Assembly: GCF_024464185.1 (NCBI RefSeq)
Contig: NZ_JANHAU010000001.1
Coordinates: 1,054,001 to 1,118,000, forward strand
Source of the DNA: Haloarchaeobius salinus
GTDB lineage: Archaea > Halobacteriota > Halobacteria > Halobacteriales > Natrialbaceae
Length of the DNA stretch: 64,000 bases
Direction of reading: 5' to 3'
Shown here: positions 1-64,000 of the stretch, in pieces
How the letters are laid out: every line of letters starts with the position of its first letter
How positions within the stretch are numbered: position 1 is the stretch's first letter
Notes under the pieces: model-generated
What the model was told of the DNA's origin: nothing
The model's database searches: none
What the model saw: the letters and a program-made list of their open reading frames with translations, nothing else
Program-made: the position numbers and the translations under genes

Positions 1-25
1 GCTCGTCGCGTAGTTCGTATAGAAG

Positions 26-96
26 TGCGCTGGCTGGGATTTGAACCCAGGTTGTGACCATGGCAAGGTCACGTGATACCACTACACTACCAGCGC
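26..96 (-). tRNA. tRNA-Gly (anticodon GCC)
   Basis: Read on the minus strand, a full cloverleaf of 71 nt: acceptor stem GCGCTGG pairs with CCAGCGC, discriminator A at 26. The anticodon stem GTGACC/GGTCAC encloses the loop with GCC. The T-arm has the canonical GGTTCAAATCC core. No intron and no encoded CCA. An AT-rich box lies 25-34 bp upstream. Confidence 0.97.
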
Positions 97-120
97 CCGT
101 TCGCATTCTCAACAACTGCA

Positions 121-131
121 GGAATAAATAA
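121..131 (-). promoter_or_regulatory. TATA box of tRNA-Gly
   Basis: On the minus strand the segment reads TTTTATTTATTCC, centred about 30 bp upstream of the tRNA 5' end at 96. This is the spacing expected of an archaeal TATA element in an otherwise GC-rich region. Confidence 0.55.
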
Positions 132-307
132 AAGGCTTCCGAATCGGTCGGCCTTCGCCACGGAGAACCACACGACGGCAGTAGGGTAAGAGTACTACTC
201 TTTCGCCCGCACGCGTGGCCCGGCGCAATCCGTCGCGCTTCGTGTCAACGCGAAACACCCACATCCGGGCGTGTGGGGCCGTCACAACCGGAAACACAAT
301 CCGGCAC

Positions 308-318
308 CCTTTTAACCG
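308..318 (+). promoter_or_regulatory. Probable promoter of the ribosomal protein operon
   Basis: CCCTTTTAACC is the only AT-rich box in the 275 bp between tRNA-Gly and the first gene of the operon. It lies about 58 bp before the ATG at 372, which implies a short leader of roughly 30 nt. Inferred from sequence only. Confidence 0.35.
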
Positions 319-371
319 TTTGTAGAATAACATCGGCACAGTCTAGTGACGAGGCGTCGAAGCGTCACGGC

Positions 372-1226
372 ATGACAGTCAGCGTGCTCGTGCCGTCGTC
401 CCTCGTCCGGGAAGCCGAGGACAAACGCGAGGCAACTCGCAAACTCGGTTACGTCGCCCGCGCGGCGACGGTGTTCCGGGCGGACCGACTCGTCGTCTTC
501 GACGACGAAGACGGCGAACGGCGATGGGGCGGCGGGTTCGTAAGTACGGTACTCGCTTACGCGGCGACGCCCCCCTACCTTCGAAAGGAGGCGTGGGGGC
601 AGCGAGGCGAACTGGAGTACGCGGGCATCCTGCCCCCGCTCCGCGCCACGTCACAGACCGGCTCCGAATCGAACGGTTCGGGGTCGTTAAGACAGGGAAT
701 CGTGACCGAGGTCGGACCTGACAGGCGCGTCCGGGTCAATTGCGGCTTGCAACACCCGATCTCCCTCGTGACGCCCCCAGAAATGGGCGAACTCACGGAG
801 GGGGAGCGCGTGACCGTCAGGGTCTCTTCGCGACGTCCGGTCCGTGCGAGGCTGGTCGACGACCCCCTTCCGGGGCTGTCAGTCGAACGCATGGACCTGC
901 AGGCGGCGCTCGGCCGTGAGGACGCCGGGTTCCGTATCGCGACCTCGCGCCACGGTGAACCGCTCACCGTGGGGCGACTCGCGAGCCTGGCCGGACGGGT
1001 CGAGGCTGATGGGGCGACCATCGCCTTCGGCGCGCCCGAGAGAGGGCTGCCTGCGATACTCGGATTCCCCGAGGCCGATGTACCGGCCGGCGGGGACGAG
1101 GACGCCACCGAACCCATCGGCGGGTTCGACCTTTGGCTCAACTCGATTCCGAACCAGGGCAGTGAGGTCGTTCGCACCGAAGAAGCGGTGTTCGCGACGC
1201 TCGGACTGCTCACGCTCACAGAGTGA
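372..1226 (+). CDS. SPOUT-fold RNA methyltransferase (DUF171/C9orf114-like), first gene of the r-protein operon
   Basis: 284 residues. The N-terminal half begins with SVLVPSSL and matches the SPOUT superfamily of putative RNA uridine N3-methyltransferases. Around residues 95-160 there is an inserted OB-fold-like beta segment (QGIVTEVGPDRRVRVNCG), and the knotted C-terminal part carries DLWLNSIPNQGSEVVRTEEA, typical of the SAM-binding trefoil. I start at the ATG at 372 because the upstream in-frame extension runs through the promoter. The gene directly precedes rpl3 with a 4 bp gap, so it is probably co-transcribed with it. The family call is firm; the RNA target cannot be told from the sequence. 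Confidence 0.85.
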   Translation: MTVSVLVPSSLVREAEDKREATRKLGYVARAATVFRADRLVVFDDEDGERRWGGGFVSTVLAYAATPPYLRKEAWGQRGELEYAGILPPLRATSQTGSESNGSGSLRQGIVTEVGPDRRVRVNCGLQHPISLVTPPEMGELTEGERVTVRVSSRRPVRARLVDDPLPGLSVERMDLQAALGREDAGFRIATSRHGEPLTVGRLASLAGRVEADGATIAFGAPERGLPAILGFPEADVPAGGDEDATEPIGGFDLWLNSIPNQGSEVVRTEEAVFATLGLLTLTE

Positions 1227-1230
1227 TACG

Positions 1231-2250
1231 ATGCCACAACCAAGCAGACCACGCAAAGGTTCGCTCGGGTTCGGCCCGCGAAAGCGCGCCTCTTCGGAGG
1301 TTCCGCGCTTCTCGAGCTGGCCGGACGACGACGGACAGCCGACGCTGCAGGGATTCGCCGGCTACAAGGCCGGTATGACCCACGTGGTGATGATCAACGA
1401 CGAGTCCAACTCCCCCCGCGAAGGGATGGAGGAGACCGTCCCAGTCACCATCGTGGAGACACCGCCCATGCGGGCGGTTGCCCTGCGAGCGTACGAGGAC
1501 ACGCCGTACGGAAAGCGTCCGCTCACGGAGGTCTGGACCGACGAGTTCCACGACGAACTCGACCGCGTCCTGGACCTGCCGGAGGACGCCGACGACAACA
1601 CCGACGAGCTCCACGAGGCGCTCGAAGCCGGCGACGTCGACGAGGTCCGGGCCATCACGCACACGGTCCCCTCCGACGTCTCCGGCGTGCCGAAGAAGAA
1701 GCCCGACGTGATGGAGACCCGCATCGGCGGGGGCTCCGTCCAGGACCGGGTCGACTTCGGCCTCGAACTCGTCGAGGACGGCGGCGTCCACGAGATGAAC
1801 GACACCTTCCGCGCCGGTGAGTACACCGACGTCTCCGGCGTCACGAAGGGCAAGGGCACCCAGGGCCCCGTCAAGCGCTGGGGCGTCCAGAAACGCAAGG
1901 GCAAGCACGCCCGCCAGGGATGGCGACGGCGCATCGGTAACCTCGGCCCGTGGAACCCGAGCCGCGTTCGCTCGACGGTTCCCCAGCAGGGTCAGACCGG
2001 CTACCACCAGCGCACGGAGCTCAACAAGCGCCTCATCGACATCGGCGACGCGGAGGATGTCGACGACGTGAACGTCGACGGCGGCTTCGTCAACTACGGC
2101 GAAGTCAGCGGTCCGTTCACGCTCGTGAAGGGCTCGCTCCCGGGTCCGGACCAGCGTCTGCTGCGCTTCCGCCCGGCCATCCGACCGAACGACCAGCCGC
2201 GCCTCGACCCCGAGGTACGGTTCGTCTCCACAGCATCGAACCAGGGATAA
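1231..2250 (+). CDS. rpl3: Large ribosomal subunit protein uL3
   Basis: 339 residues, the usual archaeal length. It begins MPQPSRPRKGSLGFGPRKRA and shows the uL3 signature around residue 200 (KGTQGPVKRWGVQ). The basic tryptophan loop GWRRRIGNLGPW reaches toward the peptidyl transferase centre in known ribosomes. The start at 1231 discards a long out-of-family N-terminal extension that would overlap the methyltransferase gene. The acidic insert around residues 110-150 is typical of halophile adaptation. Confidence 0.97.
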   Translation: MPQPSRPRKGSLGFGPRKRASSEVPRFSSWPDDDGQPTLQGFAGYKAGMTHVVMINDESNSPREGMEETVPVTIVETPPMRAVALRAYEDTPYGKRPLTEVWTDEFHDELDRVLDLPEDADDNTDELHEALEAGDVDEVRAITHTVPSDVSGVPKKKPDVMETRIGGGSVQDRVDFGLELVEDGGVHEMNDTFRAGEYTDVSGVTKGKGTQGPVKRWGVQKRKGKHARQGWRRRIGNLGPWNPSRVRSTVPQQGQTGYHQRTELNKRLIDIGDAEDVDDVNVDGGFVNYGEVSGPFTLVKGSLPGPDQRLLRFRPAIRPNDQPRLDPEVRFVSTASNQG

Positions 2251-2253
2251 CCC

Positions 2254-3006
2254 ATGCAGGCAACCATCTACGACCTGGACGGCGAGGAGACAGGCACGCT
2301 CGACCTACCGGAGGTCTTCGAGAGCCGGTACCGACCGGACCTCATCCGACGTGCCGTCCGCGCCGCACAGGCCAACCGGAAACAGGAGTACGGTGCCGAC
2401 GAGTACGCCGGCATGCGTACCTCCGCTGAATCGTTCGGCTCCGGCCGCGGCATGGCACACGTGCCGCGGTCGAACGGTCAGGGTGCCCGCGTCCCCCAGG
2501 CGGTCGGGGGTCGCAAGGCACACCCGCCGAAGGCCGAGAAGAAGCAGGGCGAGGACGTCAACACCAAGGAGCGCAAGCAGGCGTTCCGCAGTGCACTCGC
2601 CGCGACCGTCGACGCGGAGCGCGTCGCCGAGCGCGGGCACGAGTTCGACGAGGACCTCGCGCTGCCCGTCGTCGTCTCCGACGACTTCGAGGAGCTGCTG
2701 AAGACCAAGGAGGTCGTCAGCTTCCTCGAGGGGCTCGGAGCCCACGACGACGTCGAGCGCGCCGACGAGGGGCGCTCCATCCGCGCCGGCCGTGGGACCA
2801 CCCGTGGCCGCAAGTACAAGCAGCCGAAGTCGCTGCTCTTCGTCACCTCCAGCGAGGCCGGCCCGTCGAAGGCCGCACGCAACCTCGCGGGTGTCGACGT
2901 GGCGACCGCGTCGAACGTCAACGTCGAGGACCTCGCGCCCGGCGCGCACCCGGGCCGACTGACCGTGTTCACCGAGTCCGCCGTCGCGGAGGTGGCCGAC
3001 CGATGA
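2254..3006 (+). CDS. rpl4: Large ribosomal subunit protein uL4
   Basis: 250 residues of the archaeal uL4 (L4/L1e) family. The extended loop around residues 50-90 (SFGSGRGMAHVPR) is the part that lines the polypeptide exit tunnel in solved haloarchaeal ribosomes. The C-terminal part has LLFVTSSEAGPSKAARNLAG, typical of L4. It begins 3 bp after rpl3 and overlaps rpl23 by 4 bp (ATGA), consistent with translational coupling. Confidence 0.97.
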   Translation: MQATIYDLDGEETGTLDLPEVFESRYRPDLIRRAVRAAQANRKQEYGADEYAGMRTSAESFGSGRGMAHVPRSNGQGARVPQAVGGRKAHPPKAEKKQGEDVNTKERKQAFRSALAATVDAERVAERGHEFDEDLALPVVVSDDFEELLKTKEVVSFLEGLGAHDDVERADEGRSIRAGRGTTRGRKYKQPKSLLFVTSSEAGPSKAARNLAGVDVATASNVNVEDLAPGAHPGRLTVFTESAVAEVADR

Positions 3007-3257
3007 GCTCGATCATCCAGTTCCCCCTCGTGACGGAGAAGGCGATGAACGACATGGACTTCGAGAACAAGCTCCAGTTCGTCGTCGACATGGACGCGAC
3101 CAAGCCCGAGATCCGCGACGCCGTCGAGGAGCGCTTCGACGTCGGCGTGGAGAAGATCAACACGCAGAACACGATGAACGGCACCAAGAAGGCCGTCGTC
3201 CGCCTCTCCGAGGACGACGACGCCCAGGAAGTCGCCTCGCGAATCGGGGTGTTCTGA
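3003..3257 (+). CDS. rpl23: Large ribosomal subunit protein uL23
   Basis: 84 residues, normal for archaeal uL23, which binds 23S rRNA domain III beside the tunnel exit and contacts SRP. It shows PLVTEKAMNDMDFENKLQF at the N-terminus and the KINTQNTMNGTKKAVVRLSE segment typical of the family. Its ATG overlaps the rpl4 stop. Confidence 0.96.
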   Translation: MSSIIQFPLVTEKAMNDMDFENKLQFVVDMDATKPEIRDAVEERFDVGVEKINTQNTMNGTKKAVVRLSEDDDAQEVASRIGVF

Positions 3258-3260
3258 CAC

Positions 3261-3983
3261 ATGGGACGCAGAATCCAGGGTCAGCGCCGAGGCCGCGGTG
3301 GGCCGACGTTCCGTGCCCCCAGCCACCGGTACAAGGCTGACCTCCAGCACAAACAGACGGAGGATTCGGACGTCGTCAGCGGCACCGTCGTCGACATCGA
3401 GCACGACCCCGCCCGGTCCGCACCGGTCGTGGCGGTCGAGTTCGAGGACGGCGACCGACGCCTCGTGCTCGCGCCCGAGGGCGTCGCCGTCGGCGACGAA
3501 CTGCAGGTCGGCGTCTCCGCCGAGATCGCACCCGGCAACACGCTCCCGCTCGCCGAGATCCCCGAGGGGGTCCCGGTGTGCAACATCGAGCGCCAGCCCG
3601 GTGACGGCGGCAAGTTCGCCCGCGCGTCGGGCACCAGCGCCGACCTCGTCACGCACGACCGCAAAGCGACGGTCGTCCAGCTGCCCAGCGGCGAGATGAA
3701 GCGCCTCGACCCGCAGTGCCGCGCCACCATCGGCGTGGTCGCCGGCGGCGGGCGCACGGAGAAGCCGTTCGTGAAGGCAGGCAAGAAGTACCACAAGATG
3801 AAAGCGCGCGGCACCAAGTGGCCGAACGTCCGCGGCGTGGCGATGAACGCCGTCGACCACCCGTTCGGTGGCGGTGGCCGCCAGCACCCCGGCCGACCGA
3901 AGTCCGTCTCGCGGGACGCCCCGCCGGGACGCAAGGTCGGTGACATCGCCTCCCGGAAGACCGGTCGAGGTGGCAAAGAATGA
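3261..3983 (+). CDS. rpl2: Large ribosomal subunit protein uL2
   Basis: 240 residues. The N-terminus is basic and rRNA-binding ([20 protein letters not shown]), followed by the OB and SH3-like domains. The C-terminal signature [20 protein letters not shown] carries the conserved His at about residue 200 that is linked with peptidyl transferase function. It overlaps rps19 by 4 bp at its end. Confidence 0.98.
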
Positions 3984-4405
3984 GTTCCGAGTACAGAACC
4001 GGCCGCGAGGACGAGGAGTTCGCCTACCGCGGTCACACGCTCGACGAGTTGCAGGAGATGAGCATCGAGGAAGTCGCGGAACTGCTCCCCGCTCGCCAGC
4101 GGCGAAGCATCGAGCGCGGTCTCTCCGTGGAGAAGGAGAAGCTCCTCGAGAAGGCCCGCGAGAGGACCGAGGAGGAGACGGCCAACGACCCGATCCGGAC
4201 GCACCTGCGCGACGTGCCGGTGCTCCCGGAGTTCGTCGGGCTGACGTTCGCCGTCTACACCGGCCAGGAGTTCAAGCGCGTCAGGGTAGAGCCCGAGATG
4301 ATCGGCCACTACCTCGGCGAGTTCCAGCTCACACGCTCGTCCGTCGAGCACGGACAGGCCGGTATCGGCGCGACACGCTCCTCGAAGTTCGTGCCACTGA
4401 AGTGA
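3980..4405 (+). CDS. rps19: Small ribosomal subunit protein uS19
   Basis: 141 residues. An archaeal-type N-terminal extension ([20 protein letters not shown]) precedes the S19 core, which includes [17 protein letters not shown] and the C-terminal [20 protein letters not shown]. It lies in the uS19-uS13 head complex. It is translationally coupled to rpl2 by the overlapping ATGA. Confidence 0.97.
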
Positions 4406-4415
4406 GGTGAACTGA

Positions 4416-4877
4416 ATGGGAATCAACTACAGCGTCGACGCGGACCCGGACACGACGGCCAAGGCCATGCTCCGGGAGCGTCACATGAGCCACAAGCACA
4501 GCAAGGCCGTCGCTCGCGCCATCAAGGGCGAGACCGTCGGCGACGCCCGGGAGTATCTCGAGGCGGTCGTCGAGGGCGAGCGTTCGGTCCCGTTCAAACA
4601 GCACAACAGCGGCGTCGGCCACCGCAGCGACATCGACGGCTGGGACGCGGGTCGCTACCCGGAGAAGGTCTCCAAGGCCTTCATCGACCTGCTCGACAAC
4701 GTCGTGAACAACGCGGACCAGCAGGGCTTCGACGGCGAGACGATGGAGATCGTCCACGTCGCCGCCCACAAGGTCGGGGAGTCCCCCGGCCGCAAGCCCC
4801 GCGCGATGGGGCGCGCCTCGGCGTGGAACACGCCGCAGGTCGACGTCGAACTCATCGTCGAGGAGGTCGAGAACTAA
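4416..4877 (+). CDS. rpl22: Large ribosomal subunit protein uL22
   Basis: 153 residues of archaeal uL22. The family segments [19 protein letters not shown] and [20 protein letters not shown] are present; the latter includes the beta-hairpin that reaches into the exit tunnel. A GAGGTGA purine-rich stretch lies just upstream of the ATG. The stop codon shares its last base with the rps3 start. Confidence 0.96.
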
Positions 4878-5797
4878 TGGCAGACGAACACCAGTTCATC
4901 GAAGACGGACTGCAGAAGTCCCAGATCGACGAGTTCTTCGCAGAGGAACTCGGCCGTGCCGGCTACGGCGGCATGGAGGTCGCCAAGACCCCGATGGGCA
5001 CGCAGATCGTGCTCAAGGCCGAGAAGCCCGGCATGGTCATCGGCAAGGGCGGCGAGAACATCCGGAAGGTAACCACCACGCTCGAGGAGCGCTTCGACCT
5101 GGACGACCCGCAGATCGACGTGCAGGAGGTCGACGAACCCGACCTCAACGCACGCATCGTCGCGGACCGCCTCGCGAACGCACTCGAACGCGGCTGGTAC
5201 TTCCGCAAGGCCGGCCACACCACGCTCGAACGGATCATGGACTCCGGCGCACTCGGTGCCGAGATCGTCCTCTCGGGCAAGGTCACGGGCGCTCGCTCGC
5301 GCGTCGAGAAGTTCAACGACGGCTACATCAAGCACAACGGCGAGCCCGCCGAGACCATCGTCGACGAGGGTCAGGGCGTCGCCGTGATGAAGCTCGGCAC
5401 CATCGGCGTGACGGTGAAGATCATCCCGCCGGAGGCCGAGCTGCCGGACGACTTCGAGATCTACGACGACGCGGACGTCGAGGAGCTCGCACCGGAGGCC
5501 GTCGAGGCCAACGAGTCCGTCGAGGAGCTGCTCGAGGAGCCCGAGGAGGGCGAGCTCGAGGAGCTGCAGGCGGAGGCCGCCGAGTCCGACTCCGAGGACG
5601 AGACCAGCGAGGTCGAGGAGGAGGTCGTCGAGGAGGTCGTCGAGGAGACGCCCGAGGAGTTCGACGACGAGGAGGTCGAGGTCCCCAGCGACGACGACGT
5701 CGCCGAGGAGCTCGACGAGCTCGACGAGGCCGTCGAGGAAGAGGCCGCCGCGATGGTCGAGGAGATGGACGCCGCGGACGACGAGGAGGTGGAGTAA
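4877..5797 (+). CDS. rps3: Small ribosomal subunit protein uS3 with long acidic tail
   Basis: 306 residues. The KH domain has the [15 protein letters not shown] motif near residue 55, and the S3 C-terminal domain ends at about residue 200 with [18 protein letters not shown]. The last ~105 residues are almost entirely Glu, Asp, Val and Ala and are predicted to be unstructured. Haloarchaeal S3 proteins are known to carry such acidic tails, so this is not a frameshift: the codon bias is unchanged. The start at 4877 overlaps the rpl22 stop by one base. Confidence 0.96.
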
Positions 5798-5800
5798 TCC

Positions 5801-6016
5801 ATGGCGATCCTTCGACCCAGCGAGATCCGAGACCTCACCGCGCGGGAGCGCGAGGAAGAGCTCGACGAACTCGAGACGGAACTGCTGAACGCGAAGGCCG
5901 TGCAGGCCGCCGGTGGTGCCCCGGAGAACCCGGGCCGCATCGGTGAGCTCCGCAAGACCATCGCGCGCATCAAGACGATCCAGCAGGAAGAAGGCGACTT
6001 CGAGGACGACGAATAA
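5801..6016 (+). CDS. rpl29: Large ribosomal subunit protein uL29
   Basis: 71 residues forming the expected two-helix hairpin. It begins [20 protein letters not shown], and the C-terminal half contains [20 protein letters not shown]. It sits near the tunnel exit next to uL23. Its stop codon shares one base with the next gene. Confidence 0.95.
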
Positions 6017-6393
6017 TGGCGCTGACACCCGAGACACTGCCCCGGCACGAACTCAACGGCCACTGGGTGACCGTGGTCGACGCGGCGAACCCCGACCTCG
6101 TCGGGATAGCCGGGCGTGTCGTCGTCGAGACGACGAACACGCTCCACGTCGACCCGGCCCCGGCCGGTTCGGCCGAGGGAGACACTCGGGTGCGCCAGGT
6201 GCCAAAGCGCGGGACGACGTTCGAGTTCCGGCTCACAGATGAAACCGCCGACCCCGCGAAGGGGTCGGGGACTGCGTGCGAACCGGACCACCCTGCCGGC
6301 GAGGACGCGGCCCACGTTACGGTGGATGGAGCCAGACTGCTCTCACGACCCGCACTGCGCACCGAAACAACAGGTGATTCGAAATGGCGATAG
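6016..6393 (+). CDS. rnp1: Ribonuclease P protein component 1 (Rpp29/Pop4)
   Basis: 125 residues, the protein subunit that with Rpp21 supports the specificity domain of archaeal RNase P RNA. The Sm-like beta-barrel shows [34 protein letters not shown] and [10 protein letters not shown], all typical of the family. Its place between rpl29 and rps17 is the conserved archaeal arrangement. It overlaps rps17 by 10 bp. The C-terminal 35 residues are less conserved in appearance. Confidence 0.92.
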
Positions 6394-6734
6394 GACTTGA
6401 CGTAACAGAACCTCCGGAACCCGAAGACCCGGAGACATACGACTACGAGAAGTGTCCGTTCTACGGCGATCTCTCCGTTCGAGGGCAGACCCTCGAGGGC
6501 GAGGTCGTCTCGACGGACATGGCAAAGACCGTGGTCGTCGAGCGGGAGTACGACGTTCACGTACCGAAATACGACCGGTACATGAAGCGTCGGTCGCGCG
6601 TCCCGGCACACGTGCCGGGCGTGCTCGAGCCCGAAGTCGGCGACACGGTCCGAATAGCAGAGTGCCGACCACTGTCGAAGACGAAATCGCACGTGGTCGT
6701 CGAGATAACCGATTCCGAAGGAGGTGACGCCTGA
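6384..6734 (+). CDS. rps17: Small ribosomal subunit protein uS17
   Basis: 116 residues, OB-fold. It has an archaeal N-terminal extension, then [20 protein letters not shown] and [16 protein letters not shown] typical of S17. The start overlaps the end of rnp1 and the stop overlaps the rpl14 ATG by one base. Confidence 0.97.
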
Positions 6735-7132
6735 TGGAGGCACTGAAGGCCGACGTCACGCAGGGCCTCGAGAAGGGGTCGCTGATTCACTGTTCCGACA
6801 ACAGCGGTGCACGACAGCTGAAGATCATCTCGGTCTCCGGCTACCACGGCACCAAGAACCGGCACCCCAAGGCTGGCATCGGCGACAAGGTGACCGTCTC
6901 GGTGACCAAGGGGACGCCCGAAGAGCGTCGCCAGGTCAAGGAGGCAGTCATCATCCGCCAGCGCAAGCCCATCCGCCGTCCCGACGGCACGCGCGTGAAG
7001 TTCGAGGACAACGCGGCCGTCCTCGTCAACGAGAACGAGGAACCGCAGGGCTCCGAGATCAAGGGCCCCATCGCGCGTGAGGTCGCAGAGCGCTTCGGAA
7101 GCGTCGCATCCACGGCTACGATGATAGTATGA
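6734..7132 (+). CDS. rpl14: Large ribosomal subunit protein uL14
   Basis: 132 residues. It shows the uL14 hallmarks [20 protein letters not shown] and [20 protein letters not shown], and ends with the conserved [18 protein letters not shown]. It lies at the subunit interface. It overlaps rpl24 by 4 bp. Confidence 0.97.
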
Positions 7133-7485
7133 CACGACAACCACGCAAACAGCGCAACCAGAGCGAGCACGCGCCCCTGCACCAGAAGGGCAAGCAGCTC
7201 AACGCGACGCTGGCCGAGGACCTCCGCGAGGAGTACGGAAAGCGTCGTGCCCGCATCAACGCGGGCGACACGGTCGAGGTCATGCGCGGCGACTTCGCGG
7301 GCGACGAGGGCGAGGTCCTCGACGTCGACGTGAAGTCCGGCACGATCTCCGTCGAGGAGGTCACGCTGGAGACGGCCGACGGCGAGGAAGTGCCCCGCCG
7401 TCTCGAGCCGTCCAACGTCCGCATCACGGAGCTGGACCTCGAGGACGAGGTGCGAGAGGCGCGGCTGGAAGGTGATGACGAATGA
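7129..7485 (+). CDS. rpl24: Large ribosomal subunit protein uL24
   Basis: 118 residues with an N-terminal basic segment ([20 protein letters not shown]) and a central KOW motif ([20 protein letters not shown]). This protein initiates assembly and lies near the tunnel exit. Its stop overlaps the start of rps4e by 4 bp. Confidence 0.96.
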
Positions 7486-8186
7486 CCAAGCACCAGAAGC
7501 GACTCTCCGTTCCGAACTCCTGGCCGGTCGAGCGAAAGACGAACACGTTCACGGTGAAGGCCGACTCCGGCCCGCACGGCGAGGCCGGCGTCCCGCTGGT
7601 CATCCTCCTGCGGGACGTCCTCGGCTACGTGGACTCGAAGAAGGAGGCCCGCTACGCCCTCAACCAGGACACCGTCCTGGTCAACGGCGTCGCGGTCTCC
7701 GACGAACAGCGCCCCATCGGCATGTTCGACATCGTGGCGTTCACCGAGCGTGACGAGTACTACCGTGTCTTCCCCGACGAGGGTGGTCGGCTCTCGCTGA
7801 CCCCCATCGACGAGGCCGACGCGGGCTCGAAGCTGGGCAAGATCGTCGGCAAGCGCCAGGTCACTGGCGGCGACACGCAGCTCACGCTGCACGACGGGCA
7901 GACGCTCCAGCTCGAGGACGCATCCGAGTACGGCGGGAACGACTCGCTCGTCGTCTCCAACGAGGGGACCGAGGTCGTCGCGCACTTCCCGTACGAGGAG
8001 GGCGCGCTCGTCACGGCCGTCGCCGGCAGCCACGCCGGCGAGGTCGGCGAGGTCGAGCAGATCGACGTCACGCCCGGTTCGGGCTCGAACACCGTCTCCG
8101 TCACGCAGGACGACGGCGGCTTCGAGACCATCGAGGAGTACGTCGTCGTCATCGACGAGAACTTCGTCGGAGGTGAGGACGAATGA
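7482..8186 (+). CDS. rps4e: Small ribosomal subunit protein eS4
   Basis: 234 residues, found only in archaea and eukaryotes. The S4 RNA-binding domain ([20 protein letters not shown]) is followed by the eS4 central domain ([13 protein letters not shown]) and a KOW-like C-terminal region ([20 protein letters not shown]). It overlaps rpl5 by 4 bp. Confidence 0.96.
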
Positions 8187-8704
8187 GCGAGTCCGCCGAG
8201 TTCCACGAGATGCGCGAGCCCACCATCGAGAAGGTCGTCGTCCACATGGGCGTCGGCGAGGGTGGCCGCGAACTCGCGAACGCGGAGGACATCATCGAGG
8301 CGGTCACGGGTCAGGAGTCCGTCCGGACCCAGGCCAAGTCGACGATGCCGGACTTCGGCATCCGTCAGGGCGACCCCATCGGCACGAAGGTGACGCTCCG
8401 TGGCGACGCCGCCCACGAGTTCCTCGAGATCGCGCTCGCGCTCGCAGACGTTGCCGCGACGCAGTTCGACGAGACCGGCAACTTCAGCTTCGGCATCGAG
8501 GAGCACACCGACTTCCCGTCGCAGGAGTACGACCCGAACGTCGGGATCTTCGGGCTGGACGTCACGGTCAACCTCGTCCGCCCGGGCTACCGCGTCGCCA
8601 AGCGCGACAAGCGGTCCCAGCAGATCCCGTCGAACCACCGCCTCGACGCCGACGACGCGATCGCCTTCGTCGAGGCCAACTTCGACGTCGAGGTGACACG
8701 ATGA
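8183..8704 (+). CDS. rpl5: Large ribosomal subunit protein uL5
   Basis: 173 residues, 5S rRNA-binding protein of the central protuberance. Recognisable segments are [37 protein letters not shown] and the C-terminal [17 protein letters not shown]. The stop overlaps the rps14 start. Confidence 0.97.
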
Positions 8705-8877
8705 GCGAAAGCGAAGAACTAGACACCGGCGAGCACGCCGCAAAGCGGACCGGTCAGATGGAGGAGTGCCAGCGCTGTGGCCGCAAGCAGGGCCTCGTTG
8801 GCAAGTACGACATCTGGCTGTGCCGGCAGTGCTTCCGAGAGATCGCCCGCGACATGGGCTTCAAGAAGTACCGATAA
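8701..8877 (+). CDS. rps14: Small ribosomal subunit protein uS14, zinc-binding type
   Basis: 58 residues, the short C+ form. A four-cysteine zinc site is intact: C23-x2-C26 and C41-x2-C44 (CQRCG and CRQCF). It ends with the conserved [13 protein letters not shown]. It overlaps rpl5 by 4 bp and is followed 2 bp later by rps8. Confidence 0.97.
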
Positions 8878-8879
8878 CA

Positions 8880-9272
8880 ATGACAGGCAACGACCCATTC
8901 AGCAACGCGCTCTCCGGCATCGACAACGCCGAGGGCGTCGGGCATCTCACCCACACGGTATCGCCCGCCTCCAACGAGATCGGGAGCGTGCTCGAGGTCT
9001 TCTACGACCGCGGGTACATCGACGGCTTCGAGTTCGTCGACGACGGCAAGTCCGGTCGCTTCGAGGTCGAACTGAAAGGTGCGATAAACGAATGCGGCCC
9101 CGTCAAACCGCGCTACTCCGTCGCGTCCGACGAGTTCGAGACGTGGGAGAAGCGGTTCCTGCCGGCACGCGACTACGGTGCGCTCATCGTGACGACCAGC
9201 GAGGGCGTCATGAGCCACTACGAGGCGCGCGAGCAGGGAGTCGGTGGCCAGGTTATCGCATACGTGTACTAA
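8880..9272 (+). CDS. rps8: Small ribosomal subunit protein uS8
   Basis: 130 residues. Typical segments are [40 protein letters not shown] and the C-terminal [20 protein letters not shown] that binds the central domain of 16S rRNA. The ATG at 8880 follows the rps14 stop by 2 bp; longer in-frame extensions run into rps14. Confidence 0.97.
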
Positions 9273-9276
9273 GACA

Positions 9277-9810
9277 ATGCGAGTAGAACTGGACATTCCG
9301 GACGACGTAACAGCCGAGATGGACCATCTCGACCTCACGGTCGAGGGTCCGAACGGGTCGGTCACACGCCGACTCTGGTACCCCGACGTCAGCGTGAGCG
9401 TCGAGGACGACCAGGTCGTCGTTGAATCCGACGCATCCGATGCGAAGACGAACGCCACCGTCGGCACCTTCGAGAGTCACATCAGCAACATGTTCCACGG
9501 TGTGACCGACGGGTGGGAGTACGAGATGGAGGTCTTCTACTCCCACTTCCCGATGAAGGTGCAGGCAGACGGTGGCGAGGTCGTCATCGAGAACTTCCTC
9601 GGCGAGAAGGCACCGCGACGAACGAACATCCACGGCGACACCGACGTGCAGGTCGACGGCGAGGAGCTGACCCTCTCCGGGCCTGACAAGGAAGCCGTCG
9701 GACAGACCGCCGCCGACATCGAGCAGCTCACCCGCGTCAGCGGGAAGGACACTCGCGTGTTCCAGGACGGCGTCTACATCACGAAGAAGCCCGCCAAGGG
9801 AGGTGCCTGA
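9277..9810 (+). CDS. rpl6: Large ribosomal subunit protein uL6
   Basis: 177 residues, two tandem L6 folds. The second contains FLGEKAPRRTNIHGDTDVQV and the C-terminal GKDTRVFQDGVYITKKPAKG. The start is the ATG at 9277, 4 bp after rps8. Confidence 0.97.
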   Translation: MRVELDIPDDVTAEMDHLDLTVEGPNGSVTRRLWYPDVSVSVEDDQVVVESDASDAKTNATVGTFESHISNMFHGVTDGWEYEMEVFYSHFPMKVQADGGEVVIENFLGEKAPRRTNIHGDTDVQVDGEELTLSGPDKEAVGQTAADIEQLTRVSGKDTRVFQDGVYITKKPAKGGA

Positions 9811-9813
9811 CGC

Positions 9814-10521
9814 ATGGCAGACGAACCACAGGAGATCGAAGACATCAGTGGTGTCGGCGAGTCCAAGGCCGAGGCGCTCCGCGCCGCCGGCTACGAGACC
9901 GTCGAGGACGTGAAGGCCGCGTCGCAGTCCGAGCTCTCGGACGTCGAGGGCGTCGGGAACGCGCTCGCCGCCCGTATCAAGGCAGACGTCGGTGACCTCG
10001 AAGTCAGCGAGGACACCGAGGCCGAGATCGAGGGCGACGAGGACGAGGAAGAAGAGCCCGAGGAGGACGTGGAGACCGAACTCCAGCCCCGCGGGCTCGC
10101 GGACAAGACGCCCGAGCTCTCCGAGGAGCACGAGCGTCTCCTCAAGCAGCGACGGACGGTCGGCAAGCCGCAGTTCAAGCGGCAGGACTACCACAAGAAA
10201 AAGCGCACGCCCGAGTCGTGGCGGCGCCCCACCGGCGGCCTCTCGAAGCAGCGACGCGGCATCAAGGGCAAGGGCCCGAAGGTCGAGGCCGGCTTCCGGA
10301 CCCCGACGGCGGTGCGCGGCAAGCACCCCTCGGGCTTCGAGGAGGTCTACGTGCACAACGTGGACGACCTCGAGGGCGTCGACGGCGACACGGAAGCGGT
10401 CCGCATCGCCTCCAAGGTCGGCGCTCGCAAGCGCGAGCGCATCGAGGAGCGTGCGGAGGAGCAGGGGGTTCGCGTACTGAACCCGACCTACATCGAAGTC
10501 GAGGTGGATTCGGATGACTGA
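9814..10521 (+). CDS. rpl32e: Large ribosomal subunit protein eL32 with N-terminal helix-hairpin-helix domain
   Basis: 235 residues. Residues 1-60 form a helix-hairpin-helix-like domain ([20 protein letters not shown], then [14 protein letters not shown]), followed by an acidic linker. The eL32 core starts at about residue 115 ([20 protein letters not shown]) and ends with [20 protein letters not shown]. The extra N-terminal domain is known from haloarchaeal L32e and is absent from shorter homologues. It overlaps rpl19e by 8 bp. Confidence 0.95.
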
Positions 10522-10963
10522 TCTGTCCGCCCAGCGACGACTGGCCGCCGACGTCCTCGACTGCGGGAAGAACCGCGTCTGGTTCGACCCGGACGCGCAG
10601 TCCGACATCTCGGAGGCGATCACCCGCGAGGACATCCGCGAGCTGGTCAACGAGGGTACGATTCGAGCCGAGGAGAAGCGCGGTAACTCCAAGGGTCGCT
10701 CCCGCGAGCGGAAGGCCAAGCGCGCCTACGGGCACCAGAAGGGGCCCGGCAAGCGCCGCGGCAAGAAGGGGGGGCGCTCCGACCCGAAGAAGGAGTGGCA
10801 GAACCGCATCAGAGCGCAGCGAAAGAAGCTCCACGAGCTCCGTGCTGAGGGCGAGATCGATCGCACCCAGTACCGCGAGCTCTACAACAAGGCCCGCGGC
10901 GGCGAGTTCCGGAGCGTCCAGTACCTGCTGAACTACATCGACAACAACTACGGTGACCAATAA
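10514..10963 (+). CDS. rpl19e: Large ribosomal subunit protein eL19
   Basis: 149 residues, archaeal and eukaryotic family. It begins [20 protein letters not shown], has the basic middle ([15 protein letters not shown]) and the helical end with [20 protein letters not shown]. It makes an intersubunit bridge. It overlaps both neighbours, 8 bp with rpl32e and 1 bp with rpl18. Confidence 0.97.
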
Positions 10964-11514
10964 TGGCGACAGGACCACGATACAAGGTTCCGATGCGTCG
11001 TCGCCGCGAGGTCCGGACGGACTACCATCAGAGGTTGCGCCTGCTGAAATCCGGCAAGCCACGGCTCGTCGCTCGAAAGAGCAACAAGCACGCCACGGCG
11101 CAGCTGATAGTCCCCGGTACCCAGGGCGACGAGACACTCGCGAGTGCGACCTCCGAGGACCTGGCCGACTTCGGCTGGGAGGCACCCACGGGCAACCTGC
11201 CCGCGGCGTACCTGACCGGACTCCTCGCAGGCAAGCGCGCACTCGACGCAGGCGTCGAGGAAGCGGTGCTCGACATCGGCCTCAACACGGCGACACCCGG
11301 TTCGAAGGTGTTCGCGGTGCAGGAGGGCGCGATCGACGCCGGTCTCGACATCCCGCACAACGACGACGTGCTGGCCGAGTGGCCACGGAACCGCGGCGAG
11401 CACATCGCCGAGTACGCTGAGCAACTCGACGAGCCGCTCTACAGCGGTGACTTCGACGCAACGGACCTTCCCGAGCACTTCGACGAAGTGCGCGAGACCC
11501 TGATGGAGCGATAA
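10963..11514 (+). CDS. rpl18: Large ribosomal subunit protein uL18
   Basis: 183 residues, 5S rRNA-binding. Hallmarks are [40 protein letters not shown] and [20 protein letters not shown]. The length with C-terminal extension is normal for archaea. Confidence 0.97.
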
Positions 11515-11515
11515 C

Positions 11516-12160
11516 ATGAGCGGCAACAACTACAACGACGGCTGGGAACCCGTCACACGGCTCGGAAAGAAGGTACAGGAGGGCGAGATCGACTCGATGG
11601 AGGCAGCCCTCAACTCCGGTCTCCCGCTGAAGGAGCCGGAGGTAACTGACCAGCTCCTGCCGGGGCTGGAGGACGAGGTGCTGGACATCAACATGGTCCA
11701 GCGGATGACCGACTCCGGTCGGCGGGTGAAGTTCCGCTGCGTCGTCGCCATCGGCAACCGCGACGGCTACGTCGGCTACGCCGAGGGGCGTGACGACCAG
11801 GTCGGGGCCGCCATCCAGAAGGCCATCGGCATCGCCAAGCTGAACATCATCGACGTGCCCCGTGGCTCGGGCTCCTGGGAGGACCGGAGTACGAAGCCGC
11901 ACTCGCTGACCCACCGGACGACCGGGAAGGCGGGCTCCGTCGAGGTCGAACTCATCCCCGCCCCGCTCGGGCTGGGGCTCGCGGCATCCGACACCGTCCG
12001 CAAGGTGCTGGAGCTCGCGGGCATCGAGGACGCCTGGACCAAGAGCTACGGCAACACGCGCACAACGGTCAACTTCGCGAAGGCGACGTTCAACGCGCTG
12101 GAGAACGCCTCGCAGTCCCGTCGCGCGCGTCTCCAGTCCGCCGAGGAGGTGGCCGAGTGA
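11516..12160 (+). CDS. rps5: Small ribosomal subunit protein uS5
   Basis: 214 residues. The double-stranded RNA-binding domain ([20 protein letters not shown], then [20 protein letters not shown]) is followed by the S5 C-terminal domain ([20 protein letters not shown]). It acts in decoding fidelity at the mRNA entry. One base separates it from rpl18, and it shares one base with rpl30. Confidence 0.97.
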
Positions 12161-12624
12161 TGCAGGCAGTCGTCCAGCTCCGCGGCGAGGTCGACCGCTC
12201 CGGTGCCGTCGACGACACGCTGTCGATGCTCAACATCGAGCGCGTGAACCACGCGACGCTGGTGCCGGAGACCGACAGCTACCGCGGCATGCTCACGAAG
12301 GTCAACGACTACGTCGCGATGGGCGAGCCAAGCCAGGACGTCCTGGCAACCGTGCTCGCAAAGCGCGCCGAGGTCGAGGAAAGCGGCGAGGCCCTCACTG
12401 ACGAGTGGGTCGCCGAGGAGACAGACTACGGTAGCATCGACGAGCTCGCCGAGGCGCTGCTGGCCGAGGAGACGACCCTCACGGACGAGGGGCTCTCGCC
12501 GGTCCTGCGCCTGCACCCCCCGCGCAAGGGGCACGACGGCATCAAGCACCCGACCAAGGAGGGTGGCGAGCTCGGCAAGCACACGACCGAGGAGATCGAC
12601 ACGCTCCTCGAGGCAATGCGATAA
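12160..12624 (+). CDS. rpl30: Large ribosomal subunit protein uL30
   Basis: 154 residues, archaeal long form. It begins [20 protein letters not shown] and has SMLNIERVNHATLVPETDSY; the C-terminal part includes LHPPRKGHDGIKHPTKEGGE. The ATG at 12160 overlaps the rps5 TGA. An in-frame GTG one codon earlier is possible but less likely. Confidence 0.96.
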   Translation: MQAVVQLRGEVDRSGAVDDTLSMLNIERVNHATLVPETDSYRGMLTKVNDYVAMGEPSQDVLATVLAKRAEVEESGEALTDEWVAEETDYGSIDELAEALLAEETTLTDEGLSPVLRLHPPRKGHDGIKHPTKEGGELGKHTTEEIDTLLEAMR

Positions 12625-12626
12625 CA

Positions 12627-13115
12627 ATGACGAGCAAGAAACGACGCCAGCGCGGCTCGCGCACGCACGGTGGCGGCACCCACAAGAACCGTCGTGGGGC
12701 CGGTAACCGTGGCGGCCGTGGCCGTGCTGGCCGCGACAAGCACGAGTTCCACAACTACGAACCGCTCGGCAAGCACGGGTTCAAGCGCCCGCAGGACATC
12801 CAGGACGACGTCGTCGAGATCAACGTCCAGAAGCTCGACGAGGACGCGGTCCTCTACGCGGCCGAGGACCTCGCCGAACAGGACGGTGACACGTACGTCA
12901 TCGACGCCCGCGACGTGGTCGACGGTGGCTACGACGCCGACGTCGTGAAGGTGCTTGGCGGCGGGCAGGTCCGCAACGAGCTGGCCGTCACCGCCGACGC
13001 CTTCAGCGCGAGCGCCCGCGGCCTCATCGAGGAGGCCGGCGGCGAGGCCGTCCTCTCCGAGCGGGCAGAGAGCGCCGAGGAGGACGACGCCGACGAAGAC
13101 GCGGCCGAGGAGTAA
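12627..13115 (+). CDS. rpl15: Large ribosomal subunit protein uL15
   Basis: 162 residues. The basic glycine-rich N-terminus (RRQRGSRTHGGGTHKNRRGA) and the C-terminal globular part (VKVLGGGQVRNELAVTADAF) are typical of archaeal uL15. The last ~20 residues are an acidic tail. It is the last gene of the continuous cluster; a 261 bp spacer follows. Confidence 0.96.
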   Translation: MTSKKRRQRGSRTHGGGTHKNRRGAGNRGGRGRAGRDKHEFHNYEPLGKHGFKRPQDIQDDVVEINVQKLDEDAVLYAAEDLAEQDGDTYVIDARDVVDGGYDADVVKVLGGGQVRNELAVTADAFSASARGLIEEAGGEAVLSERAESAEEDDADEDAAEE

Positions 13116-13376
13116 TCCGCCGCCGCCGTCTGACGCCCTTCTGCGGTTCTCTCGACTCCCGAAGAGTAGCTACCCGCCCGACCAGCGGGCCGGTCGTGGC
13201 GACGCTGACGGTTCGACCCCACTTGTTGCCGTCGGGGGCGGAATGTCGGGCTCCGTCACGAAGTGCATCTCCCGCACGGACCCGGTCTCTCAGTCGATTT
13301 CGACACGTACGCGCTCGTTCACTCGGCGCGGGCAAAGCGAAGTACATACAAGCATCCGTCCGGTTTGTCCCCGTAT

Positions 13377-14861
13377 ATGGGTTGGAAAGAAGCCGCCGAA
13401 CCGGTCCTTACCCGGATGCCCTCGGTCCAGCGACCGGAGGGCCACGTCCCGTTCAAGCGGAAGCTGGGCTGGACTGGCGGCATACTGGTGCTGTACTTCT
13501 TCCTCACGACGATCACCGTCTACGGGACGGCGGAGGTCGGAGCCGCAGGCGGAGCCGACGCGTTCGGACAGTTCCGGTCGATCCTGGCCGGTGCCAACCG
13601 CTCGATACTGCACCTGGGCATCGGGCCGATCGTCACGGCGTCGATCGTCCTGCAGCTGCTCGGCGGGGCGAACCTCCTCGGACTCGACACGGACGACCCC
13701 CGTGACCAGATCCTCTATCAGGGCCTGCAGAAGGTGCTGGTGCTGGTGATGACCGCGCTGACCGCCATCCCGATGGTGTTCCTCTCGGCCGGCATCCTCC
13801 CGGTCGCACCCGGTGCGCAGGAGACCCTGGCCGGCTTCGTCGGCGTCGGTAACGCCACGATGGCTACCCGATGGCTCATCTTCGCCCAGATCTTCATCGG
13901 CGGCGTCCTCATCCTGTTCATGGACGAGATCGTGAGCAAGTGGGGCGTCGGCTCCGGTATCGGGCTGTTCATCATCGCCGGCGTGAGCCAGCGCCTCGTC
14001 ACCGGGTTCATCGCGGTGTTCCGCGACTGGTTCAGCATCGCCACCGGGGCCACGGACATCAACGTCTTCACCCAGTCGGGCCTCGCCGACCTGCTGCTCA
14101 ATCAGGGCCACATCGTCGCGCTCATCACGACGCTGCTGATCTTCGCCATCGTCGTCTACGCGGAGAGCGTCCGCGTCGAGATCCCCCTGAGCCACGCCCG
14201 CGTCAAGGGTGCACGCGGTCGATTCCCCGTGAAGCTCATCTACGCGAGCGTCCTGCCGATGATCCTCGTCCGCGCGCTGCAGGCGAACATCGGGTTCCTC
14301 GGCCGCGGCATCAACAGTATGACGAACGCGCCGACCTGGCTCGTCCAGTACAACAACAACGGCCAGCCCATCGGCGGCCTGTTCTACTACCTCGCGCCCA
14401 TCCAGACGCCCGGCGACTGGATGTGGTGGGGCACCGGCACCGCGAGCTCCGTCGCCGCACAGGACGGCGTCATCCACGTCATCACCCGCGTCGGCGTCGA
14501 CCTCACGTTCATGATCCTCGGCGGTGCACTGTTCGCCATCTTCTGGGTCGAGACGACCGACATGGGCCCGAAGTCGACGGCGAAACAGATCCAGAACTCC
14601 GGGATGCAGATCCCCGGCTTCCGTCAGAACGTCGGCGTCATCGAGAAGGTCATGGAGCGCTACATCCCGCAGGTGACCGTCATCGGCGGCGCGCTCGTCG
14701 GACTGCTCGCCGTCATGGCGAACATGCTCGGCACCGTCGGGAGCGTTACGGGGACGGGCCTGCTGCTCACCGTCTCCATCACGTACAAGCTGTACGAGGA
14801 GATCGCCGAGGAGCAGCTCATGGAGATGCACCCGATGATGCGCCAGATGTTCGGGAACTAG
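13377..14861 (+). CDS. secY: Protein translocase channel subunit SecY (Sec61 alpha)
   Basis: 494 residues, polytopic inner-membrane protein forming the Sec channel. It begins MGWKEAAEPVLTRMPSVQRP, and hydrophobic helices are spread along the whole length, as expected for ten transmembrane segments. The cytosolic loop motif RVEIPLSHARVKGARGRFPV and the MRQMFGN end are typical of archaeal SecY. The start at 13377 is preceded about 30 bp upstream by AGTACATACA, a weak TATA-like box, so secY probably has its own promoter despite its place at the end of the r-protein cluster. Confidence 0.96.
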   Translation: MGWKEAAEPVLTRMPSVQRPEGHVPFKRKLGWTGGILVLYFFLTTITVYGTAEVGAAGGADAFGQFRSILAGANRSILHLGIGPIVTASIVLQLLGGANLLGLDTDDPRDQILYQGLQKVLVLVMTALTAIPMVFLSAGILPVAPGAQETLAGFVGVGNATMATRWLIFAQIFIGGVLILFMDEIVSKWGVGSGIGLFIIAGVSQRLVTGFIAVFRDWFSIATGATDINVFTQSGLADLLLNQGHIVALITTLLIFAIVVYAESVRVEIPLSHARVKGARGRFPVKLIYASVLPMILVRALQANIGFLGRGINSMTNAPTWLVQYNNNGQPIGGLFYYLAPIQTPGDWMWWGTGTASSVAAQDGVIHVITRVGVDLTFMILGGALFAIFWVETTDMGPKSTAKQIQNSGMQIPGFRQNVGVIEKVMERYIPQVTVIGGALVGLLAVMANMLGTVGSVTGTGLLLTVSITYKLYEEIAEEQLMEMHPMMRQMFGN

Positions 14862-14921
14862 GCGCTCAGGTACTTCGTTTCGATTCTCGTCTCGTGTCAT
14901 CCGACGCTGCCCAGCGACGTC

Positions 14922-15638
14922 TCAGTCGGCGAACGACCGCGCGAGGTGGAACAGCGGCTCGATGTCGGCTCTCGTGTAGTCCGCGAGCAGGCGCTCCAGC
15001 TCGGCGAACTCGCGGGTGTCGGTGCGTCCCTCGACGAGCTGGGCGACGTACGCCTCACCGAGCACCTTGCCGATGTGGACGTTCGTCACCGTCGGCCCGT
15101 CGATGACCGGGTGGTTCGCGACCGGGCCGATGTCGTAGTCGGCGTAGTGGGTGGGTTCGACGGGTATCCCCTCCCAGCGGCAGACGTCCTCGAGTGCGAC
15201 CGTGGTACGCCAGGATTCGAGTCGCTCGGCGTAGGCGTCGACCGCGAGCGGGTTCAGGTCGACGTGGTGCTCGAACAGGGAGTCGAGGCGGCCGCTCGCC
15301 TCGGGCCACGTCCCGTGCTCGACGGCCCGTTCCGCCCAGCCGCCGAGGTGGATCGCGTCGAACCGGTTGCCGTTGTGGGTGAGCACCCCGTCTGCCTCGC
15401 GCCCGCGACACCAGTCGTCCACCCGCCTCAGGAGGTCGGTCGTGGCCTCGACGCTCCAGCCGCCGTCCCGGAAGCAGACGGCTGTCTCGACGGGTGCGTC
15501 GGGTGCGGGCTGATGACCGAGCCCGACCGCGACGAGTTCGAAGTAGTCCGTGTCCCGGAAGTCCGAGCCCTCGGGCGACCGGTTGGGGCTCGCCGTCTCG
15601 ATGTCGATGGCGAGGAGACCGTCGGGGATGGTGGGCAT
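14922..15638 (-). CDS. RNase H-fold 3'-5' exonuclease-like protein
   Basis: 238 residues. The N-terminal DGLLAIDIETASPN carries the Asp-Glu pair of the DnaQ/RNase H-like exonuclease motif I. GVLTHNGNRFDAIHLGGWAE near the middle looks like motif II (N-x3-FD), and ALEDVCRWEGIPVEPTHYAD resembles the region before motif III. The start at 15638 (MPTIPDGLL) excludes an upstream extension through tRNA-like sequence. It is convergent with secY. It probably acts on nucleic acid; the substrate is unknown. Confidence 0.75.
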   Translation of the reverse strand: MPTIPDGLLAIDIETASPNRSPEGSDFRDTDYFELVAVGLGHQPAPDAPVETAVCFRDGGWSVEATTDLLRRVDDWCRGREADGVLTHNGNRFDAIHLGGWAERAVEHGTWPEASGRLDSLFEHHVDLNPLAVDAYAERLESWRTTVALEDVCRWEGIPVEPTHYADYDIGPVANHPVIDGPTVTNVHIGKVLGEAYVAQLVEGRTDTREFAELERLLADYTRADIEPLFHLARSFAD

Positions 15639-15696
15639 TGCTGTCTTCGTTTGCCGGCCTCCGATATGAACGTGTGGTCGGGTGCAGTGGAGTGTC

Positions 15697-15748
15697 GGGA
15701 TCCGAACCACGGTCGCTCCACTTCGTCCTGCTCTCTGGTTCGAATCCC
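15697..15748. repeat. Inverted pair of tRNA T-arm-like sequences
   Basis: GGGATCCGAACC at 15697-15708 and GGTTCGAATCCC at 15737-15748 are inverted copies with one mismatch. Both match the T-loop consensus of tRNAs, but their flanks do not form a T-stem or acceptor, so neither is a functional tRNA. tRNA-Glu lies 62 bp further on. They may be remnants of tRNA-targeted integration. Confidence 0.4.
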
Positions 15749-15809
15749 CTCCTCCGCATCTCGACAGCAAACACGGTTCGCTGTCGCTCGTCGGTCTGCC
15801 GTCGGAAAA

Positions 15810-15884
15810 TGCTCCGTCAGGGATTCGAACCCTGGTCCTTGCCGTGAGAGGGCAAGATGATTGGCCGGACTACACCAACGGAGC
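15810..15884 (-). tRNA. tRNA-Glu (anticodon CTC)
   Basis: 75 nt cloverleaf on the minus strand: acceptor GCTCCGT pairs with ACGGAGC, discriminator A at 15810. The anticodon stem CTTGCC/GGCAAG encloses loop CTCTCAC with anticodon CTC. The T-arm CCAGGGTTCGAATCCCTGA is canonical. AT-rich TTTTAATTATACC lies about 35-45 bp upstream. Confidence 0.97.
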
Positions 15885-15959
15885 GGTGCGGTTCTTCGCA
15901 TCAAGTCGTTTCGTCGGTATAATTAAAACCCTTGCGTTTCAGCATCGCCGTGGGGCGGT

Positions 15960-17216
15960 TTACCGTCCGTCGTCCTGCTCGTCGTCGAACGGCGAGCCGA
16001 CGGCGTCGGGTTCGTGGCCGGCGAGGCTGACGATGTTCTCGCGGCCGACGCGGAGCTTGCTGATGCTGCCGTCGTCCTCCATGTCCGAGAGCAGCATGCT
16101 GACCTTGGACTTCGACCAGTCTGTCTCGTCGACGATGTTGGACTGGCGCATCCGGCCGCCGTTCTCCTCGAGGAGGTCGACGACGCGGTCCTCGTCGGTG
16201 AGCAGCTCCTCGTCCGGGACGCTGGGTTCGACTGCTGGGCTCTCGGTCGCCGCGGCACCGCCGTCGCCGCCGTCGGACGGACTGTCGGTCGCTGCCGTGC
16301 CGGTGTCGTCGTCCTCGCTGCGGCGGCTGAACCAGACGACCGCGCCGGCGAGGCCGACGAGGACGAGCCCGAGCATGATGGGGAGCATCGGGAGCGAGCC
16401 GTCGGAACCGCCCCCTTCGGGCGACGTGGCGGTCGAGTCGCCCGGCCCCGACGTGGTGGTCTCGGTCGCTGTGGTGCCGCCGCCACCGCCGTCCGTGTTC
16501 GTCGTGGTCGCCGAGGTCGTCGGGGTGGTCGAGGGGACGTAGACGACGCGCGGGCGCTGGTCGGAGAAGCTGCGCTCGCCCTGCCAGGTGACGGTGTCGC
16601 TCTCGGCTGGCGTGGGGGCGGAGAACTCGCCCGCCGGCGAGACGCTCTCGAACACGAGCCCGTCACCGGGGAGGAAGACGAGCGACTGCGCGGGGCCGAT
16701 GTAGAAGCCGCCCTCGAACACGTCCGCGACGACGACGCGGTCGTCGGCCGTCTGTGCGAACGCGGTCCACCGGAACGACATGGTGACGATGCCGACGTGG
16801 CCGTCGAAGCTGGGCTCCTCCGTGGCGCTCCGTTGGAAGCCGGTCGCGGTCATCTCTCGCCCGGTCTCGTTGCGGCCGAACGCGACGAGGTCGCGGGCGC
16901 GGCGCTCGAAGTTCGTGTACAGCTCGGTCTCGTTGGACTCGAACTCCGTCGCGAACTGCTGGAACTGCTCGCGCTCGCTCTCGTTCGAGAGCTGGCGCTC
17001 GTAGCGGATGGCAAAGCGCGCCGAGCCGTTCTCGAAGACGCGGATACGGAACTGTGTGCGGTCGAACTCCTGTGCACTGCCCAGCGTATCCGTCGAGTTT
17101 GGAGGGGTGTGGACCGACCCGTCCGGTCCGGGTGCCGCCGCTGTGGCACCACCGGCGAGCACGACCGCGCCCACCGCGAGCAGGACGAGCGCTCCGACAC
17201 CGAGTAGCCGACGCAT
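15960..17216 (-). CDS. Membrane-anchored protein with extracellular N-domain and cytoplasmic winged helix
   Basis: 418 residues. Residues 1-27 are a signal peptide (LLGVGALVLLAVGAVVLAGG). An extracytoplasmic domain follows to about 225, then a Thr/Gly/Ser-rich stalk and one transmembrane helix near residues 280-300 (LPMLPIMLGLVLVGLAGAVV, followed by the basic WFSRRSE). After an acidic linker, the last ~75 residues form a winged helix (DRVVDLLEENGGRMRQSNIV, then SKSKVSMLLSDMEDDGSISK). This matches haloarchaeal proteins with DUF7345 and DUF7343-type domains. The topology suggests a one-component sensor that binds DNA while in the membrane; ligand and targets are unknown. Confidence 0.75.
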   Translation of the reverse strand: MRRLLGVGALVLLAVGAVVLAGGATAAAPGPDGSVHTPPNSTDTLGSAQEFDRTQFRIRVFENGSARFAIRYERQLSNESEREQFQQFATEFESNETELYTNFERRARDLVAFGRNETGREMTATGFQRSATEEPSFDGHVGIVTMSFRWTAFAQTADDRVVVADVFEGGFYIGPAQSLVFLPGDGLVFESVSPAGEFSAPTPAESDTVTWQGERSFSDQRPRVVYVPSTTPTTSATTTNTDGGGGGTTATETTTSGPGDSTATSPEGGGSDGSLPMLPIMLGLVLVGLAGAVVWFSRRSEDDDTGTAATDSPSDGGDGGAAATESPAVEPSVPDEELLTDEDRVVDLLEENGGRMRQSNIVDETDWSKSKVSMLLSDMEDDGSISKLRVGRENIVSLAGHEPDAVGSPFDDEQDDGR

Positions 17217-17250
17217 TCGTCCCCCCTTACTCGGGGAGGGATTAAGAACG

Positions 17251-18423
17251 CTAGGTCCCGGGCTCGAACTGCCGCCCCCGGGTGACGACGGTCCCGACGT
17301 CCGACCAGACGTCGACCGAGGTCCGGGGATCGCCCGGGAGCAGCACCAGGTCGGCCGACGCCCCCGGCTCGACCCGCCCGGCGTCGACGCCGACGAGCTC
17401 CGCGGCGGTGTGCGTGGCGGCCTCGAACGCGCCTTCTGGCGTCATGCCGTACTCGACCATCAGCGCCAGCTCGCGGGGGATGTCGGCGAACGTGTTGAAC
17501 GGGGTGCCGGCGTCGGTGCCCATCGCGATGGTCACGTCTGCCGCCAGCGCGTGCTCGAACGCCTCCTCGAACGCGGCCTGTGCCTCCCTCGCCTTCTCGA
17601 CGGCGTAGTCGGGGATGGGCGCGTCGTCGGCGTTGTCGACGATGCCGGCGAGCGCGCTCGCGGTCGGCACCCAGTACGTGCCGGCTTCGGCCATCTCCTC
17701 GGCGGCCCTGGCGTCCATGAACGTCCCGTGCTCGATGCTGTCGATGCCTGCATCGACGGCGTTCCGGATGCCAGCCGTCCCGTGGGCGTGTGCGGCCGTC
17801 GGGACGCCCTTCGCGCTCGCGGTCTCGACGAGTGTCTCGAGTTCGTCGGGCGCGAGCTCCGGCGCGCCCGTGTTCGCGCCGGGCGTGAGCACGCCCCCGG
17901 TCGCCATGCACTTCACGACCGCCGCGCCGGCCTTGAGCTGCTCGCGGACGGCCTTGCGTACCTCGTCACGGCCGTCGGCCTCGCGACCGAACCAGTGGCC
18001 GTGCCCGCCGGTCATCACGACGTTACGACCGCAGGCCACGACACGCGGCCCGGCGGTGACGCCAGCCTCGACCGCCTGTGCGGCCTCGAGGGCGATGCCG
18101 TCGGGTGCGCCGAGGTCGCGGACGGTCGTGACGCCTGCAGCGAGCGCGTCGCGGAGGTTGCCCGCCGCGCGGTAGGTCAGCGACGCGGTCGACCGGTCGA
18201 CGTCGCTCGCCGGGTCGGGGCCGGCGTCCATCATCAGGTGGACGTGGGCGTCGACCAGCCCGGGCGCGACGTAGGAGCCGTCGGCGTGGATGGTGGTGTC
18301 CGCGTCCACCTCGGTGGCGGGTTCGACCCGGGTTATCTCGCCGTCGACGGCGACCACGTCCGCCTCGCGTGCGCCCTGACGGTCGACCACGGTCCCGTCG
18401 CGGACGACGAGCGTGTGGCTCAC
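17251..18423 (-). CDS. Metal-dependent amidohydrolase family protein
   Basis: 390 residues of the imidazolonepropionase/prolidase-like amidohydrolase group. The metal site HxH is in GLVDAHVHLMMDAG (about residues 58-70). Further family motifs are VVKCMATGGVLTPGAN, HAHGTAGIRNAVDAGI, DSIEHGTFMD and the C-terminal AMGTDAGTPFN with the catalytic Asp. It is a soluble cytoplasmic hydrolase acting on a cyclic amide or dipeptide-like bond; the substrate cannot be assigned. Its start overlaps the end of the next upstream gene by 4 bp, so the two are probably co-transcribed. Confidence 0.85.
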   Translation of the reverse strand: MSHTLVVRDGTVVDRQGAREADVVAVDGEITRVEPATEVDADTTIHADGSYVAPGLVDAHVHLMMDAGPDPASDVDRSTASLTYRAAGNLRDALAAGVTTVRDLGAPDGIALEAAQAVEAGVTAGPRVVACGRNVVMTGGHGHWFGREADGRDEVRKAVREQLKAGAAVVKCMATGGVLTPGANTGAPELAPDELETLVETASAKGVPTAAHAHGTAGIRNAVDAGIDSIEHGTFMDARAAEEMAEAGTYWVPTASALAGIVDNADDAPIPDYAVEKAREAQAAFEEAFEHALAADVTIAMGTDAGTPFNTFADIPRELALMVEYGMTPEGAFEAATHTAAELVGVDAGRVEPGASADLVLLPGDPRTSVDVWSDVGTVVTRGRQFEPGT

Positions 18424-18785
18424 GAGTCGTCCAGCTCCTCGGTCTTCGCGTCGGTCACGCGCTGCCGGACACGCGCCGCCGCGTCGCGTGCACCGTGCTT
18501 GCTCGCGTAGCCCTCGCCGCTGTCGGCGAGGATGCGGCCGTTGTCGGCGACCAGCCGCCAGCGGTACTCGCCCGCGTTGTCCCGGAACACCTCGAAGTGG
18601 GTGTCCTCGAACGACGGGATGGCGGCATCGGGTGCGCGCTCGCGGATGCGCCCGATGGCGTCGCGGGCACCCGACTTCGTGGTGTAGCCCTCGCCGCTGT
18701 CGCCGATTATCTCGCCGTTGCTGGCGACAAGCCGCCAGCGGTACTTCCCGGCACGGTCCTCGTACAGTTCGAACGTCGCGACCAT
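18420..18785 (-). CDS. HVO_2922-type protein with two DUF1508 repeats
   Basis: 121 residues made of two tandem ~50-residue YegP-like repeats. The first has FELYEDRAGKYRWRLVASNG and GYTTKSGARDAIGRIR; the second has FEVFRDNAGEYRWRLVADNG and GYASKHGARDAAARVR. This small beta-alpha family is widespread in haloarchaea and of unknown function. The ATG at 18785 (MVATFELYED) is chosen because a TTTTTTGTG box lies about 26 bp upstream, as for a leaderless transcript; a longer ORF from 18809 would include that box. Confidence 0.85.
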   Translation of the reverse strand: MVATFELYEDRAGKYRWRLVASNGEIIGDSGEGYTTKSGARDAIGRIRERAPDAAIPSFEDTHFEVFRDNAGEYRWRLVADNGRILADSGEGYASKHGARDAAARVRQRVTDAKTEELDDS

Positions 18786-19175
18786 ACCGACCGTTCGACG
18801 AGCGGTCACAAAAAACTGGACCCGTACGGGATGACGGGTCGCACGGGTAGTCCAGTCGACGCGTAGAGTGGTGGTGGATTGGCGTCGTTGTGGTGGTGGG
18901 GTGTGCCTCTGACCAGAGTTGCGATGGGGGGTTGGGTGGGGGGTCGTCCAGTCAGGGTGAATGGCAGCAGACGAACGGGAGATCCGGGTCTGCCGTCACA
19001 CCCTACCATCACGTAGGACCTACCCCTACATAAAATTACCGCAGAAAATCGCTATTGGTTATCAAAGCCCGCTGGGGTCGAGACCAATGGTCATGCACCC
19101 GTCGAATTGCCATTAGATAGAAATAAATGGAGCGAGCAAGTAGTAGATACAAATCGAAACCCGGAGCGTGTTACC
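18786..19175. other. Gene-free spacer with promoters and short inverted repeats
   Basis: 390 bp without a convincing ORF. GTAGGACCTAC at 19013-19023 is a palindrome flanked by further CCTAC copies. ATTGGT and ACCAAT form an inverted pair further on. AGATACAAATC, about 25 bp before the ATG at 19176, is the likely TATA box of the repressor-like gene. The half next to that gene is much richer in AT. Confidence 0.4.
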
Positions 19176-19535
19176 ATGAGACTACGACAACCCACCGACT
19201 TCCTGATACTCGAAGCACTGCAGGCGCAGGGTCGCAACGTCGCGACGAACCTCGCCCACCACACCGACAAGAGCCGCAAGAACATCAACAGCCGGCTGCC
19301 CGTGCTGGCCGACTACGGCCTCGTCGAGAAGATCGGTCCGGCACAGCGGTCCGGCCTCTACGAGATCACCAAGAAGGGCCGCATCGCGCTGATGTACCAG
19401 GACAAGTACGACGAGGTAGAGGACTTCGGCGCGCTCATCGAGGGCCCCCACGCGAGCGACCCACAGCCCGACGGCCAGGGGCAGGCGGCGCTCGTCCGCG
19501 GTGCCGACGACGAGGAGGACGAGGACGACGACTGA
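19176..19535 (+). CDS. phiH1-repressor-like winged-helix DNA-binding protein
   Basis: 119 residues. The winged helix spans about residues 5-75: PTDFLILEALQAQGRNVATN, HHTDKSRKNINSRLPVLADY, GLVEKIGPAQRSGLYEITKK. It resembles the haloarchaeal family named after the phage phiH1 repressor. The last 40 residues are acidic and low in complexity. The start at 19176 fits a TATA-like box ~25 bp upstream. No phage genes are nearby, so it is probably a chromosomal regulator. Inverted repeats upstream may be its own operator. Confidence 0.75.
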   Translation: MRLRQPTDFLILEALQAQGRNVATNLAHHTDKSRKNINSRLPVLADYGLVEKIGPAQRSGLYEITKKGRIALMYQDKYDEVEDFGALIEGPHASDPQPDGQGQAALVRGADDEEDEDDD

Positions 19536-19682
19536 CGGCGGCTCCGGTCCCGCTCGCTGCTCGGTAGTGGCGACTTCCTGACTCCCGTCCGTCCCGCGCC
19601 CACGTTCACGACCCGCCCTCCGCGATACCGAACACCGAGCGACAGCTTCGTCAGCGGTCGAGCCCCGACCGCAGGTCCCAGG

Positions 19683-20426
19683 CTACGGCGCGAGCCGGTT
19701 CTTCCGGTTCCTCATCTCCGAGTCGTAGTGCTCGAACGTGATGGGGCACCACTCGCTCGCGAGGTCGAGCACGCGCTCGGTCATCTCGCGGATCTCCCAC
19801 TGCGCGTCGGCCGCCGCGCGCATGTCGGCGACGTGCATCAGCATCCGGGCGTTCATCGACATCACCATGTTCACCTTCGTCCCGATCGGGAGCACGAACC
19901 GCGCGTCCTCCGGCGGCATCCCCAGGTCGAGCAGCTCCTGGTAGTCCTCGACGGACTGCCGGACCGACCGCTGGAACAGCTCCTCGCGCTTCGCGACGGT
20001 CTCGTCGTCGACCGCGCCGGTGCGCTGGTTGCGCCCCACCCAGTCGGGGTCCGACGCCGACGGCGGTGTCACGACCATCGCGCCCTCCTCCACCTCGGCG
20101 GGGTCGACGTCGTCGAAGCTGACGTACCGCATCGACTGCACGTCGAAGCTGACGTGGCGATGCCGGGTGATCTGGGCCATGCAGGACCGGCTGATGCCCT
20201 TCACCGCGAACGTCGCCTGCGGGTGCTCGAACGGGCCGAAGTGGCCGTGGTCGAGCAGGTGGCCGATGAGCGTCTCCTGTTTCTCCTCGATGCTCTCCCC
20301 GTCGATGCTCTCCATCACCGTCTCGAACGACTCGTCGCCGACGTAGCCGTCGTAGTAGTCGTTCCGGGCCGCCGTGCAGATGAGCTCCTCCGGGTCCTCC
20401 GTGGCCTCGAGTAGTTGGACCTTCAT
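19683..20426 (-). CDS. thyX: FAD-dependent thymidylate synthase ThyX
   Basis: 247 residues. It methylates dUMP to dTMP with methylene-tetrahydrofolate, using FAD and NADPH. The ThyX motif RHR-x7-S is at residues 88-98 (TRHRHVSFDVQS). The helical C-terminal half includes FVLPIGTKVNMVMSMNARML and RMLMHVADMRAAADAQWEIR, as in the family. The start at 20426 (MKVQLLEATEDPEE) is followed upstream by a TTTTTACGC box at about -35. A very long in-frame upstream extension is antisense to mutY and was ignored. A thymidine kinase also occurs in this window at 55659. Confidence 0.96.
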   Translation of the reverse strand: MKVQLLEATEDPEELICTAARNDYYDGYVGDESFETVMESIDGESIEEKQETLIGHLLDHGHFGPFEHPQATFAVKGISRSCMAQITRHRHVSFDVQSMRYVSFDDVDPAEVEEGAMVVTPPSASDPDWVGRNQRTGAVDDETVAKREELFQRSVRQSVEDYQELLDLGMPPEDARFVLPIGTKVNMVMSMNARMLMHVADMRAAADAQWEIREMTERVLDLASEWCPITFEHYDSEMRNRKNRLAP

Positions 20427-20534
20427 GCGTGTCGTCGTACTGGCTCTCGCGGGGGAGCGTAAAAATTCGGTTCCATTCGTGTCGCCCGCCGGAACCACTA
20501 CCCCTAAACCACCACCCTCCCAAGCGACGACGAG

Positions 20535-21461
20535 ATGAGCACGTCCGAGGAGTGGACGTTCCCCGACGACGTCGACCACGAGGCGGTGCAGGCCGCCCTC
20601 GTCGAGTGGTACGAGGCCGACCACCGCGACTTCCCGTGGCGGCGCACCGACGACCCCTACGAGATACTCGTCTCGGAGGTGATGAGCCAGCAGACCCAGC
20701 TCGGCCGCGTCGTCGACGCCTGGGAGGCGTTCCTCGACCGGTGGCCGACGACCGCCGCCCTCGCGGACGCCGACCGCGCGGACGTGGTGGGCTTCTGGAC
20801 CAGCCACTCGCTGGGCTACAACAACCGCGCGAAGTACCTCCACGAGGCCGCCCGACAGGTCGAAGCGGAGTACGACGGCTCCTTCCCGGAGACGCCCGAC
20901 GAGCTGCGGGAGCTGATGGGTGTCGGTCCCTACACCGCCAACGCCGTCGCGAGCTTCGCGTTCAACGACGGTGACGCCGTGGTCGACACGAACGTCAAGC
21001 GCGTGCTCTACCGCGCCTTCGACGTGCCCGACGACGACGCGACGTTCGAGCGCGTCGCGGGGGAGCTCATGCCCGCCGGCGAGTCCCGCGTCTGGAACAA
21101 CGCCATCATGGAGCTCGGTGGCGTGGCCTGCGAGAAGACGCCCTCCTGCGACGAGGCCGGCTGCCCGTGGCGCGAGTGGTGCCACGCCTACGAGACCGGG
21201 GACTTCACCGCACCCGACGTGCCCACCCAGCCCAGCTTCGAGGGGAGCCGCCGGCAGATGCGCGGCCGGGTGATCTCGGTGCTGAAGGAGTACGACGAAC
21301 TGGAGCTGGACACGCTCGGCCCGCGCGTGCGGGTGGACTACTCCCCCGACGGCGAACACGGCCGGGAGTGGCTTCGCGGACTGGTGTCCGACCTGGCCGA
21401 CGACGGACTCGTCGAACTGGACGACTCCGGGGAGGACCCCGTGGCCCGGCTCCAGCGGTAG
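20535..21461 (+). CDS. mutY: A/G-specific adenine DNA glycosylase MutY
   Basis: 308 residues. It removes adenine mispaired with 8-oxoguanine. The catalytic Glu is about residue 48 in SEVMSQQTQL; the helix-hairpin-helix is LMGVGPYTANAVASFAF; the catalytic Asp is at 151 (VVDTNVKR). Four cysteines at 199, 205, 210 and 216 form the iron-sulfur loop with spacing C-x5-C-x4-C-x5-C, a little different from the E. coli C-x6-C-x2-C-x5-C. The last ~80 residues form a domain unlike the bacterial NUDIX-like end. Divergent from thyX with 108 bp between the starts. Confidence 0.93.
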   Translation: MSTSEEWTFPDDVDHEAVQAALVEWYEADHRDFPWRRTDDPYEILVSEVMSQQTQLGRVVDAWEAFLDRWPTTAALADADRADVVGFWTSHSLGYNNRAKYLHEAARQVEAEYDGSFPETPDELRELMGVGPYTANAVASFAFNDGDAVVDTNVKRVLYRAFDVPDDDATFERVAGELMPAGESRVWNNAIMELGGVACEKTPSCDEAGCPWREWCHAYETGDFTAPDVPTQPSFEGSRRQMRGRVISVLKEYDELELDTLGPRVRVDYSPDGEHGREWLRGLVSDLADDGLVELDDSGEDPVARLQR

Positions 21462-21549
21462 CGGCCGGGCCGTCGCGTCGCACGCTGTTTCCGAGCGTGA
21501 AACCGATGCCGGGTGTTTTCTCCGGTGGCGGCCCCAGCATCGGTCGGAC

Positions 21550-22209
21550 ATGAAACTGGACCAGTTCGTCGAAGCGAACGCCCCCGTCGACGCGGGCGCT
21601 GGCTTTCAGAAGGAGAACAACCGGCTGCTGCGGGCCGCCGTGGACGGGACGTTGCAGATTAAGGCGGGTTCGATGATCGCCTACACGGGCGACCTGACGT
21701 TCACCGGGAAGTCCTCCGCGGAGGGTGGGCTCACCGGGTTCGTCAAGGAGGCCGTCTCGGGCGAGGGGACACCGATCATGGAGGCCGAAGGCTCCGGGAC
21801 GATCTTCGTCGCCGACCAGGGCAAGAAAGTGCAGCTCCTCTCGCTGGAGTCGGACGAGTCGATCTCGGTCAACGGGATGGACGTACTGGCGTTCGAGTCG
21901 ACCGTCGACTACGAGATAAACACGGTCAGCGGCCTCTCCGAGGCCGCCGCGGGCGGGCTGACGAACGTCTACCTGACGGGGCCAGGTGAGGTGGCAATCT
22001 CCACGCACGGCGACCCGCTCGTGATGCGCCCGCCCGTCACCACCGACCCCGACGCGACGGTTGCCTGGAGTGCCACCCTCTCGCCGTCGATCGGGACGAA
22101 CAAGCTCATCGAGATCGGGCAGCAGTCCGGGGAGTCGATGCAGATGGAGTTCACCGGCTCCGAGGGTTTCGTCGTGGTTCAACCGCAGGAGGAGGGCGGC
22201 CAGCTCTGA
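21550..22209 (+). CDS. AIM24 family protein
   Basis: 219 residues of the AIM24/TIGR00266 beta-helix family. It starts MKLDQFVEANAPVDAGAGFQ and contains LKAGSMIAYTGDLTF-like beta repeats (here IKAGSMIAYTGDLTFTGKSS), then EGSGTIFVADQGKKVQLLSL, and the later YLTGPGEVAISTHGDPLVM. All beta, soluble, function unknown in archaea. It stands alone between mutY and a convergent zinc-site protein. Confidence 0.85.
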   Translation: MKLDQFVEANAPVDAGAGFQKENNRLLRAAVDGTLQIKAGSMIAYTGDLTFTGKSSAEGGLTGFVKEAVSGEGTPIMEAEGSGTIFVADQGKKVQLLSLESDESISVNGMDVLAFESTVDYEINTVSGLSEAAAGGLTNVYLTGPGEVAISTHGDPLVMRPPVTTDPDATVAWSATLSPSIGTNKLIEIGQQSGESMQMEFTGSEGFVVVQPQEEGGQL

Positions 22210-22281
22210 CCGAGCGGGGGGCGAGGCCCGGCGCGCCCGCGTAGCCCCGTCGGGGCCGGCGATCCGGGTGCCGTCGGCTCG

Positions 22282-22662
22282 CTACGTCGGGTCGGTCCCG
22301 TCCGTCGTCGGCAGCGGGACGACCCGGAACACGTAGCCGTCGTAGGCCGCGTCGAGGTTCGCCGGACTCTCGTCGTCGGTGTGTTCCCGACACAGGACGG
22401 CCGTCGCCTCGACGGCACCGTGTCCGGTCTCCTCCTGATAGCGCTCGAGCACCTCGAACGCCGCCGGTTCGTCACACCCGCGACGGTGACACCGTGGCGG
22501 CGACCCCGCCCCGTCGTCACCCTCGTGGCGGACGGCGTCGACGGCACTCTCGGCCTCGGCGGGTGGTTCGCCATCGCCGTCTCGACTCCCGGCGTCGGTT
22601 ATCCGGCGCTCTCGCCGGCGACGCCCGTCGTCGCCCTCTCGTTCCTCCGTCTTGTCTGGCAC
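22282..22662 (-). CDS. Small haloarchaeal protein with a putative zinc site
   Basis: 126 residues from a GTG start at 22662 (VPDKTEEREG). The first half is charged and low in complexity. The second half is compact: RCHRRGCDEPAAFEVLERY, then ATAVLCREHTDDESPANLDA and YDGYVFRVVPLP. C-x4-C and C-x2-H pairs suggest one bound zinc. An ATG-initiated version would start inside the MFS gene region and is less plausible. I recognise the pattern from haloarchaeal genomes but no function is known to me. Confidence 0.6.
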   Translation of the reverse strand: MPDKTEEREGDDGRRRRERRITDAGSRDGDGEPPAEAESAVDAVRHEGDDGAGSPPRCHRRGCDEPAAFEVLERYQEETGHGAVEATAVLCREHTDDESPANLDAAYDGYVFRVVPLPTTDGTDPT

Positions 22663-22790
22663 GTGTGGACTTCGGGAACGAGAGCCAAGAACGCTGTGGT
22701 GGTGTGGCAGTGCACGTGCCGGCGGTTCGACGACGTCGCCGCCGGCTGAGACCCACCGCGGGCGGGGCCCGGAGCGCCGGTGCGGCCCCG

Positions 22791-24086
22791 TCAGTCCTCG
22801 GCGACCGACCGCCGCGAGTGCCCCGACGCCGGTGCGGGCGGTTCGTGCGTGCCGAACTCGGGGTGTGTCTCCTCCATCCACGTCCAGACGACGGCACCGG
22901 AGACGAACATCAGCAGGGCGGTCATGTAGAACGCCGCCTCTGCGCTCACGAACTCCATCGAGAGGCCGATGAGTATCGCGCCGACGCCGTAGCCGGAGTC
23001 ACGCCACATCCGGTAGACGCCCATCCCGGTCGCCCGCCACGTCGGGTGCGCCGCGTCGCCCGGAACCGTCATCAGGTTCGGGTAGAGCAGCGCCATCCCG
23101 AGGCCGGAGACCCCGGAGAGGACGACCCATGGGAGGTAGCCCTCGACGAGGACCATCCCGAGGACGCCGCCGCCGGCGAGGAACATCCCGGCGATGACGG
23201 GCGGTCGGCGGCCGATGCGGTCCGCGAGTCCGCCGGTCGCGATCTGCAGGAAGTACATCGCGCTGTGGACCCCGACGACGAGGCCGACCGCCGCGATGCC
23301 GAGCCCCTCACTCGTGAGATACAGCGGGACGGCGAGCCAGAACAGCGTATCGACGAACTTCTCGATGTGTCCGGCCTGTGCCGCGGCGAACAGCGTCCGG
23401 TCGCCGTAGGTCGCACGCTTCAACACCTCGTGGAACGGCAGGTTCGCGTCGTGGTGGTCCTCGTCGTCGTCGATCTCCGCTCTCGCGAGCTGGACCGTCT
23501 CCTGGATCAGGAACACCGAGATGAGCAGCGCGAGTACGACGACGACGCCGAGGAAGTAGAACGGTTCGGGCCTGAGGTTCGTCCCCGCGGCGATGACGCC
23601 CGTGACCCACGCACCGACGGCGACGCCACCGTAGCCGAACGCCTCGTCGATGCCGACGGCCAGGCCACGTTGCTCGGGGCCGGCGATGTCGATCTTGGCG
23701 TTGATGGCCATGCTCCAGGTGAGTGCCTGGTTGATGCCCAGCAGGACGTTCCCGACGGTGACCCACGCCCAGTTGGGCGCGTAGATGAGGATGATCGGGA
23801 GCGGGAGTGCGGTCAGCCAGCCGAGGACGAGCACGGGCTTACGGCCGTACTCGCTGCCCCACTTGCCGGCGTAGAGGTTCAGGAGCCCCTTGACGAAGCC
23901 GAAGGAGACGACGAACGAGCCGATGACCAGCAGCGACTCGACGCCGAGGACGTCCCGTCCCAGCACCGGGACGACGGCGCGCTCGGAGCCGATCGTCAGC
24001 CCGGTCGCGAACACGAGCAGGACGTGCAGGGAGAACTGCCCGAGGTGCTCGCGGATGCCTTGCCTGGGTGTGGTGTCCGAACTCAT
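22791..24086 (-). CDS. MFS permease, sulfur-module associated
   Basis: 431 residues, about 12 hydrophobic helices in two halves split by an acidic cytoplasmic loop near residue 210 (RAEIDDDEDHHDANLPFHEV). Motif A-like sequences are GKWGSEYGRKPVLVLG in the first half and GGLADRIGRRPPVIAG in the second. The gene starts 4 bp after the stop of the rhodanese-dioxygenase gene, so both are likely one transcript. By context it could export or import a sulfur compound; this is inference, since MFS proteins of this type cannot be assigned from sequence. Confidence 0.85.
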   Translation of the reverse strand: MSSDTTPRQGIREHLGQFSLHVLLVFATGLTIGSERAVVPVLGRDVLGVESLLVIGSFVVSFGFVKGLLNLYAGKWGSEYGRKPVLVLGWLTALPLPIILIYAPNWAWVTVGNVLLGINQALTWSMAINAKIDIAGPEQRGLAVGIDEAFGYGGVAVGAWVTGVIAAGTNLRPEPFYFLGVVVVLALLISVFLIQETVQLARAEIDDDEDHHDANLPFHEVLKRATYGDRTLFAAAQAGHIEKFVDTLFWLAVPLYLTSEGLGIAAVGLVVGVHSAMYFLQIATGGLADRIGRRPPVIAGMFLAGGGVLGMVLVEGYLPWVVLSGVSGLGMALLYPNLMTVPGDAAHPTWRATGMGVYRMWRDSGYGVGAILIGLSMEFVSAEAAFYMTALLMFVSGAVVWTWMEETHPEFGTHEPPAPASGHSRRSVAED

Positions 24087-24089
24087 GGT

Positions 24090-25202
24090 TCACTCCGCTG
24101 CACAGTTGTTCGGCCCGAGCTCCAGCTCGGCCAGCTCGTCGGCCGGGACGGACTCCCGTCCGACGTTCGTCCGCTTGACGCGCTCGAAGTTCGGCGGGTG
24201 GTCCGGGACGTCCGACGCGAGTGCCGCGACGAACGCCTCGCGGTCGCGCCCGAGGTCCGCGTTCCGTTCCCTGACCTCACCGAGGGTGGCGGTCACCGGC
24301 GGTTCGGGGGAGCCGGGGTCGTGTGCCGGCAACACCAGGGCGTCGTCCGGCCGGTCGAGCAGTCGCTGGAGGCTCTCGTAGAGGGTCGCGGCGTTCCCTT
24401 CGACGTTCGAGTCCTCGATGCCGGCTTCGACGCCGAGCTCGACGCGGCCCACGCTCTCGTGGAAGAGCGTGTCACCCGTGAGCAGTGCCGCACCATCGAT
24501 GGCGAACGAGACGCTCCCCTCGCTGTGTCCCGGCGTGTGGACGACTTCGACGTCGAGCCCACCGACCGCCACGCGCTGGCCGTCCTCGAGCGGTGTCGCG
24601 TCGATGTCGAGCGCGTCCTTCGGGTGGAGGAAGTAGGGGACGCCGTGCCGGTCCGCGAGTTCCGCGCCACCCGAGACGTGGTCGGCGTGGGCGTGCGTAT
24701 CGAGGACACCGACGAGTTCGGCGTCGTGCTCGTCGAGGACCGCCTCGTACTCGTCGAGATACTGCGAGGGGTCGAAGACGGCCGCCTCACCGTCCGAGAC
24801 GAGGACGTGCGAGAGACAGCCCTTCCCCGGTCGGGCGACCTGCACGAGCGTGCCGTCGAGGTCGGTCGGGACAGTCGCGTGCCGGTGGACGCGACTCCAG
24901 CCGTTCATGCCGTCCGCGAGGGTCACCGCGTCGTAGCCCAGCTCTTGGAGCACCGCAGTGGCGGTGTCGGCGACGACACCTGCGGCACAGACGGTGACGA
25001 TTCGTTCGTCACGGGGGAGTTCCGAGAGGGCCTCCGTGGCTCGTTCGGGGTCTTCGACCAGCTCGTCGTACACGTCGACGTTGCGGCTGCCCGGGATGTG
25101 CCAGTCCTCGAACTCCGCCTCGTGACGGACGTCCAGGACGAGCGGCCCGCTATCGCTGTCGGGTAGCTGTTCGCCGAGTTCGACCGGTGAGATATCCTGC
25201 AT
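24090..25202 (-). CDS. Rhodanese-persulfide dioxygenase fusion (ETHE1-like)
   Basis: 370 residues. The N-terminal rhodanese domain (1-105) has LVLDVRHEAEFEDWHIPGSR and an active-site Cys at 72 (VCAAGVVAD). The C-terminal metallo-beta-lactamase domain (115-370) has THAHADHVSGG (H170, H172, D174, H175), HTPGH (H226) and LLTGDTLFHESVGRVEL (D244), as in non-haem iron persulfide dioxygenases. The likely role is oxidation of glutathione-like or low-molecular-weight persulfide to sulfite, with sulfur transfer by the rhodanese part. Known bacterial fusions often have the domains in the opposite order. The start at 25202 (MQDISPVELG) lies 88 bp from the divergent regulator. Confidence 0.88.
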   Translation of the reverse strand: MQDISPVELGEQLPDSDSGPLVLDVRHEAEFEDWHIPGSRNVDVYDELVEDPERATEALSELPRDERIVTVCAAGVVADTATAVLQELGYDAVTLADGMNGWSRVHRHATVPTDLDGTLVQVARPGKGCLSHVLVSDGEAAVFDPSQYLDEYEAVLDEHDAELVGVLDTHAHADHVSGGAELADRHGVPYFLHPKDALDIDATPLEDGQRVAVGGLDVEVVHTPGHSEGSVSFAIDGAALLTGDTLFHESVGRVELGVEAGIEDSNVEGNAATLYESLQRLLDRPDDALVLPAHDPGSPEPPVTATLGEVRERNADLGRDREAFVAALASDVPDHPPNFERVKRTNVGRESVPADELAELELGPNNCAAE

Positions 25203-25240
25203 CGTGCTTCCGCATAAACAGTGTACTTGTAAACGGGTGA

Positions 25241-25258
25241 TGCCGGTCATGACCGGCA
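25241..25258. promoter_or_regulatory. 18 bp perfect palindrome in a divergent promoter
   Basis: TGCCGGTCATGACCGGCA is identical to its reverse complement over all 18 bases. It lies 39 bp from the dioxygenase start and 32 bp from the regulator start, just upstream of the GTTAAT box of the regulator. Position and symmetry suggest an operator for a dimeric regulator, most simply the HTH-10 protein encoded beside it. Confidence 0.6.
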
Positions 25259-25290
25259 CCGTTAATCCTGACGCGCCCGAACCCGTCCGT

Positions 25291-26025
25291 ATGAGCCTCT
25301 ACGAAGCGTCGCTCCGGGTCAAACACGAGTGTCCGTACCGGGAGATCTCGGAGCGGTACCCGGACCTGACCATCCGCGAGTGGCCGCTGAACGACTGCCA
25401 GGTGCTCGAGATTACCGCCGAGACGACGCCGACCGACGAACTGCTCGAGGAGATCGGTCGGCTCGGGACGGTCCTCCACGAATCGGCGGACGAGGACGGG
25501 TACCACGTCGTCACGCAGTCGTGTCTCTGTTCGTTCGAGGCGTCGATCATCGACCGCGTCGAGGCGCACAACTGTCTGTACCAGTCGCCGACGATCTACC
25601 ACCAGGGCTGGGAGCACTACACCGTGATCGCGTTCGACGGTGAGGACGTTCGCGAACTGCTCGAAGACCTGCGCGCCGACAGGGAGATAGAGCTCCTCTC
25701 GAAGACCTCGATCTCGGAGACACAGATACCACACAGCATGCTGGCACCGGCGAACCAGCTGTTCGAGGACCTCACCGACCGGCAGCTGGCCGCACTCCAG
25801 CTGGCGTTGGAGCGCGGCTACTACGACCAGCCCCGGGGAATCTCGATTCGAGAGCTGGCCGAGCGGACGTCGGTCGCGCGCTCGACGTTCGAGGAGCACC
25901 TGCGCAAGGCGGAGAACAAGCTGCTCACGAACGCGGGCGAGTTCCTGCGGCTGCTGACGGCGACGTCCGCGGGCGACCCGCTCGGCGTCGAGGCGACGAC
26001 GCGAGCCGGGGGAACCGCGGACTGA
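25291..26025 (+). CDS. Cys-containing HTH-10 (bat-type) transcriptional regulator
   Basis: 244 residues. The C-terminal HTH-10 domain is clear: LTDRQLAALQLALERGYYDQ, ISIRELAERTSVARSTFEEH, LRKAENKLL. The N-terminal ~160 residues are a sensor-like domain with five cysteines (C14, C36, C78, C80, C95), including the pair QSCLCSF. It is divergent from the rhodanese-dioxygenase and MFS genes and followed by a convergent DsrE gene. Context suggests that it senses reactive sulfur or redox state through Cys. The start at 25291 fits a leaderless mRNA with GTTAAT about 28 bp upstream. Confidence 0.85.
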   Translation: MSLYEASLRVKHECPYREISERYPDLTIREWPLNDCQVLEITAETTPTDELLEEIGRLGTVLHESADEDGYHVVTQSCLCSFEASIIDRVEAHNCLYQSPTIYHQGWEHYTVIAFDGEDVRELLEDLRADREIELLSKTSISETQIPHSMLAPANQLFEDLTDRQLAALQLALERGYYDQPRGISIRELAERTSVARSTFEEHLRKAENKLLTNAGEFLRLLTATSAGDPLGVEATTRAGGTAD

Positions 26026-26028
26026 GCC

Positions 26029-26352
26029 TCAGCCGATGGTGAGCACCTCGTCCGCGTCCTCGACGACGCCGAGGCAGTCCGCCATCGTGGCCCGCGGTCT
26101 GAGCTCGTCGGTTTCGAGGTCCCGCGAGTCGAGACAGGTCCCGCAGGCGAGTAGCGTCCCGCCGTTCTGGGTGTACTTCAGCATCACGCCGTGGGGGTTG
26201 AACTTCTCGTGCTCCAGGTCTGGAGCGTCGACGCCGTCGCCCAGGAGGAACACCTCGACGGAGTGGTCGGCGTCGAGTGCGGTGTTCGCCAGTCGGAACG
26301 CGTTCCAGACCCGTTCGGGGTCGTTGGTCTCGAGGATGATTCCGATGTCCAT
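26029..26352 (-). CDS. DsrE/DsrF-like sulfur carrier protein
   Basis: 107 residues. It begins MDIGIILETNDPERVWNAFR and has VEVFLLGDGVDAPDLEHEKF and GGTLLACGTCLDSRDLE, the DsrE fold with a CGTC pair (C70, C73) and a further C93. Proteins of this family carry persulfide sulfur or serve as small redox partners. The stop codons of this gene and the HTH-10 gene face each other 3 bp apart, which places it in the sulfur module. Confidence 0.85.
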   Translation of the reverse strand: MDIGIILETNDPERVWNAFRLANTALDADHSVEVFLLGDGVDAPDLEHEKFNPHGVMLKYTQNGGTLLACGTCLDSRDLETDELRPRATMADCLGVVEDADEVLTIG

Positions 26353-26452
26353 ACTGTTGCTTCGAGCCGGGACCAGGTGAACCCGGATGCCGGTTCCCGG
26401 ACGGCTGGAATCGACGGGTCACCCGTCGGGACGAGTGCCGGCCGGCTCGCGC

Positions 26453-27478
26453 TCACCGCCGAGCACGCCAGGCGATGCCCGCCAGTGCGACCACGAGAAA
26501 CGCGCCCACGGCACCGGTCGCTCCGAAGCCCGGGGTCGGTCCGCCCTCTCCGGCCGCCGTCGCCGTTCCCGTCGTCGGTGTGGCGGTCGTCCCCGGGACG
26601 CCCGTCGTCGGTTCGGGCGTGTTGACCCGCGGCTCGGTCGTGGCCGCCGCGTCGGGGACCTTCCGGACGGCAAAGCGCGTCGCGACCGTCTCGTCGCCGA
26701 CGCGGACGCTCTCGTTGCCCTCGCCAGTCTGGACCGTCGCGGCGAGCCTGACCGACTGGCCATCGCGCAGGCCGTCGAAGTACGCCTGGTCGAGCGCGAC
26801 GGAGACGTTCTCGTGGGTACTGCTGTCGAGGCGCTGGCTGCCGACGACCTCGTCGGGCGTGCCGTTCTCGACCGTCCGCAGGACGACCCTCCCCGGACGG
26901 TCGAGCTCGACGCGGCGCACGGTCGCGGCGGGCGAGTCGATCCGCTGGCCCACGAGCTCCGGGTCCGAGGCGAGCACCCGCACGTCGCCGTCCTCGCCAC
27001 GGCGGACCGGGACGCGAACGCCCGGAGCGGGGCCGCCGAGGCTCGGTACCGGTTCGTCGACGCCCCAGTCGAACTCGCCGTTCCCGTCGACGTCCCGGTG
27101 GATGACGACCCAGTAGGTCCGGTTGCCGGTGTGGTCCGCCCACGCGTCGTCGTCGAGCGCCACCGCGAAGTCCGTGTGCGGGCCGTCCTCCAGGGCGACG
27201 TGTCCCACGGGGACACCCGGCTCGCCGCCGCGGTCCGCGTGGAGGACGAGGAAGCCGCTGGAGCGGCTGAACAGCGCCTCGACGACGACGGTGCCGTCGG
27301 CCGTCACCTGGGCGTCGACGCTGACGTGGTTGCCGTGCGCCGGCCGGTCAACGGCGGAGGGTCGCGTCACTCCCTGATCGCCGTCGGACGCCGGTGCCGC
27401 GGCTGCCGCGAGCAGTGGCGTCGTGACGAGTGCGAGCGTCACGAGCAGGACGATGTGATGCGGGGGTGGGCGTCGCAT
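26453..27478 (-). CDS. Surface protein with DUF7282-type domain and PGF-CTERM anchor
   Basis: 341 residues. A signal peptide covers residues 1-28 (HHIVLLVTLALVTTPLLAAA). Residues ~50-150 have the haloarchaeal DUF7282-like pattern (HVSVDAQVTADGTVVVEALF, then NRTYWVVIHRDVDGNGEFDW). A second beta domain follows, then a Thr/Pro linker (EPTTGVPGTTATPTT). The end, PGFGATGAVGAFLVVALAGI plus an Arg-rich tail, is a PGF-CTERM archaeosortase signal, so the mature protein should be lipid-anchored to the S-layer or membrane. Function unknown. Confidence 0.8.
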   Translation of the reverse strand: MRRPPPHHIVLLVTLALVTTPLLAAAAAPASDGDQGVTRPSAVDRPAHGNHVSVDAQVTADGTVVVEALFSRSSGFLVLHADRGGEPGVPVGHVALEDGPHTDFAVALDDDAWADHTGNRTYWVVIHRDVDGNGEFDWGVDEPVPSLGGPAPGVRVPVRRGEDGDVRVLASDPELVGQRIDSPAATVRRVELDRPGRVVLRTVENGTPDEVVGSQRLDSSTHENVSVALDQAYFDGLRDGQSVRLAATVQTGEGNESVRVGDETVATRFAVRKVPDAAATTEPRVNTPEPTTGVPGTTATPTTGTATAAGEGGPTPGFGATGAVGAFLVVALAGIAWRARR

Positions 27479-27493
27479 GTGGGCTCGGCTGCG

Positions 27494-29200
27494 CTACTCC
27501 ACGGTGATGCGTCCCTCGACCTCGGGTGCGATGGTGCCGTCCGCCTCGATGGCCTCCGCGACGAGCGTCGAGAGCACCTCGCCGGCGTTGGCGGGGACGA
27601 TGCGTTCGGCGTCCGCGAGCATGCTGTAGCCGTCGCCACCGCTCGCCATGAAGTTGTTCGTCGCGACGGTGTACGTCGCGTCCGGGTCGAGCGGCTCGCC
27701 ACCGACGGTCGCCTCGGTGATGCGGCTGCCGACCTCGGCGTCGGGGTCGTAGCTGTACGCCATGCCGCTGACCTGCGGGAAGCGCCCGGCCCCCTCTTCG
27801 ATGGCGCTGACGCCGTTCTCGAGCGCGGCCATGAGCGTCTCGCCGTCGATCCGCACCGAGACGAAGACGTTCCCGAACGGGAGCATGCTCTGGATCATGC
27901 GCCGGGTCACGTCGCCGGCGGGGTACTCGGTGTCGGTGCGGATGCCGCCGCCGTTCTGGAGCGCCACGTCGGCGTCGCCGTTCTCGCGGACCACGTCGGC
28001 GACGTAGTTCCCCATGTTCGACTCCTCGGCGCGGAGGACGTCCTCGCGGGCGTCGAGCGGGACCTCGGTCTCGCCGATGACCTCGTCGAGACGGTCGCTC
28101 AGCTCCGACTGGTAGCTCTGGGCGGTCTCCAGCACATCCGGGTGGGGCTCGACGCCGTCCTCGGCGACGGCCGTCGCGGTCTCGTGGAGCGTGAACTCGT
28201 GACCGCTCATCGACCCTTCCTCGACCGAGAGGGTGAGTTCGCCGACGTACTGGAACTCGTCGCCGACGAACGAGCAGACGGTGCCGTCGACGACCTCCGG
28301 CTCTTCGAGCACCTCCGCGGCGTGGTCGCCGACGATGGCGTCGACGCCCGACACCTGCCCGGCGAGTTCGAGCGCGACCGGGCTGGCGACGTGCGAGAGG
28401 ACCACGACGAGGTCCGCGCCCTCGTCGCGCATCTGCGGGACGACCTCCTCCAGCGCGGCGGCGAGGCCCTGCACCTCCGCGTTCTCCCCCATCGACGTGA
28501 TCTCCGGGGCCTCCTCGTTGATGAGGCCGGTGATGCCGACGGTCACGTCGCCCGCCTCGACGAGCTCGTAGCGACTCGCGCCCTGCTCGGCGGCGAACAC
28601 GTCGCCCGTCCGCGCGTCGAGCGTGTTCGCGCTGACCCACGTGAACTCGCTGTCGGTGACCCGGTTCCGGAGCGTCTCCGGGCCCATGTCGAAGTCGTGG
28701 TTCCCGAACGTGTCGTAGTCGAGGCCGCCGGCGTTGAACGCGTCGACGATGTGTTCGCCGTCGAACACCGACGACAGCACCGAGGAGGCGAGGTCGTCGC
28801 CGTTGCCGACGCGGAACGCGTGGTCGTTCCCCCCGACGACCTCCTCCATCAGCCCGAAGTAGGTCGCGACGTTCACGTCACCCTCCAGGTCGCCGTAGGT
28901 CCCGTGGAAGTGGGTGTCGTGGACGAACGTCACCTCGCCGGTCGCGGGCGTCGCCGTCTCGGTCTCCTCCTCGGTCGTCGTCTGCTCGGTCTCCGTGTCC
29001 GCCGGTGGCTCGGTCTCGGCGGGCTCGGTCGTGCTCTCGTCGTCGGTCGAGGACGCGCCACAGCCCGCGAGCGCGGTGATACCGACGCCCGCCGTCGCCG
29101 CGAGGAACCGTCTGCGGTCGACCGCCCGGTGTCCGCCGCCGTCGTCGGCGTCGTTGTGTCCCGATTCCCCGTGACTCCCCTGGCTCTCTCTGTCTGCCAT
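27494..29200 (-). CDS. Tat-exported lipoprotein 5'-nucleotidase/2',3'-cyclic phosphodiesterase (UshA-like)
   Basis: 568 residues. A Tat signal with lipobox (DRRRFLAATAGVGITALAGC) is followed by a Thr/Glu-rich linker. The metallophosphatase domain has VHDTHFHG, LDYDTFGNHDFD, VVLSHVASP and AIVGDHAAE; the C-terminal nucleotidase domain has LQNGGGIRTDTEYPAGDVTR and LPFGNVFVSVRIDGETL. It should hydrolyse extracellular nucleotides outside the membrane to recover phosphate and nucleosides. The start at 29200 (MADRESQGSH) removes an implausible N-terminal extension. An exporter gene lies 116 bp upstream. Confidence 0.92.
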   Translation of the reverse strand: MADRESQGSHGESGHNDADDGGGHRAVDRRRFLAATAGVGITALAGCGASSTDDESTTEPAETEPPADTETEQTTTEEETETATPATGEVTFVHDTHFHGTYGDLEGDVNVATYFGLMEEVVGGNDHAFRVGNGDDLASSVLSSVFDGEHIVDAFNAGGLDYDTFGNHDFDMGPETLRNRVTDSEFTWVSANTLDARTGDVFAAEQGASRYELVEAGDVTVGITGLINEEAPEITSMGENAEVQGLAAALEEVVPQMRDEGADLVVVLSHVASPVALELAGQVSGVDAIVGDHAAEVLEEPEVVDGTVCSFVGDEFQYVGELTLSVEEGSMSGHEFTLHETATAVAEDGVEPHPDVLETAQSYQSELSDRLDEVIGETEVPLDAREDVLRAEESNMGNYVADVVRENGDADVALQNGGGIRTDTEYPAGDVTRRMIQSMLPFGNVFVSVRIDGETLMAALENGVSAIEEGAGRFPQVSGMAYSYDPDAEVGSRITEATVGGEPLDPDATYTVATNNFMASGGDGYSMLADAERIVPANAGEVLSTLVAEAIEADGTIAPEVEGRITVE

Positions 29201-29316
29201 GGGAATCAGCAACGGTGCCAACATCAAAAAGGTCCGCTCCGGTGAACGTGTTGCCAGCGAGCGGTGGGCGGTCACCGCCGTCGGCGACAACTGGGGCGGT
29301 CGGGCCTCGCTGGACC

Positions 29317-31842
29317 TCAGTCGTCGCCGGGTGCGACTGCGCCCCGTGACACCTCGCTCGCGTGCCCGGCGCGACGTGCCCAGAGCAGCAGCATGCTCGG
29401 GAAGACGAACACGCTGACGAGGAACGACAGCGAGAGCGCGAGCACGACGAGCATGCCGAACGACCGCAGCTGCGGGCTGGTGTGGAGCAGGAGCGTGGCG
29501 AACGCGCCGCCGGAGGTGAGGGTGCTCCCGAGCAGCGCGCCGCCGGTGCCGGTGACGGCGGTCCGGAGGGCGGTGACGGGGTCGTCACCCCGGTCGAGTT
29601 CGTTGGCGAACCGGTCGCTGATGTGGATGTTGTAGTCGACGCCGAGGCCGACCGCGAGGCTCAACAGCAACGCAGTCAGGAGCGTCACCGGCGTGTCGGT
29701 CACGTACATCCCGGCGAGCACGAGCCCGATGACGAGCGCGATGGGGACGACGGTGAGCAGCCCGAGCGTCGCGCTCCCGTCGGTGAGCCGGTAGACGAGC
29801 GCGAGCACGACGGCGATGATGACGAGCGCGATGACCATCGTCTCGACGATGCCGTCGGCCATCTGGCCGAGTTCGGCGTTCGAGAACGTCGCCTGCCCGA
29901 CGGCGGTCGCGGTCAGGTCGCTCTCGGCCTCGACGACGCCGGCGACGCCGTGCATCGCGTTCGCGCGGTCGTCGACCTGCAGGCCCTGCTCGACGGGGAC
30001 GAGCATGCGGACCGTGCGGAAATCGCCGTCGGTCCGTTCGACGACGCGGCTGGCCTGCTCCGGGTTGGCCTCGTACAGCGCTTCGTAGACGCCGGCGACG
30101 TTCCGGTCGGGGACGCCGTCGCCGTCGGTGTCCGCGTCGGCCAGCACCGACGCGAACGCCTCGTCCTGGGCGGCGACGCGCTCCATCACCGACAGCGGCG
30201 AGACGACGGGGGCCGTGCCGTCCCGGCTGAACACCACGTCGCGCTCGGCGGCGTCGGCGGTGGCCGCGTCGACGCGTTCGAGCGCGGCCACAGTTGCCAC
30301 CTCGCCCTCGACGAGTATCGAGGTGTAGCGCTGGCTCTCGCTCTCAGCCTGGTACTGGGCGGCGACGTAGTCGTTGTTCTGGTACCACTCCGTCTGCGTG
30401 GCCTCCCAGGCGAGCGGGCCGGGGAGGTCCTCCTTCCAGTCGGCCACCTCCTCGGAGGTCTGGTACCCCTGGCGGTCGAGGTCGGACCAGGCGGCCGCAC
30501 CGCCTGCGCCGGCGAGCACGGCGACCACGACGACGACGGGCGCGGCGACGCGTGCGGCGCGCACGCCGGCGGTGAGCAGCGGTTCGAGGTAGCGGCCCTG
30601 CCCGAGCGGGGCCTTGCGGCGGTCGAGGCCGACGCGCTCGAGCAGGCCGTCGATGCTGACCTTCAGCGCGGGGACGAGCGTCGTGAACACGACGAACGCC
30701 GACACGACGCCCAGCGTGATGCCGATGCCGAGCTGGCGGATGGAGCCGATGGGGCTCGTCAGGTTCGAGAGGAACCCGACGGCCGTCGTGACCGTGACGA
30801 GAAGCAGCGCGACGCTGACGGCGGAGAGCGAGCGGTACATCGGCTCGCGGATGCCCTCGTCCTCGCCGCGCTGCTCGCGGTAGCGCATGAACACGTGGAG
30901 GCCGTAGTCGATGCTCAGCCCGGTGATGAGCACCGGCCCGATGATCATCGTCACGCCCGCGGGGATGCCCAGCCAGCCGAGGATGCCGAACATACAGAGC
31001 ACGGAGACGACGACGCCGAAGAAGCCGACGACGACGTCGACGAGGTCACGGTACGCGAACCCGAGGACGGCGAGTATCAGCAACAGCGCCGCGGGGAGGA
31101 TGAGTTCGGTGGTGTCGGCCCAGACCTGCGACTGGTACGACGACTGCGCGTGCTGGCCGAGCGTGAAGTACTCCGCGCTCGCGTCGGGCCGGCCCTGCGT
31201 GCCCTCGTAGAGCGCGCGCTGTGCATCGGCCGGCGGGCCGAAGCTGTTCGCGCCCGGAGCCGTCTCCATGGTGAACACCATGCGGCGACTCTCGGCCGTC
31301 GTGGAGCCGGGCTCGTAGTCCTGGGGAAGCAACCGGAGGGCCGGCGCGCCCTCGGTGAACGAACTCGAGACGATCGCGCGCACGTCCTCGCTGCTCGCGG
31401 CTTCGAGCGCCGCGAGCTGTGCGTCGAGACTCGCGTCCCGGTCGCCGGCGGCGCGCATCGCAACGACGTTCGAGACGCCGACGACGGGCTGTTCACCCGC
31501 GAGTGCGTCCGCGACGGAGTCGTTCGCGCGGATGGAGCGCTGGTACTCGAGCGAGGCGAGCAACGACTCCTTCGTGAGCACGTTCCCGTCCGTCTCGCGG
31601 ACGTAGACGCTCGCGTGGGTCACGTTGCTCGACCTGTCGAGCCCGCCGTAGTACGTCTCGATGTAGTCGGCCTTCTCGGCGACGGTGGTGTCGCCGAAGG
31701 CGTCGCTGTCGGTGCTCGCAGCCCCACCACCCTCTAGCTGTGTGATGCCGCCGATGACCCCCGCGCAGGCGAGGAGCATGACGAGGAGGACGATTCTGTT
31801 GTGGTCGGTGACCGTTCGGACGACCCTGTCTAACCCAAGCAT
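29317..31842 (-). CDS. MMPL/RND-family transporter
   Basis: 841 residues with two repeated halves, each one N-terminal helix, a large extracytoplasmic domain and five or six helices. The RND signature helices appear as LITGLSIDYGLHVFMRYREQ and LAVGLGVDYNIHISDRF, with Asp in the membrane for proton coupling. This is the actinobacterial-archaeal MMPL type that moves lipids or hydrophobic compounds; substrate unknown. It is transcribed in the same direction as the 5'-nucleotidase downstream. The promoter lies in the 146 bp shared with the divergent nuclease-like gene. Confidence 0.9.
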   Translation of the reverse strand: MLGLDRVVRTVTDHNRIVLLVMLLACAGVIGGITQLEGGGAASTDSDAFGDTTVAEKADYIETYYGGLDRSSNVTHASVYVRETDGNVLTKESLLASLEYQRSIRANDSVADALAGEQPVVGVSNVVAMRAAGDRDASLDAQLAALEAASSEDVRAIVSSSFTEGAPALRLLPQDYEPGSTTAESRRMVFTMETAPGANSFGPPADAQRALYEGTQGRPDASAEYFTLGQHAQSSYQSQVWADTTELILPAALLLILAVLGFAYRDLVDVVVGFFGVVVSVLCMFGILGWLGIPAGVTMIIGPVLITGLSIDYGLHVFMRYREQRGEDEGIREPMYRSLSAVSVALLLVTVTTAVGFLSNLTSPIGSIRQLGIGITLGVVSAFVVFTTLVPALKVSIDGLLERVGLDRRKAPLGQGRYLEPLLTAGVRAARVAAPVVVVVAVLAGAGGAAAWSDLDRQGYQTSEEVADWKEDLPGPLAWEATQTEWYQNNDYVAAQYQAESESQRYTSILVEGEVATVAALERVDAATADAAERDVVFSRDGTAPVVSPLSVMERVAAQDEAFASVLADADTDGDGVPDRNVAGVYEALYEANPEQASRVVERTDGDFRTVRMLVPVEQGLQVDDRANAMHGVAGVVEAESDLTATAVGQATFSNAELGQMADGIVETMVIALVIIAVVLALVYRLTDGSATLGLLTVVPIALVIGLVLAGMYVTDTPVTLLTALLLSLAVGLGVDYNIHISDRFANELDRGDDPVTALRTAVTGTGGALLGSTLTSGGAFATLLLHTSPQLRSFGMLVVLALSLSFLVSVFVFPSMLLLWARRAGHASEVSRGAVAPGDD

Positions 31843-31910
31843 TCTGCATCCGGACCGACGACGGACAACCCGTTATAAACCGGGCCATGATTTCAGAGCC
31901 AGCAACTAAC

Positions 31911-31925
31911 CCCCCTGTGAGGGGG
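31911..31925. promoter_or_regulatory. Short GC hairpin in a divergent intergenic region
   Basis: CCCCC-TGTGA-GGGGG forms a 5 bp stem with a 5-base loop. Slightly further toward the MMPL gene, CCCGTTATAAACCGGG holds the only strong TATA-like box (31870-31885) between the two divergent genes. Either may be a regulatory site. Confidence 0.3.
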
Positions 31926-31988
31926 TGACGCGCCGGATCTGGGGTGTCGGCGGTTGGTTTCTTGTCGCTGGCCCCGGTGGGGGGACGT

Positions 31989-33230
31989 ATGGCAACCCCG
32001 GCGGCGTCGCTCACGGAACCGACCGTCCTCGCACACACGAAGCGACGGCTGTTCCCGGACGACAGCGAGGGGTCGTACGCGGTCGTAGACACGCAGTTCG
32101 CACGGACGAACTGGGTGGCTGGTGCCGCGATTCCAGCCGAGGTGACCGAGGCGCTCGCACCGTTCAACCACGTCCAGGTCGGCTCGGGCTACCCGGACCT
32201 GGTGGGCGTACGGACGCTCGAAGCCGACCTGCTCGCGGTCGAGCGCTTCGGCGAGAACCCACCGCTCGTCGCCGTCGAGGCGAAGGGGTACACCGAGACC
32301 GGCGGTGTCGACGTCGAGCGCGGCATCGTCCAGGCGTACGACCGGCTGCACGAGGCGAACGCGGCGTACGTCGCCGCACCCATCCGGGCCATCTCGCAGT
32401 CGGACCGCACCCTCGCGCGCGAGCTGAACGTCGGCGTGCTCGGGGTCGACGAGTCCGGCTCGGTCACGACGCTCGAACTCCCACGGGTCGTCGGCAACCG
32501 GACCGCGGGTGAGGCGACGGCCATCCGCTTCCAGGCGAGCGCGCAGGGCGTCGCCGACCAGTCCTTCGGGCTGAACCACCCGAAGAACTACCTCGCGTAC
32601 CCGGTCGCGCTGGCCCTGGACGGCGACACCGAGTCACTGCTCGCCGAGCACGTCGTCGCCGCCACCGACAGCGCCCGCGGCGGCGCGTCGTTCCTCGGGC
32701 TGGTCGACATCGCGGGTCCGCGCGAGGAGCTCACGCCGCTCGGCCGCGAGGTCGTCCGGTTCGCCCGACGTGAGCATGGCGACCTCGACGCCGCGATCCG
32801 GACGTTCGAGGACTGGAAGCGCTCCAGGACGCGGTTCTACGACCTCGCGCCGCGGTGGGGCCTGCTCACGAGACGGGTCGTCTTCGACTATCCCGCCACG
32901 CAGCTGCTCGTCGAGGAGCTCCAGCACCTCCACGACGACGGGTTCTCCGAGCCGTCGCTCCCGCGGTTCGTCCGCTACCTGCACGAACTCCACCCGTCCG
33001 TTACGGTCGAGCTGTTCCTGCGCGGCGACGAGGACGTCCGCGAACGCGCGCTCACGGCCGACGGCGAGCTCCGCGACGAACCGCTGCACGACGGCGCGAT
33101 GTACCACTCCCCGACGGTGTTCCAGCTGAAGGCGCTGCTCTACCACGCGGGCATCCTCACCGAGCGCGGGAGGGAGCCCTCGCGGCTGACGCCCGACGAG
33201 GACGTGTGGGCACTGCGCGACCGGGCCTGA
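31989..33230 (+). CDS. Orphan protein with a PD-(D/E)XK nuclease-like N-terminal domain
   Basis: 413 residues, no family recognised with certainty. Residues ~58-115 contain GSGYPDLVGVR and, after a hydrophobic strand, PLVAVEAKGYTE, which together fit the Asp and Glu-x-Lys of a PD-(D/E)XK nuclease core, then GIVQAYDRLHEANAAYVAAP as the following helix. The second half (230-413) is mostly helical, with winged-helix-like segments (WGLLTRRVVFDYPATQLLVE and VFQLKALLYHAGILTERGRE). The start at 31989 is the first plausible ATG after the TATA box. No partner gene is adjacent. Confidence 0.55.
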   Translation: MATPAASLTEPTVLAHTKRRLFPDDSEGSYAVVDTQFARTNWVAGAAIPAEVTEALAPFNHVQVGSGYPDLVGVRTLEADLLAVERFGENPPLVAVEAKGYTETGGVDVERGIVQAYDRLHEANAAYVAAPIRAISQSDRTLARELNVGVLGVDESGSVTTLELPRVVGNRTAGEATAIRFQASAQGVADQSFGLNHPKNYLAYPVALALDGDTESLLAEHVVAATDSARGGASFLGLVDIAGPREELTPLGREVVRFARREHGDLDAAIRTFEDWKRSRTRFYDLAPRWGLLTRRVVFDYPATQLLVEELQHLHDDGFSEPSLPRFVRYLHELHPSVTVELFLRGDEDVRERALTADGELRDEPLHDGAMYHSPTVFQLKALLYHAGILTERGREPSRLTPDEDVWALRDRA

Positions 33231-33241
33231 GTCCCGCCGGC

Positions 33242-33640
33242 TCAGACCTCGACCGCCCACAGCCGGTAGTCGTCGGGCCGACCGTACACCGCGGTGAACA
33301 CGTCGTCGACGAGCTGTGCCACGCGGTCGTCGTCGGTCCGGACCGTCACCCGGGCGTGGGTGCCCGCTGCCTCCTCGGGGGTGACGAGCTCGTCGATGGT
33401 CGCCGACGGGTAGTCCCGGACCAGCGCCTTCAGCCGCTCCAGCTCCTCGTCCGTGCAGTCGAGCGCGAGGGTGTCGTCGAAGTACTGGACCCAGGGCGCG
33501 CCGTGTTCCAGCTCTACGTCCGCCCCGTCGGGCTCGGTCGTCAGCGTGACGTACGGGCTCCCGCGCTCGCGGTGGGCGGCGAGTGCGTCGACGACCAGTC
33601 GGCGGCGTTCCTCGGCGTCCGCGGCGTCGAAGCGGGTCAT
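33242..33640 (-). CDS. Conserved haloarchaeal hypothetical protein
   Basis: 132 residues from MTRFDAADAEERRRLVVDAL. It has the look of a small alpha-beta protein: YVTLTTEPDGADVELEHGAP, then VQYFDDTLALDCTDEELERL, then ATIDELVTPEEAAGTHARVT and DVFTAVYGRPDDYRLWAVEV. I do not recognise the family. The codon usage is typical of the genome. It is convergent with the nuclease-like gene, 11 bp apart. Confidence 0.65.
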   Translation of the reverse strand: MTRFDAADAEERRRLVVDALAAHRERGSPYVTLTTEPDGADVELEHGAPWVQYFDDTLALDCTDEELERLKALVRDYPSATIDELVTPEEAAGTHARVTVRTDDDRVAQLVDDVFTAVYGRPDDYRLWAVEV

Positions 33641-33720
33641 GCTCGTGCCTTGGGGCGGTGGCTGGAAGAACGTGGCGTGTTCGGTTGCCGGACGTTCTGG
33701 CTGTTCTCGACCGTGTCTCC

Positions 33721-33744
33721 GTTGCCACCGATGCAATCGGCAAC
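33721..33744. promoter_or_regulatory. Inverted repeat upstream of gcvT
   Basis: GTTGCCACCGATGCAATCGG followed by CAAC: the arms CCGAT/ATCGG and GTTG/CAAC pair with a small bulge. It is about 80 bp before gcvT, upstream of the AAAACATTACTTG box (33788-33800) that is the likely TATA of the glycine cleavage genes. A role as operator is inference. Confidence 0.3.
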
Positions 33745-33822
33745 GCTCCGACCTTCCGACGGAACTCCCGCAGATAGGCCGCGATACGAAAACATTACTT
33801 GCCGGCGAGAGAGGGTTCGGGT

Positions 33823-34926
33823 ATGGCCCTCAGGACACCGCCGTTGCGCGGACGCCACGAGGAGGTCGGTGGGTCGTTCACGGACTTCGGCGGGTGGGAG
33901 ATGCCCGTCGAGTTCGCGGGCATCCGCACCGAGCACGAGGCGGTCCGCGAGGCCGTCGGCATCTTCGACGTCTCGCACATGGGCGAGATCGAGGTCGGCG
34001 GCCCGGACGCCACGACGCTGATGCAGCGGCTCACGACGAACGACGTGACGGCGCTCTCGCCGGGCGACTCCCAGTACGCCTGCATCACCGACGAGGACGG
34101 CGTCATCCTCGACGACACGGTCGTCTACCGGCGGCCCGACGAGGGCGAGACACCGACGTACCTGTTCGTCCCGAACGCGGGCCACGAGGACTGGATGGTC
34201 GAGCGCTGGACGGACCACCGCGACGAGTGGGGTCTCGACGCGACCGTCGACGACCGCACCGAGGAGTACGCGATGTTTGCGGTGCAGGGTCCGGACGCGG
34301 TCGAGCACGTCCGGGAGGCCACCGAGAACGGCAGCGAGGTGGCGTCGCTCTCGCGGTTCACCGCGACGACGGCGACCCTCGCCGGCGCGGACTGTCTGGT
34401 CGCCCGGACCGGCTACACCGGCGAGGACGGCTTCGAACTCGTCGTCCCGTGGGACGACGCCGCGGACGTCTGGGACGCGTTCGACGGCGTCGAGCCGTGC
34501 GGGCTCGGCGCGCGGGACACGCTCCGGCTGGAGGCGGGGCTGCTCCTCTCGGGGCAGGACTTCCAGCACGAGGAGAACCCGCGGACGCCCTACGAGGCGG
34601 GCATCGGGTTCACCGTCAAACTGGACACCGAGTTCGTGGGCCGCGACGCGCTGGAGGCCCAGAAGGAGCAGGGCGTCGACGAGAAGCTCGTCGGCATCCG
34701 CCTCGTCGACCGCGGTATCCCGCGCCACGGCTACGACGTGACCGACACCGACGGCGAGGTCGTCGGCACGGTCACGAGCGGGACGATGAGCCCGACGCTC
34801 GACGAACCCATCGGACTCGCGTACGTACCGACCGACCTGGCCAGCCCGGAGACGCGACTGCGTGTCGTCGTCCGGGACCGACCGAAGAAGGCCGTGGTCG
34901 AACCGCTCCCCTTCTACGAACGATAA
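33823..34926 (+). CDS. gcvT: Aminomethyltransferase, glycine cleavage T-protein
   Basis: 367 residues. It transfers the aminomethyl group from lipoylated GcvH to tetrahydrofolate and releases ammonia. Family segments include [56 protein letters not shown] and the C-terminal [20 protein letters not shown]. The start is MALRTPP at 33823; a few residues upstream belong to the leader. gcvH follows after 1 bp. Confidence 0.96.
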
Positions 34927-34927
34927 C

Positions 34928-35311
34928 ATGAGCTTCGAGACACCCGACGACCGGAAGTACAACGAATCGCACGAATGGGCACTGCGCGACGGCGACACCG
35001 TCCGCGTCGGCATCAGCGACTTCGCCCAGGACGAACTCGGCGACGTGGTCTTCGTCGAGCTCCCGGACGTGGGCGACGAGGTCGCGCAGGGAGAGGCGTT
35101 CGGCGTCGTCGAGTCCATCAAGGCCGTCTCAGACGTCTACGCGCCGGTCTCCGGCGAGGTCACGGCGGTCAACGAGGCGCTGTTCGACGCGCCCGAGCAG
35201 GTCAACGAGGACCCGTTCGGCGACGGCTGGATGCTGGAGATCGCCGCCGTCGACGCGGACGAGCTCGACGAGCTGCTGACCGCCGACGAGTACGTCGACC
35301 AGGTCGCCTGA
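34928..35311 (+). CDS. gcvH: Glycine cleavage H-protein (lipoyl carrier)
   Basis: 127 residues. Lipoate is attached to the Lys in [14 protein letters not shown], about residue 64. The fold begins [20 protein letters not shown] and ends [17 protein letters not shown], as in all GcvH. The start is at 34928, directly after the gcvT stop, so translation is coupled. A 283 bp gap separates it from gcvPA. Confidence 0.96.
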
Positions 35312-35594
35312 GACGCGGCCGCGTCGTCTCCTCGCCCGTCGGAGCCTGCGGTCCCCCGACCGTATTCAGGCCTCGGAAACCGGCGAGTATCGTCGGGGGC
35401 CGGCGTGGCGACTTCTGCCGAGAAGTGTGCAGGAACGAGCGTAGAACACACAATCAATTGCTGGTTGTATCCACGTCAGTGCATACTACTCCGGTCCGAA
35501 CCACGGTAATCATAAGCCAGTAGCCCAAAGCGCGTCTCATGAAGCGAACCGAGGGACGCCGGTCAGTCTCGGACGGACACGAGGGAGTGACACC

Positions 35595-36935
35595 ATGAGC
35601 GGACACCACACACCACGGGGAAGCCCCTTCGCGCCGCACACCGCCGCCGACACCGAGGCGATGCTCGACGCGGTCGGCGTCGAAACCGAGGCCGAACTGT
35701 TCGACATCCCGGAGTCGGTCCGGTTCGACGGCGAGTTCGGCATCGAGCCGCGGAGCGAGCGGGTGATCAGGGAGGAAGTCGCGGGGACCCTCGAGAAGAA
35801 CGACGATCTGGTGGAGCTGCTCGGCCGGGGCCACTACAGCCACTACGTGCCCTCGCTGGTCGACCACCTCTCGCTGCGTTCGGAGTTCCTCACCTCGTAC
35901 ACGCAGTACCAGCCGGAGGTCACGCAGGGGTTCCTGCAGGCGCTGTTCGAGTACCAGTCGCTGCTCGTCGAGCTGACGGGTCTCGGCGTCGCGAACTGCT
36001 CGATGTACGACGCCGCGACGGCGCTGGGCGAGGCCGCCACGCTCGCCGACCGCCTGCGCCAGACCTCCGGAACGCGCGTCCTCGTCCCGGAACAGCTCGC
36101 CGACGGGCGGCGCGAGGTGCTCGAGAACTACGTCGGTGGCACCGCCCTCACGGTCGAGGCGTACCCGATGGACGACGGTAACGTCGACGTCGAGGCACTC
36201 GGGAACAGCCTCGACGAATCGGCCGTGATGGTCTACGCAGAGAACCCGACCGTTCGGGGCTGTGTGGAGGAGTCGCTCGAGGCAATCGGCGACCTCGCAC
36301 ACGACAACGACGCGCTGTTCTGTCTCGGTTCGGACCCCGTCTCGCTCGCGCTCCTGCAGGAGCCCGCGAGCGTCGGCGCGGACGTGGTCGTCGGCGCGGC
36401 CGACGTGCTCGGCCTGCCCACGAGCTACGGGATGGGGATGGGTCTGTTCGCCACGCGCGAGGAGTACGTCCGGCAGGTACCGGGCCGGCTCGTGGGCGCG
36501 AGCACGGACGACACCGGGCGGCGGACGTACACGCTCACGCTCCAGACCCGCGAGCAGCACATCCGGCGCGAACGCGCGACGTCGAACATCTGTACGAACC
36601 AGGCGTGGGTCGCGCTCCGGGCGGCCATCCACGCGGCGTCGCTCGGCCCCGACGGGCTCGCCGACCTCGCGAAGGAGAGCGTCACGGACGCCAAAGAGCT
36701 CGCCGACCGCGTCACCGAGGTCGTCGGCGTGAAGGCCCCGGTACACGACCGGCATCACGTCCGCGAGTTCGTCGCCCACACCGACCAGCCAGCCCCCGCG
36801 GTCGCCGCGGACCTCGAGGACGAGGGCTACGCGGTCCACGTGCTCGGCGAGCACCACATCCAGCTCAACGCGAGCGCGCTGTCCGACCACGAGACGGACG
36901 ACTTCCTCGCCGCGCTCGCGGAGGTGGCCCGATGA
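35595..36935 (+). CDS. gcvPA: Glycine dehydrogenase (decarboxylating) subunit 1
   Basis: 446 residues, the N-terminal half of P-protein in split form. Characteristic segments are [60 protein letters not shown] and [20 protein letters not shown]. It forms the alpha2-beta2 P-protein with GcvPB. The 283 bp before it includes AT-rich stretches at 35450-35520 (CACACAATCAATTGC, CGGTAATCATAAGCC), so a second promoter is possible. It overlaps gcvPB by 4 bp. Confidence 0.95.
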
Positions 36936-38350
36936 ACTACGACCAGGCCCGCTGGACCGACGACGACGAACGCTACGAGCCGTTGCTCAGCGAGAAACAC
37001 ACCGCCGAGGCCGACCTCGACGACTCGCCGCTCCCGGACGAGCTGACGCGTGATTCGCTCGAACTGCCGGACCTCTCCGAGCCGGAACTCGCCCGGCACT
37101 ACACGCGGCTCTCGGAGATGAACTACGGTGTGGACTCCGGTCCGTACCCGCTCGGGTCGTGTACGATGAAGTACAACCCGAAGTTCACCGAGGACGTCGC
37201 GGCCATCGAGGCGGGTGCGGTCCACCCCGACCGCTCGCCCGAGAGCGTGCAGGGCAACCTCGAGCTCCTCTACGACCTGCAGGACTACCTCGGCCGCATC
37301 GGCGGGATGGACGCGGTGACGCTCCAGCCGCCCGCTGGCGCGGCCGGCGAGTTCACCGGCGTGCTCGTCGCGAAGGCGTACCACGAGCACAACGGCGACG
37401 AGCGCTCGGAGATAATCATCCCCGAGAGCGCCCACGGCACCAACTTCGCCAGCGCGGCGCTCGCGGGCTTCGACGTGGTCGAGCTCCCCGGCGGCGAGGA
37501 CGGACGCGTCGACCTAGAGGCCCTCGAGGCCGCGCTCTCCGACGAGACCGCGCTCCTGATGCTCACCAACCCGAACACGCTCGGGCTGTTCGAGCGCGAC
37601 ATCGAGGAGATCGCGGGGATGGTCCACGACGCCGGCGGCCTGCTCTACTACGACGGCGCGAACCTCAACGCGCTGCTCGGTCGGGCCCGTCCCGGCGACA
37701 TGGGCTTCGACATCATGCACTACAACGTGCACAAGACGTTCGCGACGCCCCACGGCGGCGGTGGCCCCGGCGCGGGCCCGGTCGGCGTCGTCTCCGAACT
37801 CGCCCCGTTCCTCCCGAAGCCACAGGTCGAGAAGGACGACGGCGAGTACGGGCTGTTCGACCCAGCGTACTCCATCGGGAAGGTCCACGGGTCCCTCGGC
37901 AACTGGCTCGTGCTCGTGAAGGCGTACGCCTACATCGCCCGACTCGGTGACCCCGGGCTCTCGGACGCCAGCGCGAAGGCGGTGCTCAACGCGAACTACC
38001 TCGCCAGCCAGATCGAGTACGAGGTCCCCTACGGCCCGTTCCACCACGAGTTCGTCGCCAGCGCGGGCGAGCAGGACGCCGCCGACGTAGCCAAGCGGAT
38101 GCTCGACTACGGCGTCCACCCGCCGACGACGAAGTGGCCGGAGATCGTCGGCGAGGCGCTGATGACGGAGCCGACCGAGATCGAGAACCGGAAGACGCTC
38201 GACCAGCTCGCCGAGGCGTTCAACGCCGTCGCGAACGAGGACGATGACGCGCTCGCGGCCGCGCCCGAGCGGACGACTGCCCGGCGCATCGACCAGACCG
38301 CCGCGGCGCGCGACCTGCGGCTCTCCTGGCAGGCGCTCGACGAGGAGTAG
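36932..38350 (+). CDS. gcvPB: Glycine dehydrogenase (decarboxylating) subunit 2
   Basis: 472 residues, the PLP-binding half. The PLP lysine is in [20 protein letters not shown]. Other family segments are [40 protein letters not shown] and [20 protein letters not shown]. The start at 36932 overlaps the gcvPA stop. The decarboxylation of glycine passes the methylamine group to GcvH. The last ~35 residues are a poorly conserved tail. Confidence 0.96.
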
Positions 38351-38385
38351 CGGTCGGAAAACGGGACGACGTCACTCCTTCTCGC

Positions 38386-38988
38386 CTACTCGAACAGCGC
38401 GATGGCCTCCCCGTAGCGCCGGGTCGGCTCCTGCCAGTCCACCACGTCGAAGAAGTTGTCGACGAAGTCGCCGCGGGCCGGCCCGTAGTCGTGGTAGTAC
38501 GAGTGCTCCCAGACGTCGAGCGCGAGGATGGGGTGTGCACCCCAGAGCGCGCCCTGGTCGTGCTTGTCGACGACGAGGTTCCGGAGCTGTTCGCTGTGGG
38601 AGTCGTAGACGAGCAGCGCCCAGCCACCGGCGGCCGAGGCGGCCGCCTCGAACTCCGCCTTCCACGCGTCGTAGGAGCCGAAGTCCGCCTCGATGCGGTC
38701 TCGGAGGGCACCCTCGGGCTCGTCGCCACCCTCGGGGCTCATGCAGTTCCAGAACAGGTCGTGGAGGACGTGCCCGGAGCCGTTGTGGGTGACGTTCCGC
38801 ATCGCACCGGCGGAGCCGTCGGTCGTCCCGGCCCCGCGGTTCGACGCGAGCGTCTCGTCGGCAGCGTTCCAGCCGTCGACGTAGCCCTGGTGGTGGGTGT
38901 CGTGGTGCCAGCGGAGCACCTGTTCACTGACGTGCGGTTCGAGCGCGTCGTAGTCGTACGGTAGCGGGTCGAGTTCGTAGTTCGCCAT
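38386..38988 (-). CDS. sod: Superoxide dismutase, Fe/Mn type
   Basis: 200 residues. Metal ligands are visible: His in VLRWHHDTHHQGYVDG, His in NGSGHVLHDLFWNC, and Asp and His in LALDVWEHSYYHDYG. It begins MANYELDPLPYDYDALEPHV. This matches haloarchaeal SodA, which usually binds manganese; the metal cannot be decided here. The ATG at 38988 is chosen because the upstream 20-60 bp contains AT-rich boxes (CATATTTCTC, AAATTTATTTC on the minus strand) that look like its promoter. Confidence 0.95.
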   Translation of the reverse strand: MANYELDPLPYDYDALEPHVSEQVLRWHHDTHHQGYVDGWNAADETLASNRGAGTTDGSAGAMRNVTHNGSGHVLHDLFWNCMSPEGGDEPEGALRDRIEADFGSYDAWKAEFEAAASAAGGWALLVYDSHSEQLRNLVVDKHDQGALWGAHPILALDVWEHSYYHDYGPARGDFVDNFFDVVDWQEPTRRYGEAIALFE

Positions 38989-39121
38989 TGCAGGTGGTGC
39001 TATCGGCGAGAGCGAGAAATATGTTCGCTGAAATAAATTTTGGTAGCTCGGACGACGTACCCGGCGGGGGCGACGCAGGGGACTGTTTCGAGACAAGAGC
39101 CAGTTTGCTATTGCACTATGT

Positions 39122-39248
39122 GGTTTATGGGTGTGCTGTGCGGCGGGCGACTCGTTCGCGAATCGCGGGCATCCGGGTCGAAACCCGGGGAGAACCGGCC
39201 CAGAAGTAACTCGGCGGGGATGCAGCTGCGGAGAAGTCGGTCGCCGAA
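39122..39248 (+). ncRNA. Candidate small RNA with two hairpins (speculative)
   Basis: GGTTTATGGG at 39122-39131 resembles a TATA box. About 25 bp downstream come two neighbouring hairpins: an imperfect one around GCGACTCGTTCGCGAATCGC, and CCGGGT-CGAA-ACCCGG at 39173-39188, a perfect 6 bp stem closed by a tetraloop. No ORF covers the segment. Transcription is not shown by the sequence; listed only as a candidate. Confidence 0.2.
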
Positions 39249-39416
39249 TCAGGCCTCGCTCGTGTCGACGTTGCCGTCGATCTTCACGAAGCCGTAATCA
39301 CACTCGGTGCAGTGCCACTTGACCTTCTCGCCGAGGTGGACGTGCGTGCTCGCGGCGCGATAGAAGGTGACGTCGCTCTCGCAGTCGGGACAGTAGTGTT
39401 CCGTCTCCAGACTCAT
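39249..39416 (-). CDS. Small zinc-ribbon protein
   Basis: 55 residues: it begins MSLETEHYCPDCESDVTFYR and continues with EKVKWHCTECDYGFVKIDG. The two pairs C9-x2-C12 and C36-x2-C39 form a four-Cys zinc ribbon. Short proteins of this type are common and conserved in haloarchaea; function unknown. Codon usage is typical. It is followed upstream by another small gene in the same orientation. Confidence 0.8.
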   Translation of the reverse strand: MSLETEHYCPDCESDVTFYRAASTHVHLGEKVKWHCTECDYGFVKIDGNVDTSEA

Positions 39417-39461
39417 GCCATGTTCTCCGAGGGGACGGGACTTTATTGATTCGAACCGCGC

Positions 39462-39692
39462 TCAGCCGAACAGCTCGTCGAGATCGATCTGCTCCTCGTC
39501 GGCACCACGCTGCTCCCGGTCGACCCTGTCGACGGAGACGCCGTCGACGAACCGGTCGAACGCCCCGGATCCCACCTCGTCGGTCGCTGTCTCCGGGTCG
39601 GTGTCGGCCAGCGCCATCACCTCCTCGGGCGATGCTTCGGGGAAGGTATCGAACAGTTCCTCGGGCGCAGCGCGACCCTCTGGGAGCGACAT
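39462..39692 (-). CDS. Small acidic hypothetical protein
   Basis: 76 residues, pI clearly acidic. It begins MSLPEGRAAPEELFDTFPEA and has SPEEVMALADTDPETATDEV and a C-terminal EEQIDLDELFG. No domain recognised; probably helical. The codon bias and the small zinc-ribbon gene 45 bp downstream in the same orientation support it as a real gene. Confidence 0.6.
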   Translation of the reverse strand: MSLPEGRAAPEELFDTFPEASPEEVMALADTDPETATDEVGSGAFDRFVDGVSVDRVDREQRGADEEQIDLDELFG

Positions 39693-40094
39693 AGCATTGT
39701 ATGCGGTTGACTAGCACATTAATCTACGTCAGACGCCCGGCGTACGATGGTGCTGCCACGCGCGTTGTGTGGGTTTCACGCCGGTGCGCACGGGGCTGAC
39801 CGACCGGTCCCGCCCCGGCCAGTTGGGTGCCCGAACGGGGCCGCAACGGGCGGTTCTGTCTGGGCTCCCCGTGACGCTCGTGCTCCCATCATCGATAGCC
39901 CCGGCTCGAAGGGGTCTCGGGCGGTGTGCGCTCTCGCCGGCTGTCGGCCGGTTCGACGCCTCACGCTCGGTCAGAGGACTCCCCGAAGCGACCCGATACG
40001 GGCCGTGCGAGAGTGTATAAACCAAAAAGCACGATACGAAATACCTCCGTCCCGGCCGTTCGCGCCCGGAGTTAAGTGGGTCTCGCCCGAACCG
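39693..40094. other. Gene-free divergent spacer
   Basis: 402 bp between the small acidic gene and the adenosyltransferase gene. The first ~300 bp are GC-rich with no ORF of credible composition. The end is AT-rich: GTGTATAAACCAAAAAGC at 40012-40029 is a good TATA candidate for the plus-strand gene, about 70 bp before its ATG, implying a leader of some 40 nt. GACTAGCACATTAATC near 39710 may serve the minus-strand gene. Confidence 0.4.
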
Positions 40095-40634
40095 ATGGAC
40101 GTGAAGATATACACCGGCCGTGGCGACGACGGCATGACCGACCTGCGGGACATGTCCCGGGTGTCGAAGACCAGCCCGAGGATCGAGGCCTACGGAACCG
40201 TCGACGAACTGAACGCACTCGTGGGGACGGTCCGGCCGACCGGCCACGACGACATCGACGAGAAGCTCGCAGGCGTCCAGAACCACCTCCACGTGGTCCA
40301 GGCGGACCTCGCCAACCCGGACCCCGACGAGGACGACCCGGTCGTCACGAGCGAGCACGTCGACCAGGTCGAAGCGTGGATCGACGCCTACGACGACGAG
40401 CTGGAGCCGCTGCAGTCGTTCATCCTCCCGACGGGCAGCGAGAAGGGTTCGCGGCTCCACCACGCACGGACGGTCTGTCGTCGTGCCGAGCGGCGCGCGG
40501 TCGCACTGGCAGCGGACGCGCAGACCAACGAGGACGCCATCCAGTACCTGAACCGGCTGTCGGACGGGCTGTTCGTCTGGGCGCGCGTGGTCAACGCGCG
40601 CGAGGGTGTCCCCGAGGAGAGTCCGTCCTACTAG
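40095..40634 (+). CDS. ATP:cob(I)alamin adenosyltransferase, PduO type
   Basis: 179 residues. It forms adenosylcobalamin from cob(I)alamin and ATP. The PduO motifs are KIYTGRGDDGMTDLRDMSRV at the N-terminus (ATP-binding), IEAYGTVDELNALVG, and HHARTVCRRAERRAVAL with YLNRLSDGLFVWARVVN at the C-terminus. The start at 40095 (MDVKIYTG) is well fixed by the family. Its TAG stop shares bases with the stop of the convergent signal peptidase gene (the palindrome CTAG at 40631-40634). Confidence 0.94.
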   Translation: MDVKIYTGRGDDGMTDLRDMSRVSKTSPRIEAYGTVDELNALVGTVRPTGHDDIDEKLAGVQNHLHVVQADLANPDPDEDDPVVTSEHVDQVEAWIDAYDDELEPLQSFILPTGSEKGSRLHHARTVCRRAERRAVALAADAQTNEDAIQYLNRLSDGLFVWARVVNAREGVPEESPSY

Positions 40635-41788
40635 AGCCAACCGCGAAGTCGCGCGAGGACGGACGGCCCGGAGGCTCCGCGCCGACGGTCACGAATTCGG
40701 CCGCGTCCCAGTACTGCCACCCCGGTGACGTACACGAGCCCGCCCAGCAACGCGTCGATGGCGACGATGGGCGCCCAGGGATGGACCCGGTAGAGCCAGT
40801 CGATGGTCCCCGCGGGCAGTACACCAAGGTATCGGTACTCGGCGACGAACCGGCGGTAGTAACCGGTGTCGTCGGCGGCGTGGAGCGTCAGCGTCGCGTT
40901 GGCCTGGCTCCGCCCGTCGACCTGAACGTGCCCCGGTGAGACGTCCACGCCCTCGCTCGCCGGTTCGAGGTAGACGTGGACCGGGACGAGCCCGCCGTTC
41001 GGCACCGCGTACGTGAGGTTCGACGACGTGCCCTGTCGGATGACCGTGGGGTTCTCGGAGTCGAACTCCGCGCTGACGACCCCGTACTCCTGGGTGCCCG
41101 CGGGGACGACCATCGCGGCGGTCGCGGCGACGACGACGAGCAGCGCGAACCCGACGAGCACGAGCCGAGCGGAGGTGCCGTCGTCACGGCTCGTCGACCG
41201 CTCGCGGCTGCGGCCGCCCCCTCCCGAGAGGTACCAGTCGACCACGTAGGCGACCGCCGAGAGCGCGAACAGGAGCGTCGCGAGTCCCTGCGTACCGAGC
41301 AGCGAGCGCGTCCCGAACAGGGTCGCGAGCCGTATCTGGGCCGTCTCCAGCACGCCCTGGAACCCCATGACGACGGTGCCGAGATGCGGAATCACGACTA
41401 CCTGCCCGTTCACCTGCAGCGCCGTCGCGACGATCTGGGCGTCCTTGACCGGTGGCTCGCCGCCGTCCTGGTCGGTGAACGGGTTGTTGTCCCCACGTGT
41501 GACGTATCCCCGCTCGGTCTCCCCGACGACGCGGTGTGTCGTCAGCCCGCCGCCCTGGACCTCCTCCGCCCGGAAGACGACCACGTCGCCCTCCGAGACG
41601 TCGCCCGCGACCGCCGACGGGACCGCGACGAAGCCGTCGCCGGGGTCCATCGTCGGCTGCATGCTCCCCGTCTCGACGTAGCTCAGGAGTATCGGCTGTC
41701 CGAGCACACTGCCCGCCACCAGCGAGACGACGACGACCGCGAGCAGCACCGTGGCTCCCCACGAGAGATACCGACGGTACGTGGACAT
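40631..41788 (-). CDS. SipW-type signal peptidase I with extracellular beta domain
   Basis: 385 residues. One N-terminal helix (YLSWGATVLLAVVVVSLVAG), then the S26B active-site Ser42 in VETGSMQPTMDPGD, His85 in GGLTTHRVVGE in place of the bacterial Lys, and Asp100 in GYVTRGDNN. This Ser-His form is that of archaeal and SipW peptidases. A TM segment near 180 and a second near 215-235 precede an extracellular beta-rich domain with VIRQGTSSNLTYAVPNGGLV and a C-terminal helix. It ends the minus-strand run that encodes the SipW-type exported proteins, so it is probably their dedicated processing enzyme. Start MSTYRRYLS at 41788. Confidence 0.88.
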   Translation of the reverse strand: MSTYRRYLSWGATVLLAVVVVSLVAGSVLGQPILLSYVETGSMQPTMDPGDGFVAVPSAVAGDVSEGDVVVFRAEEVQGGGLTTHRVVGETERGYVTRGDNNPFTDQDGGEPPVKDAQIVATALQVNGQVVVIPHLGTVVMGFQGVLETAQIRLATLFGTRSLLGTQGLATLLFALSAVAYVVDWYLSGGGGRSRERSTSRDDGTSARLVLVGFALLVVVAATAAMVVPAGTQEYGVVSAEFDSENPTVIRQGTSSNLTYAVPNGGLVPVHVYLEPASEGVDVSPGHVQVDGRSQANATLTLHAADDTGYYRRFVAEYRYLGVLPAGTIDWLYRVHPWAPIVAIDALLGGLVYVTGVAVLGRGRIRDRRRGASGPSVLARLRGWL

Positions 41789-41876
41789 CAGCGTCACTCC
41801 CCCCACCCGTAGCAGTCAGCAGCCGCGCTGAAAAGGTATCGCCATGATAGTCCCGGGGAGTGGGACCGCTGCCGGT

Positions 41877-43412
41877 TCATGGACCGACAAGCCGCCGACC
41901 CAGCACGACCGCGACCAGCAGTGTGGCCCCGGTGACGACCGCCAGGACCGCGAGCGCAGGCTCGGACGAGCCGGGGACGTCCTGGGAGGGTGAGATATCT
42001 GGGCGAGCCGGGTCCGGGTCCGGGTCCTCATCACGCGAGGCTGGCGTCCCCGGCTGGTCCTGCTCGGCGCGCCCGTCCCCGCCGTCCCGTGGTTGCTCGG
42101 ACACGACGACGGTTCCGGCGTCGACGCCAGCGACGGAGACCTCGTACTCGCCCGGCTCGCCGAAGCTGACGCGTTCGCGGACGGTCGTCGACTCGTCGGG
42201 GCCGAGTTCGACGGTCGCCGAGTCGACGCGGTCGCCTTCGACCCTGACCGGGACCCGCCGCTGCCCGTCGTCCCGGCCGATGTTCTCCAGCTCGGCGGTG
42301 ATCGTCGTCGCGTTCCCGGGTGTCACCTCACGGGCCCCGACCCCGGCGTCGACGACCTCGATGGCGGGGAGCGCGGTCGCGACGACGATGCTCGACAGCG
42401 CCGACGCGTTCGCGGCGTAGTGTATCCGTTTCCCACGCTCGACCATCGCGGCGTCGAGCGCGGTCCAGCCGTCGCTCCCGAGCCGGTACACCGTCACGTC
42501 GTCGGGGTCGGTCCCGCGCCAGTCGAGGTAGTCGCGGTCCACGCTGACGTACACGGTCGCGTCGCCGACCGAGTCCGGGACGCGCTCGCGGTCCAGATGC
42601 ACGTACCCGTCGGCGCGCACGTGGTCCGCTCCGAGCCCGGGCAGCCCGCCGAACGGCCCCGGCCGACCGGCAACGTCGAACTCGACGACGCTCCCGGTCG
42701 CCGCGAAGGCGACCCGGTCGAGGGTGACGTTCGCGCCCGCGACGTGCATCCCGTCGAGGCCGACCGAGACGCGGTCGTTCCCACCCAGCACCGTCACGCC
42801 GCGGCGGTTCGGAGCCGTTGACGTGACGGTCGTCGTGGTGCCGTCCGACGGCGCGATGGCCGCGCTTCCGTCCCCGTCGCCGGAGTCACTCTGCTCCGTG
42901 GCTGGGTCGCGCTCGTCACCCTCGGCGGCGACGACCGCGTTCACCTCGAAGCTGTCGACGACCACGTCGGGGAGCACGTCGTCGGTCGACACCACGCGCA
43001 GCCCCACCGCCACGCTCTCGTTCGGCGCGAGGTGGACCGCCCCGTCCGCCCCCTCGATGGGCTCGCCCCGCGCGGTGAACGTCGCCAGCGGGTGCCCGGA
43101 CTCGATCCAGACCCGCGCCGTGCTGTCGCCCTCGTTCGTGATGGTGAACACCGCCGGGACAGCTGTGACCGCGTCTTCGTTCGGCCCGTCGCCCTCGACG
43201 TTCGGGTTCGACGCGCTCAGGTCGACGGCGAGCTCGTCGTCCGCGTCGTAGTAGGCGTACTGGCCGTTCGGGCCCGGGTGCGGTTCGAGGACGATGGACT
43301 GGCCGATGTCGTCGTCCTGGGTGAGCTGGACCGCGCCGGTTCCCTGGAGGAGTGCGAGGGCTATAGCGAGGGTTGCGAGAGTCGTGAGGAGGAGTTTGGT
43401 GGTGCTATCCAC
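41877..43412 (-). CDS. Large DUF1102/TasA-like exported protein with C-terminal membrane anchor
   Basis: 511 residues from a GTG at 43412; GGAGG lies 9 bp upstream, which supports this start over the ATG at 43544. A helix TKLLLTTLATLAIALALLQG is followed by the module shared with the two small exported proteins of this cluster: GPNGQYAYYDADDELAVDLS, then GPNEDAVTAVPAVFTITNEG. Further beta domains follow, including a CARDB-like GNATTITAELENIGRDDGQR. A Pro/Asp/Glu linker and a final helix (ALAVLAVVTGATLLVAVVLG) anchor the end. By context it may be the base, or a TapA-like nucleator, of the fibre; that is inference. Confidence 0.7.
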   Translation of the reverse strand: MDSTTKLLLTTLATLAIALALLQGTGAVQLTQDDDIGQSIVLEPHPGPNGQYAYYDADDELAVDLSASNPNVEGDGPNEDAVTAVPAVFTITNEGDSTARVWIESGHPLATFTARGEPIEGADGAVHLAPNESVAVGLRVVSTDDVLPDVVVDSFEVNAVVAAEGDERDPATEQSDSGDGDGSAAIAPSDGTTTTVTSTAPNRRGVTVLGGNDRVSVGLDGMHVAGANVTLDRVAFAATGSVVEFDVAGRPGPFGGLPGLGADHVRADGYVHLDRERVPDSVGDATVYVSVDRDYLDWRGTDPDDVTVYRLGSDGWTALDAAMVERGKRIHYAANASALSSIVVATALPAIEVVDAGVGAREVTPGNATTITAELENIGRDDGQRRVPVRVEGDRVDSATVELGPDESTTVRERVSFGEPGEYEVSVAGVDAGTVVVSEQPRDGGDGRAEQDQPGTPASRDEDPDPDPARPDISPSQDVPGSSEPALAVLAVVTGATLLVAVVLGRRLVGP

Positions 43413-43486
43413 TGCTACCGGCCTCCGTGCTGTCGGCTGCTCGATTTTGAGTTCCCATCCTCCGTGCCACCACCGCGAAGACCCAC

Positions 43487-43505
43487 CGGCGGAGTCGAAC
43501 CGCCG
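43487..43505 (-). repeat. Isolated tRNA T-arm hairpin (possible att remnant)
   Basis: On the minus strand CGGCGG-TTCGACT-CCGCCG is a perfect 6 bp stem with a 7-base T-loop. The bases after it (GTGGGTC) look like the 3' strand of an acceptor stem. No D- or anticodon arm precedes it, so it is not a tRNA gene. It lies between a GC-rich gene and the low-GC part of the cluster, where an integration remnant would be expected. Confidence 0.35.
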
Positions 43506-43615
43506 ACTCGGATGATGTGAAACAAGGGGGGATGTATGTTCCAATCAGCCAAGGTTCCAAAGTGGGTGCCTCTCGTCTGTCTAAAGAATCGATATTGAGT
43601 TGGTTGGTCGCTCGG

Positions 43616-43741
43616 TCAGTTTTCGAACAGGCTTTCCAATTCGGCGTTTACTGCACCTTCGCTAATGTCAGTGTCCGAGAGATCGAACGTGACATCAGCC
43701 ATGTCCTCGTACGTCGAGAGGGTTGGTGGTTCGTTTGACAT
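43616..43741 (-). CDS. 41-residue acidic ORF in the fibre operon
   Basis: The ORF starts with ATG at 43741, 7 bp after the stop of the preceding exported-protein gene, and ends at 43616. It begins MSNEPPTLSTYEDMADVTFD and ends DISEGAVNAELESLFEN: acidic, no cysteine, no signal, one probable helix at the end. Its AT content equals that of the preceding gene, and the tight spacing suggests translation in the operon. Function unknown; not certain to be expressed. Confidence 0.5.
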   Translation of the reverse strand: MSNEPPTLSTYEDMADVTFDLSDTDISEGAVNAELESLFEN

Positions 43742-43748
43742 GATATCC

Positions 43749-44384
43749 TTAGGGCTGTTTTGCAGTTATCTGAATTTCGTCGCTTACCTCTACTGAACCT
43801 ATTGCACTGGATGGAAGTGCCAGTGCAATGAGATTGAACCGGAGCTCATCGCCAGGACTGAGTCCTTTAATACCGATGAAGGAAACCTCCTCTGGGACTG
43901 GTATCCCTGGCCAGATAACTCCCCATTCAATATCCACCTCGACCTCGTCCGGGTTTTGTGGTTCTAGGAGCACTGCGAGGGCCCCATCGATGTCCGGTGG
44001 GAAAATCTGGCCATCAATATCACCGTAGGCTAACGGTGTCACGGCGACATCGACTTCCTGCGTCCCTTGGTTCTGAATCTTGAAGATGTCACCGATACTG
44101 GTGACAGCATTGGTGTTGATACCTTCCCCACCGGCAACACCGCTTCCGATGTTGTTATTATCGTCGGTCAGGCTGATTGCCAGTGCATCGTTCGAGGTCG
44201 TGTCAGCGTAGTTTCCGTTCGGACCATCGCCGGGCTGGATACCAAGATATGCGCTCGCGTCGTTTGCGACGGTGACACTGATGTCACGCTCGGCTTCTAC
44301 GTTGGAAAACGCACCGGTACCCATTGCTGCCGCACCGCCTCCGGCGAGAGCTCCGAGGCTCAACACGAATTTTCTACGATTCAT
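43749..44384 (-). CDS. TasA/AbpA-like exported protein 1
   Basis: 211 residues. The N-terminus MNRRKFVLSLGALAGGGAAA then GTGAFSNVEAERD is the SipW-type signal, with cleavage expected after about residue 31; it also starts with an RRKF pair as in Tat signals. The core has PGDGPNGNYADTTSNDALAI, GINTNAVTSIGDIFKIQNQG and TQEVDVAVTPL, shared with the next gene and the 511-residue protein. All beta thereafter. In TasA, camelysin and AbpA such proteins polymerise into fibres. GC is about 53 percent in a sampled line, far below the genome. It follows its paralogue by 11 bp. Confidence 0.8.
   Translation of the reverse strand: MNRRKFVLSLGALAGGGAAAMGTGAFSNVEAERDISVTVANDASAYLGIQPGDGPNGNYADTTSNDALAISLTDDNNNIGSGVAGGEGINTNAVTSIGDIFKIQNQGTQEVDVAVTPLAYGDIDGQIFPPDIDGALAVLLEPQNPDEVEVDIEWGVIWPGIPVPEEVSFIGIKGLSPGDELRFNLIALALPSSAIGSVEVSDEIQITAKQP
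43801..43829. repeat. 10 bp-stem hairpin inside exported-protein gene 1
   Basis: ATTGCACTGG and CCAGTGCAAT are perfect reverse complements separated by 9 bases. They lie within the last 30 codons of the gene at 43749-44384. In mRNA this could form a stable hairpin near the 3' end, possibly tuning the level of the downstream genes. Confidence 0.35.
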
Positions 44385-44395
44385 AGTAGGTCCCT

Positions 44396-44935
44396 TTAGG
44401 TGGCGTCAGCGTCGAAGGTCACCGAATCGAGGAGCTCGTCGCCGTCACCCACACTTTCACCTTCCGTGTCGATCTCGATACTGACAGTGACACTGCTACC
44501 AGTACTGAGGGTGACTGAGTTACTTCCAATCGAGTTTCCGTCGTAGGCGTTACTGTCAGTGTAGAACTTCACCAGAGAGCTATTGTCTCCGGTCTTGCTG
44601 AGACTGACGTCAACCTCTTGAGTTCCCTGATTCTCGATGACAAAGAGGTCATCTATTTGCGTAACTGCATCGGGGTTGACCCCGTCACCACCAGCACTAG
44701 TTGCGTTGCTGGAATCCAGGTTGATGGCCAGCGTTCCACCGTCCCCATCGTCGGTCACGTACTCGGAGTTAGCGCCACCGGTCCCCTCAAGCCGAAGGTA
44801 CGCGCTTGCGTCGTCAGCAACCTCAACGTCGATATCTCGAGTTGCACTCACACTCGTGAACGCCCCAGTACCTAATGCGGCTGCCCCGCCGGCAGCGAGC
44901 GATCCGACCCCTGCGATGAACTTGCGTCGTTCCAT
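44396..44935 (-). CDS. TasA/AbpA-like exported protein 2
   Basis: 179 residues. The SipW-type signal is MERRKFIAGVGSLAAGGAAA then GTGAFTSVSATRD, again with an RRKF start. The mature part has DDASAYLRLEGTGGANSEYV, GTLAINLDSSNATSAGGDGV, NPDAVTQIDDLFVIENQGTQ and EVDVSLSKTGDNSSL. It is the first gene of the minus-strand run, 12 bp before its paralogue. The low GC and the use of AT-ending codons match the paralogue. It is the likely major fibre subunit by analogy with TasA; that is inference. Confidence 0.8.
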   Translation of the reverse strand: MERRKFIAGVGSLAAGGAAALGTGAFTSVSATRDIDVEVADDASAYLRLEGTGGANSEYVTDDGDGGTLAINLDSSNATSAGGDGVNPDAVTQIDDLFVIENQGTQEVDVSLSKTGDNSSLVKFYTDSNAYDGNSIGSNSVTLSTGSSVTVSIEIDTEGESVGDGDELLDSVTFDADAT

Positions 44936-45376
44936 GGTCGTGTTCTACCTCGTTCGAGCGACCACCCACGAGCGCACGTCCCCCAGTTCCCCCCGGGTGA
45001 CGCCGGCCCGTACCGGGTCGCTTCACTCCAACCCCACGGGACATACCCCTACTGTATTGAGTGACCTGAGAGAGGGTGCCACAGTCGTTAAATTCGACAG
45101 GTCTCGTTCAGACCCGGTCCGAAGCACCCTCTGACCCTGTCTGAAGCGCGGCGATTTGGTATCGACCACGCACAACCGTCGGTTAGCCGACTGAACCGCC
45201 ACCGAAATCAGAGGATGCCTATCAAACGCCGATAGAGCCGTTAAAACCGTCGATATCTCCCGATTAAACGTCCCCGTAAGCCGCTAATAATGGGCTAAAC
45301 CCACCCCGCGAACTGATAGTTTCGCTGAAGAGTCGGCCACCTTTTTGTGCTAGCGAGTTAACAGGACACCTGTCGT
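44936..45376. promoter_or_regulatory. Divergent control region of the fibre cluster
   Basis: 441 bp without an ORF, rich in symmetric elements. GAGGGTGC (near 45072) and GCACCCTC (near 45123) are an inverted pair; TTCAGAC and GTCTGAA lie within and just beyond it. Several GTTAAA/ATTAAA elements are repeated between 45086 and 45300 (CGTTAAATTCG, CCGTTAAAACC, CCGATTAAACG). ACAGGACACCTGT at 45361-45373 is an inverted repeat ending 3 bp before the ATG of the DUF7344 gene. Such a region suggests complex regulation. Confidence 0.45.
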
Positions 45377-45961
45377 ATGGGGGTTGCAAAAGCGAAGGGG
45401 GACGAGGAGGCACAGCCTTCCACACGTGTCTCCGAGGACGAGCTGTTCGACGTGCTCTCGAACCACCGCCGACGGTACGCGGTGCACGTCATGAAACGAG
45501 AGGACGCGGAGCGACTGGAGCTCGGCCCGATGGCCGAGCAGATCGCGGCCTGGGAAAACGAGGTCGAACTGGCGGAGGTGGGCTACGAGGAGCGCAAGCG
45601 GGTCTACACCGCGCTCCAGCAGCAGCACCTGCCGATGATGGACGACGCGGGCGTCGTCGAGTTCGACAAGGACCGGGGGGTCGTCGAGCCGACGCCCGCG
45701 CTCGCGGACGTGGACCTCTACCTGGACGTCGTCCGGGGGAAGGAGATCCCCTGGAACGAGTACTACCTCGGGCTCTCGGCGGTCTCGGTGGCGCTCGTGG
45801 CCGGCGTGGGGCTGGACGTGACGCCCTTCACCGTCCTTCCGGAGTTCGCCTGGATGGTGTTCATCGTGGTCTCGTTCGCCTGCTCGGCGCTGGCCCACCG
45901 CTACTACGTCGCCGAGCTCGAACTCGGCGGGGACGGGGAACCACCGGAACTGGAGGGATGA
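45377..45961 (+). CDS. DUF7344-type winged-helix regulator with two membrane helices
   Basis: 194 residues. The winged helix covers about 20-115: SEDELFDVLSNHRRRYAVHV, then ERKRVYTALQQQHLPMMDDA and GVVEFDKDRGVVEPTPALAD. Two hydrophobic helices follow (YLGLSAVSVALVAGVGLDV and FAWMVFIVVSFACSALAHRY), so the DNA-binding part would face the cytoplasm from the membrane. It is divergent from the fibre operon and overlaps the exported-protein gene after it by 4 bp. By position it is the likely regulator of the cluster. Confidence 0.8.
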   Translation: MGVAKAKGDEEAQPSTRVSEDELFDVLSNHRRRYAVHVMKREDAERLELGPMAEQIAAWENEVELAEVGYEERKRVYTALQQQHLPMMDDAGVVEFDKDRGVVEPTPALADVDLYLDVVRGKEIPWNEYYLGLSAVSVALVAGVGLDVTPFTVLPEFAWMVFIVVSFACSALAHRYYVAELELGGDGEPPELEG

Positions 45962-46485
45962 CACGCCTCAAGCTGCTGAGCGCCGTGCTCGCCGTGGCGG
46001 CAGCAGCCGCGCTCGTCACCGGAAGTGCGGGCTTCTCGTCGGTGACTGCCGAGCGAGGCGTCTCGGTCAGCGTCGTCGAGGACGACCAGGCGCTCGTGAA
46101 CGTCGAGGCCTGCTACACGTCGGCGAACCCGAACCAGGGGACCCAGACGCCGGTAACGGTCAGGGTGACGAACCAGCTCCCGAGCGCCCTGACCGTCGAG
46201 CACGTGAACGACGTGGACGTCACGGATGGCCAGGAGACCGTCGCCCCCGGCGGGCAGGTGATGTTCAACCAGCCCTACGACTCGCCGGTGTCCGCGGTCA
46301 CCGTCGAACTCGAGAGCGAGGGTGGGACGGGCGTCACGCTGACCCGGACGGTCGTCGAGAAGTCGAACTGTCCGTTCCAGGCCGGGAACGGGGAGAATGG
46401 TGGCAACGGAGCCGGCGGCCCCAGCGATGGTGACGACAACGAGGACGACGACGGCGATGATACCGACGAGAGCGACGACGACTGA
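45958..46485 (+). CDS. SipW-type exported protein with acidic tail
   Basis: 175 residues. Residues 1-31 are a signal peptide (LKLLSAVLAVAAAAALVTGS, then GFSSVTAERGV) with the same cleavage context as the two fibre proteins. The beta-rich middle contains TPVTVRVTNQLPSALTVEHV and VAPGGQVMFNQPYDSPVSAV, and two cysteines. The last ~45 residues are Gly, Asn and Asp (EDDDGDDTDESDDD). It is co-transcribed with the DUF7344 regulator. It may be an accessory or anchoring subunit. Confidence 0.75.
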   Translation: MTRLKLLSAVLAVAAAAALVTGSAGFSSVTAERGVSVSVVEDDQALVNVEACYTSANPNQGTQTPVTVRVTNQLPSALTVEHVNDVDVTDGQETVAPGGQVMFNQPYDSPVSAVTVELESEGGTGVTLTRTVVEKSNCPFQAGNGENGGNGAGGPSDGDDNEDDDGDDTDESDDD

Positions 46486-46503
46486 GCAGTCGGTTCTTCC
46501 AGC

Positions 46504-47454
46504 TCAGGCACGCTCGTAGACGATCATCCCACCACGCTCGGTGCGCTCGACGACGCCACGTTCTTCGAGGACGTCGAGGTGCCCGATAGCCTCGCTCATC
46601 CCCGAGAACTGCTCGGTCACGGGGAGGTCCTCGAACAGGCCCGCCATCACGTCGACCGCGGTCATCGGGCCGTCGAGCAGTTCGCGCACGTCGTCCGTGC
46701 GCTGCTCGTGTGCGTCGAGTATCTCCCGGATGCGGCCCGACGGGTCGGTGATGACGTCACGGTGCCCCGGGAGCAGTCGGTCGTAGCCGGCGTCGTGCTG
46801 GCGCTCCAGGCAGTCGTTGTAACGCGGGAGGACGCGTGGGCGCTCCCCACCGGGCTCCGTGGGCGGCTGGAGGAACGGGTTGGGTGTGATGTCCGGCAGG
46901 ACGTTGTCGCCGACGATACAGACGCTGTCGCCGTCGTCGTCCTCGTAGGTGAACGTCAGCTCGCCGAGGGCGTGCCCGGTGACCTCGTCCACCGCGAGCT
47001 CGGTGCCCGCGACGGTGACGGTGTCCCCCGCCGCGAGGGACACGTCCACGTCCACGTCGGGGGCGTAGTTGAGGAACGCCTCGGGGAGTTCGGTGACGGT
47101 GTCGGCCGTCGCCGCGGACATCCCGTTGCGCTCGAAGAAGTCGGTGAAGAACTCCCGTTCGTACGCCCAGCGGCCCGCGAAGTCCCCGACGATCTCGGCA
47201 CAGGGATCGCTCGCGTACACCGTCGCGCCGCGTTCGGCGAACCGGTGGGCGCTCCCGAAGTGGTCGGGATGGGGGTGGGTCACGAGCACCTGCTCGACGT
47301 CGTCGGGGCTCAGGTCGTTCTCCTCGAGCGCCGTGAGGAGCTCGGTCCACGCCTCCTCGCCGTCCGGGCCGGGGTCGACCAGCGTGCGCCCGGCGAGGTA
47401 GGCGTTGATCGGGCCGACCTGGAAGGGCGTCGGGATCGGATACCGCTCGAACAT
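46504..47454 (-). CDS. MBL-fold metallohydrolase with C-terminal winged helix
   Basis: 316 residues. Metal motif THPHPDHFGSAHRF (H-x-H-x-D-H) at about 70, GHALGELTFTYEDDDG and VCIVGDNVLPDITPNPF (Asp ligand), LPGHRDVITD. The last ~70 residues (PVTEQFSGMSEAIGHLDVLE, then GVVERTERGGMIVYE) form a small winged helix as in the LACTB2-like group. Soluble hydrolase of an ester or thioester; substrate unknown. Start MFERYPIPTP at 47454; the ORF continues upstream but loses family similarity there. Confidence 0.85.
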   Translation of the reverse strand: MFERYPIPTPFQVGPINAYLAGRTLVDPGPDGEEAWTELLTALEENDLSPDDVEQVLVTHPHPDHFGSAHRFAERGATVYASDPCAEIVGDFAGRWAYEREFFTDFFERNGMSAATADTVTELPEAFLNYAPDVDVDVSLAAGDTVTVAGTELAVDEVTGHALGELTFTYEDDDGDSVCIVGDNVLPDITPNPFLQPPTEPGGERPRVLPRYNDCLERQHDAGYDRLLPGHRDVITDPSGRIREILDAHEQRTDDVRELLDGPMTAVDVMAGLFEDLPVTEQFSGMSEAIGHLDVLEERGVVERTERGGMIVYERA

Positions 47455-47766
47455 ACTCGGGAGTGACCCCTCTCGGTGGTAAACCCTTGGGCCACGGCGA
47501 AAACGGTGGGTCGGCGGGACAGGCAGGAGCGGGGTCCGGGTGATGCCCACGGTCCCCTGGCGCGTCTCTGCGCGCCTGTGGCATGACTTTCTATGGCTAT
47601 GGGAGTCCAGACGGCGGCTGTGGCACGGTGTGGATTCCTCGCCGACCGCAGTTTTAGGTCTGCCTAACAATTACAAAAAGCCACCGGTTTTGGCTGGCCT
47701 AAAGACGGCGGGTTTTGACCTTCTACTGGCGACAGTTTTATAGCCCGTTCCGGCGTACTCCCGTCT
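47455..47766. promoter_or_regulatory. Intergenic region with an iron-box-like palindrome and TATA box
   Basis: 312 bp between divergent genes. TTAGGTCTGCCTAA at 47654-47667 is an inverted repeat of 5 bp arms and close to the DtxR/IdeR-type half-sites TTAGG/CCTAA. GGCCTAAAG recurs 30 bp later. AGCCACCGGTTTTGGCT also has inverted arms. TTTTATA at 47736-47742 is a strong TATA box 25-30 bp before the ATG at 47767, pointing to a leaderless transcript. The part nearer 47455 shows nothing notable. Confidence 0.5.
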
Positions 47767-47994
47767 ATGAACCGCCACTTCAGAGACGCACGCTACCACG
47801 CCCGACGTACCGCCGAAGAACTCTATGCTGGCGTCGAGATGGAGCTCGAACCCGTCCGCGAACGCGTCGAAGCCCGCATCGACGAGTACCGCGGCGTCGA
47901 GGAACCAGAGCCCGAACCGACCCGCACCGAGCGCGCACGCCAGGTCGGCGTGAGCGCCCGCGACCGCCTCGGCGGAATGCCCATCAGCCGGTAA
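47767..47994 (+). CDS. Small helical haloarchaeal protein (DUF7553-like)
   Basis: 75 residues: MNRHFRDARYHARRTAEELY, then MELEPVRERVEARIDEYRGV and an Arg-rich end (RARQVGVSARDRLGGMPIS). All helical, charged, no signal or membrane segment. It resembles a small haloarchaeal family; function unknown. The TATA box 25 bp upstream and the palindrome further upstream suggest controlled expression, perhaps by a DtxR-family metal regulator. Confidence 0.65.
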   Translation: MNRHFRDARYHARRTAEELYAGVEMELEPVRERVEARIDEYRGVEEPEPEPTRTERARQVGVSARDRLGGMPISR

Positions 47995-48043
47995 CCCGGA
48001 AGGCAACCCTTAAGTTTCGGAACCGGGTAGCGACAGGTGTCGC

Positions 48044-48118
48044 GGGTTGGTGGTCTAGTCCGGTTATGACACCTCCTTCACACGGAGGAAGTCGGCAGTT
48101 CAAATCTGCCCCAACCCA
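48044..48118 (+). tRNA. tRNA-Val (anticodon CAC)
   Basis: 75 nt cloverleaf: acceptor GGGTTGG pairs with CCAACCC, discriminator A. The anticodon stem CCTCC/GGAGG encloses TTCACAC with anticodon CAC. The T-arm GGCAGTTCAAATCTGCC is canonical. No intron. CTTAAGTTT about 30 bp upstream is the likely TATA box. Confidence 0.97.
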
Positions 48119-48401
48119 CTAAGATTCTCACCGTTTCTGAAGGAAGAGCGGACGCGCCGTAGCGACCGCTCTCGCGGCCGGAATCGGCGGAATCGGGGTT
48201 GGCGATTCTGGCGGTCGAAATCCTATTCCAGTAAGTTCCTTGGCGCGGCCCCTCGCCGTCGTGCGGTTCTCGTATCCGAGAGGTGGTCAGCGTGAGTGCC
48301 GAGAGGCGGTTCGGTATCTCGGCCGAGGAGCTTCGGGTCCGCGAGAAGGCCCGCCCGAAGCCGACCACGCGCATATCGGGGGAAAGACGGCCCGACGGTG
48401 G
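48119..48401. other. Gene-free spacer between tRNA-Val and msrA
   Basis: 283 bp. Short ORFs read through it on both strands but have unbalanced, Arg/Ser-rich composition and no start with promoter. I see no convincing RNA structure or mobile element remnant. Confidence 0.3.
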
Positions 48402-49049
48402 TCAGAGCCGCCGTTCGACCTCGGAGAGCACGGTCGGCGGGAGGTCGAGCCGGGCGAGGAACGCGCGGCGCTGGCGACCGTCGCCGTGGCCCGCGACGAA
48501 ACCGTTCAGTCGCGCCGCGACGGTCGAGTCGACGAGGCCATCGCCGAGGTGGTCGACGACCTCGTCCCCGAGAACAGGCGTCGACCGCAGCTCGTACTTC
48601 TGGTGGTAGTCCTCGGCCAGGGTGAAGGCGTCGAGCGGCTCGATGGCCGTCTCGACCGCGCGGTGGGTCCGTGCGACGACGCGTTCGCGGACCCGCTCTG
48701 CGGCGGCAGCCTGCTCGTCGTCGTCGGTCAGCACGACGCTGCGGTACTGGCGCTTGCCCGTCGCGGCGGGGGTGTGGCAGTCCCAGAACGCCTCCAGCAG
48801 CGCCTCGTAGGACAGCTCCTCGGGGTCGTACTCGACCTGGACGACCTCGGTGTGGTCGCCGAGCGAGTGGTACGTCGGGCTTGCCGTGTCCCCGCCGGCG
48901 TAGCCCACGCGGGTTCGGACGACGCCCGGCAGCGCGCCGAAGCGGGCCTCGGGGCCCCAGAAACAGCCCGCGCCGAACGTCGCGGTCGTGGTTTCGCTCG
49001 ACGGCGGGGCGGCCGCGTCGATGCTCGCCGGGTCGGTCGGCTGATCCAT
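48402..49049 (-). CDS. msrA: Peptide-methionine (S)-S-oxide reductase MsrA
   Basis: 215 residues. The catalytic motif GCFW has Cys29 (TATFGAGCFWGPEARFG). Further family segments are GVVRTRVGYAGGDTASPTYH, HTEVVQVEYDPEELSYEALL and EDYHQKYELR. It reduces methionine sulfoxide in damaged proteins. No resolving Cys is present near the C-terminus; the only other Cys is in AFWDCHTPAATG, so recycling may use an external thiol. Start MDQPTDPASI at 49049. Confidence 0.93.
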   Translation of the reverse strand: MDQPTDPASIDAAAPPSSETTTATFGAGCFWGPEARFGALPGVVRTRVGYAGGDTASPTYHSLGDHTEVVQVEYDPEELSYEALLEAFWDCHTPAATGKRQYRSVVLTDDDEQAAAAERVRERVVARTHRAVETAIEPLDAFTLAEDYHQKYELRSTPVLGDEVVDHLGDGLVDSTVAARLNGFVAGHGDGRQRRAFLARLDLPPTVLSEVERRL

Positions 49050-49393
49050 ACGCAGGTGACGGGCTCGCCGGGGTTGGGTCCGTCGAAACGGGGCCGCACC
49101 GAGTTCCGCATTCGTCTCGCCCGTTCGGGAGCGCTCGTCGAGACCGTACTTCGGGGGGTTATCGCGTCGCGGTCCCTCTTCGAAGGCTGCTCAACGGTCG
49201 CGCGCTGGCCTTCGGCCACGGGTCACCTCGCTTTGCAGTACCGCAGTCACGGGCCTCATCGTCGAACGCCGGTCCGGCTATCGGATTCAGCGAGCCCTGA
49301 GCCCGAGAGGGTAGGCGTACTCGCGTCGCTCCGGGGGACCTCATGGTTGGTGAAACGCCGGTAGAACCTTCCGGCAGCTTTTCACGTCGGTCC
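49050..49393. other. Gene-free spacer, possible interspersed remnant
   Basis: 344 bp divergent spacer between msrA and the lipoprotein gene. Around 49190-49290 it has TGGCC-TTC-GGCCA and a GCAGTACCGCAGT direct-repeat-like stretch. The composition differs a little from the surrounding codon-biased DNA, but no ORF is credible. It may be decayed mobile or repeat DNA; there is no direct proof. Confidence 0.3.
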
Positions 49394-51640
49394 ATGGTAC
49401 CACGTGGCGTGCCCCGTCTCCGAACCATTCTCGTCCTCCTCGGGTGCCTCGTCCTCCTCGCCGGCTGTAGTGGCGAGCCGGAGGCCGACACGACGTCCAC
49501 GCCGATGGACACCGAGCCGCCGAACCGGGCCACCGATCACAGTACCGTCGAACCGACGACTGTCGGCACGCCTGCGACTCGGACGGCGGTGCCGACGGTC
49601 ACAGCGTCGACCGGGGTGACGGATCCGCCCGACCCCCGAGCTGTCGGGACGAACTTCGAGCCCAACCAGTCCCTGGACACGATATACCGGCGTGTCGAGA
49701 CACTCCGCGGTCTGACCGCACGGGAACAGGTGAACGTCTCCGTCCACGGAATCGACATCGTCAACCCCGAGACCAACGAGCGGATGCAGGTCGGTGACCC
49801 CTTCGACTACCCCGACGACGCCGCGGGCATGGGCGAACCCCAGACGAAGGCCCTCCAGCTGTACTCCTCGGAGCCGGTGCCCCTCAGGGGGCTCGCAGCG
49901 GCCGGGATGGCGCGAGCCACCGCGGTCAACGTGGCGAACGAGAGCGCCTACGAGCGCATCGCCGACGACTCCTTCGAGATACTCCTCGTCCACGAGTTCG
50001 CACACACGCTGCAGGAACAACACGGCCTCAACGAACACCTGCGAACGGGAGCCACCGAGACGACCGACGCGGACCTCGCGGGCATGATGCTGAGCGAAGG
50101 CGACGCCACCCTCACCGCGTACCGGTACTGGCAGGAGTACGACGCCGGTGGCGGGGACCCGCTCTCGCTACGGAACAGGACGACCGAACGCGGCGACTGG
50201 ACGCACGGATTCTTCGACAAGACGCGGTACTACGGTGCTCGATACCTGCAGACCGTCCCCGAAGACCACTGGAACGGACACGTCGCCCATCCGCCGGACA
50301 CGACCGCAGAGGTGATGCATCCGAACACGACCTGGGACCTGCCAGGACCGGCAGTCTCCGCGCCCGCTCCGGCCGGCTGGACGGCGAACAGTCGGAACCG
50401 CGTCGGTGAGCTCACCATCCGGTATACGCTCCGGACGAACGGAATCGCGTACGAACGAGCGGCCACCGCGAGCACGGGGTGGTGGAACGATTCGATGCGG
50501 ACGTTCCAGCGCCCAGACGGTATCGCGACGTCCTGGTCGACGCGCTGGGCGAACGAGCGAGACGCAAGGGAGTTCGCGAACGCCTGGCGTGCAGTACTCG
50601 AGAATCGGGACGCGACGCACGACGACGACGTCTACAGGGTTCCCGGAACCGAACACACCCCGGAACTGTCCTACGTGATCGCCCGCGACGGGCCGGTCGT
50701 CCACATCGCAGCCGCGTCCACGACGGCGGACGCACGCGCTATCGCGGCCGCCAGTGGCGCGTCGAACAGCTCGCCGGCGGTCGCGCCAGCGGCGTCCGCG
50801 GATGCGAGCAGCGCGGACCCCATCGACGACTGCACGCCGCGACGCGCCCACTCCGGTTCGACCGGGACCGCCCAACGCCGGACTGGCGACGGAGGGGTCG
50901 CGACCACCTGCGCGCACCACCAGGACACGACCCCCGTGAGCGTCGACACCGACGGGGACGGCATCTCCGACTTCGTCGAGCGGAGCCAGGCCATCGGCCA
51001 TCATCCGCGGGTGATCCTCCCCGAACTCCACCCCACCGAGAAGGACGTCGTCGTCGACGTGGTCTACGCCACTTCCGTCGCAGACGACCAGCGATTGAGC
51101 GAACGACAACTGGCGAACATGCGGTCGACGTGGGCGGGATTCCCCGTTGAGAACCCCGGCAACACGTCGGGCGTTCACCTCCACGTTCGGACCCTCGACA
51201 GCACGGAACTCGACGGCGAGTTCGGCACGGATTTCGACGATGCCGACCTCGACGCGTTCTACGAGCGGCGCTACGGCCAGCCACCGGGAGACGGTGTGGT
51301 CAATCTGGTCGTCGTCTCGGCGTTCGACGTCGGGTCCCCGGCGGTGGTCGCGTTCGGGTCCAGCGGCGGGAACGTCGCCGTGGTCCGAGCGAGCGAGTCC
51401 CGGCCCCTCGTCGTCACGCACGAACTCATGCACCTCGTTCTTGGCTCCATCCACGGCGAGCGCGACTGCGACGTCGCGACCGACAGCAGCCACACGTGCC
51501 GGGGGTACCTCGCACCCGGCGGGCAGGCCGAGCCGTTCCTCACCGAGCTGCTGGCGCAAGCGCTCAATCGCCCCTGGTCGAACCCGAACCCATCAGCCGA
51601 CGACAACCGCACGGTCGTGGGTCACCGACCTGTCGCTTGA
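49394..51640 (+). CDS. Lipoprotein with two separate HExxH metallopeptidase-like sites
   Basis: 748 residues. The signal with lipobox is RTILVLLGCLVLLAGCSGEP, followed by a Thr-rich linker. The first domain (~75-440) has LLVHEFAHTLQEQHGL (His200, Glu201, His204) and, 34 residues later, MMLSEGDATLTAYRYW, which fits a gluzincin third ligand. After a Ser/Ala linker near 450-500, a calcium-loop-like VDTDGDGISDFVERS leads into a second domain with VVTHELMHLVLGSIHGERDC (His676, His680, His687) and nearby Cys residues, resembling metzincins but with one extra residue in the motif. It faces the outside of the membrane. The ATG at 49343 would place residues before the signal and is less likely. Confidence 0.75.
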   Translation: MVPRGVPRLRTILVLLGCLVLLAGCSGEPEADTTSTPMDTEPPNRATDHSTVEPTTVGTPATRTAVPTVTASTGVTDPPDPRAVGTNFEPNQSLDTIYRRVETLRGLTAREQVNVSVHGIDIVNPETNERMQVGDPFDYPDDAAGMGEPQTKALQLYSSEPVPLRGLAAAGMARATAVNVANESAYERIADDSFEILLVHEFAHTLQEQHGLNEHLRTGATETTDADLAGMMLSEGDATLTAYRYWQEYDAGGGDPLSLRNRTTERGDWTHGFFDKTRYYGARYLQTVPEDHWNGHVAHPPDTTAEVMHPNTTWDLPGPAVSAPAPAGWTANSRNRVGELTIRYTLRTNGIAYERAATASTGWWNDSMRTFQRPDGIATSWSTRWANERDAREFANAWRAVLENRDATHDDDVYRVPGTEHTPELSYVIARDGPVVHIAAASTTADARAIAAASGASNSSPAVAPAASADASSADPIDDCTPRRAHSGSTGTAQRRTGDGGVATTCAHHQDTTPVSVDTDGDGISDFVERSQAIGHHPRVILPELHPTEKDVVVDVVYATSVADDQRLSERQLANMRSTWAGFPVENPGNTSGVHLHVRTLDSTELDGEFGTDFDDADLDAFYERRYGQPPGDGVVNLVVVSAFDVGSPAVVAFGSSGGNVAVVRASESRPLVVTHELMHLVLGSIHGERDCDVATDSSHTCRGYLAPGGQAEPFLTELLAQALNRPWSNPNPSADDNRTVVGHRPVA

Positions 51641-51727
51641 GAGTCGGCAGCGTCGAAGGGGACGGAGCGGGTCGTGCCGGGTTCGCAGGTGCGAACGGTC
51701 GTGTCAGTCCAGTCCCTACCGGCGGTG

Positions 51728-52042
51728 ATGTCGAAGACGCCACCCGGGCCCAGCGGGCGACCGGTGTTCGGGAGCAGCAGGCGCTACGCACAGGACCCGT
51801 TCGCGTTCCTGACGGCGCTCGAAGGGTCGTACGGACGCATCGCACAGTTCGACATGGGGCCACTGAACACGTACATGATCGCGGACCCGGCCACCATCGA
51901 GCGGGTGCTCGTTTCCGAGGCGGACACGTTCCGGAAACCGGCGTTCCAGGACGACCCGCTCGGGGCACTGGAGCTGTTGCCGACGCCGACGGCGCATCCC
52001 GCCGTTGGTCTCGAGATGCGGGTCGAGCGTCGCGAGACCTGA
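51728..52042 (+). pseudogene. Cytochrome P450 remnant with internal deletion
   Basis: 104 codons in one frame. The first ~80 match the start of a P450: PPGPSGRPVFGSSRRYAQDP, FAFLTALEGSYGRIAQFDMG, then MIADPATIERVLVSEADTFR. The next ~24 (LELLPTPTAHPAVGLEMRVE, RRET) match the extreme C-terminus of a P450. The I-helix, ExxR and haem-Cys regions, about 330 residues, are absent. An in-frame deletion inside a former P450 gene explains this best. An intact P450 is at 62092. The product could not bind haem. Confidence 0.7.
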
Positions 52043-52084
52043 CCCGAGTGCGCCGGCGACGCCGTCACGCAGCCGTTCCGCCGG

Positions 52085-52672
52085 TCACCGCCGCGTCCGC
52101 CCGGGGCCGCGGTTGATCCGCTGGAACGACTCCAGGAGGGCGTCGAAGTCGTCGAGCGTCCGTCGGAGTTCGCCCTCCAGCTGTTCGAGTTCGTCGCGGA
52201 GCGCCCGCAGGTCGGACGTGTCCTCGAGGACGCCGGGGCCGTGTTCGAGTTCGAGGAGTTGGCGTTTGGTGGCGAGCTGGCGGTAGCGTCGGAGGTCGTC
52301 CCCGTGTTCGCGAGCGGTCAGCTGTTGTTCGATGACGGCGACGAGCTCGTCGGCTTGGACTGGCTTGCAGACGTAGTCGTCGAACGATAGCTCGAGGATG
52401 TCGAAGTCGGGATCGACGGCGGTGACGACCACGACGGCGGGGTCGTCGTCGCGGCGTTCGAGTCGGTCCATGACCTCGTCGCCGGAGCAGCCGGGCATCC
52501 GTCGGTCGAGGAGGACGACGTCGACCCCGTCGAGATTGGAGAGGACCGCCTCGCCGTCGTAGACGGTCCGGACGTCGTACTCGTTCCGGAGCCAGAGTGT
52601 GTACATGTCGGCCAGCTTCTCCTCGTCGTCGACGACGAGGACCGTCGGTTGCTCGGTGTCGTCCCCTGACAT
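52085..52672 (-). CDS. HalX-domain response regulator
   Basis: 195 residues. The receiver domain has VLVVDDEEKLADMY, the phosphoacceptor Asp56 in VDVVLLDRRMPG, a Thr in VVVVTAVDP and Lys in YVCKPVQADE. The C-terminal ~70 residues are the HalX coiled helical domain (YRQLATKRQLLELEHG, LRALRDELEQLEGELR). No DNA-binding domain, so output is probably through protein contacts. No kinase gene is adjacent. The first of two Met codons (52675) is an alternative start. Confidence 0.92.
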   Translation of the reverse strand: MSGDDTEQPTVLVVDDEEKLADMYTLWLRNEYDVRTVYDGEAVLSNLDGVDVVLLDRRMPGCSGDEVMDRLERRDDDPAVVVVTAVDPDFDILELSFDDYVCKPVQADELVAVIEQQLTAREHGDDLRRYRQLATKRQLLELEHGPGVLEDTSDLRALRDELEQLEGELRRTLDDFDALLESFQRINRGPGRTRR

Positions 52673-52798
52673 CACTGGACCGTACGAGGAGTGTCACAGA
52701 GTTATAGTTTGTTGCAAAATCGTGGTGTCGCGGTCGCCGTCTCCCCCCTTCGACGTGGTAGCTGGCGCGGTCGTCGGTCGTCCGTTATCGGCCTGCGT

Positions 52799-53101
52799 TC
52801 ACGCCAGCGAGGCGCTCTTGTCGGTGTCGACGTCGTCGACGGTGTCGGTCGTCGTCTCGATGTCCTCGACGTCGTTCGCGGACACCTCGTCCGCGTCGGA
52901 CTTCGTCGACACTGTGGACTCCTTCGCGGCCTTCAGTTCGCGCTCTACCTCTTCGCGACCCTTCTGGAACTCCCCCATCGCCTCACCGCTGGATCGTGCG
53001 AGCTTCGGCAGTTTGTCCGCGCCGAAGAGCAGGATGACCAGCAGGAAGATAAGGACGATCTCCGGGCCGCCGATTCCCCCAATGAACAGCGGTATCATCA
53101 T
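52799..53101 (-). CDS. tatA: Twin-arginine translocase subunit TatA
   Basis: 100 residues. The membrane helix GPEIVLIFLLVILLFGADK is followed by the amphipathic helix LPKLARSSGEAMGEFQKGRE and an acidic tail, as in TatA/E. FG at the hinge is conserved. It is part of the pore that exports folded Tat substrates, heavily used in haloarchaea. It stands alone; no tatC is in the window. The start is one of two consecutive Met codons. Confidence 0.92.
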   Translation of the reverse strand: MMIPLFIGGIGGPEIVLIFLLVILLFGADKLPKLARSSGEAMGEFQKGREEVERELKAAKESTVSTKSDADEVSANDVEDIETTTDTVDDVDTDKSASLA

Positions 53102-53216
53102 GGCTCTAACCGAACAGTAGTACGTCGTATGAGTAGATAAACATACCGCAGGTGATAGTTGCGTCGCCGGGATGCACAGCTTTACGTCCGGAACGGCGCA
53201 ACCGGGCGACGACGCG

Positions 53217-54257
53217 ATGGAGACGGAACACGCCTGCACCGTCGGCGACGCCCGAGACATGACGACGCTCGCGACCGACTCGGTCGACCTGGTCGTCACG
53301 TCGCCACCGTACCCGATGATAGAGATGTGGGACGAGACGTTCGCGTCGCTGAACCCGGCAGTCGGCGACGCGCTCGACGCCGGCGACGGCGAGCGGGCGT
53401 TCTCGCTGATGCACGACGAACTCGCGGCGGTGTGGGCGGAGCTCTCTCGGGTGGTCCGCCCCGGCGGCATCGTCTGCTGCAACGTCGGGGACGCCGTCCG
53501 GACGCTCGACGGCAGCTTCTCGCAGTACGCGAACCACGCCCGCGTGACCGCCGACATGCGCGAGCTGGGGTTCCGACCGCTGCCCGACGTGCTCTGGCGC
53601 AAGCCCACGAACAAGGCGAACAAGTTCATGGGCTCGGGGATGCTCCCGACGAACGCCTACGTCACCCTCGAACACGAGTACGTGCTGGTGTTCCGCAACG
53701 GGGCGGACACCCGGCAGTTCGAACCGGGGGCCGACCGACGGTACGAGAGCGCCTACTTCTGGGAGGAGCGCAACGACTGGTTCTCCGACGTCTGGACGGA
53801 CCTCACCGGGGCCACGCAGGAACGGCACGTCGACGACGCGGTCCGGGACCGCTCGGCCGCGTTCCCGTTCGCGCTCCCCTACCGGCTCGTGAACATGTAC
53901 TCCATCTACGGCGACACCGTGCTCGACCCGTTCTGGGGCACCGGGACGACCACGCTGGCGGCGATGCTCGCCGGTCGAAACTCCCACGGATACGAGCTGG
54001 ACGCGGGCTTCGCGGCCGCGTTCGACGACCGGCTCGAGGACCTGCCGGCGCGCTCCAGTGCGCTGGTCGACGACCGGCTCGACCGCCATCGCGGCTTCGT
54101 CGAGGACTGTCGTGACGAGGGCGACACGCTCGGCTACGACGCCGAGCACTACGAGTTCCCGGTGCGGACGAAGCAGGAGCGGCGCATCCGGTTCTACGAT
54201 GTCACCGGCGTCGAGGAGACCGACGACGGCTACCGGGTCTCGTACGACCCACGGTGA
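53217..54257 (+). CDS. Site-specific DNA methyltransferase, probable orphan CTAG (Zim-like)
   Basis: 346 residues. Motif IV is TSPPYPMIEMWDE (SPPY, as in N4-cytosine methylases) at about residue 30, and motif I is LDPFWGTGTTTLAAMLAGR near residue 245, so the order is that of the beta class. DVLWRKPTNKANKFMGSGML and LEHEYVLVFRNG fit the haloarchaeal Zim family, known for CTAG methylation. No restriction gene is near, so it is an orphan. The start METEHACTVG at 53217 is preferred to the longer ORF. Confidence 0.85.
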   Translation: METEHACTVGDARDMTTLATDSVDLVVTSPPYPMIEMWDETFASLNPAVGDALDAGDGERAFSLMHDELAAVWAELSRVVRPGGIVCCNVGDAVRTLDGSFSQYANHARVTADMRELGFRPLPDVLWRKPTNKANKFMGSGMLPTNAYVTLEHEYVLVFRNGADTRQFEPGADRRYESAYFWEERNDWFSDVWTDLTGATQERHVDDAVRDRSAAFPFALPYRLVNMYSIYGDTVLDPFWGTGTTTLAAMLAGRNSHGYELDAGFAAAFDDRLEDLPARSSALVDDRLDRHRGFVEDCRDEGDTLGYDAEHYEFPVRTKQERRIRFYDVTGVEETDDGYRVSYDPR

Positions 54258-54264
54258 CCGCTGG

Positions 54265-55002
54265 TCAGAGCAGCGTCGAGAGCACGAACAGCGCGAGGGG
54301 AACGCCCATGATGGCCGCCGCCCTCGGGCGGTCGATGTCCGCCTCGATGGAGAGCCCGGCCGAGAGGATGTACAGCTGCCAGGCGGCGGTGAGCACCGTC
54401 GCGAGCGCGATGTACGGTTCGACGGGAGCGATGGCGGTCCTGACCGCTTCGGGGGCAGTTTCTAGGTTCGTGATCGTCACGTCCGCGAGTGCGAACTGGA
54501 GGATGGCGATCCCGGCGACGAGCCGTCCGAACTCGGGAACTGCGGCCCAGCCCGCGACCGAGAACGAACCCGAGAGGCTGGTGTCGCCACCGGCGAGCAG
54601 TCCTCCCAGGTACACCGTGACGCCGCCCGCGAGCCAGAGCAGGAACGGGGCGACCACCACCGTTCCGAGGAACCCGTTGGCTGCCTCCCGAACGAGCGAG
54701 CCGGCGTCGCGCTCGATCTCGGCGGGCTCCTCGCAGCCTTCGGTGGCCGGGGAGTCGTTGTCGAAGGCGTCGCAGATGCCCTGGGGCGGCCGGTCCGGGT
54801 TGTCGACCATCACGGTCCCGTCGACCGTACCGGCGAGAATGCCGCCGAGGATGGTGACGCCGACGGCGAGTGCGATGGCGAGCCCGACGACGACGAGTGC
54901 CGCCAGGGGAAGTGTCGAGGCGGTCCCGCGGTCCTCGAAGAACGCTCGTGGGTCCAAGAGGAACTGGCGGACGGCGGAGAGCACGGAGTGGAGGGCTGAC
55001 AT
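54265..55002 (-). CDS. Yip1-family membrane protein
   Basis: 245 residues, five or so hydrophobic helices (LAALVVVGLAIALAVGVTIL, then VVVAPFLLWLAGGVTVYLGG, and TVLTAAWQLYILSAGLSIEA). It begins with RQFLLDPRAFFEDRG, typical of Yip1-like haloarchaeal proteins. Function unknown in archaea. A similar gene follows upstream in the same orientation, 52 bp away. Confidence 0.75.
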   Translation of the reverse strand: MSALHSVLSAVRQFLLDPRAFFEDRGTASTLPLAALVVVGLAIALAVGVTILGGILAGTVDGTVMVDNPDRPPQGICDAFDNDSPATEGCEEPAEIERDAGSLVREAANGFLGTVVVAPFLLWLAGGVTVYLGGLLAGGDTSLSGSFSVAGWAAVPEFGRLVAGIAILQFALADVTITNLETAPEAVRTAIAPVEPYIALATVLTAAWQLYILSAGLSIEADIDRPRAAAIMGVPLALFVLSTLL

Positions 55003-55054
55003 CGGTCGGGCGTTGTGGCGGGCTCCCTGAAAACCTTCTCCTTCTTCGGACAGG

Positions 55055-55657
55055 TCAGATAATGTACCACTGTCGGAGCAGCACGCCGATGGCGTGGAAC
55101 GCGCGGAAGCCCATCCCGAAGGCGACGCCGGCCGGGACGATCCCGAGGACGGCCGCCCGTTGCAGGCCGAGGTCGTGGCGGACGGTCAGCCCGACGACGT
55201 AGAGCCCGATGGCCCAGACGCCGACCAGCGACCGGACGTGGGGGTCGGGGACGCCCGCGACGACGCAGGGTGCGGTCGCGTAGCAGAGTATCTGGACGGT
55301 CTCGCTGACGCCGCCGCGGCCGGGCGCGAACGGCGCGAGCAGGACGGTCTGGAGCGCCGCGAGCAGGTGGACCGCCGCCGGAGCCACGAGCAGCACCGCG
55401 ACGCCGAGCCAGAGCGCTGCGGAGAGCGGCTCGCTCCCCGCGATGATCGGGTAGGCGTCGTCGACGAGCGCGAACCGGACGCTCTCCTCGACGAGGACGA
55501 CGACCATGGCGAACACGAGTCCCGGGGCCTGGTCCGAGGGTCCGATTCCGTTCGTGAAGAAGCGCCGTGGCCGGACGAGCACCTCGAACCACGCGCGGGC
55601 CAGCCCGGTGGGGCCACGGGCACGCCCGCCCTCCGGGTCCTCGGTCCACTGGGTCAT
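55055..55657 (-). CDS. Yip1-family membrane protein, second copy
   Basis: 200 residues. VLVRPRRFFTNGIGPSD near the N-terminus parallels the first copy. Helices include LGVAVLLVAPAAVHLLAALQ, AIGLYVVGLTVRHDLGL and a C-terminal VFGMGF-like segment (here VAFGMGFRAFHAIG). The ATG at 55657 is 1 bp after the thymidine kinase stop, so it is almost surely co-translated with that gene. Confidence 0.75.
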   Translation of the reverse strand: MTQWTEDPEGGRARGPTGLARAWFEVLVRPRRFFTNGIGPSDQAPGLVFAMVVVLVEESVRFALVDDAYPIIAGSEPLSAALWLGVAVLLVAPAAVHLLAALQTVLLAPFAPGRGGVSETVQILCYATAPCVVAGVPDPHVRSLVGVWAIGLYVVGLTVRHDLGLQRAAVLGIVPAGVAFGMGFRAFHAIGVLLRQWYII

Positions 55658-55658
55658 G

Positions 55659-56246
55659 TCAGTCGCTCCTGAGCGTGTGACAGCTGCGACAGCGCGCCTC
55701 GTAGGACTCCTCCGCACCGACGACGATGGTCGGGTCGTCGCGGTGGGCGGGCTCGCCGTCGACGAATCGCTGTGTCCGCGTCGCGGGCTCGCCACAGACC
55801 GCACAGATGGCCTGGAGCTTCTCGACGTACTCCGCCGTGGCGAAGAGCTGGGGCATCGGTTCGAACGGCTCGCCGCGGTAGGTCTGGTCGAGCCCGGAGA
55901 CGATGACCCGGCGACCCTCGGCGGCGAGGTGGTCGCAGACCGCCACGAGCGTCCCGTCGAAGAAGTTGCCCTCGTCAATGGCGACGACCTGCTCGCCGTT
56001 CAACTGCTCGACGATGTCCCAGACGCCCTCGCCCTCGGACTCGACGGCGACGGCGTCCCAGCTCCGGCCCTCGTGTGATCCCACGGTGTCCGTGCCGTAC
56101 CGGTCGTCGAGCGCGGGGGTGAAGACCGCCACGTCCTGGCCCGCGATCTCGGCGCGCCGGAGGCGTCGGAGCATCTCCTCGGTCTTGCCCGAGAACATGC
56201 TGCCCGTGATGACCTCCACCCACCCGCTGTTCGTGATGGCGTGCAT
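55659..56246 (-). CDS. tdk: Thymidine kinase
   Basis: 195 residues, TK1-like. P-loop [15 protein letters not shown] at about 12-26, Walker-B/lasso region [30 protein letters not shown], and a zinc site from CAVCG and CRSCH. It phosphorylates thymidine for salvage and complements ThyX de novo synthesis. The start [11 protein letters not shown] at 56246 is favoured because TTTAGTG lies ~25-30 bp upstream, as for a leaderless mRNA; the longer ORF to 56327 would run over it. Confidence 0.93.
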
Positions 56247-56434
56247 CTGCACGGAACCGCGTGAGCCGACACTAAAGACGTTACTCTCTCGGGCCGGTGG
56301 TCGCGTTTCGGCATCGGGAGTTTCCAATCAATGTAAACTCTGGGCCCGGTAGGTGTCGACATCGGCGGACCAACCGGGTGGCGCGGATCCGCCGACAAAG
56401 TGACCGTCCACTCGGCCGTCTCCAGACCAACGCA

Positions 56435-57022
56435 TCACTCCGCACCGACGTTCTCCTGACTCTCGAACGAGGCCGGGTCGGGCTCGATGTTGGCGTACTC
56501 CACCGCTCGTGTCCCGAGCGTCGCCACGCGTTCCGCGAGCCTCTCGTCGACGAACTCGCCGTTCTCGAACGCCTGGGACGCCTGCGGGATGGCGGCCTGA
56601 TGGGGGATGACCCAGGCGTTGAGTGCGCGACAGACCGAGCGGAGGTGTTCGAGTGCGGTCACGGGGAAGTGGCCGCCGGAGACCGCGAGCAGGCCGACGG
56701 TCTTGTCCTCGAACTCGTCGAAGCCGCAGTAGTCGAGCGCGTTCTTCAGCGGCGTGGCGTACGAGCCGTGGTACATCGGCGTGCCGAGGAGGACGGCGTC
56801 GGCCTCCCGTACGGTCCGGGTCAGCTCCGGCACGTCGCCCGCCTCGTCGACGTCGGCATCGTACACCGGCAGGTCGTACTCGCGGAGGTCGACCAGCTCG
56901 GTGGCTCCGCCGGCGTCCTCGGCGGCCGACAACGCGTGACGGAGCGCCCGTCGGGTGTAGCTACCGTCCCTGAGGCTGCCACAGATGGCGATGACCGTGG
57001 GGTCGTCGTCGTCGCTGGACAT
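56435..57022 (-). CDS. NADPH-dependent FMN reductase family protein
   Basis: 195 residues, flavodoxin-like. It begins with VIAICGSLRDGSYTRRALRH (FMN phosphate loop) and has EADAVLLGTPMYHGSYATPL KNAL-type second loop, and KTVGLLAVSGGHFPVTALEH. It reduces FMN or quinone-like substrates with NADPH. The last ~40 residues are helical. Alone, divergent from the FkbM gene with a shared 151 bp region. Confidence 0.88.
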   Translation of the reverse strand: MSSDDDDPTVIAICGSLRDGSYTRRALRHALSAAEDAGGATELVDLREYDLPVYDADVDEAGDVPELTRTVREADAVLLGTPMYHGSYATPLKNALDYCGFDEFEDKTVGLLAVSGGHFPVTALEHLRSVCRALNAWVIPHQAAIPQASQAFENGEFVDERLAERVATLGTRAVEYANIEPDPASFESQENVGAE

Positions 57023-57173
57023 GAACGACGCGAAGACGGCCGCCGTGAAATAGGTCGGTGGCCAACAGAGGTCCTATTTTAATCCTCCGGTCATTTCGAG
57101 ATGTGGGTCACGGGCCGAGTCGACGGGCGATATCGTTGCGAGGTTTATGCGACCGAGACAGGTAGCAGGTGCT

Positions 57174-58085
57174 ATGAGCACCCCAGGCACCAACTACGAA
57201 CACAGCGCTGAACACTCCACCGAGGAGCGGGTCCGGCCGACCGGTCCAGGGGGCGACTTCGCGATGCGAGCCGCGCGATATCCGTTGAAGCTCGCGAAGC
57301 ACGCTCTCTGGCGGTCCGTCGTCGCAAACGAGGCTGTCTCTCGCCTGGTCCTGCCTTCTGTCTCCCGACTGACGACCACGCTAGTGCCAAACTTCCGGCC
57401 TGGCCACCTCCGCCATCGGGACGGTCACTGGTGGCTCGAAGTCGACGGCGAGCGGACGTACGCGCTCCCGGACGTGTCGAGCAACGCGACGAACCTGAAA
57501 CACGGTACAGTCGTCAGGATACTCACCGTCGGCTTCGGCAATGACAGGATGGTCCGCCGGTACGAACTGCCGGGGTTCATCGAACTCGAGGCCGACGACG
57601 TGGTCGTCGATGTCGGTGGCTACGTCGGCACGTTCGCGGCGTACGCCGACACACTAGTCGACACCGTCTACTCGCTCGAACCGGAGCCGCTGACCTTCAG
57701 CTGCCTCTCCCACAACGTCGCCGACCGCGACGACGTACACTCCCACGAGGTCGGGCTCTGGTCCAGCGCCGGCACGATGTCCATCGCGACCGAAGCTGAC
57801 CGCTCCGACACTCACCTTACGGAGGACGGCAACGTCGAGGTCGAGGTGACAACCCTCGAACGCTTCACCGCCGACCAGGACATCGACGAAGTCGACTTCC
57901 TGAAGCTCGACGCCGAAGGGTTCGAACACCATGTCCTCGATGGGATGGGCGACTTGACCGTGCACAAAATCGGCGTCGACTGTGGCGAAGGAGACGCCGA
58001 CAACACCGGCGAGATCCAGTCCCTCCTTGAGGCACGTGGCTACGAGGTTCGAACCGACGGACACCTGCTTTACGCCCGGCTGTAG
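57174..58085 (+). CDS. FkbM-family methyltransferase
   Basis: 303 residues. The SAM-binding strand-loop is DDVVVDVGGYVGTFAAYADT (about residues 142-160), followed by VYSLEPEPLTFSCLSHNVAD and the FkbM end VDFLKLDAEGFEHHVLDGMG. It probably O-methylates a sugar or other small molecule; haloarchaeal copies often accompany glycosylation genes, but none is near here. The start at 57174 has GGTTTATGCG about 30 bp upstream, a plausible TATA box. Convergent with the HTH gene, 1 bp apart. Confidence 0.87.
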   Translation: MSTPGTNYEHSAEHSTEERVRPTGPGGDFAMRAARYPLKLAKHALWRSVVANEAVSRLVLPSVSRLTTTLVPNFRPGHLRHRDGHWWLEVDGERTYALPDVSSNATNLKHGTVVRILTVGFGNDRMVRRYELPGFIELEADDVVVDVGGYVGTFAAYADTLVDTVYSLEPEPLTFSCLSHNVADRDDVHSHEVGLWSSAGTMSIATEADRSDTHLTEDGNVEVEVTTLERFTADQDIDEVDFLKLDAEGFEHHVLDGMGDLTVHKIGVDCGEGDADNTGEIQSLLEARGYEVRTDGHLLYARL

Positions 58086-58086
58086 C

Positions 58087-58860
58087 TCAGAGCTGTATCT
58101 CGGTCGCCTGCTCGCGGTAGGACTCGAACTCATCGCGGAGCCATGCGACCGCGTTCGGGCTGGTGTTCCGCACCACGGCCTGCACGCCGTTCTCGGTGTA
58201 GATGCCGAAACTGGCCTCGGTCGTCCCGTCCTCGTGGTCGACGAGCATCAGCCCGAGCGGTGGGAGCTCGTCGATCTGGTAGATGGTGACGCCGCCGGCG
58301 TCCTCCATGATGTAGTCCGCGTACGTCGTCGCGAGCTCGGTCAACGCGTCCGCGCTGAACACCAGTTCCGTCTCGAGGCCCCCCGATTCGATGCGCTCGT
58401 TGAACGCCTCGACGTACGCGCCGTGGACCGCCGGCGAGACGCCACGCACCCGCTCGGCGGTCGAGACCAGGTCGACAGTCTCCTGCATCGCCTTGTCCGG
58501 TGCGTGGATGTCTGCCTGTGTCACCTCGCCGTCGACGAACATCTCGGGCGGGACGAGGTCCGACCGTGGCAGCGTCGAGAGCCACTCGTCCACCCCGCAG
58601 ATGGCCTCGACCGCGTGCTCGAACCCGTGGAACTGGTCGACGACGAGCCGGCCCGACACGGTCAGCTCGAACCCCTCGTCGCCGCGGTCGACGAGCCCGG
58701 CCATCTCCAGCTCGCGGATGGCCCGACTGACCGTCGAGCGGGCGACGTCACAGTCGGCCGCCAGCTCGGGTTTCTCCTTCGGTTCGTCGTACAGCGACGC
58801 CAGGAACGGCCGGCGCTTCGAGAGAAGCTTCAGCACCTCGCCTACGTCATCGGCACCCAT
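58087..58860 (-). CDS. Haloarchaeal HTH transcriptional regulator with DUF1724-like sensor domain
   Basis: 257 residues. Winged helix at about 1-75: VGEVLKLLSKRRPFLASLYD, LAADCDVARSTVSRAIRELE, GLVDRGDEGFELTVSGRLVV. The remaining ~180 residues form an alpha-beta ligand domain (SPAVHGAYVEAFNERIESGG, then LELVFSADAL-like ETELVFSADALTELATTY and DELPPLGLMLVDHEDGTTEA). This two-domain architecture is common in haloarchaea; ligand and targets are unknown. The start MGADDVGEVL at 58860 follows from the loss of similarity beyond it. Confidence 0.8.
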   Translation of the reverse strand: MGADDVGEVLKLLSKRRPFLASLYDEPKEKPELAADCDVARSTVSRAIRELEMAGLVDRGDEGFELTVSGRLVVDQFHGFEHAVEAICGVDEWLSTLPRSDLVPPEMFVDGEVTQADIHAPDKAMQETVDLVSTAERVRGVSPAVHGAYVEAFNERIESGGLETELVFSADALTELATTYADYIMEDAGGVTIYQIDELPPLGLMLVDHEDGTTEASFGIYTENGVQAVVRNTSPNAVAWLRDEFESYREQATEIQL

Positions 58861-59387
58861 ACGACGAACGTGACGGGCGATTGCTATACCGATTACGGCA
58901 TCCCGGCGGTCACGCCCGCCGGCCCCGGACGAGCTTCTCGCGGTCGAGCCGGACGGCGCAGTCGCCGTCGTGGACGGTGACGGACGCGATCTCTGGGTGT
59001 CGCCGGGCACGGTCGACCGACGGCCCACATGGACAAACACACGCGCCGTGGGCGGTGGGTAAAACCGGTTTTTGAGCTTGGGATAGTTGAAAGGCCCCCC
59101 GGATACAACGTGGAGGTGTGCCCCGTGGCGCTCCGGCCCTCCGGGCCGAAGCCGACCCCACGTCAGTCGTTGCCACGATGCGTGTCGGTCGCCCACCGAC
59201 CCAACCCCACCGCCCTGCGTCCGGGGCACTGCCCAACCCGCTGTCCCCCTGACAGGGTCCCCGCAGCGCACCCGCTTCCCGGTGCACTGCCCTCCAGCCA
59301 TCCATCCGCCACGCCGGAGTCCCCTGCCCACGAACTCCGGCGGGCTCCGTTCTCACGCGACAGCACCGCGAGAAACAGCGTCGCGGT
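58861..59387. other. 527 bp gene-free region with structured DNA
   Basis: Between the HTH gene and the carboxylase gene. It contains AAAACCGGTTTT (59061-59072, palindrome), a CGGCCC-TCC-GGGCCG hairpin (59134-59148) nested in ACGTGG/CCACGT arms (59108-59113 and 59158-59163), and a plus-strand stretch (58887-59062) with good haloarchaeal codon bias but no start codon. Past 59165 the sequence is CCC-rich and shows no ORF. The HTH gene promoter should be near 58861-58900. Confidence 0.4.
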
Positions 59388-61229
59388 CTACTCCACCACG
59401 ACCAGCACGTCGCCCATGTCGACGCTCTGGCCCTCGTCGACGGCGATCTGGGTGACCGTCCCGCCGCGGGAGGCGACCACGTCGTTCTCCATCTTCATGG
59501 CCTCGAGCACGACGAGCACGTCGCCGGCTGCGACCTCGTCGCCCTCGTCGACGTCGACGGAGAGGATGGTACCCTGCATCTCGGCGTTGACCGTCTCGCC
59601 GTCGCCCTCGACCTCGACGCCACCGCCGGACGCGCCGCTCGCGCCGGAGCCGCCGTCGCCGCCGCCACTGCTCCCGCGGGGGCCGCTCGTGCCGCCGACG
59701 GGCATCGCGCCGCGCTCCTCCAGGTTCACGTCGAAGCGCTTGCCGTTGACCTCGACGGTGAACTCGCGCTCGACGACGTCCTCGTCGTCGCCCGCACCGT
59801 CCGTGTCGGAGCCCCACTGCTCCTGGGCCTCCGCGATGCGGTCGTGGTCGAGGTGCTCGTCGAGGTACTTCGTCGTGTGCGTGCCGTGGACGAACGCCTC
59901 GTCGGAGAGCATCAGCCGGTGGAACGGGATGATGGTCGTGACCCCCTCGATGTCGTACTCACGGAGCGCGCGGAGCGAGCGCTCGATGCACTCGTCGCGG
60001 TCGCTCCCGTGGACGATGAGCTTCGCGATCATCGAGTCGTAGTCGGTGACGATCGTATCACCCTGCCGGAGCGCGTCGTCCATCCGGACGCCGATGCCGC
60101 CCGGCGGGTCGTACGTCGCGAGCTTGCCGCCCGGGGCGGGCGCGAACTCGTTGGCGGCGTTCTCGGCGTTGATGCGGAACTCCATCGCGTGCCCGGAGAG
60201 GTCGACGTCGTCCTGTGCGAAGTCGAGCTCCTCGTCGGCGGCGACCTTCAGCTGCCACTTCACGATGTCGATGCCGGTGAGCTCCTCGGTGACGGTGTGT
60301 TCGACCTGGATGCGGGTGTTGACCTCAAGGAAGTAGAAGTTCGCGTCGGGTCCCAGGACCTCGCCGGCCGCGGCGTCGCGTTCCTCCTCCTCGACGAGGA
60401 ACTCGAACGTGCCGGCGTTGTAGTAGCCGGCCGCGTCGGCACCGCGACGGGCGGACGCGCCGATCTCCTCGCGGAGCTCGTCCGAGAGCGCGGGGCTCGG
60501 GCCCTCCTCGATGACCTTCTGGTGGCGGCGCTGGAGCGAGCAGTCGCGCTCGCCGAGGTGGCGGACGTTGCCGTGGTGGTCCGCGAGGATCTGCACCTCG
60601 ATGTGGCGGGGGTTCTCGAGGTACCGTTCGAGGTAGACGTTGTCGTTGTCGAAGTACGCCTCGCCCTCGCGCTTCGCGCTCTCTAACTGGTCGGCGGCCT
60701 CGTCGGCGCTCTCGACGATCTTCATGCCGCGGCCGCCGCCGCCGCCTTCGGCCTTGATGGCGATGGGGTAGCCGTGCTCCTCGCCGAACTCGGTGACCTC
60801 CGCGGGGTCCTCGACGGGGTCGGTCGTCCCGGGGACGATGGGCACGTCGGCCTCGCGCATCGTCTTCCGGGCCTTGGTCTTCTCGCCGAGTTGCTCCATC
60901 GAGTCGGCGGCCGGGCCGACCCAGGTGATGCCCTCCTCGGCCTCGACCTTGCCCGCGAACTCGGCGTTCTCCGCGAGGAAGCCGTAGCCGGGGTGGATAG
61001 CGTCGGCGTCGGCCTTCCTCGCGGCCTCGATGACGGCCTCGTGGTCGAGATAGGAGTCCGCTGCCCGGGCGGGCCCGACGTTGTACGCCTCGTCGGCGTA
61101 GCGGACGTGCCCGGAGTTCTTGTCGGCGTCGCTGTAGACGGCGACGGTCGACACGTTCAGCTCCTCGCAGGCGCGCATGACGCGCACCGCGATCTCCCCT
61201 CGGTTCGCGACGAGAACCTTCCTGAACAT
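59388..61229 (-). CDS. pccA: Acetyl/propionyl-CoA carboxylase biotin carboxylase and BCCP subunit
   Basis: 613 residues. Biotin carboxylase domain 1-450: [40 protein letters not shown] (ATP grasp), [40 protein letters not shown]. After a linker with [14 protein letters not shown] and a Gly/Ser-rich segment, the C-terminal biotinyl domain carries [14 protein letters not shown] with the biotin Lys at about 579. It carboxylates biotin with bicarbonate and ATP; the transferase subunit is not in this window. TATA candidate ATACAATAAGG on the minus strand, 25-38 bp before the start. Confidence 0.94.
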
Positions 61230-61309
61230 TCTTGCCGGAAGTGTCTCGGACGACGCACCTTATTGTATCGGTTTTTGCCACCCCCGTCAACGACCGGTGG
61301 CAGCCGGGT

Positions 61310-61981
61310 TCACGGCCGGGCGCTGCGCCGGTCGACGAGCCGCCCGAACACCGCCGCTTCCGCCTTCCGGAGCAGGTTCGACGCCGTCGAGGGGGCACAG
61401 TCCAGTGCCGCGGCGACGGCCTCGAGGTCGCCCTCGCGGGGGACCGCGTAGTAGCCGACCTCGACGGCGACGTGGACCGCCTCGCGCTGGCGCTCGGTCA
61501 GCGCCCCCACCAGCGACGGCCGGCGCGTGTCGTACTCGCCGATGCCACGCACGTCGACCTCGAAGCTCTCCGGAAGGCCGTCGAGCATCGTCCGGAGGTC
61601 GTCGCCCTCGCCGATGACGGTCATGCCCATCGCGGCCTCGCGGTCGTAGGTGATCGGCGGGACGACGACGAGGTTGAGCGCGGCGAAGGCGGCCCGCCAG
61701 TCCCGGTCGTCCTCCCGGGTGTCCTGGCAGACGTACACGTAGAACGACTCGTCGTCGACGTCGGTGATGTCGTACCAGCGGATGGAGTCGACGCCGTCGA
61801 TGACGGGCTCGTAGCGCTCGCGGTCGGCGACGACGTAGAACAGCTCGTACTCGACGTCCTGCTCCTGGACGACGTGCCAGGTCTGGAGCTCCTCGTACTG
61901 CACCACGTCCTCGTGGCGGATGAACTCCTGCATCGGGTGCAGCCAGTCGTCGGGCTGTCGGATGCGCACGTCGAGGTACTT
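61310..61981 (-). CDS. HTH-10 (bat-type) transcriptional regulator
   Basis: 223 residues from a GTG at 61981 (VKYLDVRIRQPDDWLHPMQE). A sensor-like alpha-beta domain (~1-150) with FYVVADRERYEPVIDGVDSI and ESFYVYVCQDTRED is followed by HTH-10: LTERQREAVHVAVEVGYYAV, EAVAAALDCAPSTASNLLRK. An ATG at 62011 would add ten atypical residues. Divergent from the P450 gene, with the shared AT box GAACTTAAACAC between them, and paralogous to the partial regulator at the window end. Confidence 0.85.
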   Translation of the reverse strand, partial: KYLDVRIRQPDDWLHPMQEFIRHEDVVQYEELQTWHVVQEQDVEYELFYVVADRERYEPVIDGVDSIRWYDITDVDDESFYVYVCQDTREDDRDWRAAFAALNLVVVPPITYDREAAMGMTVIGEGDDLRTMLDGLPESFEVDVRGIGEYDTRRPSLVGALTERQREAVHVAVEVGYYAVPREGDLEAVAAALDCAPSTASNLLRKAEAAVFGRLVDRRSARP

Positions 61982-62091
61982 CACGATAGTCGAACTCGTC
62001 CACGTCCACAATTAGAGGTTGTGGTACCGAACTTAAACACGCTAGCCACAGAGACGGTGATGCCATCGACCGGCGTGTGCAACGGTCGGGT

Positions 62092-63525
62092 ATGAGGGGC
62101 TCGCCCAGCCAGCACGAGCGGCGGACCGACCCGGACGACCAGGGGGACGGCGGGACGCCAGCGGCGGACACGAACGATGGCCCCCGGAACCCGGGCGATG
62201 GCGGCTTTCCGTCGGGCCCGGACGGCATCCCCGTCCTCGGCAACACCTTCCAGTTCACGGACGACCCGCACGCCTTCTACGACGAGCTCGCGGGCTACGG
62301 CGACGTGGTGGGCTACAGCGTCGCCCGCCAGCGCATGGCCACCGTCCTCCACCCGGACCTCGTCGAGCAGGTGCTCGTCACGGACTCGGACAGGTACGGC
62401 AAGTGGGACCTCTCCGACTTCGGGCAGCAGTTCGCCTCGGACGGGCTGCTGTTCACGGAGGGCGCACAGTGGCGCGAGCAGCGCACCCAGGCGCAGCCGG
62501 CGTTCCAGCTGGACCGTATCCGGAGCTACGGCGACGCGATGGCGGGCTACGCCCGCGAACTGGTCGAGGACCTCGACGACGGCGAGGTGTTCGCGGCCAA
62601 CGGGCGGTTCTCGGAACTCACCCTCCGCATCCTCGTGGACTCGCTGTTCGACCTCGACGTGGACGGGAGCGAGGCGGGCGAGACCATCACCCACGGGGCC
62701 CAGGCGCTGAACGAGCGCGCGGGCCCCAGAGGGGTCTCGACGTTCGTGCCCACGTGGGTCCCGACGCCGTCGAACCGGCGGTACAACCGGGCGATGGCCG
62801 AGTTCGAGGACACCGTGGACGACCTCATCGCCGAGCGGCGCGCGGCCGAGGACGGCGACCACGACGACCTGCTGGCGATGCTGATGCAGGCCGGCGACGA
62901 CGGCGAGGGGATGTCCGACAAGGAGCTCCGCGACACCATGCTCACGTTCCTGTTCGCCGGCCACGAGACCACCTCGCTGGCGCTGACGTACACCACCTAC
63001 CTCCTCGCCGAGCACCCCGACGTGGCCGACCGACTGCACCGCGAGGTCGACGCGGCCGTCGACGGCGACCGCCCGGGCACGTTCGACGTGTTCGGCCTGG
63101 AGTACCTCGACCGCGTCTGCACGGAGTCGATGCGGCTCTACCCGCCGGCCTACGTCGTCTTCCGCGAGGCCCGCGAGGACGTCGAACTGGGCGGCTACGA
63201 GCTCCCCGCTGACACCAAGCTGACCCTCCCACAGTTCCGCATCCACCGCGACGAACGCTGGTACGACGACCCCGGCGAGTTCCGGCCCGACCGCTGGACC
63301 GACGAGTTCGAGGACTCCCTGCCGGAGTACGCCTACTTCCCGTTCGGTGGCGGCCCACGGCACTGCATCGGGATGCGGTTCGCCATGCTCGAACTGAAAC
63401 TCGTGCTCGCGACGCTGGTCCGCGACTGTCGGTTCGAGCATGTCGGCGACGAGCCGCCGGAGCCGCGGATGGCCGCGACCTACCAGCCCGAGGAGGACGT
63501 CCGGCTCCGGGTGACGAAGCGGTAG
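62092..63525 (+). CDS. Cytochrome P450
   Basis: 477 residues. The proline-rich hinge PSGPDGIPVLGNTFQF opens the fold; I-helix TFLFAGHETTSLALTY with the Thr pair near 293; ExxR as CTESMRLYPP (E345-R348); and the haem loop YFPFGGGPRHCIGMRFA with Cys425. A soluble monooxygenase typical of haloarchaea, like CYP174-type; substrate unknown. The first ~45 residues are charged and disordered. A GTG at 62077 is an alternative start. It lies between two HTH-10 regulators. Confidence 0.92.
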   Translation: MRGSPSQHERRTDPDDQGDGGTPAADTNDGPRNPGDGGFPSGPDGIPVLGNTFQFTDDPHAFYDELAGYGDVVGYSVARQRMATVLHPDLVEQVLVTDSDRYGKWDLSDFGQQFASDGLLFTEGAQWREQRTQAQPAFQLDRIRSYGDAMAGYARELVEDLDDGEVFAANGRFSELTLRILVDSLFDLDVDGSEAGETITHGAQALNERAGPRGVSTFVPTWVPTPSNRRYNRAMAEFEDTVDDLIAERRAAEDGDHDDLLAMLMQAGDDGEGMSDKELRDTMLTFLFAGHETTSLALTYTTYLLAEHPDVADRLHREVDAAVDGDRPGTFDVFGLEYLDRVCTESMRLYPPAYVVFREAREDVELGGYELPADTKLTLPQFRIHRDERWYDDPGEFRPDRWTDEFEDSLPEYAYFPFGGGPRHCIGMRFAMLELKLVLATLVRDCRFEHVGDEPPEPRMAATYQPEEDVRLRVTKR

Positions 63526-63568
63526 GGGGCCGCCGGACGTTCGAGTGGGGGCGGCCCACGGGCGGCTC

Positions 63569-64000
63569 TCACCCGAACGCCGCGTCCACGAGCCCACGCT
63601 CGGCCTTCCGAAGCAACGTCGACGCGGCGCTCTCGGAACAGCCCAGCTCACCAGCGACATCCGCGAGCGACGCTTCCCGGGGCACCTCGTAGTACCCAAG
63701 TTCCCGTCCGACGGCGAGCGCCTCGAGCTGGCGAGCCGTCACCCGACCGGCGAGCGCCCCGCCGATGCCCCGCGGCTCGCCGACGCGTTCGATCTCCACC
63801 CCCACGAACTCGGGGACGCCGTCCACGACGCCGCGAAGTGCGTCCGGGTCGCCCAGCACGGTCAGCTGGACCGAGCCGTGGGGGTCGAACACGACCGGCG
63901 GGACGACGACGATGTCCTGTGCCTCGAGCGGCGACCGCCAGGCCGTCGTCTCCGAGCCGATGGCCAACTCGACGTAGGCGTAGAACGTGTCGCCGTCGAC
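63569..64000 (-). CDS. HTH-10 (bat-type) regulator, 5' end beyond the window
   Basis: 144 residues are visible, the start being beyond 64000. The reading frame continues through the window edge (VDGDTFYAYVELAIGSETTA), so the ATG at 63967 is internal. HTH-10: VTARQLEALAVGRELGYYEV, LADVAGELGCSESAASTLLR. Before it, VVVPPVVFDPHGSVQLTVLG and GVPEFVGVEIERVG. It is clearly paralogous to the regulator at 61310 and convergent with the P450 gene, 43 bp away. Confidence 0.85.
   Translation of the reverse strand, partial: VDGDTFYAYVELAIGSETTAWRSPLEAQDIVVVPPVVFDPHGSVQLTVLGDPDALRGVVDGVPEFVGVEIERVGEPRGIGGALAGRVTARQLEALAVGRELGYYEVPREASLADVAGELGCSESAASTLLRKAERGLVDAAFG

Follow-up and report, generated by a model that had tools for sequence, protein, structure and literature searches.

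The window analysed here, 64,000 nucleotides from Haloarchaeobius salinus, carries a module in which, by sequence comparison, three genes form the conserved unit: an HTH-10 regulator gene and, divergent from it, the genes for a rhodanese-dioxygenase and an MFS permease. It probably serves archaea as a switch for reactive sulfur and has no kinship with the switches known from bacteria. Comparison of promoters indicates that the divergent, Cys-rich HTH-10 protein very probably controls the module by way of a palindrome conserved in the promoter region common to both sides, and a persulfide or polysulfide is our best inference for its signal. Taken as a whole, we favour with moderate confidence a self-contained reactive-sulfur divergon of Halobacteria. 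Most of what has been worked out on persulfide responses concerns bacteria, and this widespread haloarchaeal module presents a regulator of another family, a sharp cysteine set and a defined putative operator. With the cysteines and the putative operator defined, direct tests of sensing, and of promoter control in archaea, come within reach.

Conservation and sulfur context of the module

The initial annotation had described four genes, for a dioxygenase, an MFS permease, a DsrE protein and a divergent HTH-10 regulator, and all of them were found (Table 1). The dioxygenase is taken to start at the ATG at 25202, which is conserved among orthologs; the mechanical open reading frame reaches 25259. 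Treating the four genes as one unit did not survive comparison, since the DsrE gene is an optional neighbour that occurs at just 11 of 78 named loci. A check of co-occurrence in Halobacteria, which the annotation had proposed, did uphold the linkage of HTH-10, dioxygenase and MFS genes, whose order recurs across dozens of genera, although roughly one named locus in four has lost the dioxygenase or keeps a decayed copy (absent in 11, decayed in 7, intact in ~57) while the HTH-10 gene, the MFS gene and the palindrome stay. The most constant partner of the regulator is thus the MFS permease, with an ortholog at 76 of 78 loci, ahead of the dioxygenase.

Table 1. Features of the module, with positions counted along the window
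Feature	Position	Strand	Description
MFS permease	22791..24086	-	431 aa; last gene of divergent operon; Pfam MFS_1, E=6e-40
Rhodanese + metallo-beta-lactamase (MBL) protein	24090..25202	-	370 aa; Pfam Rhodanese, Lactamase_B
Shared divergent promoter region	25203..25290	.	From sequence; consensus from 56 promoters
Candidate TATA-like element, dioxygenase-MFS operon	25229..25233	-	By analogy with conserved ATAT of orthologs; weak match here (TAAA on + strand)
Proposed operator, perfect 18-bp palindrome TGCCGGTCATGACCGGCA	25241..25258	.	38 nt from dioxygenase ATG, 32 nt from HTH-10 ATG
Candidate TATA-like element TTAAT, HTH-10 gene	25262..25266	+	Consensus cgtTAaT at about -28
HTH-10 regulator	25291..26025	+	244 aa; Pfam PF24280, E=2.8e-43; HTH_10, E=1.6e-21
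PF24280 (HVO_A0563_N) N-terminal domain	aa 5-150 of regulator		147.7 bits, cut-off 27
HTH_10 (PF04967) C-terminal domain	aa 161-212 of regulator		76.3 bits, cut-off 23.1
Cys14 codon	25330..25332	+	Invariant 106/106; subfamily-specific
Cys36 codon	25396..25398	+	Invariant 106/106; subfamily-specific
Cys78-x-Cys80	25522..25530	+	Both invariant 106/106; Cys80 subfamily-specific, Cys78 common to paralogs
Cys95 codon	25573..25575	+	Kept 100/106; mostly common to paralogs
DsrE-family protein	26029..26352	-	107 aa; Pfam DsrE, E=8e-9; CGTC motif; gene converges on HTH-10

Orthologs of the regulator were present in 114 of 391 Halobacteria genomes and 45 of 86 genera. Among 125 genomes of one family, the MFS gene accompanied the HTH-10 gene in 56/56 cases and occurred in 5/69 genomes that lack it (Fisher p = 4e-30, a descriptive value as the genomes are related), and dioxygenase orthologs were confined to HTH-10 genomes (35/56 vs 0/69). 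All five MFS loci without HTH-10 are part of, or adjacent to, sulfur islands that contain dioxygenase paralogs, and four of these five islands additionally encode TrmB, YeeE, TusA and DsrE2. On pNRC100 of Halobacterium salinarum NRC-1, an island (VNG_RS12435-12490) holds a regulator ortholog with 82% identity, the dioxygenase and the MFS permease in the same order, surrounded by TauE, PiT, two YeeE proteins, a second rhodanese-MBL protein, TusA and DsrE; the module is also found on Haloferax mediterranei pHME132, so that strains in laboratory use possess it. The module is real, conserved and sulfur-related, in support of the earlier view.

The enzyme has an N-terminal rhodanese domain (PF00581, 56 bits) and a C-terminal MBL domain of the persulfide-dioxygenase-like kind. 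Both the rhodanese active-site Cys72 and the MBL ligands, namely HxHxDH at 170-175 (H170, H172, D174, H175), H226, D244 and H294, are invariant in 14 aligned proteins. In the PDB the closest entries by sequence and by fold are S. aureus 3r2u (CstB-type), which is the top structural match, 3tp9, ETHE1 and BpPRF, with glyoxalase II behind. On predicted MBL fold, metal ligands and nearest relatives, we class the enzyme as a putative ETHE1-like persulfide dioxygenase, a family that requires O2 and is characterised by a mononuclear Fe(II) and by O2-dependent oxidation of persulfides. It falls outside the Blh equivalog NF040641, scoring 58.4 bits against a curated cut-off of 625. The DsrE protein belongs to PF02635 (36.1 vs 22.7 bits), and the MFS permease matches multidrug-type models weakly, below cut-off.

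The regulator and its putative operator

A Pfam scan of the regulator gave only PF24280 and HTH_10 above cut-off and found no PAS or GAF domain. The earlier label 'bat-type' therefore suits the HTH_10 domain and is loose for the protein as a whole. As neither Pfam nor NCBIfam scans detected a CsoR or ArsR domain, the regulator is unrelated to CstR, BigR and SqrR, as had been proposed. The count of exactly five cysteines was likewise correct (14, 36, 78, 80 and 95). Over 106 distinct orthologs, His12 is as invariant as the four leading cysteines (106/106), and Cys14, Cys36 and Cys80 are missing from paralogs, which in PF24280 include regulators adjoining histidine-utilisation genes. A PDB sequence search with the regulator returned no significant match, and a fold search with a structure model of modest confidence (pLDDT 77, pTM 0.54) returned just Thermoplasma Ta1207 (5m86; E=1e-3, TM 0.38), which serves as a lead only. 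In the open-access full-text literature we found no paper on HVO_A0563 or on the present regulator. Many haloarchaeal genomes encode dozens of HTH-10 relatives, mostly without known targets, and the module would assign a function to one branch of them.

The palindrome, which lies between the divergent TATA-like boxes and was absent from the initial annotation, is matched by consensus in 119/119 ortholog promoters (104 distinct) and abuts both TATA/BRE regions of the promoter consensus. Its position is fixed, at -50/-51 in 97 of the 104 distinct promoters, and its consensus scores are 14-20 of 20, save for two Haladaptatus loci at 11, against a null of mostly 9-13. Four loci with DNA inserted between the divergent genes carry two palindromes, one per promoter, of which one is 36-37 nt away from the dioxygenase ATG, while the other begins 50-56 nt ahead of the HTH-10 ATG. 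None was found at the five MFS loci without HTH-10. At up to one mismatch the palindrome is single-copy in its own genome, six further exact sites inspected in other genomes lie apparently within coding sequence that does not match module genes, and no good copy was found in the sulfur-island promoters checked. We therefore rejected a wider regulon; the regulon looks like one divergon. Local, autoregulated control by the HTH-10 protein via this palindrome is strongly supported by these sequence comparisons.

Proposed mechanism and rival explanations

In the mechanism that we favour, a dimer of the HTH-10 protein would bind the single palindrome and govern the dioxygenase-MFS operon as well as the gene that encodes it. 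The N-terminal domain would sense excess sulfane sulfur (persulfide or polysulfide) through Cys14, Cys36, Cys78 and Cys80, whether by persulfidation, by di- or polysulfide bridging or by loss of a bound metal; the invariance of these cysteines is consistent with such a role. On induction, as the protein families suggest, the rhodanese domain would pass sulfane sulfur to a low-molecular-weight thiol, the resulting persulfide would be oxidised to sulfite by the dioxygenase domain, and the MFS permease would export a product, for example sulfite or thiosulfate. We lean slightly towards an activator or dual regulator because the Bat-type proteins NarO and DmsR activate. Within this same mechanism, and as a share of its probability rather than an addition to it, there is a lesser but appreciable chance of repression, with the dimer blocking TBP/TFB on both sides and leaving the DNA upon Cys persulfidation. 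The abutment of the palindrome on both TATA/BRE regions is consistent with repression, and the bacterial counterparts CstR, BigR and SqrR repress (for BigR, PMC5823870), whereas those HTH-10 proteins that have been characterised (Bat, DmsR and NarO) activate. We judge it an evenly balanced question whether the regulator represents a new class of persulfide/polysulfide-sensing factor, distinct from CsoR, ArsR, OxyR and MarR: a PF24280-HTH_10 protein with a four-Cys sensor (C14, C36, C78-x-C80) that would act at one palindrome abutting two divergent promoters to control an operon for sulfur detoxification, and whose orthologs occur in roughly half the Halobacteria genera that were sampled.

The persistence of the HTH-10 gene, the MFS gene and the palindrome where the dioxygenase is lost or decayed (about 18 loci) means that regulation may exist first of all for the sake of the MFS substrate. 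The near-constant presence of the permease and its weak resemblance to multidrug-type models would accordingly suit a switch centred on efflux, in which the signal for the HTH-10 protein is a soft metal or a compound that reacts with thiols (e.g. an electrophile, Hg, As or Cu), its main target is the MFS exporter, the four cysteines and the histidine forming a possible metal site, and the dioxygenase is a losable accessory. We consider this unlikely, because the MFS orthologs without HTH-10 accompany other rhodanese-dioxygenases in or beside sulfur islands in 5/5 cases, the pNRC100 module sits among TauE, YeeE, TusA and DsrE, and no metal-resistance genes were seen among the annotated recurrent neighbours. 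Less probable again is an oxygen or redox regulator whose four cysteines bind an Fe-S cluster or become disulfide-linked in air, as those of a NarO-like HTH-10 protein might, with the module handling sulfur released as oxygen supply changes. Four invariant cysteines would suffice for a cluster, and the O2 requirement of the dioxygenase family fits. NarO has indeed been described as an oxygen sensor, and both NarO and DmsR are HTH-10 proteins without PAS/GAF (PMC11218638). However, none of the constant neighbours seen was a respiratory gene, and confinement of the palindrome to one divergon is unlike the need of an oxygen regulon. Finally, the neighbourhood could be fortuitous and the palindrome bound by another factor, as symmetry by itself is not rare (1.5% of 88-nt control stretches reach 9 or 10 pairs), but this is strongly disfavoured by linkage kept across genera, fixed spacing, doubling of the palindrome at split promoters and its lack where HTH-10 is missing.

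Comparison with known systems

The pNRC100 sulfur island contains the same three genes in order but inside a larger island. HVO_A0563-type regulators share PF24280 and HTH_10 with the present regulator, at about 30% identity, but lack Cys14, Cys36 and Cys80 and neighbour hut (histidine-utilisation) genes. The S. aureus CstR/cst operon with CstB likewise combines a persulfide dioxygenase-rhodanese enzyme, a Cys regulator and an exporter; however, CstR is of the CsoR family, and the dioxygenase-rhodanese order of the cst enzyme is reversed here. In the BigR-Blh operon, the sulfur-transfer domain is N-terminal and a transporter is encoded, both as in the present module. BigR of Xylella and Agrobacterium is also a local Cys-based regulator of a bifunctional sulfur transferase/dioxygenase (PMC5823870). 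BigR is, however, an ArsR-family repressor whereas the present regulator combines PF24280 and HTH_10, the BigR-Blh transporter is TauE/SafE rather than MFS, and the present dioxygenase scores far too low for the Blh equivalog (58 bits, cut-off 625).

Within archaea, NarO and DmsR of haloarchaea resemble the present regulator in being Bat-like HTH-10 proteins without PAS/GAF, but their targets are nitrate and DMSO respiration. SurR of the Thermococcales is an ArsR-type protein. It answers elemental sulfur via cysteines (PMC9426492) and governs S0/H2 metabolism, whereas the present regulator adjoins a persulfide dioxygenase module.

A conserved three-gene unit

The reactive-sulfur module proposed in the initial annotation comprised four genes, one of them encoding a cysteine-rich HTH-10 regulator. 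Re-reading of genes and domains in the window confirmed their coordinates and the presence of five cysteines in the regulator (positions 14, 36, 78, 80 and 95). The dioxygenase and HTH-10 genes are separated by 88 bp, and the palindrome within this gap is an addition to that annotation.

Features of the module and its proposed operator in the window
Feature	Position	Orientation	Description
MFS permease	22791-24086	minus	
Dioxygenase	24090-25202	minus	N-terminal rhodanese and C-terminal metallo-beta-lactamase (MBL) protein; just upstream of the MFS gene
Palindrome	25241-25258		perfect, 18 bp: TGCCGGTCATGACCGGCA
Regulator (HTH-10)	25291-26025	divergent from dioxygenase	244 aa; Pfam PF24280 (HVO_A0563_N) and HTH_10
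DsrE-family protein	26029-26352	convergent with regulator gene	

Regulator orthologs (about 56-84% identity to the window protein, followed by a gap and then paralogs at ≤38%) were present in 114 of 391 Halobacteria genomes sampled and in 45 of 86 genera. Neighbourhoods were counted in 78 named loci that were fetched. The regulator had a divergent MFS ortholog in 76; the two exceptions (L101 and L149) are short contigs, one apparently disrupted. The rhodanese-dioxygenase was intact in ~57 loci, cut by a contig end or split in 3, a remnant in 7 and absent from 11. Linkage across Halobacteria was conserved for HTH-10, MFS and dioxygenase but did not extend to DsrE, whose gene adjoins the regulator in 11 of the 78 loci; judged by gene neighbourhood, the conserved unit is one of three genes. 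In the window's own family, HTH-10 was present in 56 of 125 genomes. MFS was found in all 56 (including G030, a genome where it was detected only by direct inspection of the locus) versus 5 of the 69 genomes lacking HTH-10, and dioxygenase orthologs in 35/56 versus 0/69 (Fisher p = 4e-30 and 1e-16, respectively, which are descriptive as the genomes are related).

Dioxygenase remnants lie between HTH-10 and MFS in L090, L091, L109, L128, L134, L140 and L142, where regulator, MFS and palindrome are intact, the enzyme gene having decayed repeatedly. The dioxygenase ortholog in Haloarcula amylovorans (L105, around 5800-6900) is split between two ORFs, probably through a frameshift or sequencing error.

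The palindrome as a candidate operator

Every one of the 119 orthologs examined, which represent 104 distinct promoters, is preceded by the same palindrome (consensus TGCCGGWCATGACCGGYAC), scoring 14-20 of 20 except at two Haladaptatus loci (11); random stretches almost all score 9-13. In 97 of the 104 promoters the distance from its start to the HTH-10 ATG is 50 or 51 nt, and 7 of its 20 columns show no variation. In nine promoters T/A replaces the central C/G pair on both sides at once, and in eleven the change affects a single side. Conserved elements, putatively TATA-like, abut it on both sides. Two natural experiments support a role for this palindrome. Where DNA is inserted between the genes (two Haladaptatus loci, Salinadaptatus and Natrialba swarupiae) the palindrome is present twice, at 36-37 nt from the dioxygenase ATG (compared with 38 in the window) and again at the usual place before HTH-10; and it is missing from the five MFS loci without HTH-10, where the two weak matches (15 of 20) show little symmetry and are not close to the start of either the MFS or the dioxygenase gene. 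The regulon looks like a single divergon that includes the regulator's own gene, because no further copy was found in the window's own genome at ≤1 mismatch and six additional exact matches inspected in other genomes, apparently in coding sequence, had no module genes around them. In the Haladaptatus loci L152 and L153, a rhodanese of 107 aa with a single domain is encoded between HTH-10 and the dioxygenase, about 414 nt upstream of the former and downstream of the second palindrome.

Candidate sensor cysteines and sulfur islands

Cys14, Cys36, Cys78, Cys80 and His12 are invariant across 106 distinct orthologs, Cys95 is kept in 100, and further cysteines are nearly absent. Paralogs at ~30% identity, one beside hut genes, lack Cys14, Cys36 and Cys80 but contain Cys78 and usually Cys95. 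The strongest case for a putative thiol or metal-thiolate sensor comes from these four invariant cysteines, three of which are confined to the sulfur-linked branch, in a protein that otherwise has hardly any. In the secondary structure of an AlphaFold model of modest confidence (pLDDT 77, pTM 0.54), the invariant cysteines fall in loops at strand ends. Relatives of HTH-10 are hugely expanded in Halobacteria (up to 45 matches per genome), mostly without assigned targets; the PF24280-HTH_10 paralogs of Haloferax alexandrinus and Haloarcula halophila (L167, L168) are adjacent or close to hut genes, which suggests a histidine-utilisation regulator for that branch.

All five MFS orthologs without HTH-10 lie in or beside sulfur islands bearing rhodanese-MBL paralogs, with TrmB-like regulator, YeeE, TusA and DsrE2 genes in four and TauE in three. 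On Halobacterium salinarum pNRC100 the module itself sits within such an island (TrxA, TrmB-like, TauE/SafE, MFS, rhodanese protein / HTH-10 / PiT, YeeE, YeeE, rhodanese-MBL, TusA, DsrE), and Pfam confirmed the same families in an equivalent island of Halorussus litoreus. Sulfur islands repeatedly contain a small protein of the TrmB family (134 aa) with a conserved cysteine near its N-terminus (MECEGLLECFHGLKELDKECF), often beside TauE (L087, L103, L108, L165, L169, L170, L172, L173). By eye, a different motif, about TTTGCATAG...ACAATAC, seems to be common to the promoters of rhodanese-MBL/TusA and TrmB/TauE, which suggests a second sulfur regulator.

Proposed mechanism and known systems

Comparison supports a single evolutionary unit made up of the regulator, the palindrome and the dioxygenase-MFS operon, in which the site would serve both promoters. 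The regulator would bind the palindrome as a dimer and sense persulfide or polysulfide; since NarO and DmsR both activate, we lean slightly towards an activating over a repressing role. From their families, the dioxygenase would convert persulfide to sulfite, the rhodanese would transfer sulfur and the MFS protein would act in export. The enzyme's best profile and fold matches are persulfide dioxygenases (S. aureus 3r2u, 3tp9, human ETHE1 and BpPRF), and its rhodanese Cys72 and every MBL ligand are invariant across 14 aligned proteins. Caution over this mechanism is required mainly because the dioxygenase has been lost in ~1/4 of loci with retention of MFS and operator; the true centre of the response may be the MFS substrate.

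A search of an open-access library turned up no description of an HTH-10 protein acting in such a sulfur role. The window enzyme has its rhodanese domain first, whereas CstB and BpPRF have the opposite domain order, and the window regulator is of a different family from CstR, BigR and SqrR. The haloarchaeal system appears to work like a known kind, because the cst and bigR operons follow the same logic of a local cysteine regulator, dioxygenase/rhodanese and exporter.

What the first reader, a model, noticed from the sequence alone, without database searches (positions are those of the whole stretch)
40631..46485. Candidate TasA/AbpA-like surface fibre system with its own signal peptidase and regulator
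Seen: a SipW-type signal peptidase, a 511-residue anchored protein and two small exported proteins that share one core (G-N-x-x-Y, then L-A-[IV]-x-L, then [IE]-[NDP]-x-[DN]-A-V-T with F-x-[IV]-x-N-x-G), a 41-residue ORF, and divergently a DUF7344 regulator plus a fourth SipW-type exported protein. Known: Bacillus tapA-sipW-tasA makes biofilm fibres, and AbpA-type subunits form archaeal bundling pili by donor-strand exchange. Inference: this is a haloarchaeal fibre locus, with roles of the large protein and small ORF unassigned.
Basis: partly seen in the sequence, partly recalled or inferred. Interest (0 to 1): 0.8.

Follow-up and report, generated by a model that had tools for sequence, protein, structure and literature searches.

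The report
Tat-exported fimbria locus with docking microprotein
A salt-loving archaeon carries a gene set for thin surface fibres of a kind described in 2025, and beside it a conserved 41-residue protein that looks like the smallest form of a docking piece by which proteins without an export signal could ride out of the cell on a fibre subunit.

Summary
The genes are real and conserved. The locus is not Bacillus tapA-sipW-tasA but a variant of haloarchaeal Tat-fimbriae (tafi). Both small subunits carry twin-arginine signals, and the best PDB match of each, by sequence and by Foldseek, is the Natrinema sp. J7-2 Tafi pilus (9p0a). A genome carrying the 9p0a pilin has a similar gene set around it. 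The subunits miss the curated TafA/TafE cut-offs, so they are not canonical TafA/TafE. The fibre reading is therefore largely ordinary.

The unexpected part is the 41-residue ORF (S41). Its profile finds 17 of 293 genomes of the order, 17 of 17 times right after the two-subunit block; in one of them it is fused in frame to the second subunit. Four more loci carry divergent versions. In seven genomes, 12 signal-less proteins start with a related ~36-residue module; 8 of 12 then carry beta-helix, PKD or GLUG domains, and 5 of 12 abut a Tat-signal subunit gene by -4 to 0 nt. Best reading: a docking module that binds the last subunit before export. Whether it leaves with it as a Tat hitchhiker or is a cytosolic chaperone is undecided. 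New variant of a known kind.

The parts
40631..41788 (-). signal peptidase I, S26 family, with C-terminal extension (called SPase)
   Evidence: TIGR02228 62.5 bits vs cut-off 51.85; Pfam S26; linked in 11 of 17 named loci
41877..43412 (-). 511-aa protein: signal, DUF1102-like subunit domain, CARDB domain, C-terminal hydrophobic segment; likely anchor/base (called L510)
   Evidence: CARDB 27.3 vs 22.7 bits, DUF1102 15.3 bits below cut-off; over-length homologue in 3 of 17 named loci
43616..43741 (-). 41-residue acidic protein without signal (called S41); stand-alone docking module
   Evidence: 17 of 293 genomes, 17 of 17 directly after M179-M211; purifying selection; fused to M211 in G023
43749..44384 (-). 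211-aa fimbrial subunit with Tat signal (called M211)
   Evidence: 9p0a E 2.5e-14; RR in 23 of 23, GA|F site in 23 of 23 homologues
44396..44935 (-). 179-aa fimbrial subunit with Tat signal (called M179)
   Evidence: 9p0a E 7.6e-13; model and Foldseek; RR in 23 of 23, site in 22 of 23 homologues
45377..45961 (+). DUF7344 protein, probable regulator (role not tested)
   Evidence: Pfam 2.5e-29; linked in 13 of 17 named loci and in canonical tafi loci
45958..46485 (+). 175-aa exported protein without twin arginine (called X175), in the position of TafC
   Evidence: TafC model 23.6 bits vs cut-off 410, E 2.5e-5; same 4-nt overlap with DUF7344 as TafC in L057

Best explanation
This is a fimbria locus of the haloarchaeal Tat-fimbriae (tafi) kind, nearest to the solved Natrinema sp. 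J7-2 pilus. M179 and M211 fold in the cytosol, leave by Tat and are cut at GTGA|F, probably by the linked peptidase. The freed N-terminal strand of one subunit completes the beta-sandwich of the next (donor-strand exchange). L510 anchors the fibre; DUF7344 regulates. S41 is made right after M211, binds it in the cytosol, and is the minimal form of a docking module: it either caps M211 against early polymerisation or leaves with it as a Tat hitchhiker and sits at the fibre end, where relatives carry a beta-helix, PKD or GLUG adhesin. Shown: gene set, signals, homology and fold, S41-M211 linkage, one S41-M211 fusion, module-cargo proteins. Inferred: donor-strand assembly, peptidase-substrate pairing, S41 binding, co-export, which subunit is the shaft.
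For: Sequence match to the solved Tafi pilus and Foldseek top ranks 9p0a, thread, AbpA for M179 and 9p0a, AbpA, thread for M211. Unpaired N-terminus in the M179 model. Twin arginines 23 of 23 in both subunits. Similar gene set around the exact 9p0a pilin in G228. S41: 17 of 293 genomes, 17 of 17 after M179-M211, the same 17 genomes in which the M211 profile scores 220 bits or more, in-frame fusion in G023, divergent versions in four more, signal-less cargo proteins with a related start in seven genomes with beta-helix, PKD or GLUG domains in 8 of 12, profile comparison with permuted controls.
Against: Subunits are below the TafA (190) and TafE (155 bits) cut-offs. VIA Z of the M179 model to 9p0a (8.6) is tied with a ciliary protein, so fold alone does not decide. 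Six S41-bearing or related named loci show that parts can be missing: of 11 S41 loci 3 lack a peptidase and 1 lacks DUF7344 within the flank. S41 against the module without intermediates is only 34% probable, and the best permuted control nearly reached it (19.1 vs 19.35). The M211 profile was built mostly from S41 loci, so one search is partly circular. No S41-M211 contact could be examined: the joint model is weak (pLDDT 63.8) and no coordinates are returned. Three of 12 module proteins have no subunit gene seen upstream.
Confidence: 0.72

Rival explanations
1. S41 does not bind M211. It is a regulatory or translation-linked microprotein of the operon, and the likeness to the cargo module is short and coincidental.
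For: The direct S41-module comparison is weak (34%); S41 has no known family in Pfam, PHROGs, NCBIfam or PDB; the joint model shows no testable contact.
Against: One in-frame fusion of S41 to the exported M211; same place after M211-like genes for S41, divergent S41 and module proteins; 0 of 150 permuted controls reach the score for A1, core rows and A6, and 0 of 100 for the intermediates.
Confidence: 0.2
2. S41 is only a cytosolic chaperone: it caps M211 against early polymerisation or early export and stays behind. (A narrower form of the best explanation, set apart from hitchhiking; not exclusive of the rest.)
For: S41 has no signal; TapA in Bacillus is a chaperone that acts by strand complementation (PMC10151520, passages).
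Against: In G023 the S41 domain is part of the Tat-signal protein; 8 of 12 proteins with the related module carry domains typical of surface proteins and have no signal (hydropathy tested for 7 of the 12).
Confidence: 0.35
3. A SipW/TasA-type matrix system as in Bacillus, exported by Sec.
For: Weak SipW match of the peptidase (33.6 bits); mature start A-F as in TasA and TapA; X175 and L510 lack twin arginines.
Against: RR in 23 of 23 homologues of each small subunit; SipW cut-off 190 not reached; best matches are Tafi, thread and AbpA; no TasA chain among the eight sequence hits of the subunit profile.
Confidence: 0.05
4. The proteins are single surface or envelope proteins that share the fold but do not polymerise.
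For: No filament has been observed for this species here; common beta-sandwich folds give similar VIA scores.
Against: Sequence homology to a subunit of a solved pilus and free N-terminal tail in the M179 model.
Confidence: 0.08

Closest known systems
Tafi pilus of Natrinema sp. J7-2 (PDB 9p0a)
   Same: Homologous subunits, Tat signal and GTGA|F site, and in G228, which carries the 9p0a pilin (170 of 170 residues searched), a peptidase, an L510-like protein, DUF7344 and an exported partner nearby
   Different: One pilin there, two here; the G228 locus also has a DUF5305 homologue and a 902-aa ORF; no S41 or module match was found in G228
Canonical Tat-fimbriae TafA/C/E/F (locus L057, G109; Galeva et al. 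2025, not readable here)
   Same: Tat-signal subunits, DUF7344, peptidase of the same family (35% identical), exported protein overlapping DUF7344 by 4 nt
   Different: TafA, TafC, TafE, TafF pass their cut-offs there and not here; LamG domain in TafC absent in X175; gene order differs; G271 has both kinds
AbpA bundling pili (7ueg) and S. acidocaldarius threads (7pnb)
   Same: Fold: Foldseek ranks 2 and 3 for both models
   Different: No sequence match; thread subunit is described as Sec-exported (PMC9715654, passages)
Bacillus TapA-SipW-TasA
   Same: Linked signal peptidase; A-F mature start; donor-strand principle
   Different: Tat signals here, SipW cut-off not reached
Tat hitchhiker co-export (Rodrigue et al. 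1999, title seen in a reference list)
   Same: A signal-less partner would leave with a signal-bearing one
   Different: Known cases are enzyme complexes (title and recall); here the carrier would be a fibre subunit and the partner a 41-residue protein or an adhesin; untested

Membership tests
Tat-fimbriae, broad sense | Subunits homologous to the subunit of a Tafi pilus | tested here: met
   9p0a: E 7.6e-13, 2.5e-14, profile 7.2e-15
Tat-fimbriae, broad sense | Twin-arginine signal on the subunits | tested here: met
   RR in 23 of 23 homologues of each subunit by pattern; no signal predictor was available
Tat-fimbriae, broad sense | Linked signal peptidase and DUF7344 gene | tested here: met
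   Present in the window; 11 and 13 of 17 named loci
Tat-fimbriae, broad sense | Filaments made of the subunits on cells | not testable with these tools
   Needs microscopy
Canonical TafA/TafE equivalogs | NCBIfam cut-offs (TafA 190, TafE 155 bits) | tested here: not met
   Best TafE 77.2, best TafA 47.7 bits
Canonical TafC | NCBIfam cut-off 410 bits | tested here: not met
   X175 23.6 bits
Bacillus SipW | NCBIfam NF046067 cut-off 190 bits | tested here: not met
   33.6 bits
TasA | TasA fold as nearest fold | tested here: inconclusive
   Not among the 50 rows shown; absence from the list is no proof
AbpA/thread filaments | Same subunit fold | tested here: inconclusive
   Foldseek E 2.7e-3 and 5e-4, VIA Z 7.5 and 7.2 with rmsd 11; unrelated folds score alike
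Tat hitchhiker | Signal-less protein exported with a Tat substrate | not testable with these tools
   Only linkage, one fusion and cargo domains

The most novel reading that the evidence does not exclude
S41 is the smallest member of a new docking-module family that lets signal-less proteins leave the cell as folded complexes with a Tat-exported fimbrial subunit. Alone it caps or ends the fibre; fused to beta-helix, PKD or GLUG domains it places an adhesin on the fibre. A fimbrial subunit would then be the export vehicle for cargo assembled in the cytosol, which as far as I recall no chaperone-usher, sortase or TasA-type system does.
Probability: 0.42. Interest if true: 0.82.

Novelty: new variant of a known kind. 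Interest (0 to 1): 0.62.

Why it matters
How donor-strand subunits that fold inside the cell avoid polymerising there, and how adhesins reach such fibres, are questions I saw no answer to (the primary tafi paper could not be read here). A 41-residue partner linked to one subunit, with a natural fusion and cargo-bearing relatives, makes both directly testable and might give a small tag for exporting folded cargo through Tat.

Tried and rejected
Tried without result: the tafi paper (PMC11821415), the AbpA paper (PMC9245690) and a guessed preprint DOI are not held. Paper searches on TafA/TafE, haloarchaeal fimbriae and J7-2 Tafi listed no primary tafi paper; a search on Tat hitchhikers and archaea listed five papers, none on pili by title. 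In these searches I saw nothing in print on S41 or its module, but the library is partial and the key paper unread. One scan of viral contigs with the subunit profile (a single peptide pattern) gave 32 pattern matches and no confirmed relative. Plasmids: partial matches of M211 in 4 records, none over 80% of it. No PHROG, Pfam or NCBIfam match for S41, no PDB match for its profile. TasA was not among the listed fold matches.

Considered and rejected: S41 as a copy of the M211 C-terminus, suggested by a poor alignment; profile comparison gives P 0.057, probability 1%. S41 as a spurious ORF: dN below dS in 97 of 97 usable pairs, median ratio 0.28; 39 of 136 pairs were dropped for saturated dS; third codon positions vary most. 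Weak module-profile hits in ORFs of about 400-430 aa at E 1e-4 to 1e-2 cover only part of the module and were not counted; their context was not examined. A degenerate remnant in G413 was not counted.

Limits: the M211 profile was built from S41 loci, so the 17-for-17 match is partly circular; the freer test is the S41 profile search with the context check. Of the 12 rows of that profile 10 came from tblastn with S41, one is the window and one was read by eye beside M211. The intermediates L123, L125 and L126 were found by position, so their hits are not independent. The seven rows of A7 were found by position and weak profile hits; the independent finds are G399, G400 (two) and G263 (two). 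One search scored at most 12 candidates a genome. Order-wide counts refer to 293 genomes drawn from a larger group.
Full report
OBSERVATION. The seven ORFs are present. Pfam and NCBIfam give DUF1102 for the 179-aa protein M179 (31.9 bits, cut-off 22.2), CARDB plus a sub-threshold DUF1102 hit for the 511-aa protein L510, DUF7344 for the divergent gene, archaeal signal peptidase I for the peptidase, and sub-threshold TafE, TafA and TafC hits for the small exported proteins. The window is G000:C1:1054001-1118000 of a 3.85 Mb genome in 17 contigs. The closest named relative found is Haloarchaeobius iranensis (93% for M179). In this genome the TafA and TafE profiles match at E 1e-3 only inside this locus.

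CONSERVED NEIGHBOURHOOD. The one scan of genome contigs with M179 gave 17 named loci. By tblastn with the window proteins, DUF7344 is linked in 13 of 17, the peptidase in 11 of 17, an L510-type protein over most of its length in 3 of 17, and the 41-aa ORF S41 in 10 of 17; an eleventh S41 (L016) was read in the frame after M211. Of these 11 S41 loci, 8 have the peptidase and 10 have DUF7344 within the flank.

EXPORT ROUTE. Both small subunits start with RR signals in 23 of 23 homologues; the GTGA|F type site was recognised by pattern in 22 of 23 for M179 and 23 of 23 for M211. X175 and L510 lack the twin arginine. The aligned range of PDB 9p0a starts at residue 28, which by the alignment is the F of GTGA|F. 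TasA and TapA also start at A-F (PMC10151520, passages).

IDENTITY OF THE FIBRE. M179 matches PDB 9p0a at E 7.6e-13, the 211-aa protein M211 at 2.5e-14, and the mixed subunit profile at 7.2e-15; the record is titled 'Structure of Natrinema sp. J7-2 Tafi pilus'. The AlphaFold2 model of mature M179 (32-row alignment, pLDDT 80.3) has strands from residue 22 on and none in the first 20 residues, which have lower confidence. Foldseek ranks 9p0a (1.1e-5), the S. acidocaldarius thread (5.0e-4) and AbpA pili (2.7e-3) first, then type 1 pilus subunits and PapD-like folds. VIA Z for the three is 8.6 (136 residues, rmsd 9.6), 7.2 and 7.5; a ciliary domain also scores 8.6, so fold alone does not decide. 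The M211 model, made with S41 attached (pLDDT 63.8), ranks 9p0a, AbpA and thread first in Foldseek and AbpA 6.6, 9p0a 6.5, thread 5.7 by VIA. Tat-fimbriae were described by Galeva et al. (iScience 2025), known here only from passages and the reference in PMC12687288.

COMPARISON OF LOCI. A canonical tafi locus (L057, G109) has TafA, TafC, TafE and TafF over their cut-offs plus DUF7344, DUF5305 and a peptidase. TafA over cut-off occurs in 18 of 293 genomes of the order. G228, which carries the 9p0a stretch searched (170 of 170 residues), has on one strand the pilin, a protein matching the N-terminal and CARDB parts of L510, a peptidase and a homologue of the DUF5305 protein, and on the other a 902-aa ORF, DUF7344 and an exported 348-aa protein. 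The window has this architecture without the DUF5305 homologue and the 902-aa ORF, with two subunits, and with S41. G271 carries both a TafA over cut-off and an S41 locus, so these are distinct systems.

S41. The profile of 12 S41 sequences finds 17 of 293 genomes (10 of 87 genera) at E 1e-3. In 17 of 17, the window's genome included, it follows M179 and M211 on the same strand. In 23 loci resolved before the script stopped (some are the same species twice), the gap from the M211 stop to the S41 start is -1 to +7 nt. Selection acts on the protein: 97 of 97 usable pairs have dN below dS, median 0.28; 39 of 136 pairs were set aside for saturated dS. The M211 profile scores 220 bits or more in exactly the same 17 genomes, among 94 of 293 that match at 1e-12. 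The next four genomes (G325, G256, G215, G249; 120-177 bits) carry 44- to 52-residue ORFs of similar pattern at the same place. In G023 S41 is fused in frame to the C-terminus of M211: 253 aa with Tat signal, a linker and an S41 domain scoring 41.1 bits against the 12-row profile. Among 5168 stop-to-stop ORFs of a chosen set of loci, the other hits at E up to 5 were three ORFs directly after M211-like genes, at E 0.5 to 1.6.

CARGO PROTEINS. In G290, G192 and G211 the slot after an M211-like gene holds signal-less proteins of 341, 651 and 369 aa, starting -4, -1 and 0 nt from the end of the subunit gene, with an S41-like start (profile E 0.04, 0.034 and 0.0013 in the small set; full ORFs). Seven such starts, from four genomes, were aligned as A7. 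The A7 profile then found five more: G399, G400 (two), G263 (two); G399 (0 nt) and one of G263 (-4 nt) again abut a Tat-signal subunit. In all, 5 of 12 abut a subunit gene; four lie further down in such clusters (G192 425 aa, G211 269 aa, G110 356 and 617 aa); for three (G263 664 aa, G400 642 and 684 aa) no upstream subunit was seen, the last lying at a contig end. Pfam domains over cut-off: beta-helix in 4, PKD in 3, GLUG in 2, together 8 of 12 proteins, one having PKD and GLUG; the other 4 have none over cut-off. Seven of the 12, and the signal-less 199-aa protein of G110, were tested for hydropathy and have no 19-residue window above 1.6. S41 and module profiles compare at P 4.2e-4 (probability 34%) and, with the positional intermediates added, P 2e-7 (94%). 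Column-permuted controls never reached the real score (0 of 150, 0 of 150, 0 of 100, 0 of 150), but came close for the two sets without intermediates (19.1 vs 19.35; 20.3 vs 22.42).

MECHANISM. Tat carries folded proteins, and some substrates leave as heterodimers with one signal (PMC10924467, start of abstract). Subunits that polymerise by donor-strand exchange but fold inside the cell need a partner or a masked groove (inference). S41 is encoded next to M211, is fused to it once, and its likely relatives head proteins of surface type without signals. I infer that S41 binds M211 in the cytosol and may leave with it. In the joint model S41 is two helices (residues 196-203 and 216-228; block pLDDT 72-81), but the tool returned no coordinates or error matrix, so contact is untested. 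L510 as base, M179 as shaft and M211 as end subunit are inferences from architecture.

VERDICT. The fibre reading is right but names a kind already known. The locus is a new variant; the S41/docking-module family is the part worth following.

Noticed in passing
window 43616-44935: M179, M211 and S41 have GC3 of 0.55-0.61 while the flanking genes of the locus have 0.89-0.91. The same contrast is seen in L009, L011 and L014 but not in the Natrinema-type loci tested; the trio may have been exchanged as a cassette in Haloarchaeobius.
   Followed up: partly
L010 (Haloplanus ruber) 9001-10261: M179, M211 and S41 occur with no match to the peptidase, DUF7344 or a full L510 within the 9 kb flanks.
   Followed up: no
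L157 (G192) 3022-12542; L156 (G290) 9268-13414: Clusters of many Tat-signal subunit genes, some 358-536 aa long with extra C-terminal sequence.
   Followed up: no
L159 (G110) 7010-7609: A signal-less 199-aa protein starts 1 nt inside the end of an M211-like gene but is not recognised by the S41 or module profiles and has no Pfam match.
   Followed up: partly
window 40631-41788: The peptidase is 385 aa, much longer than the S26 region matched (residues 10-90); its C-terminal half has a sub-threshold beta-sandwich match (MalQ_N, 16 bits), and the long form recurs in the relatives.
   Followed up: no
L098 (G228) 7978-10686: A 902-aa ORF lies between the 9p0a pilin and DUF7344 on the divergent strand, with no NCBIfam match.
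   Followed up: no
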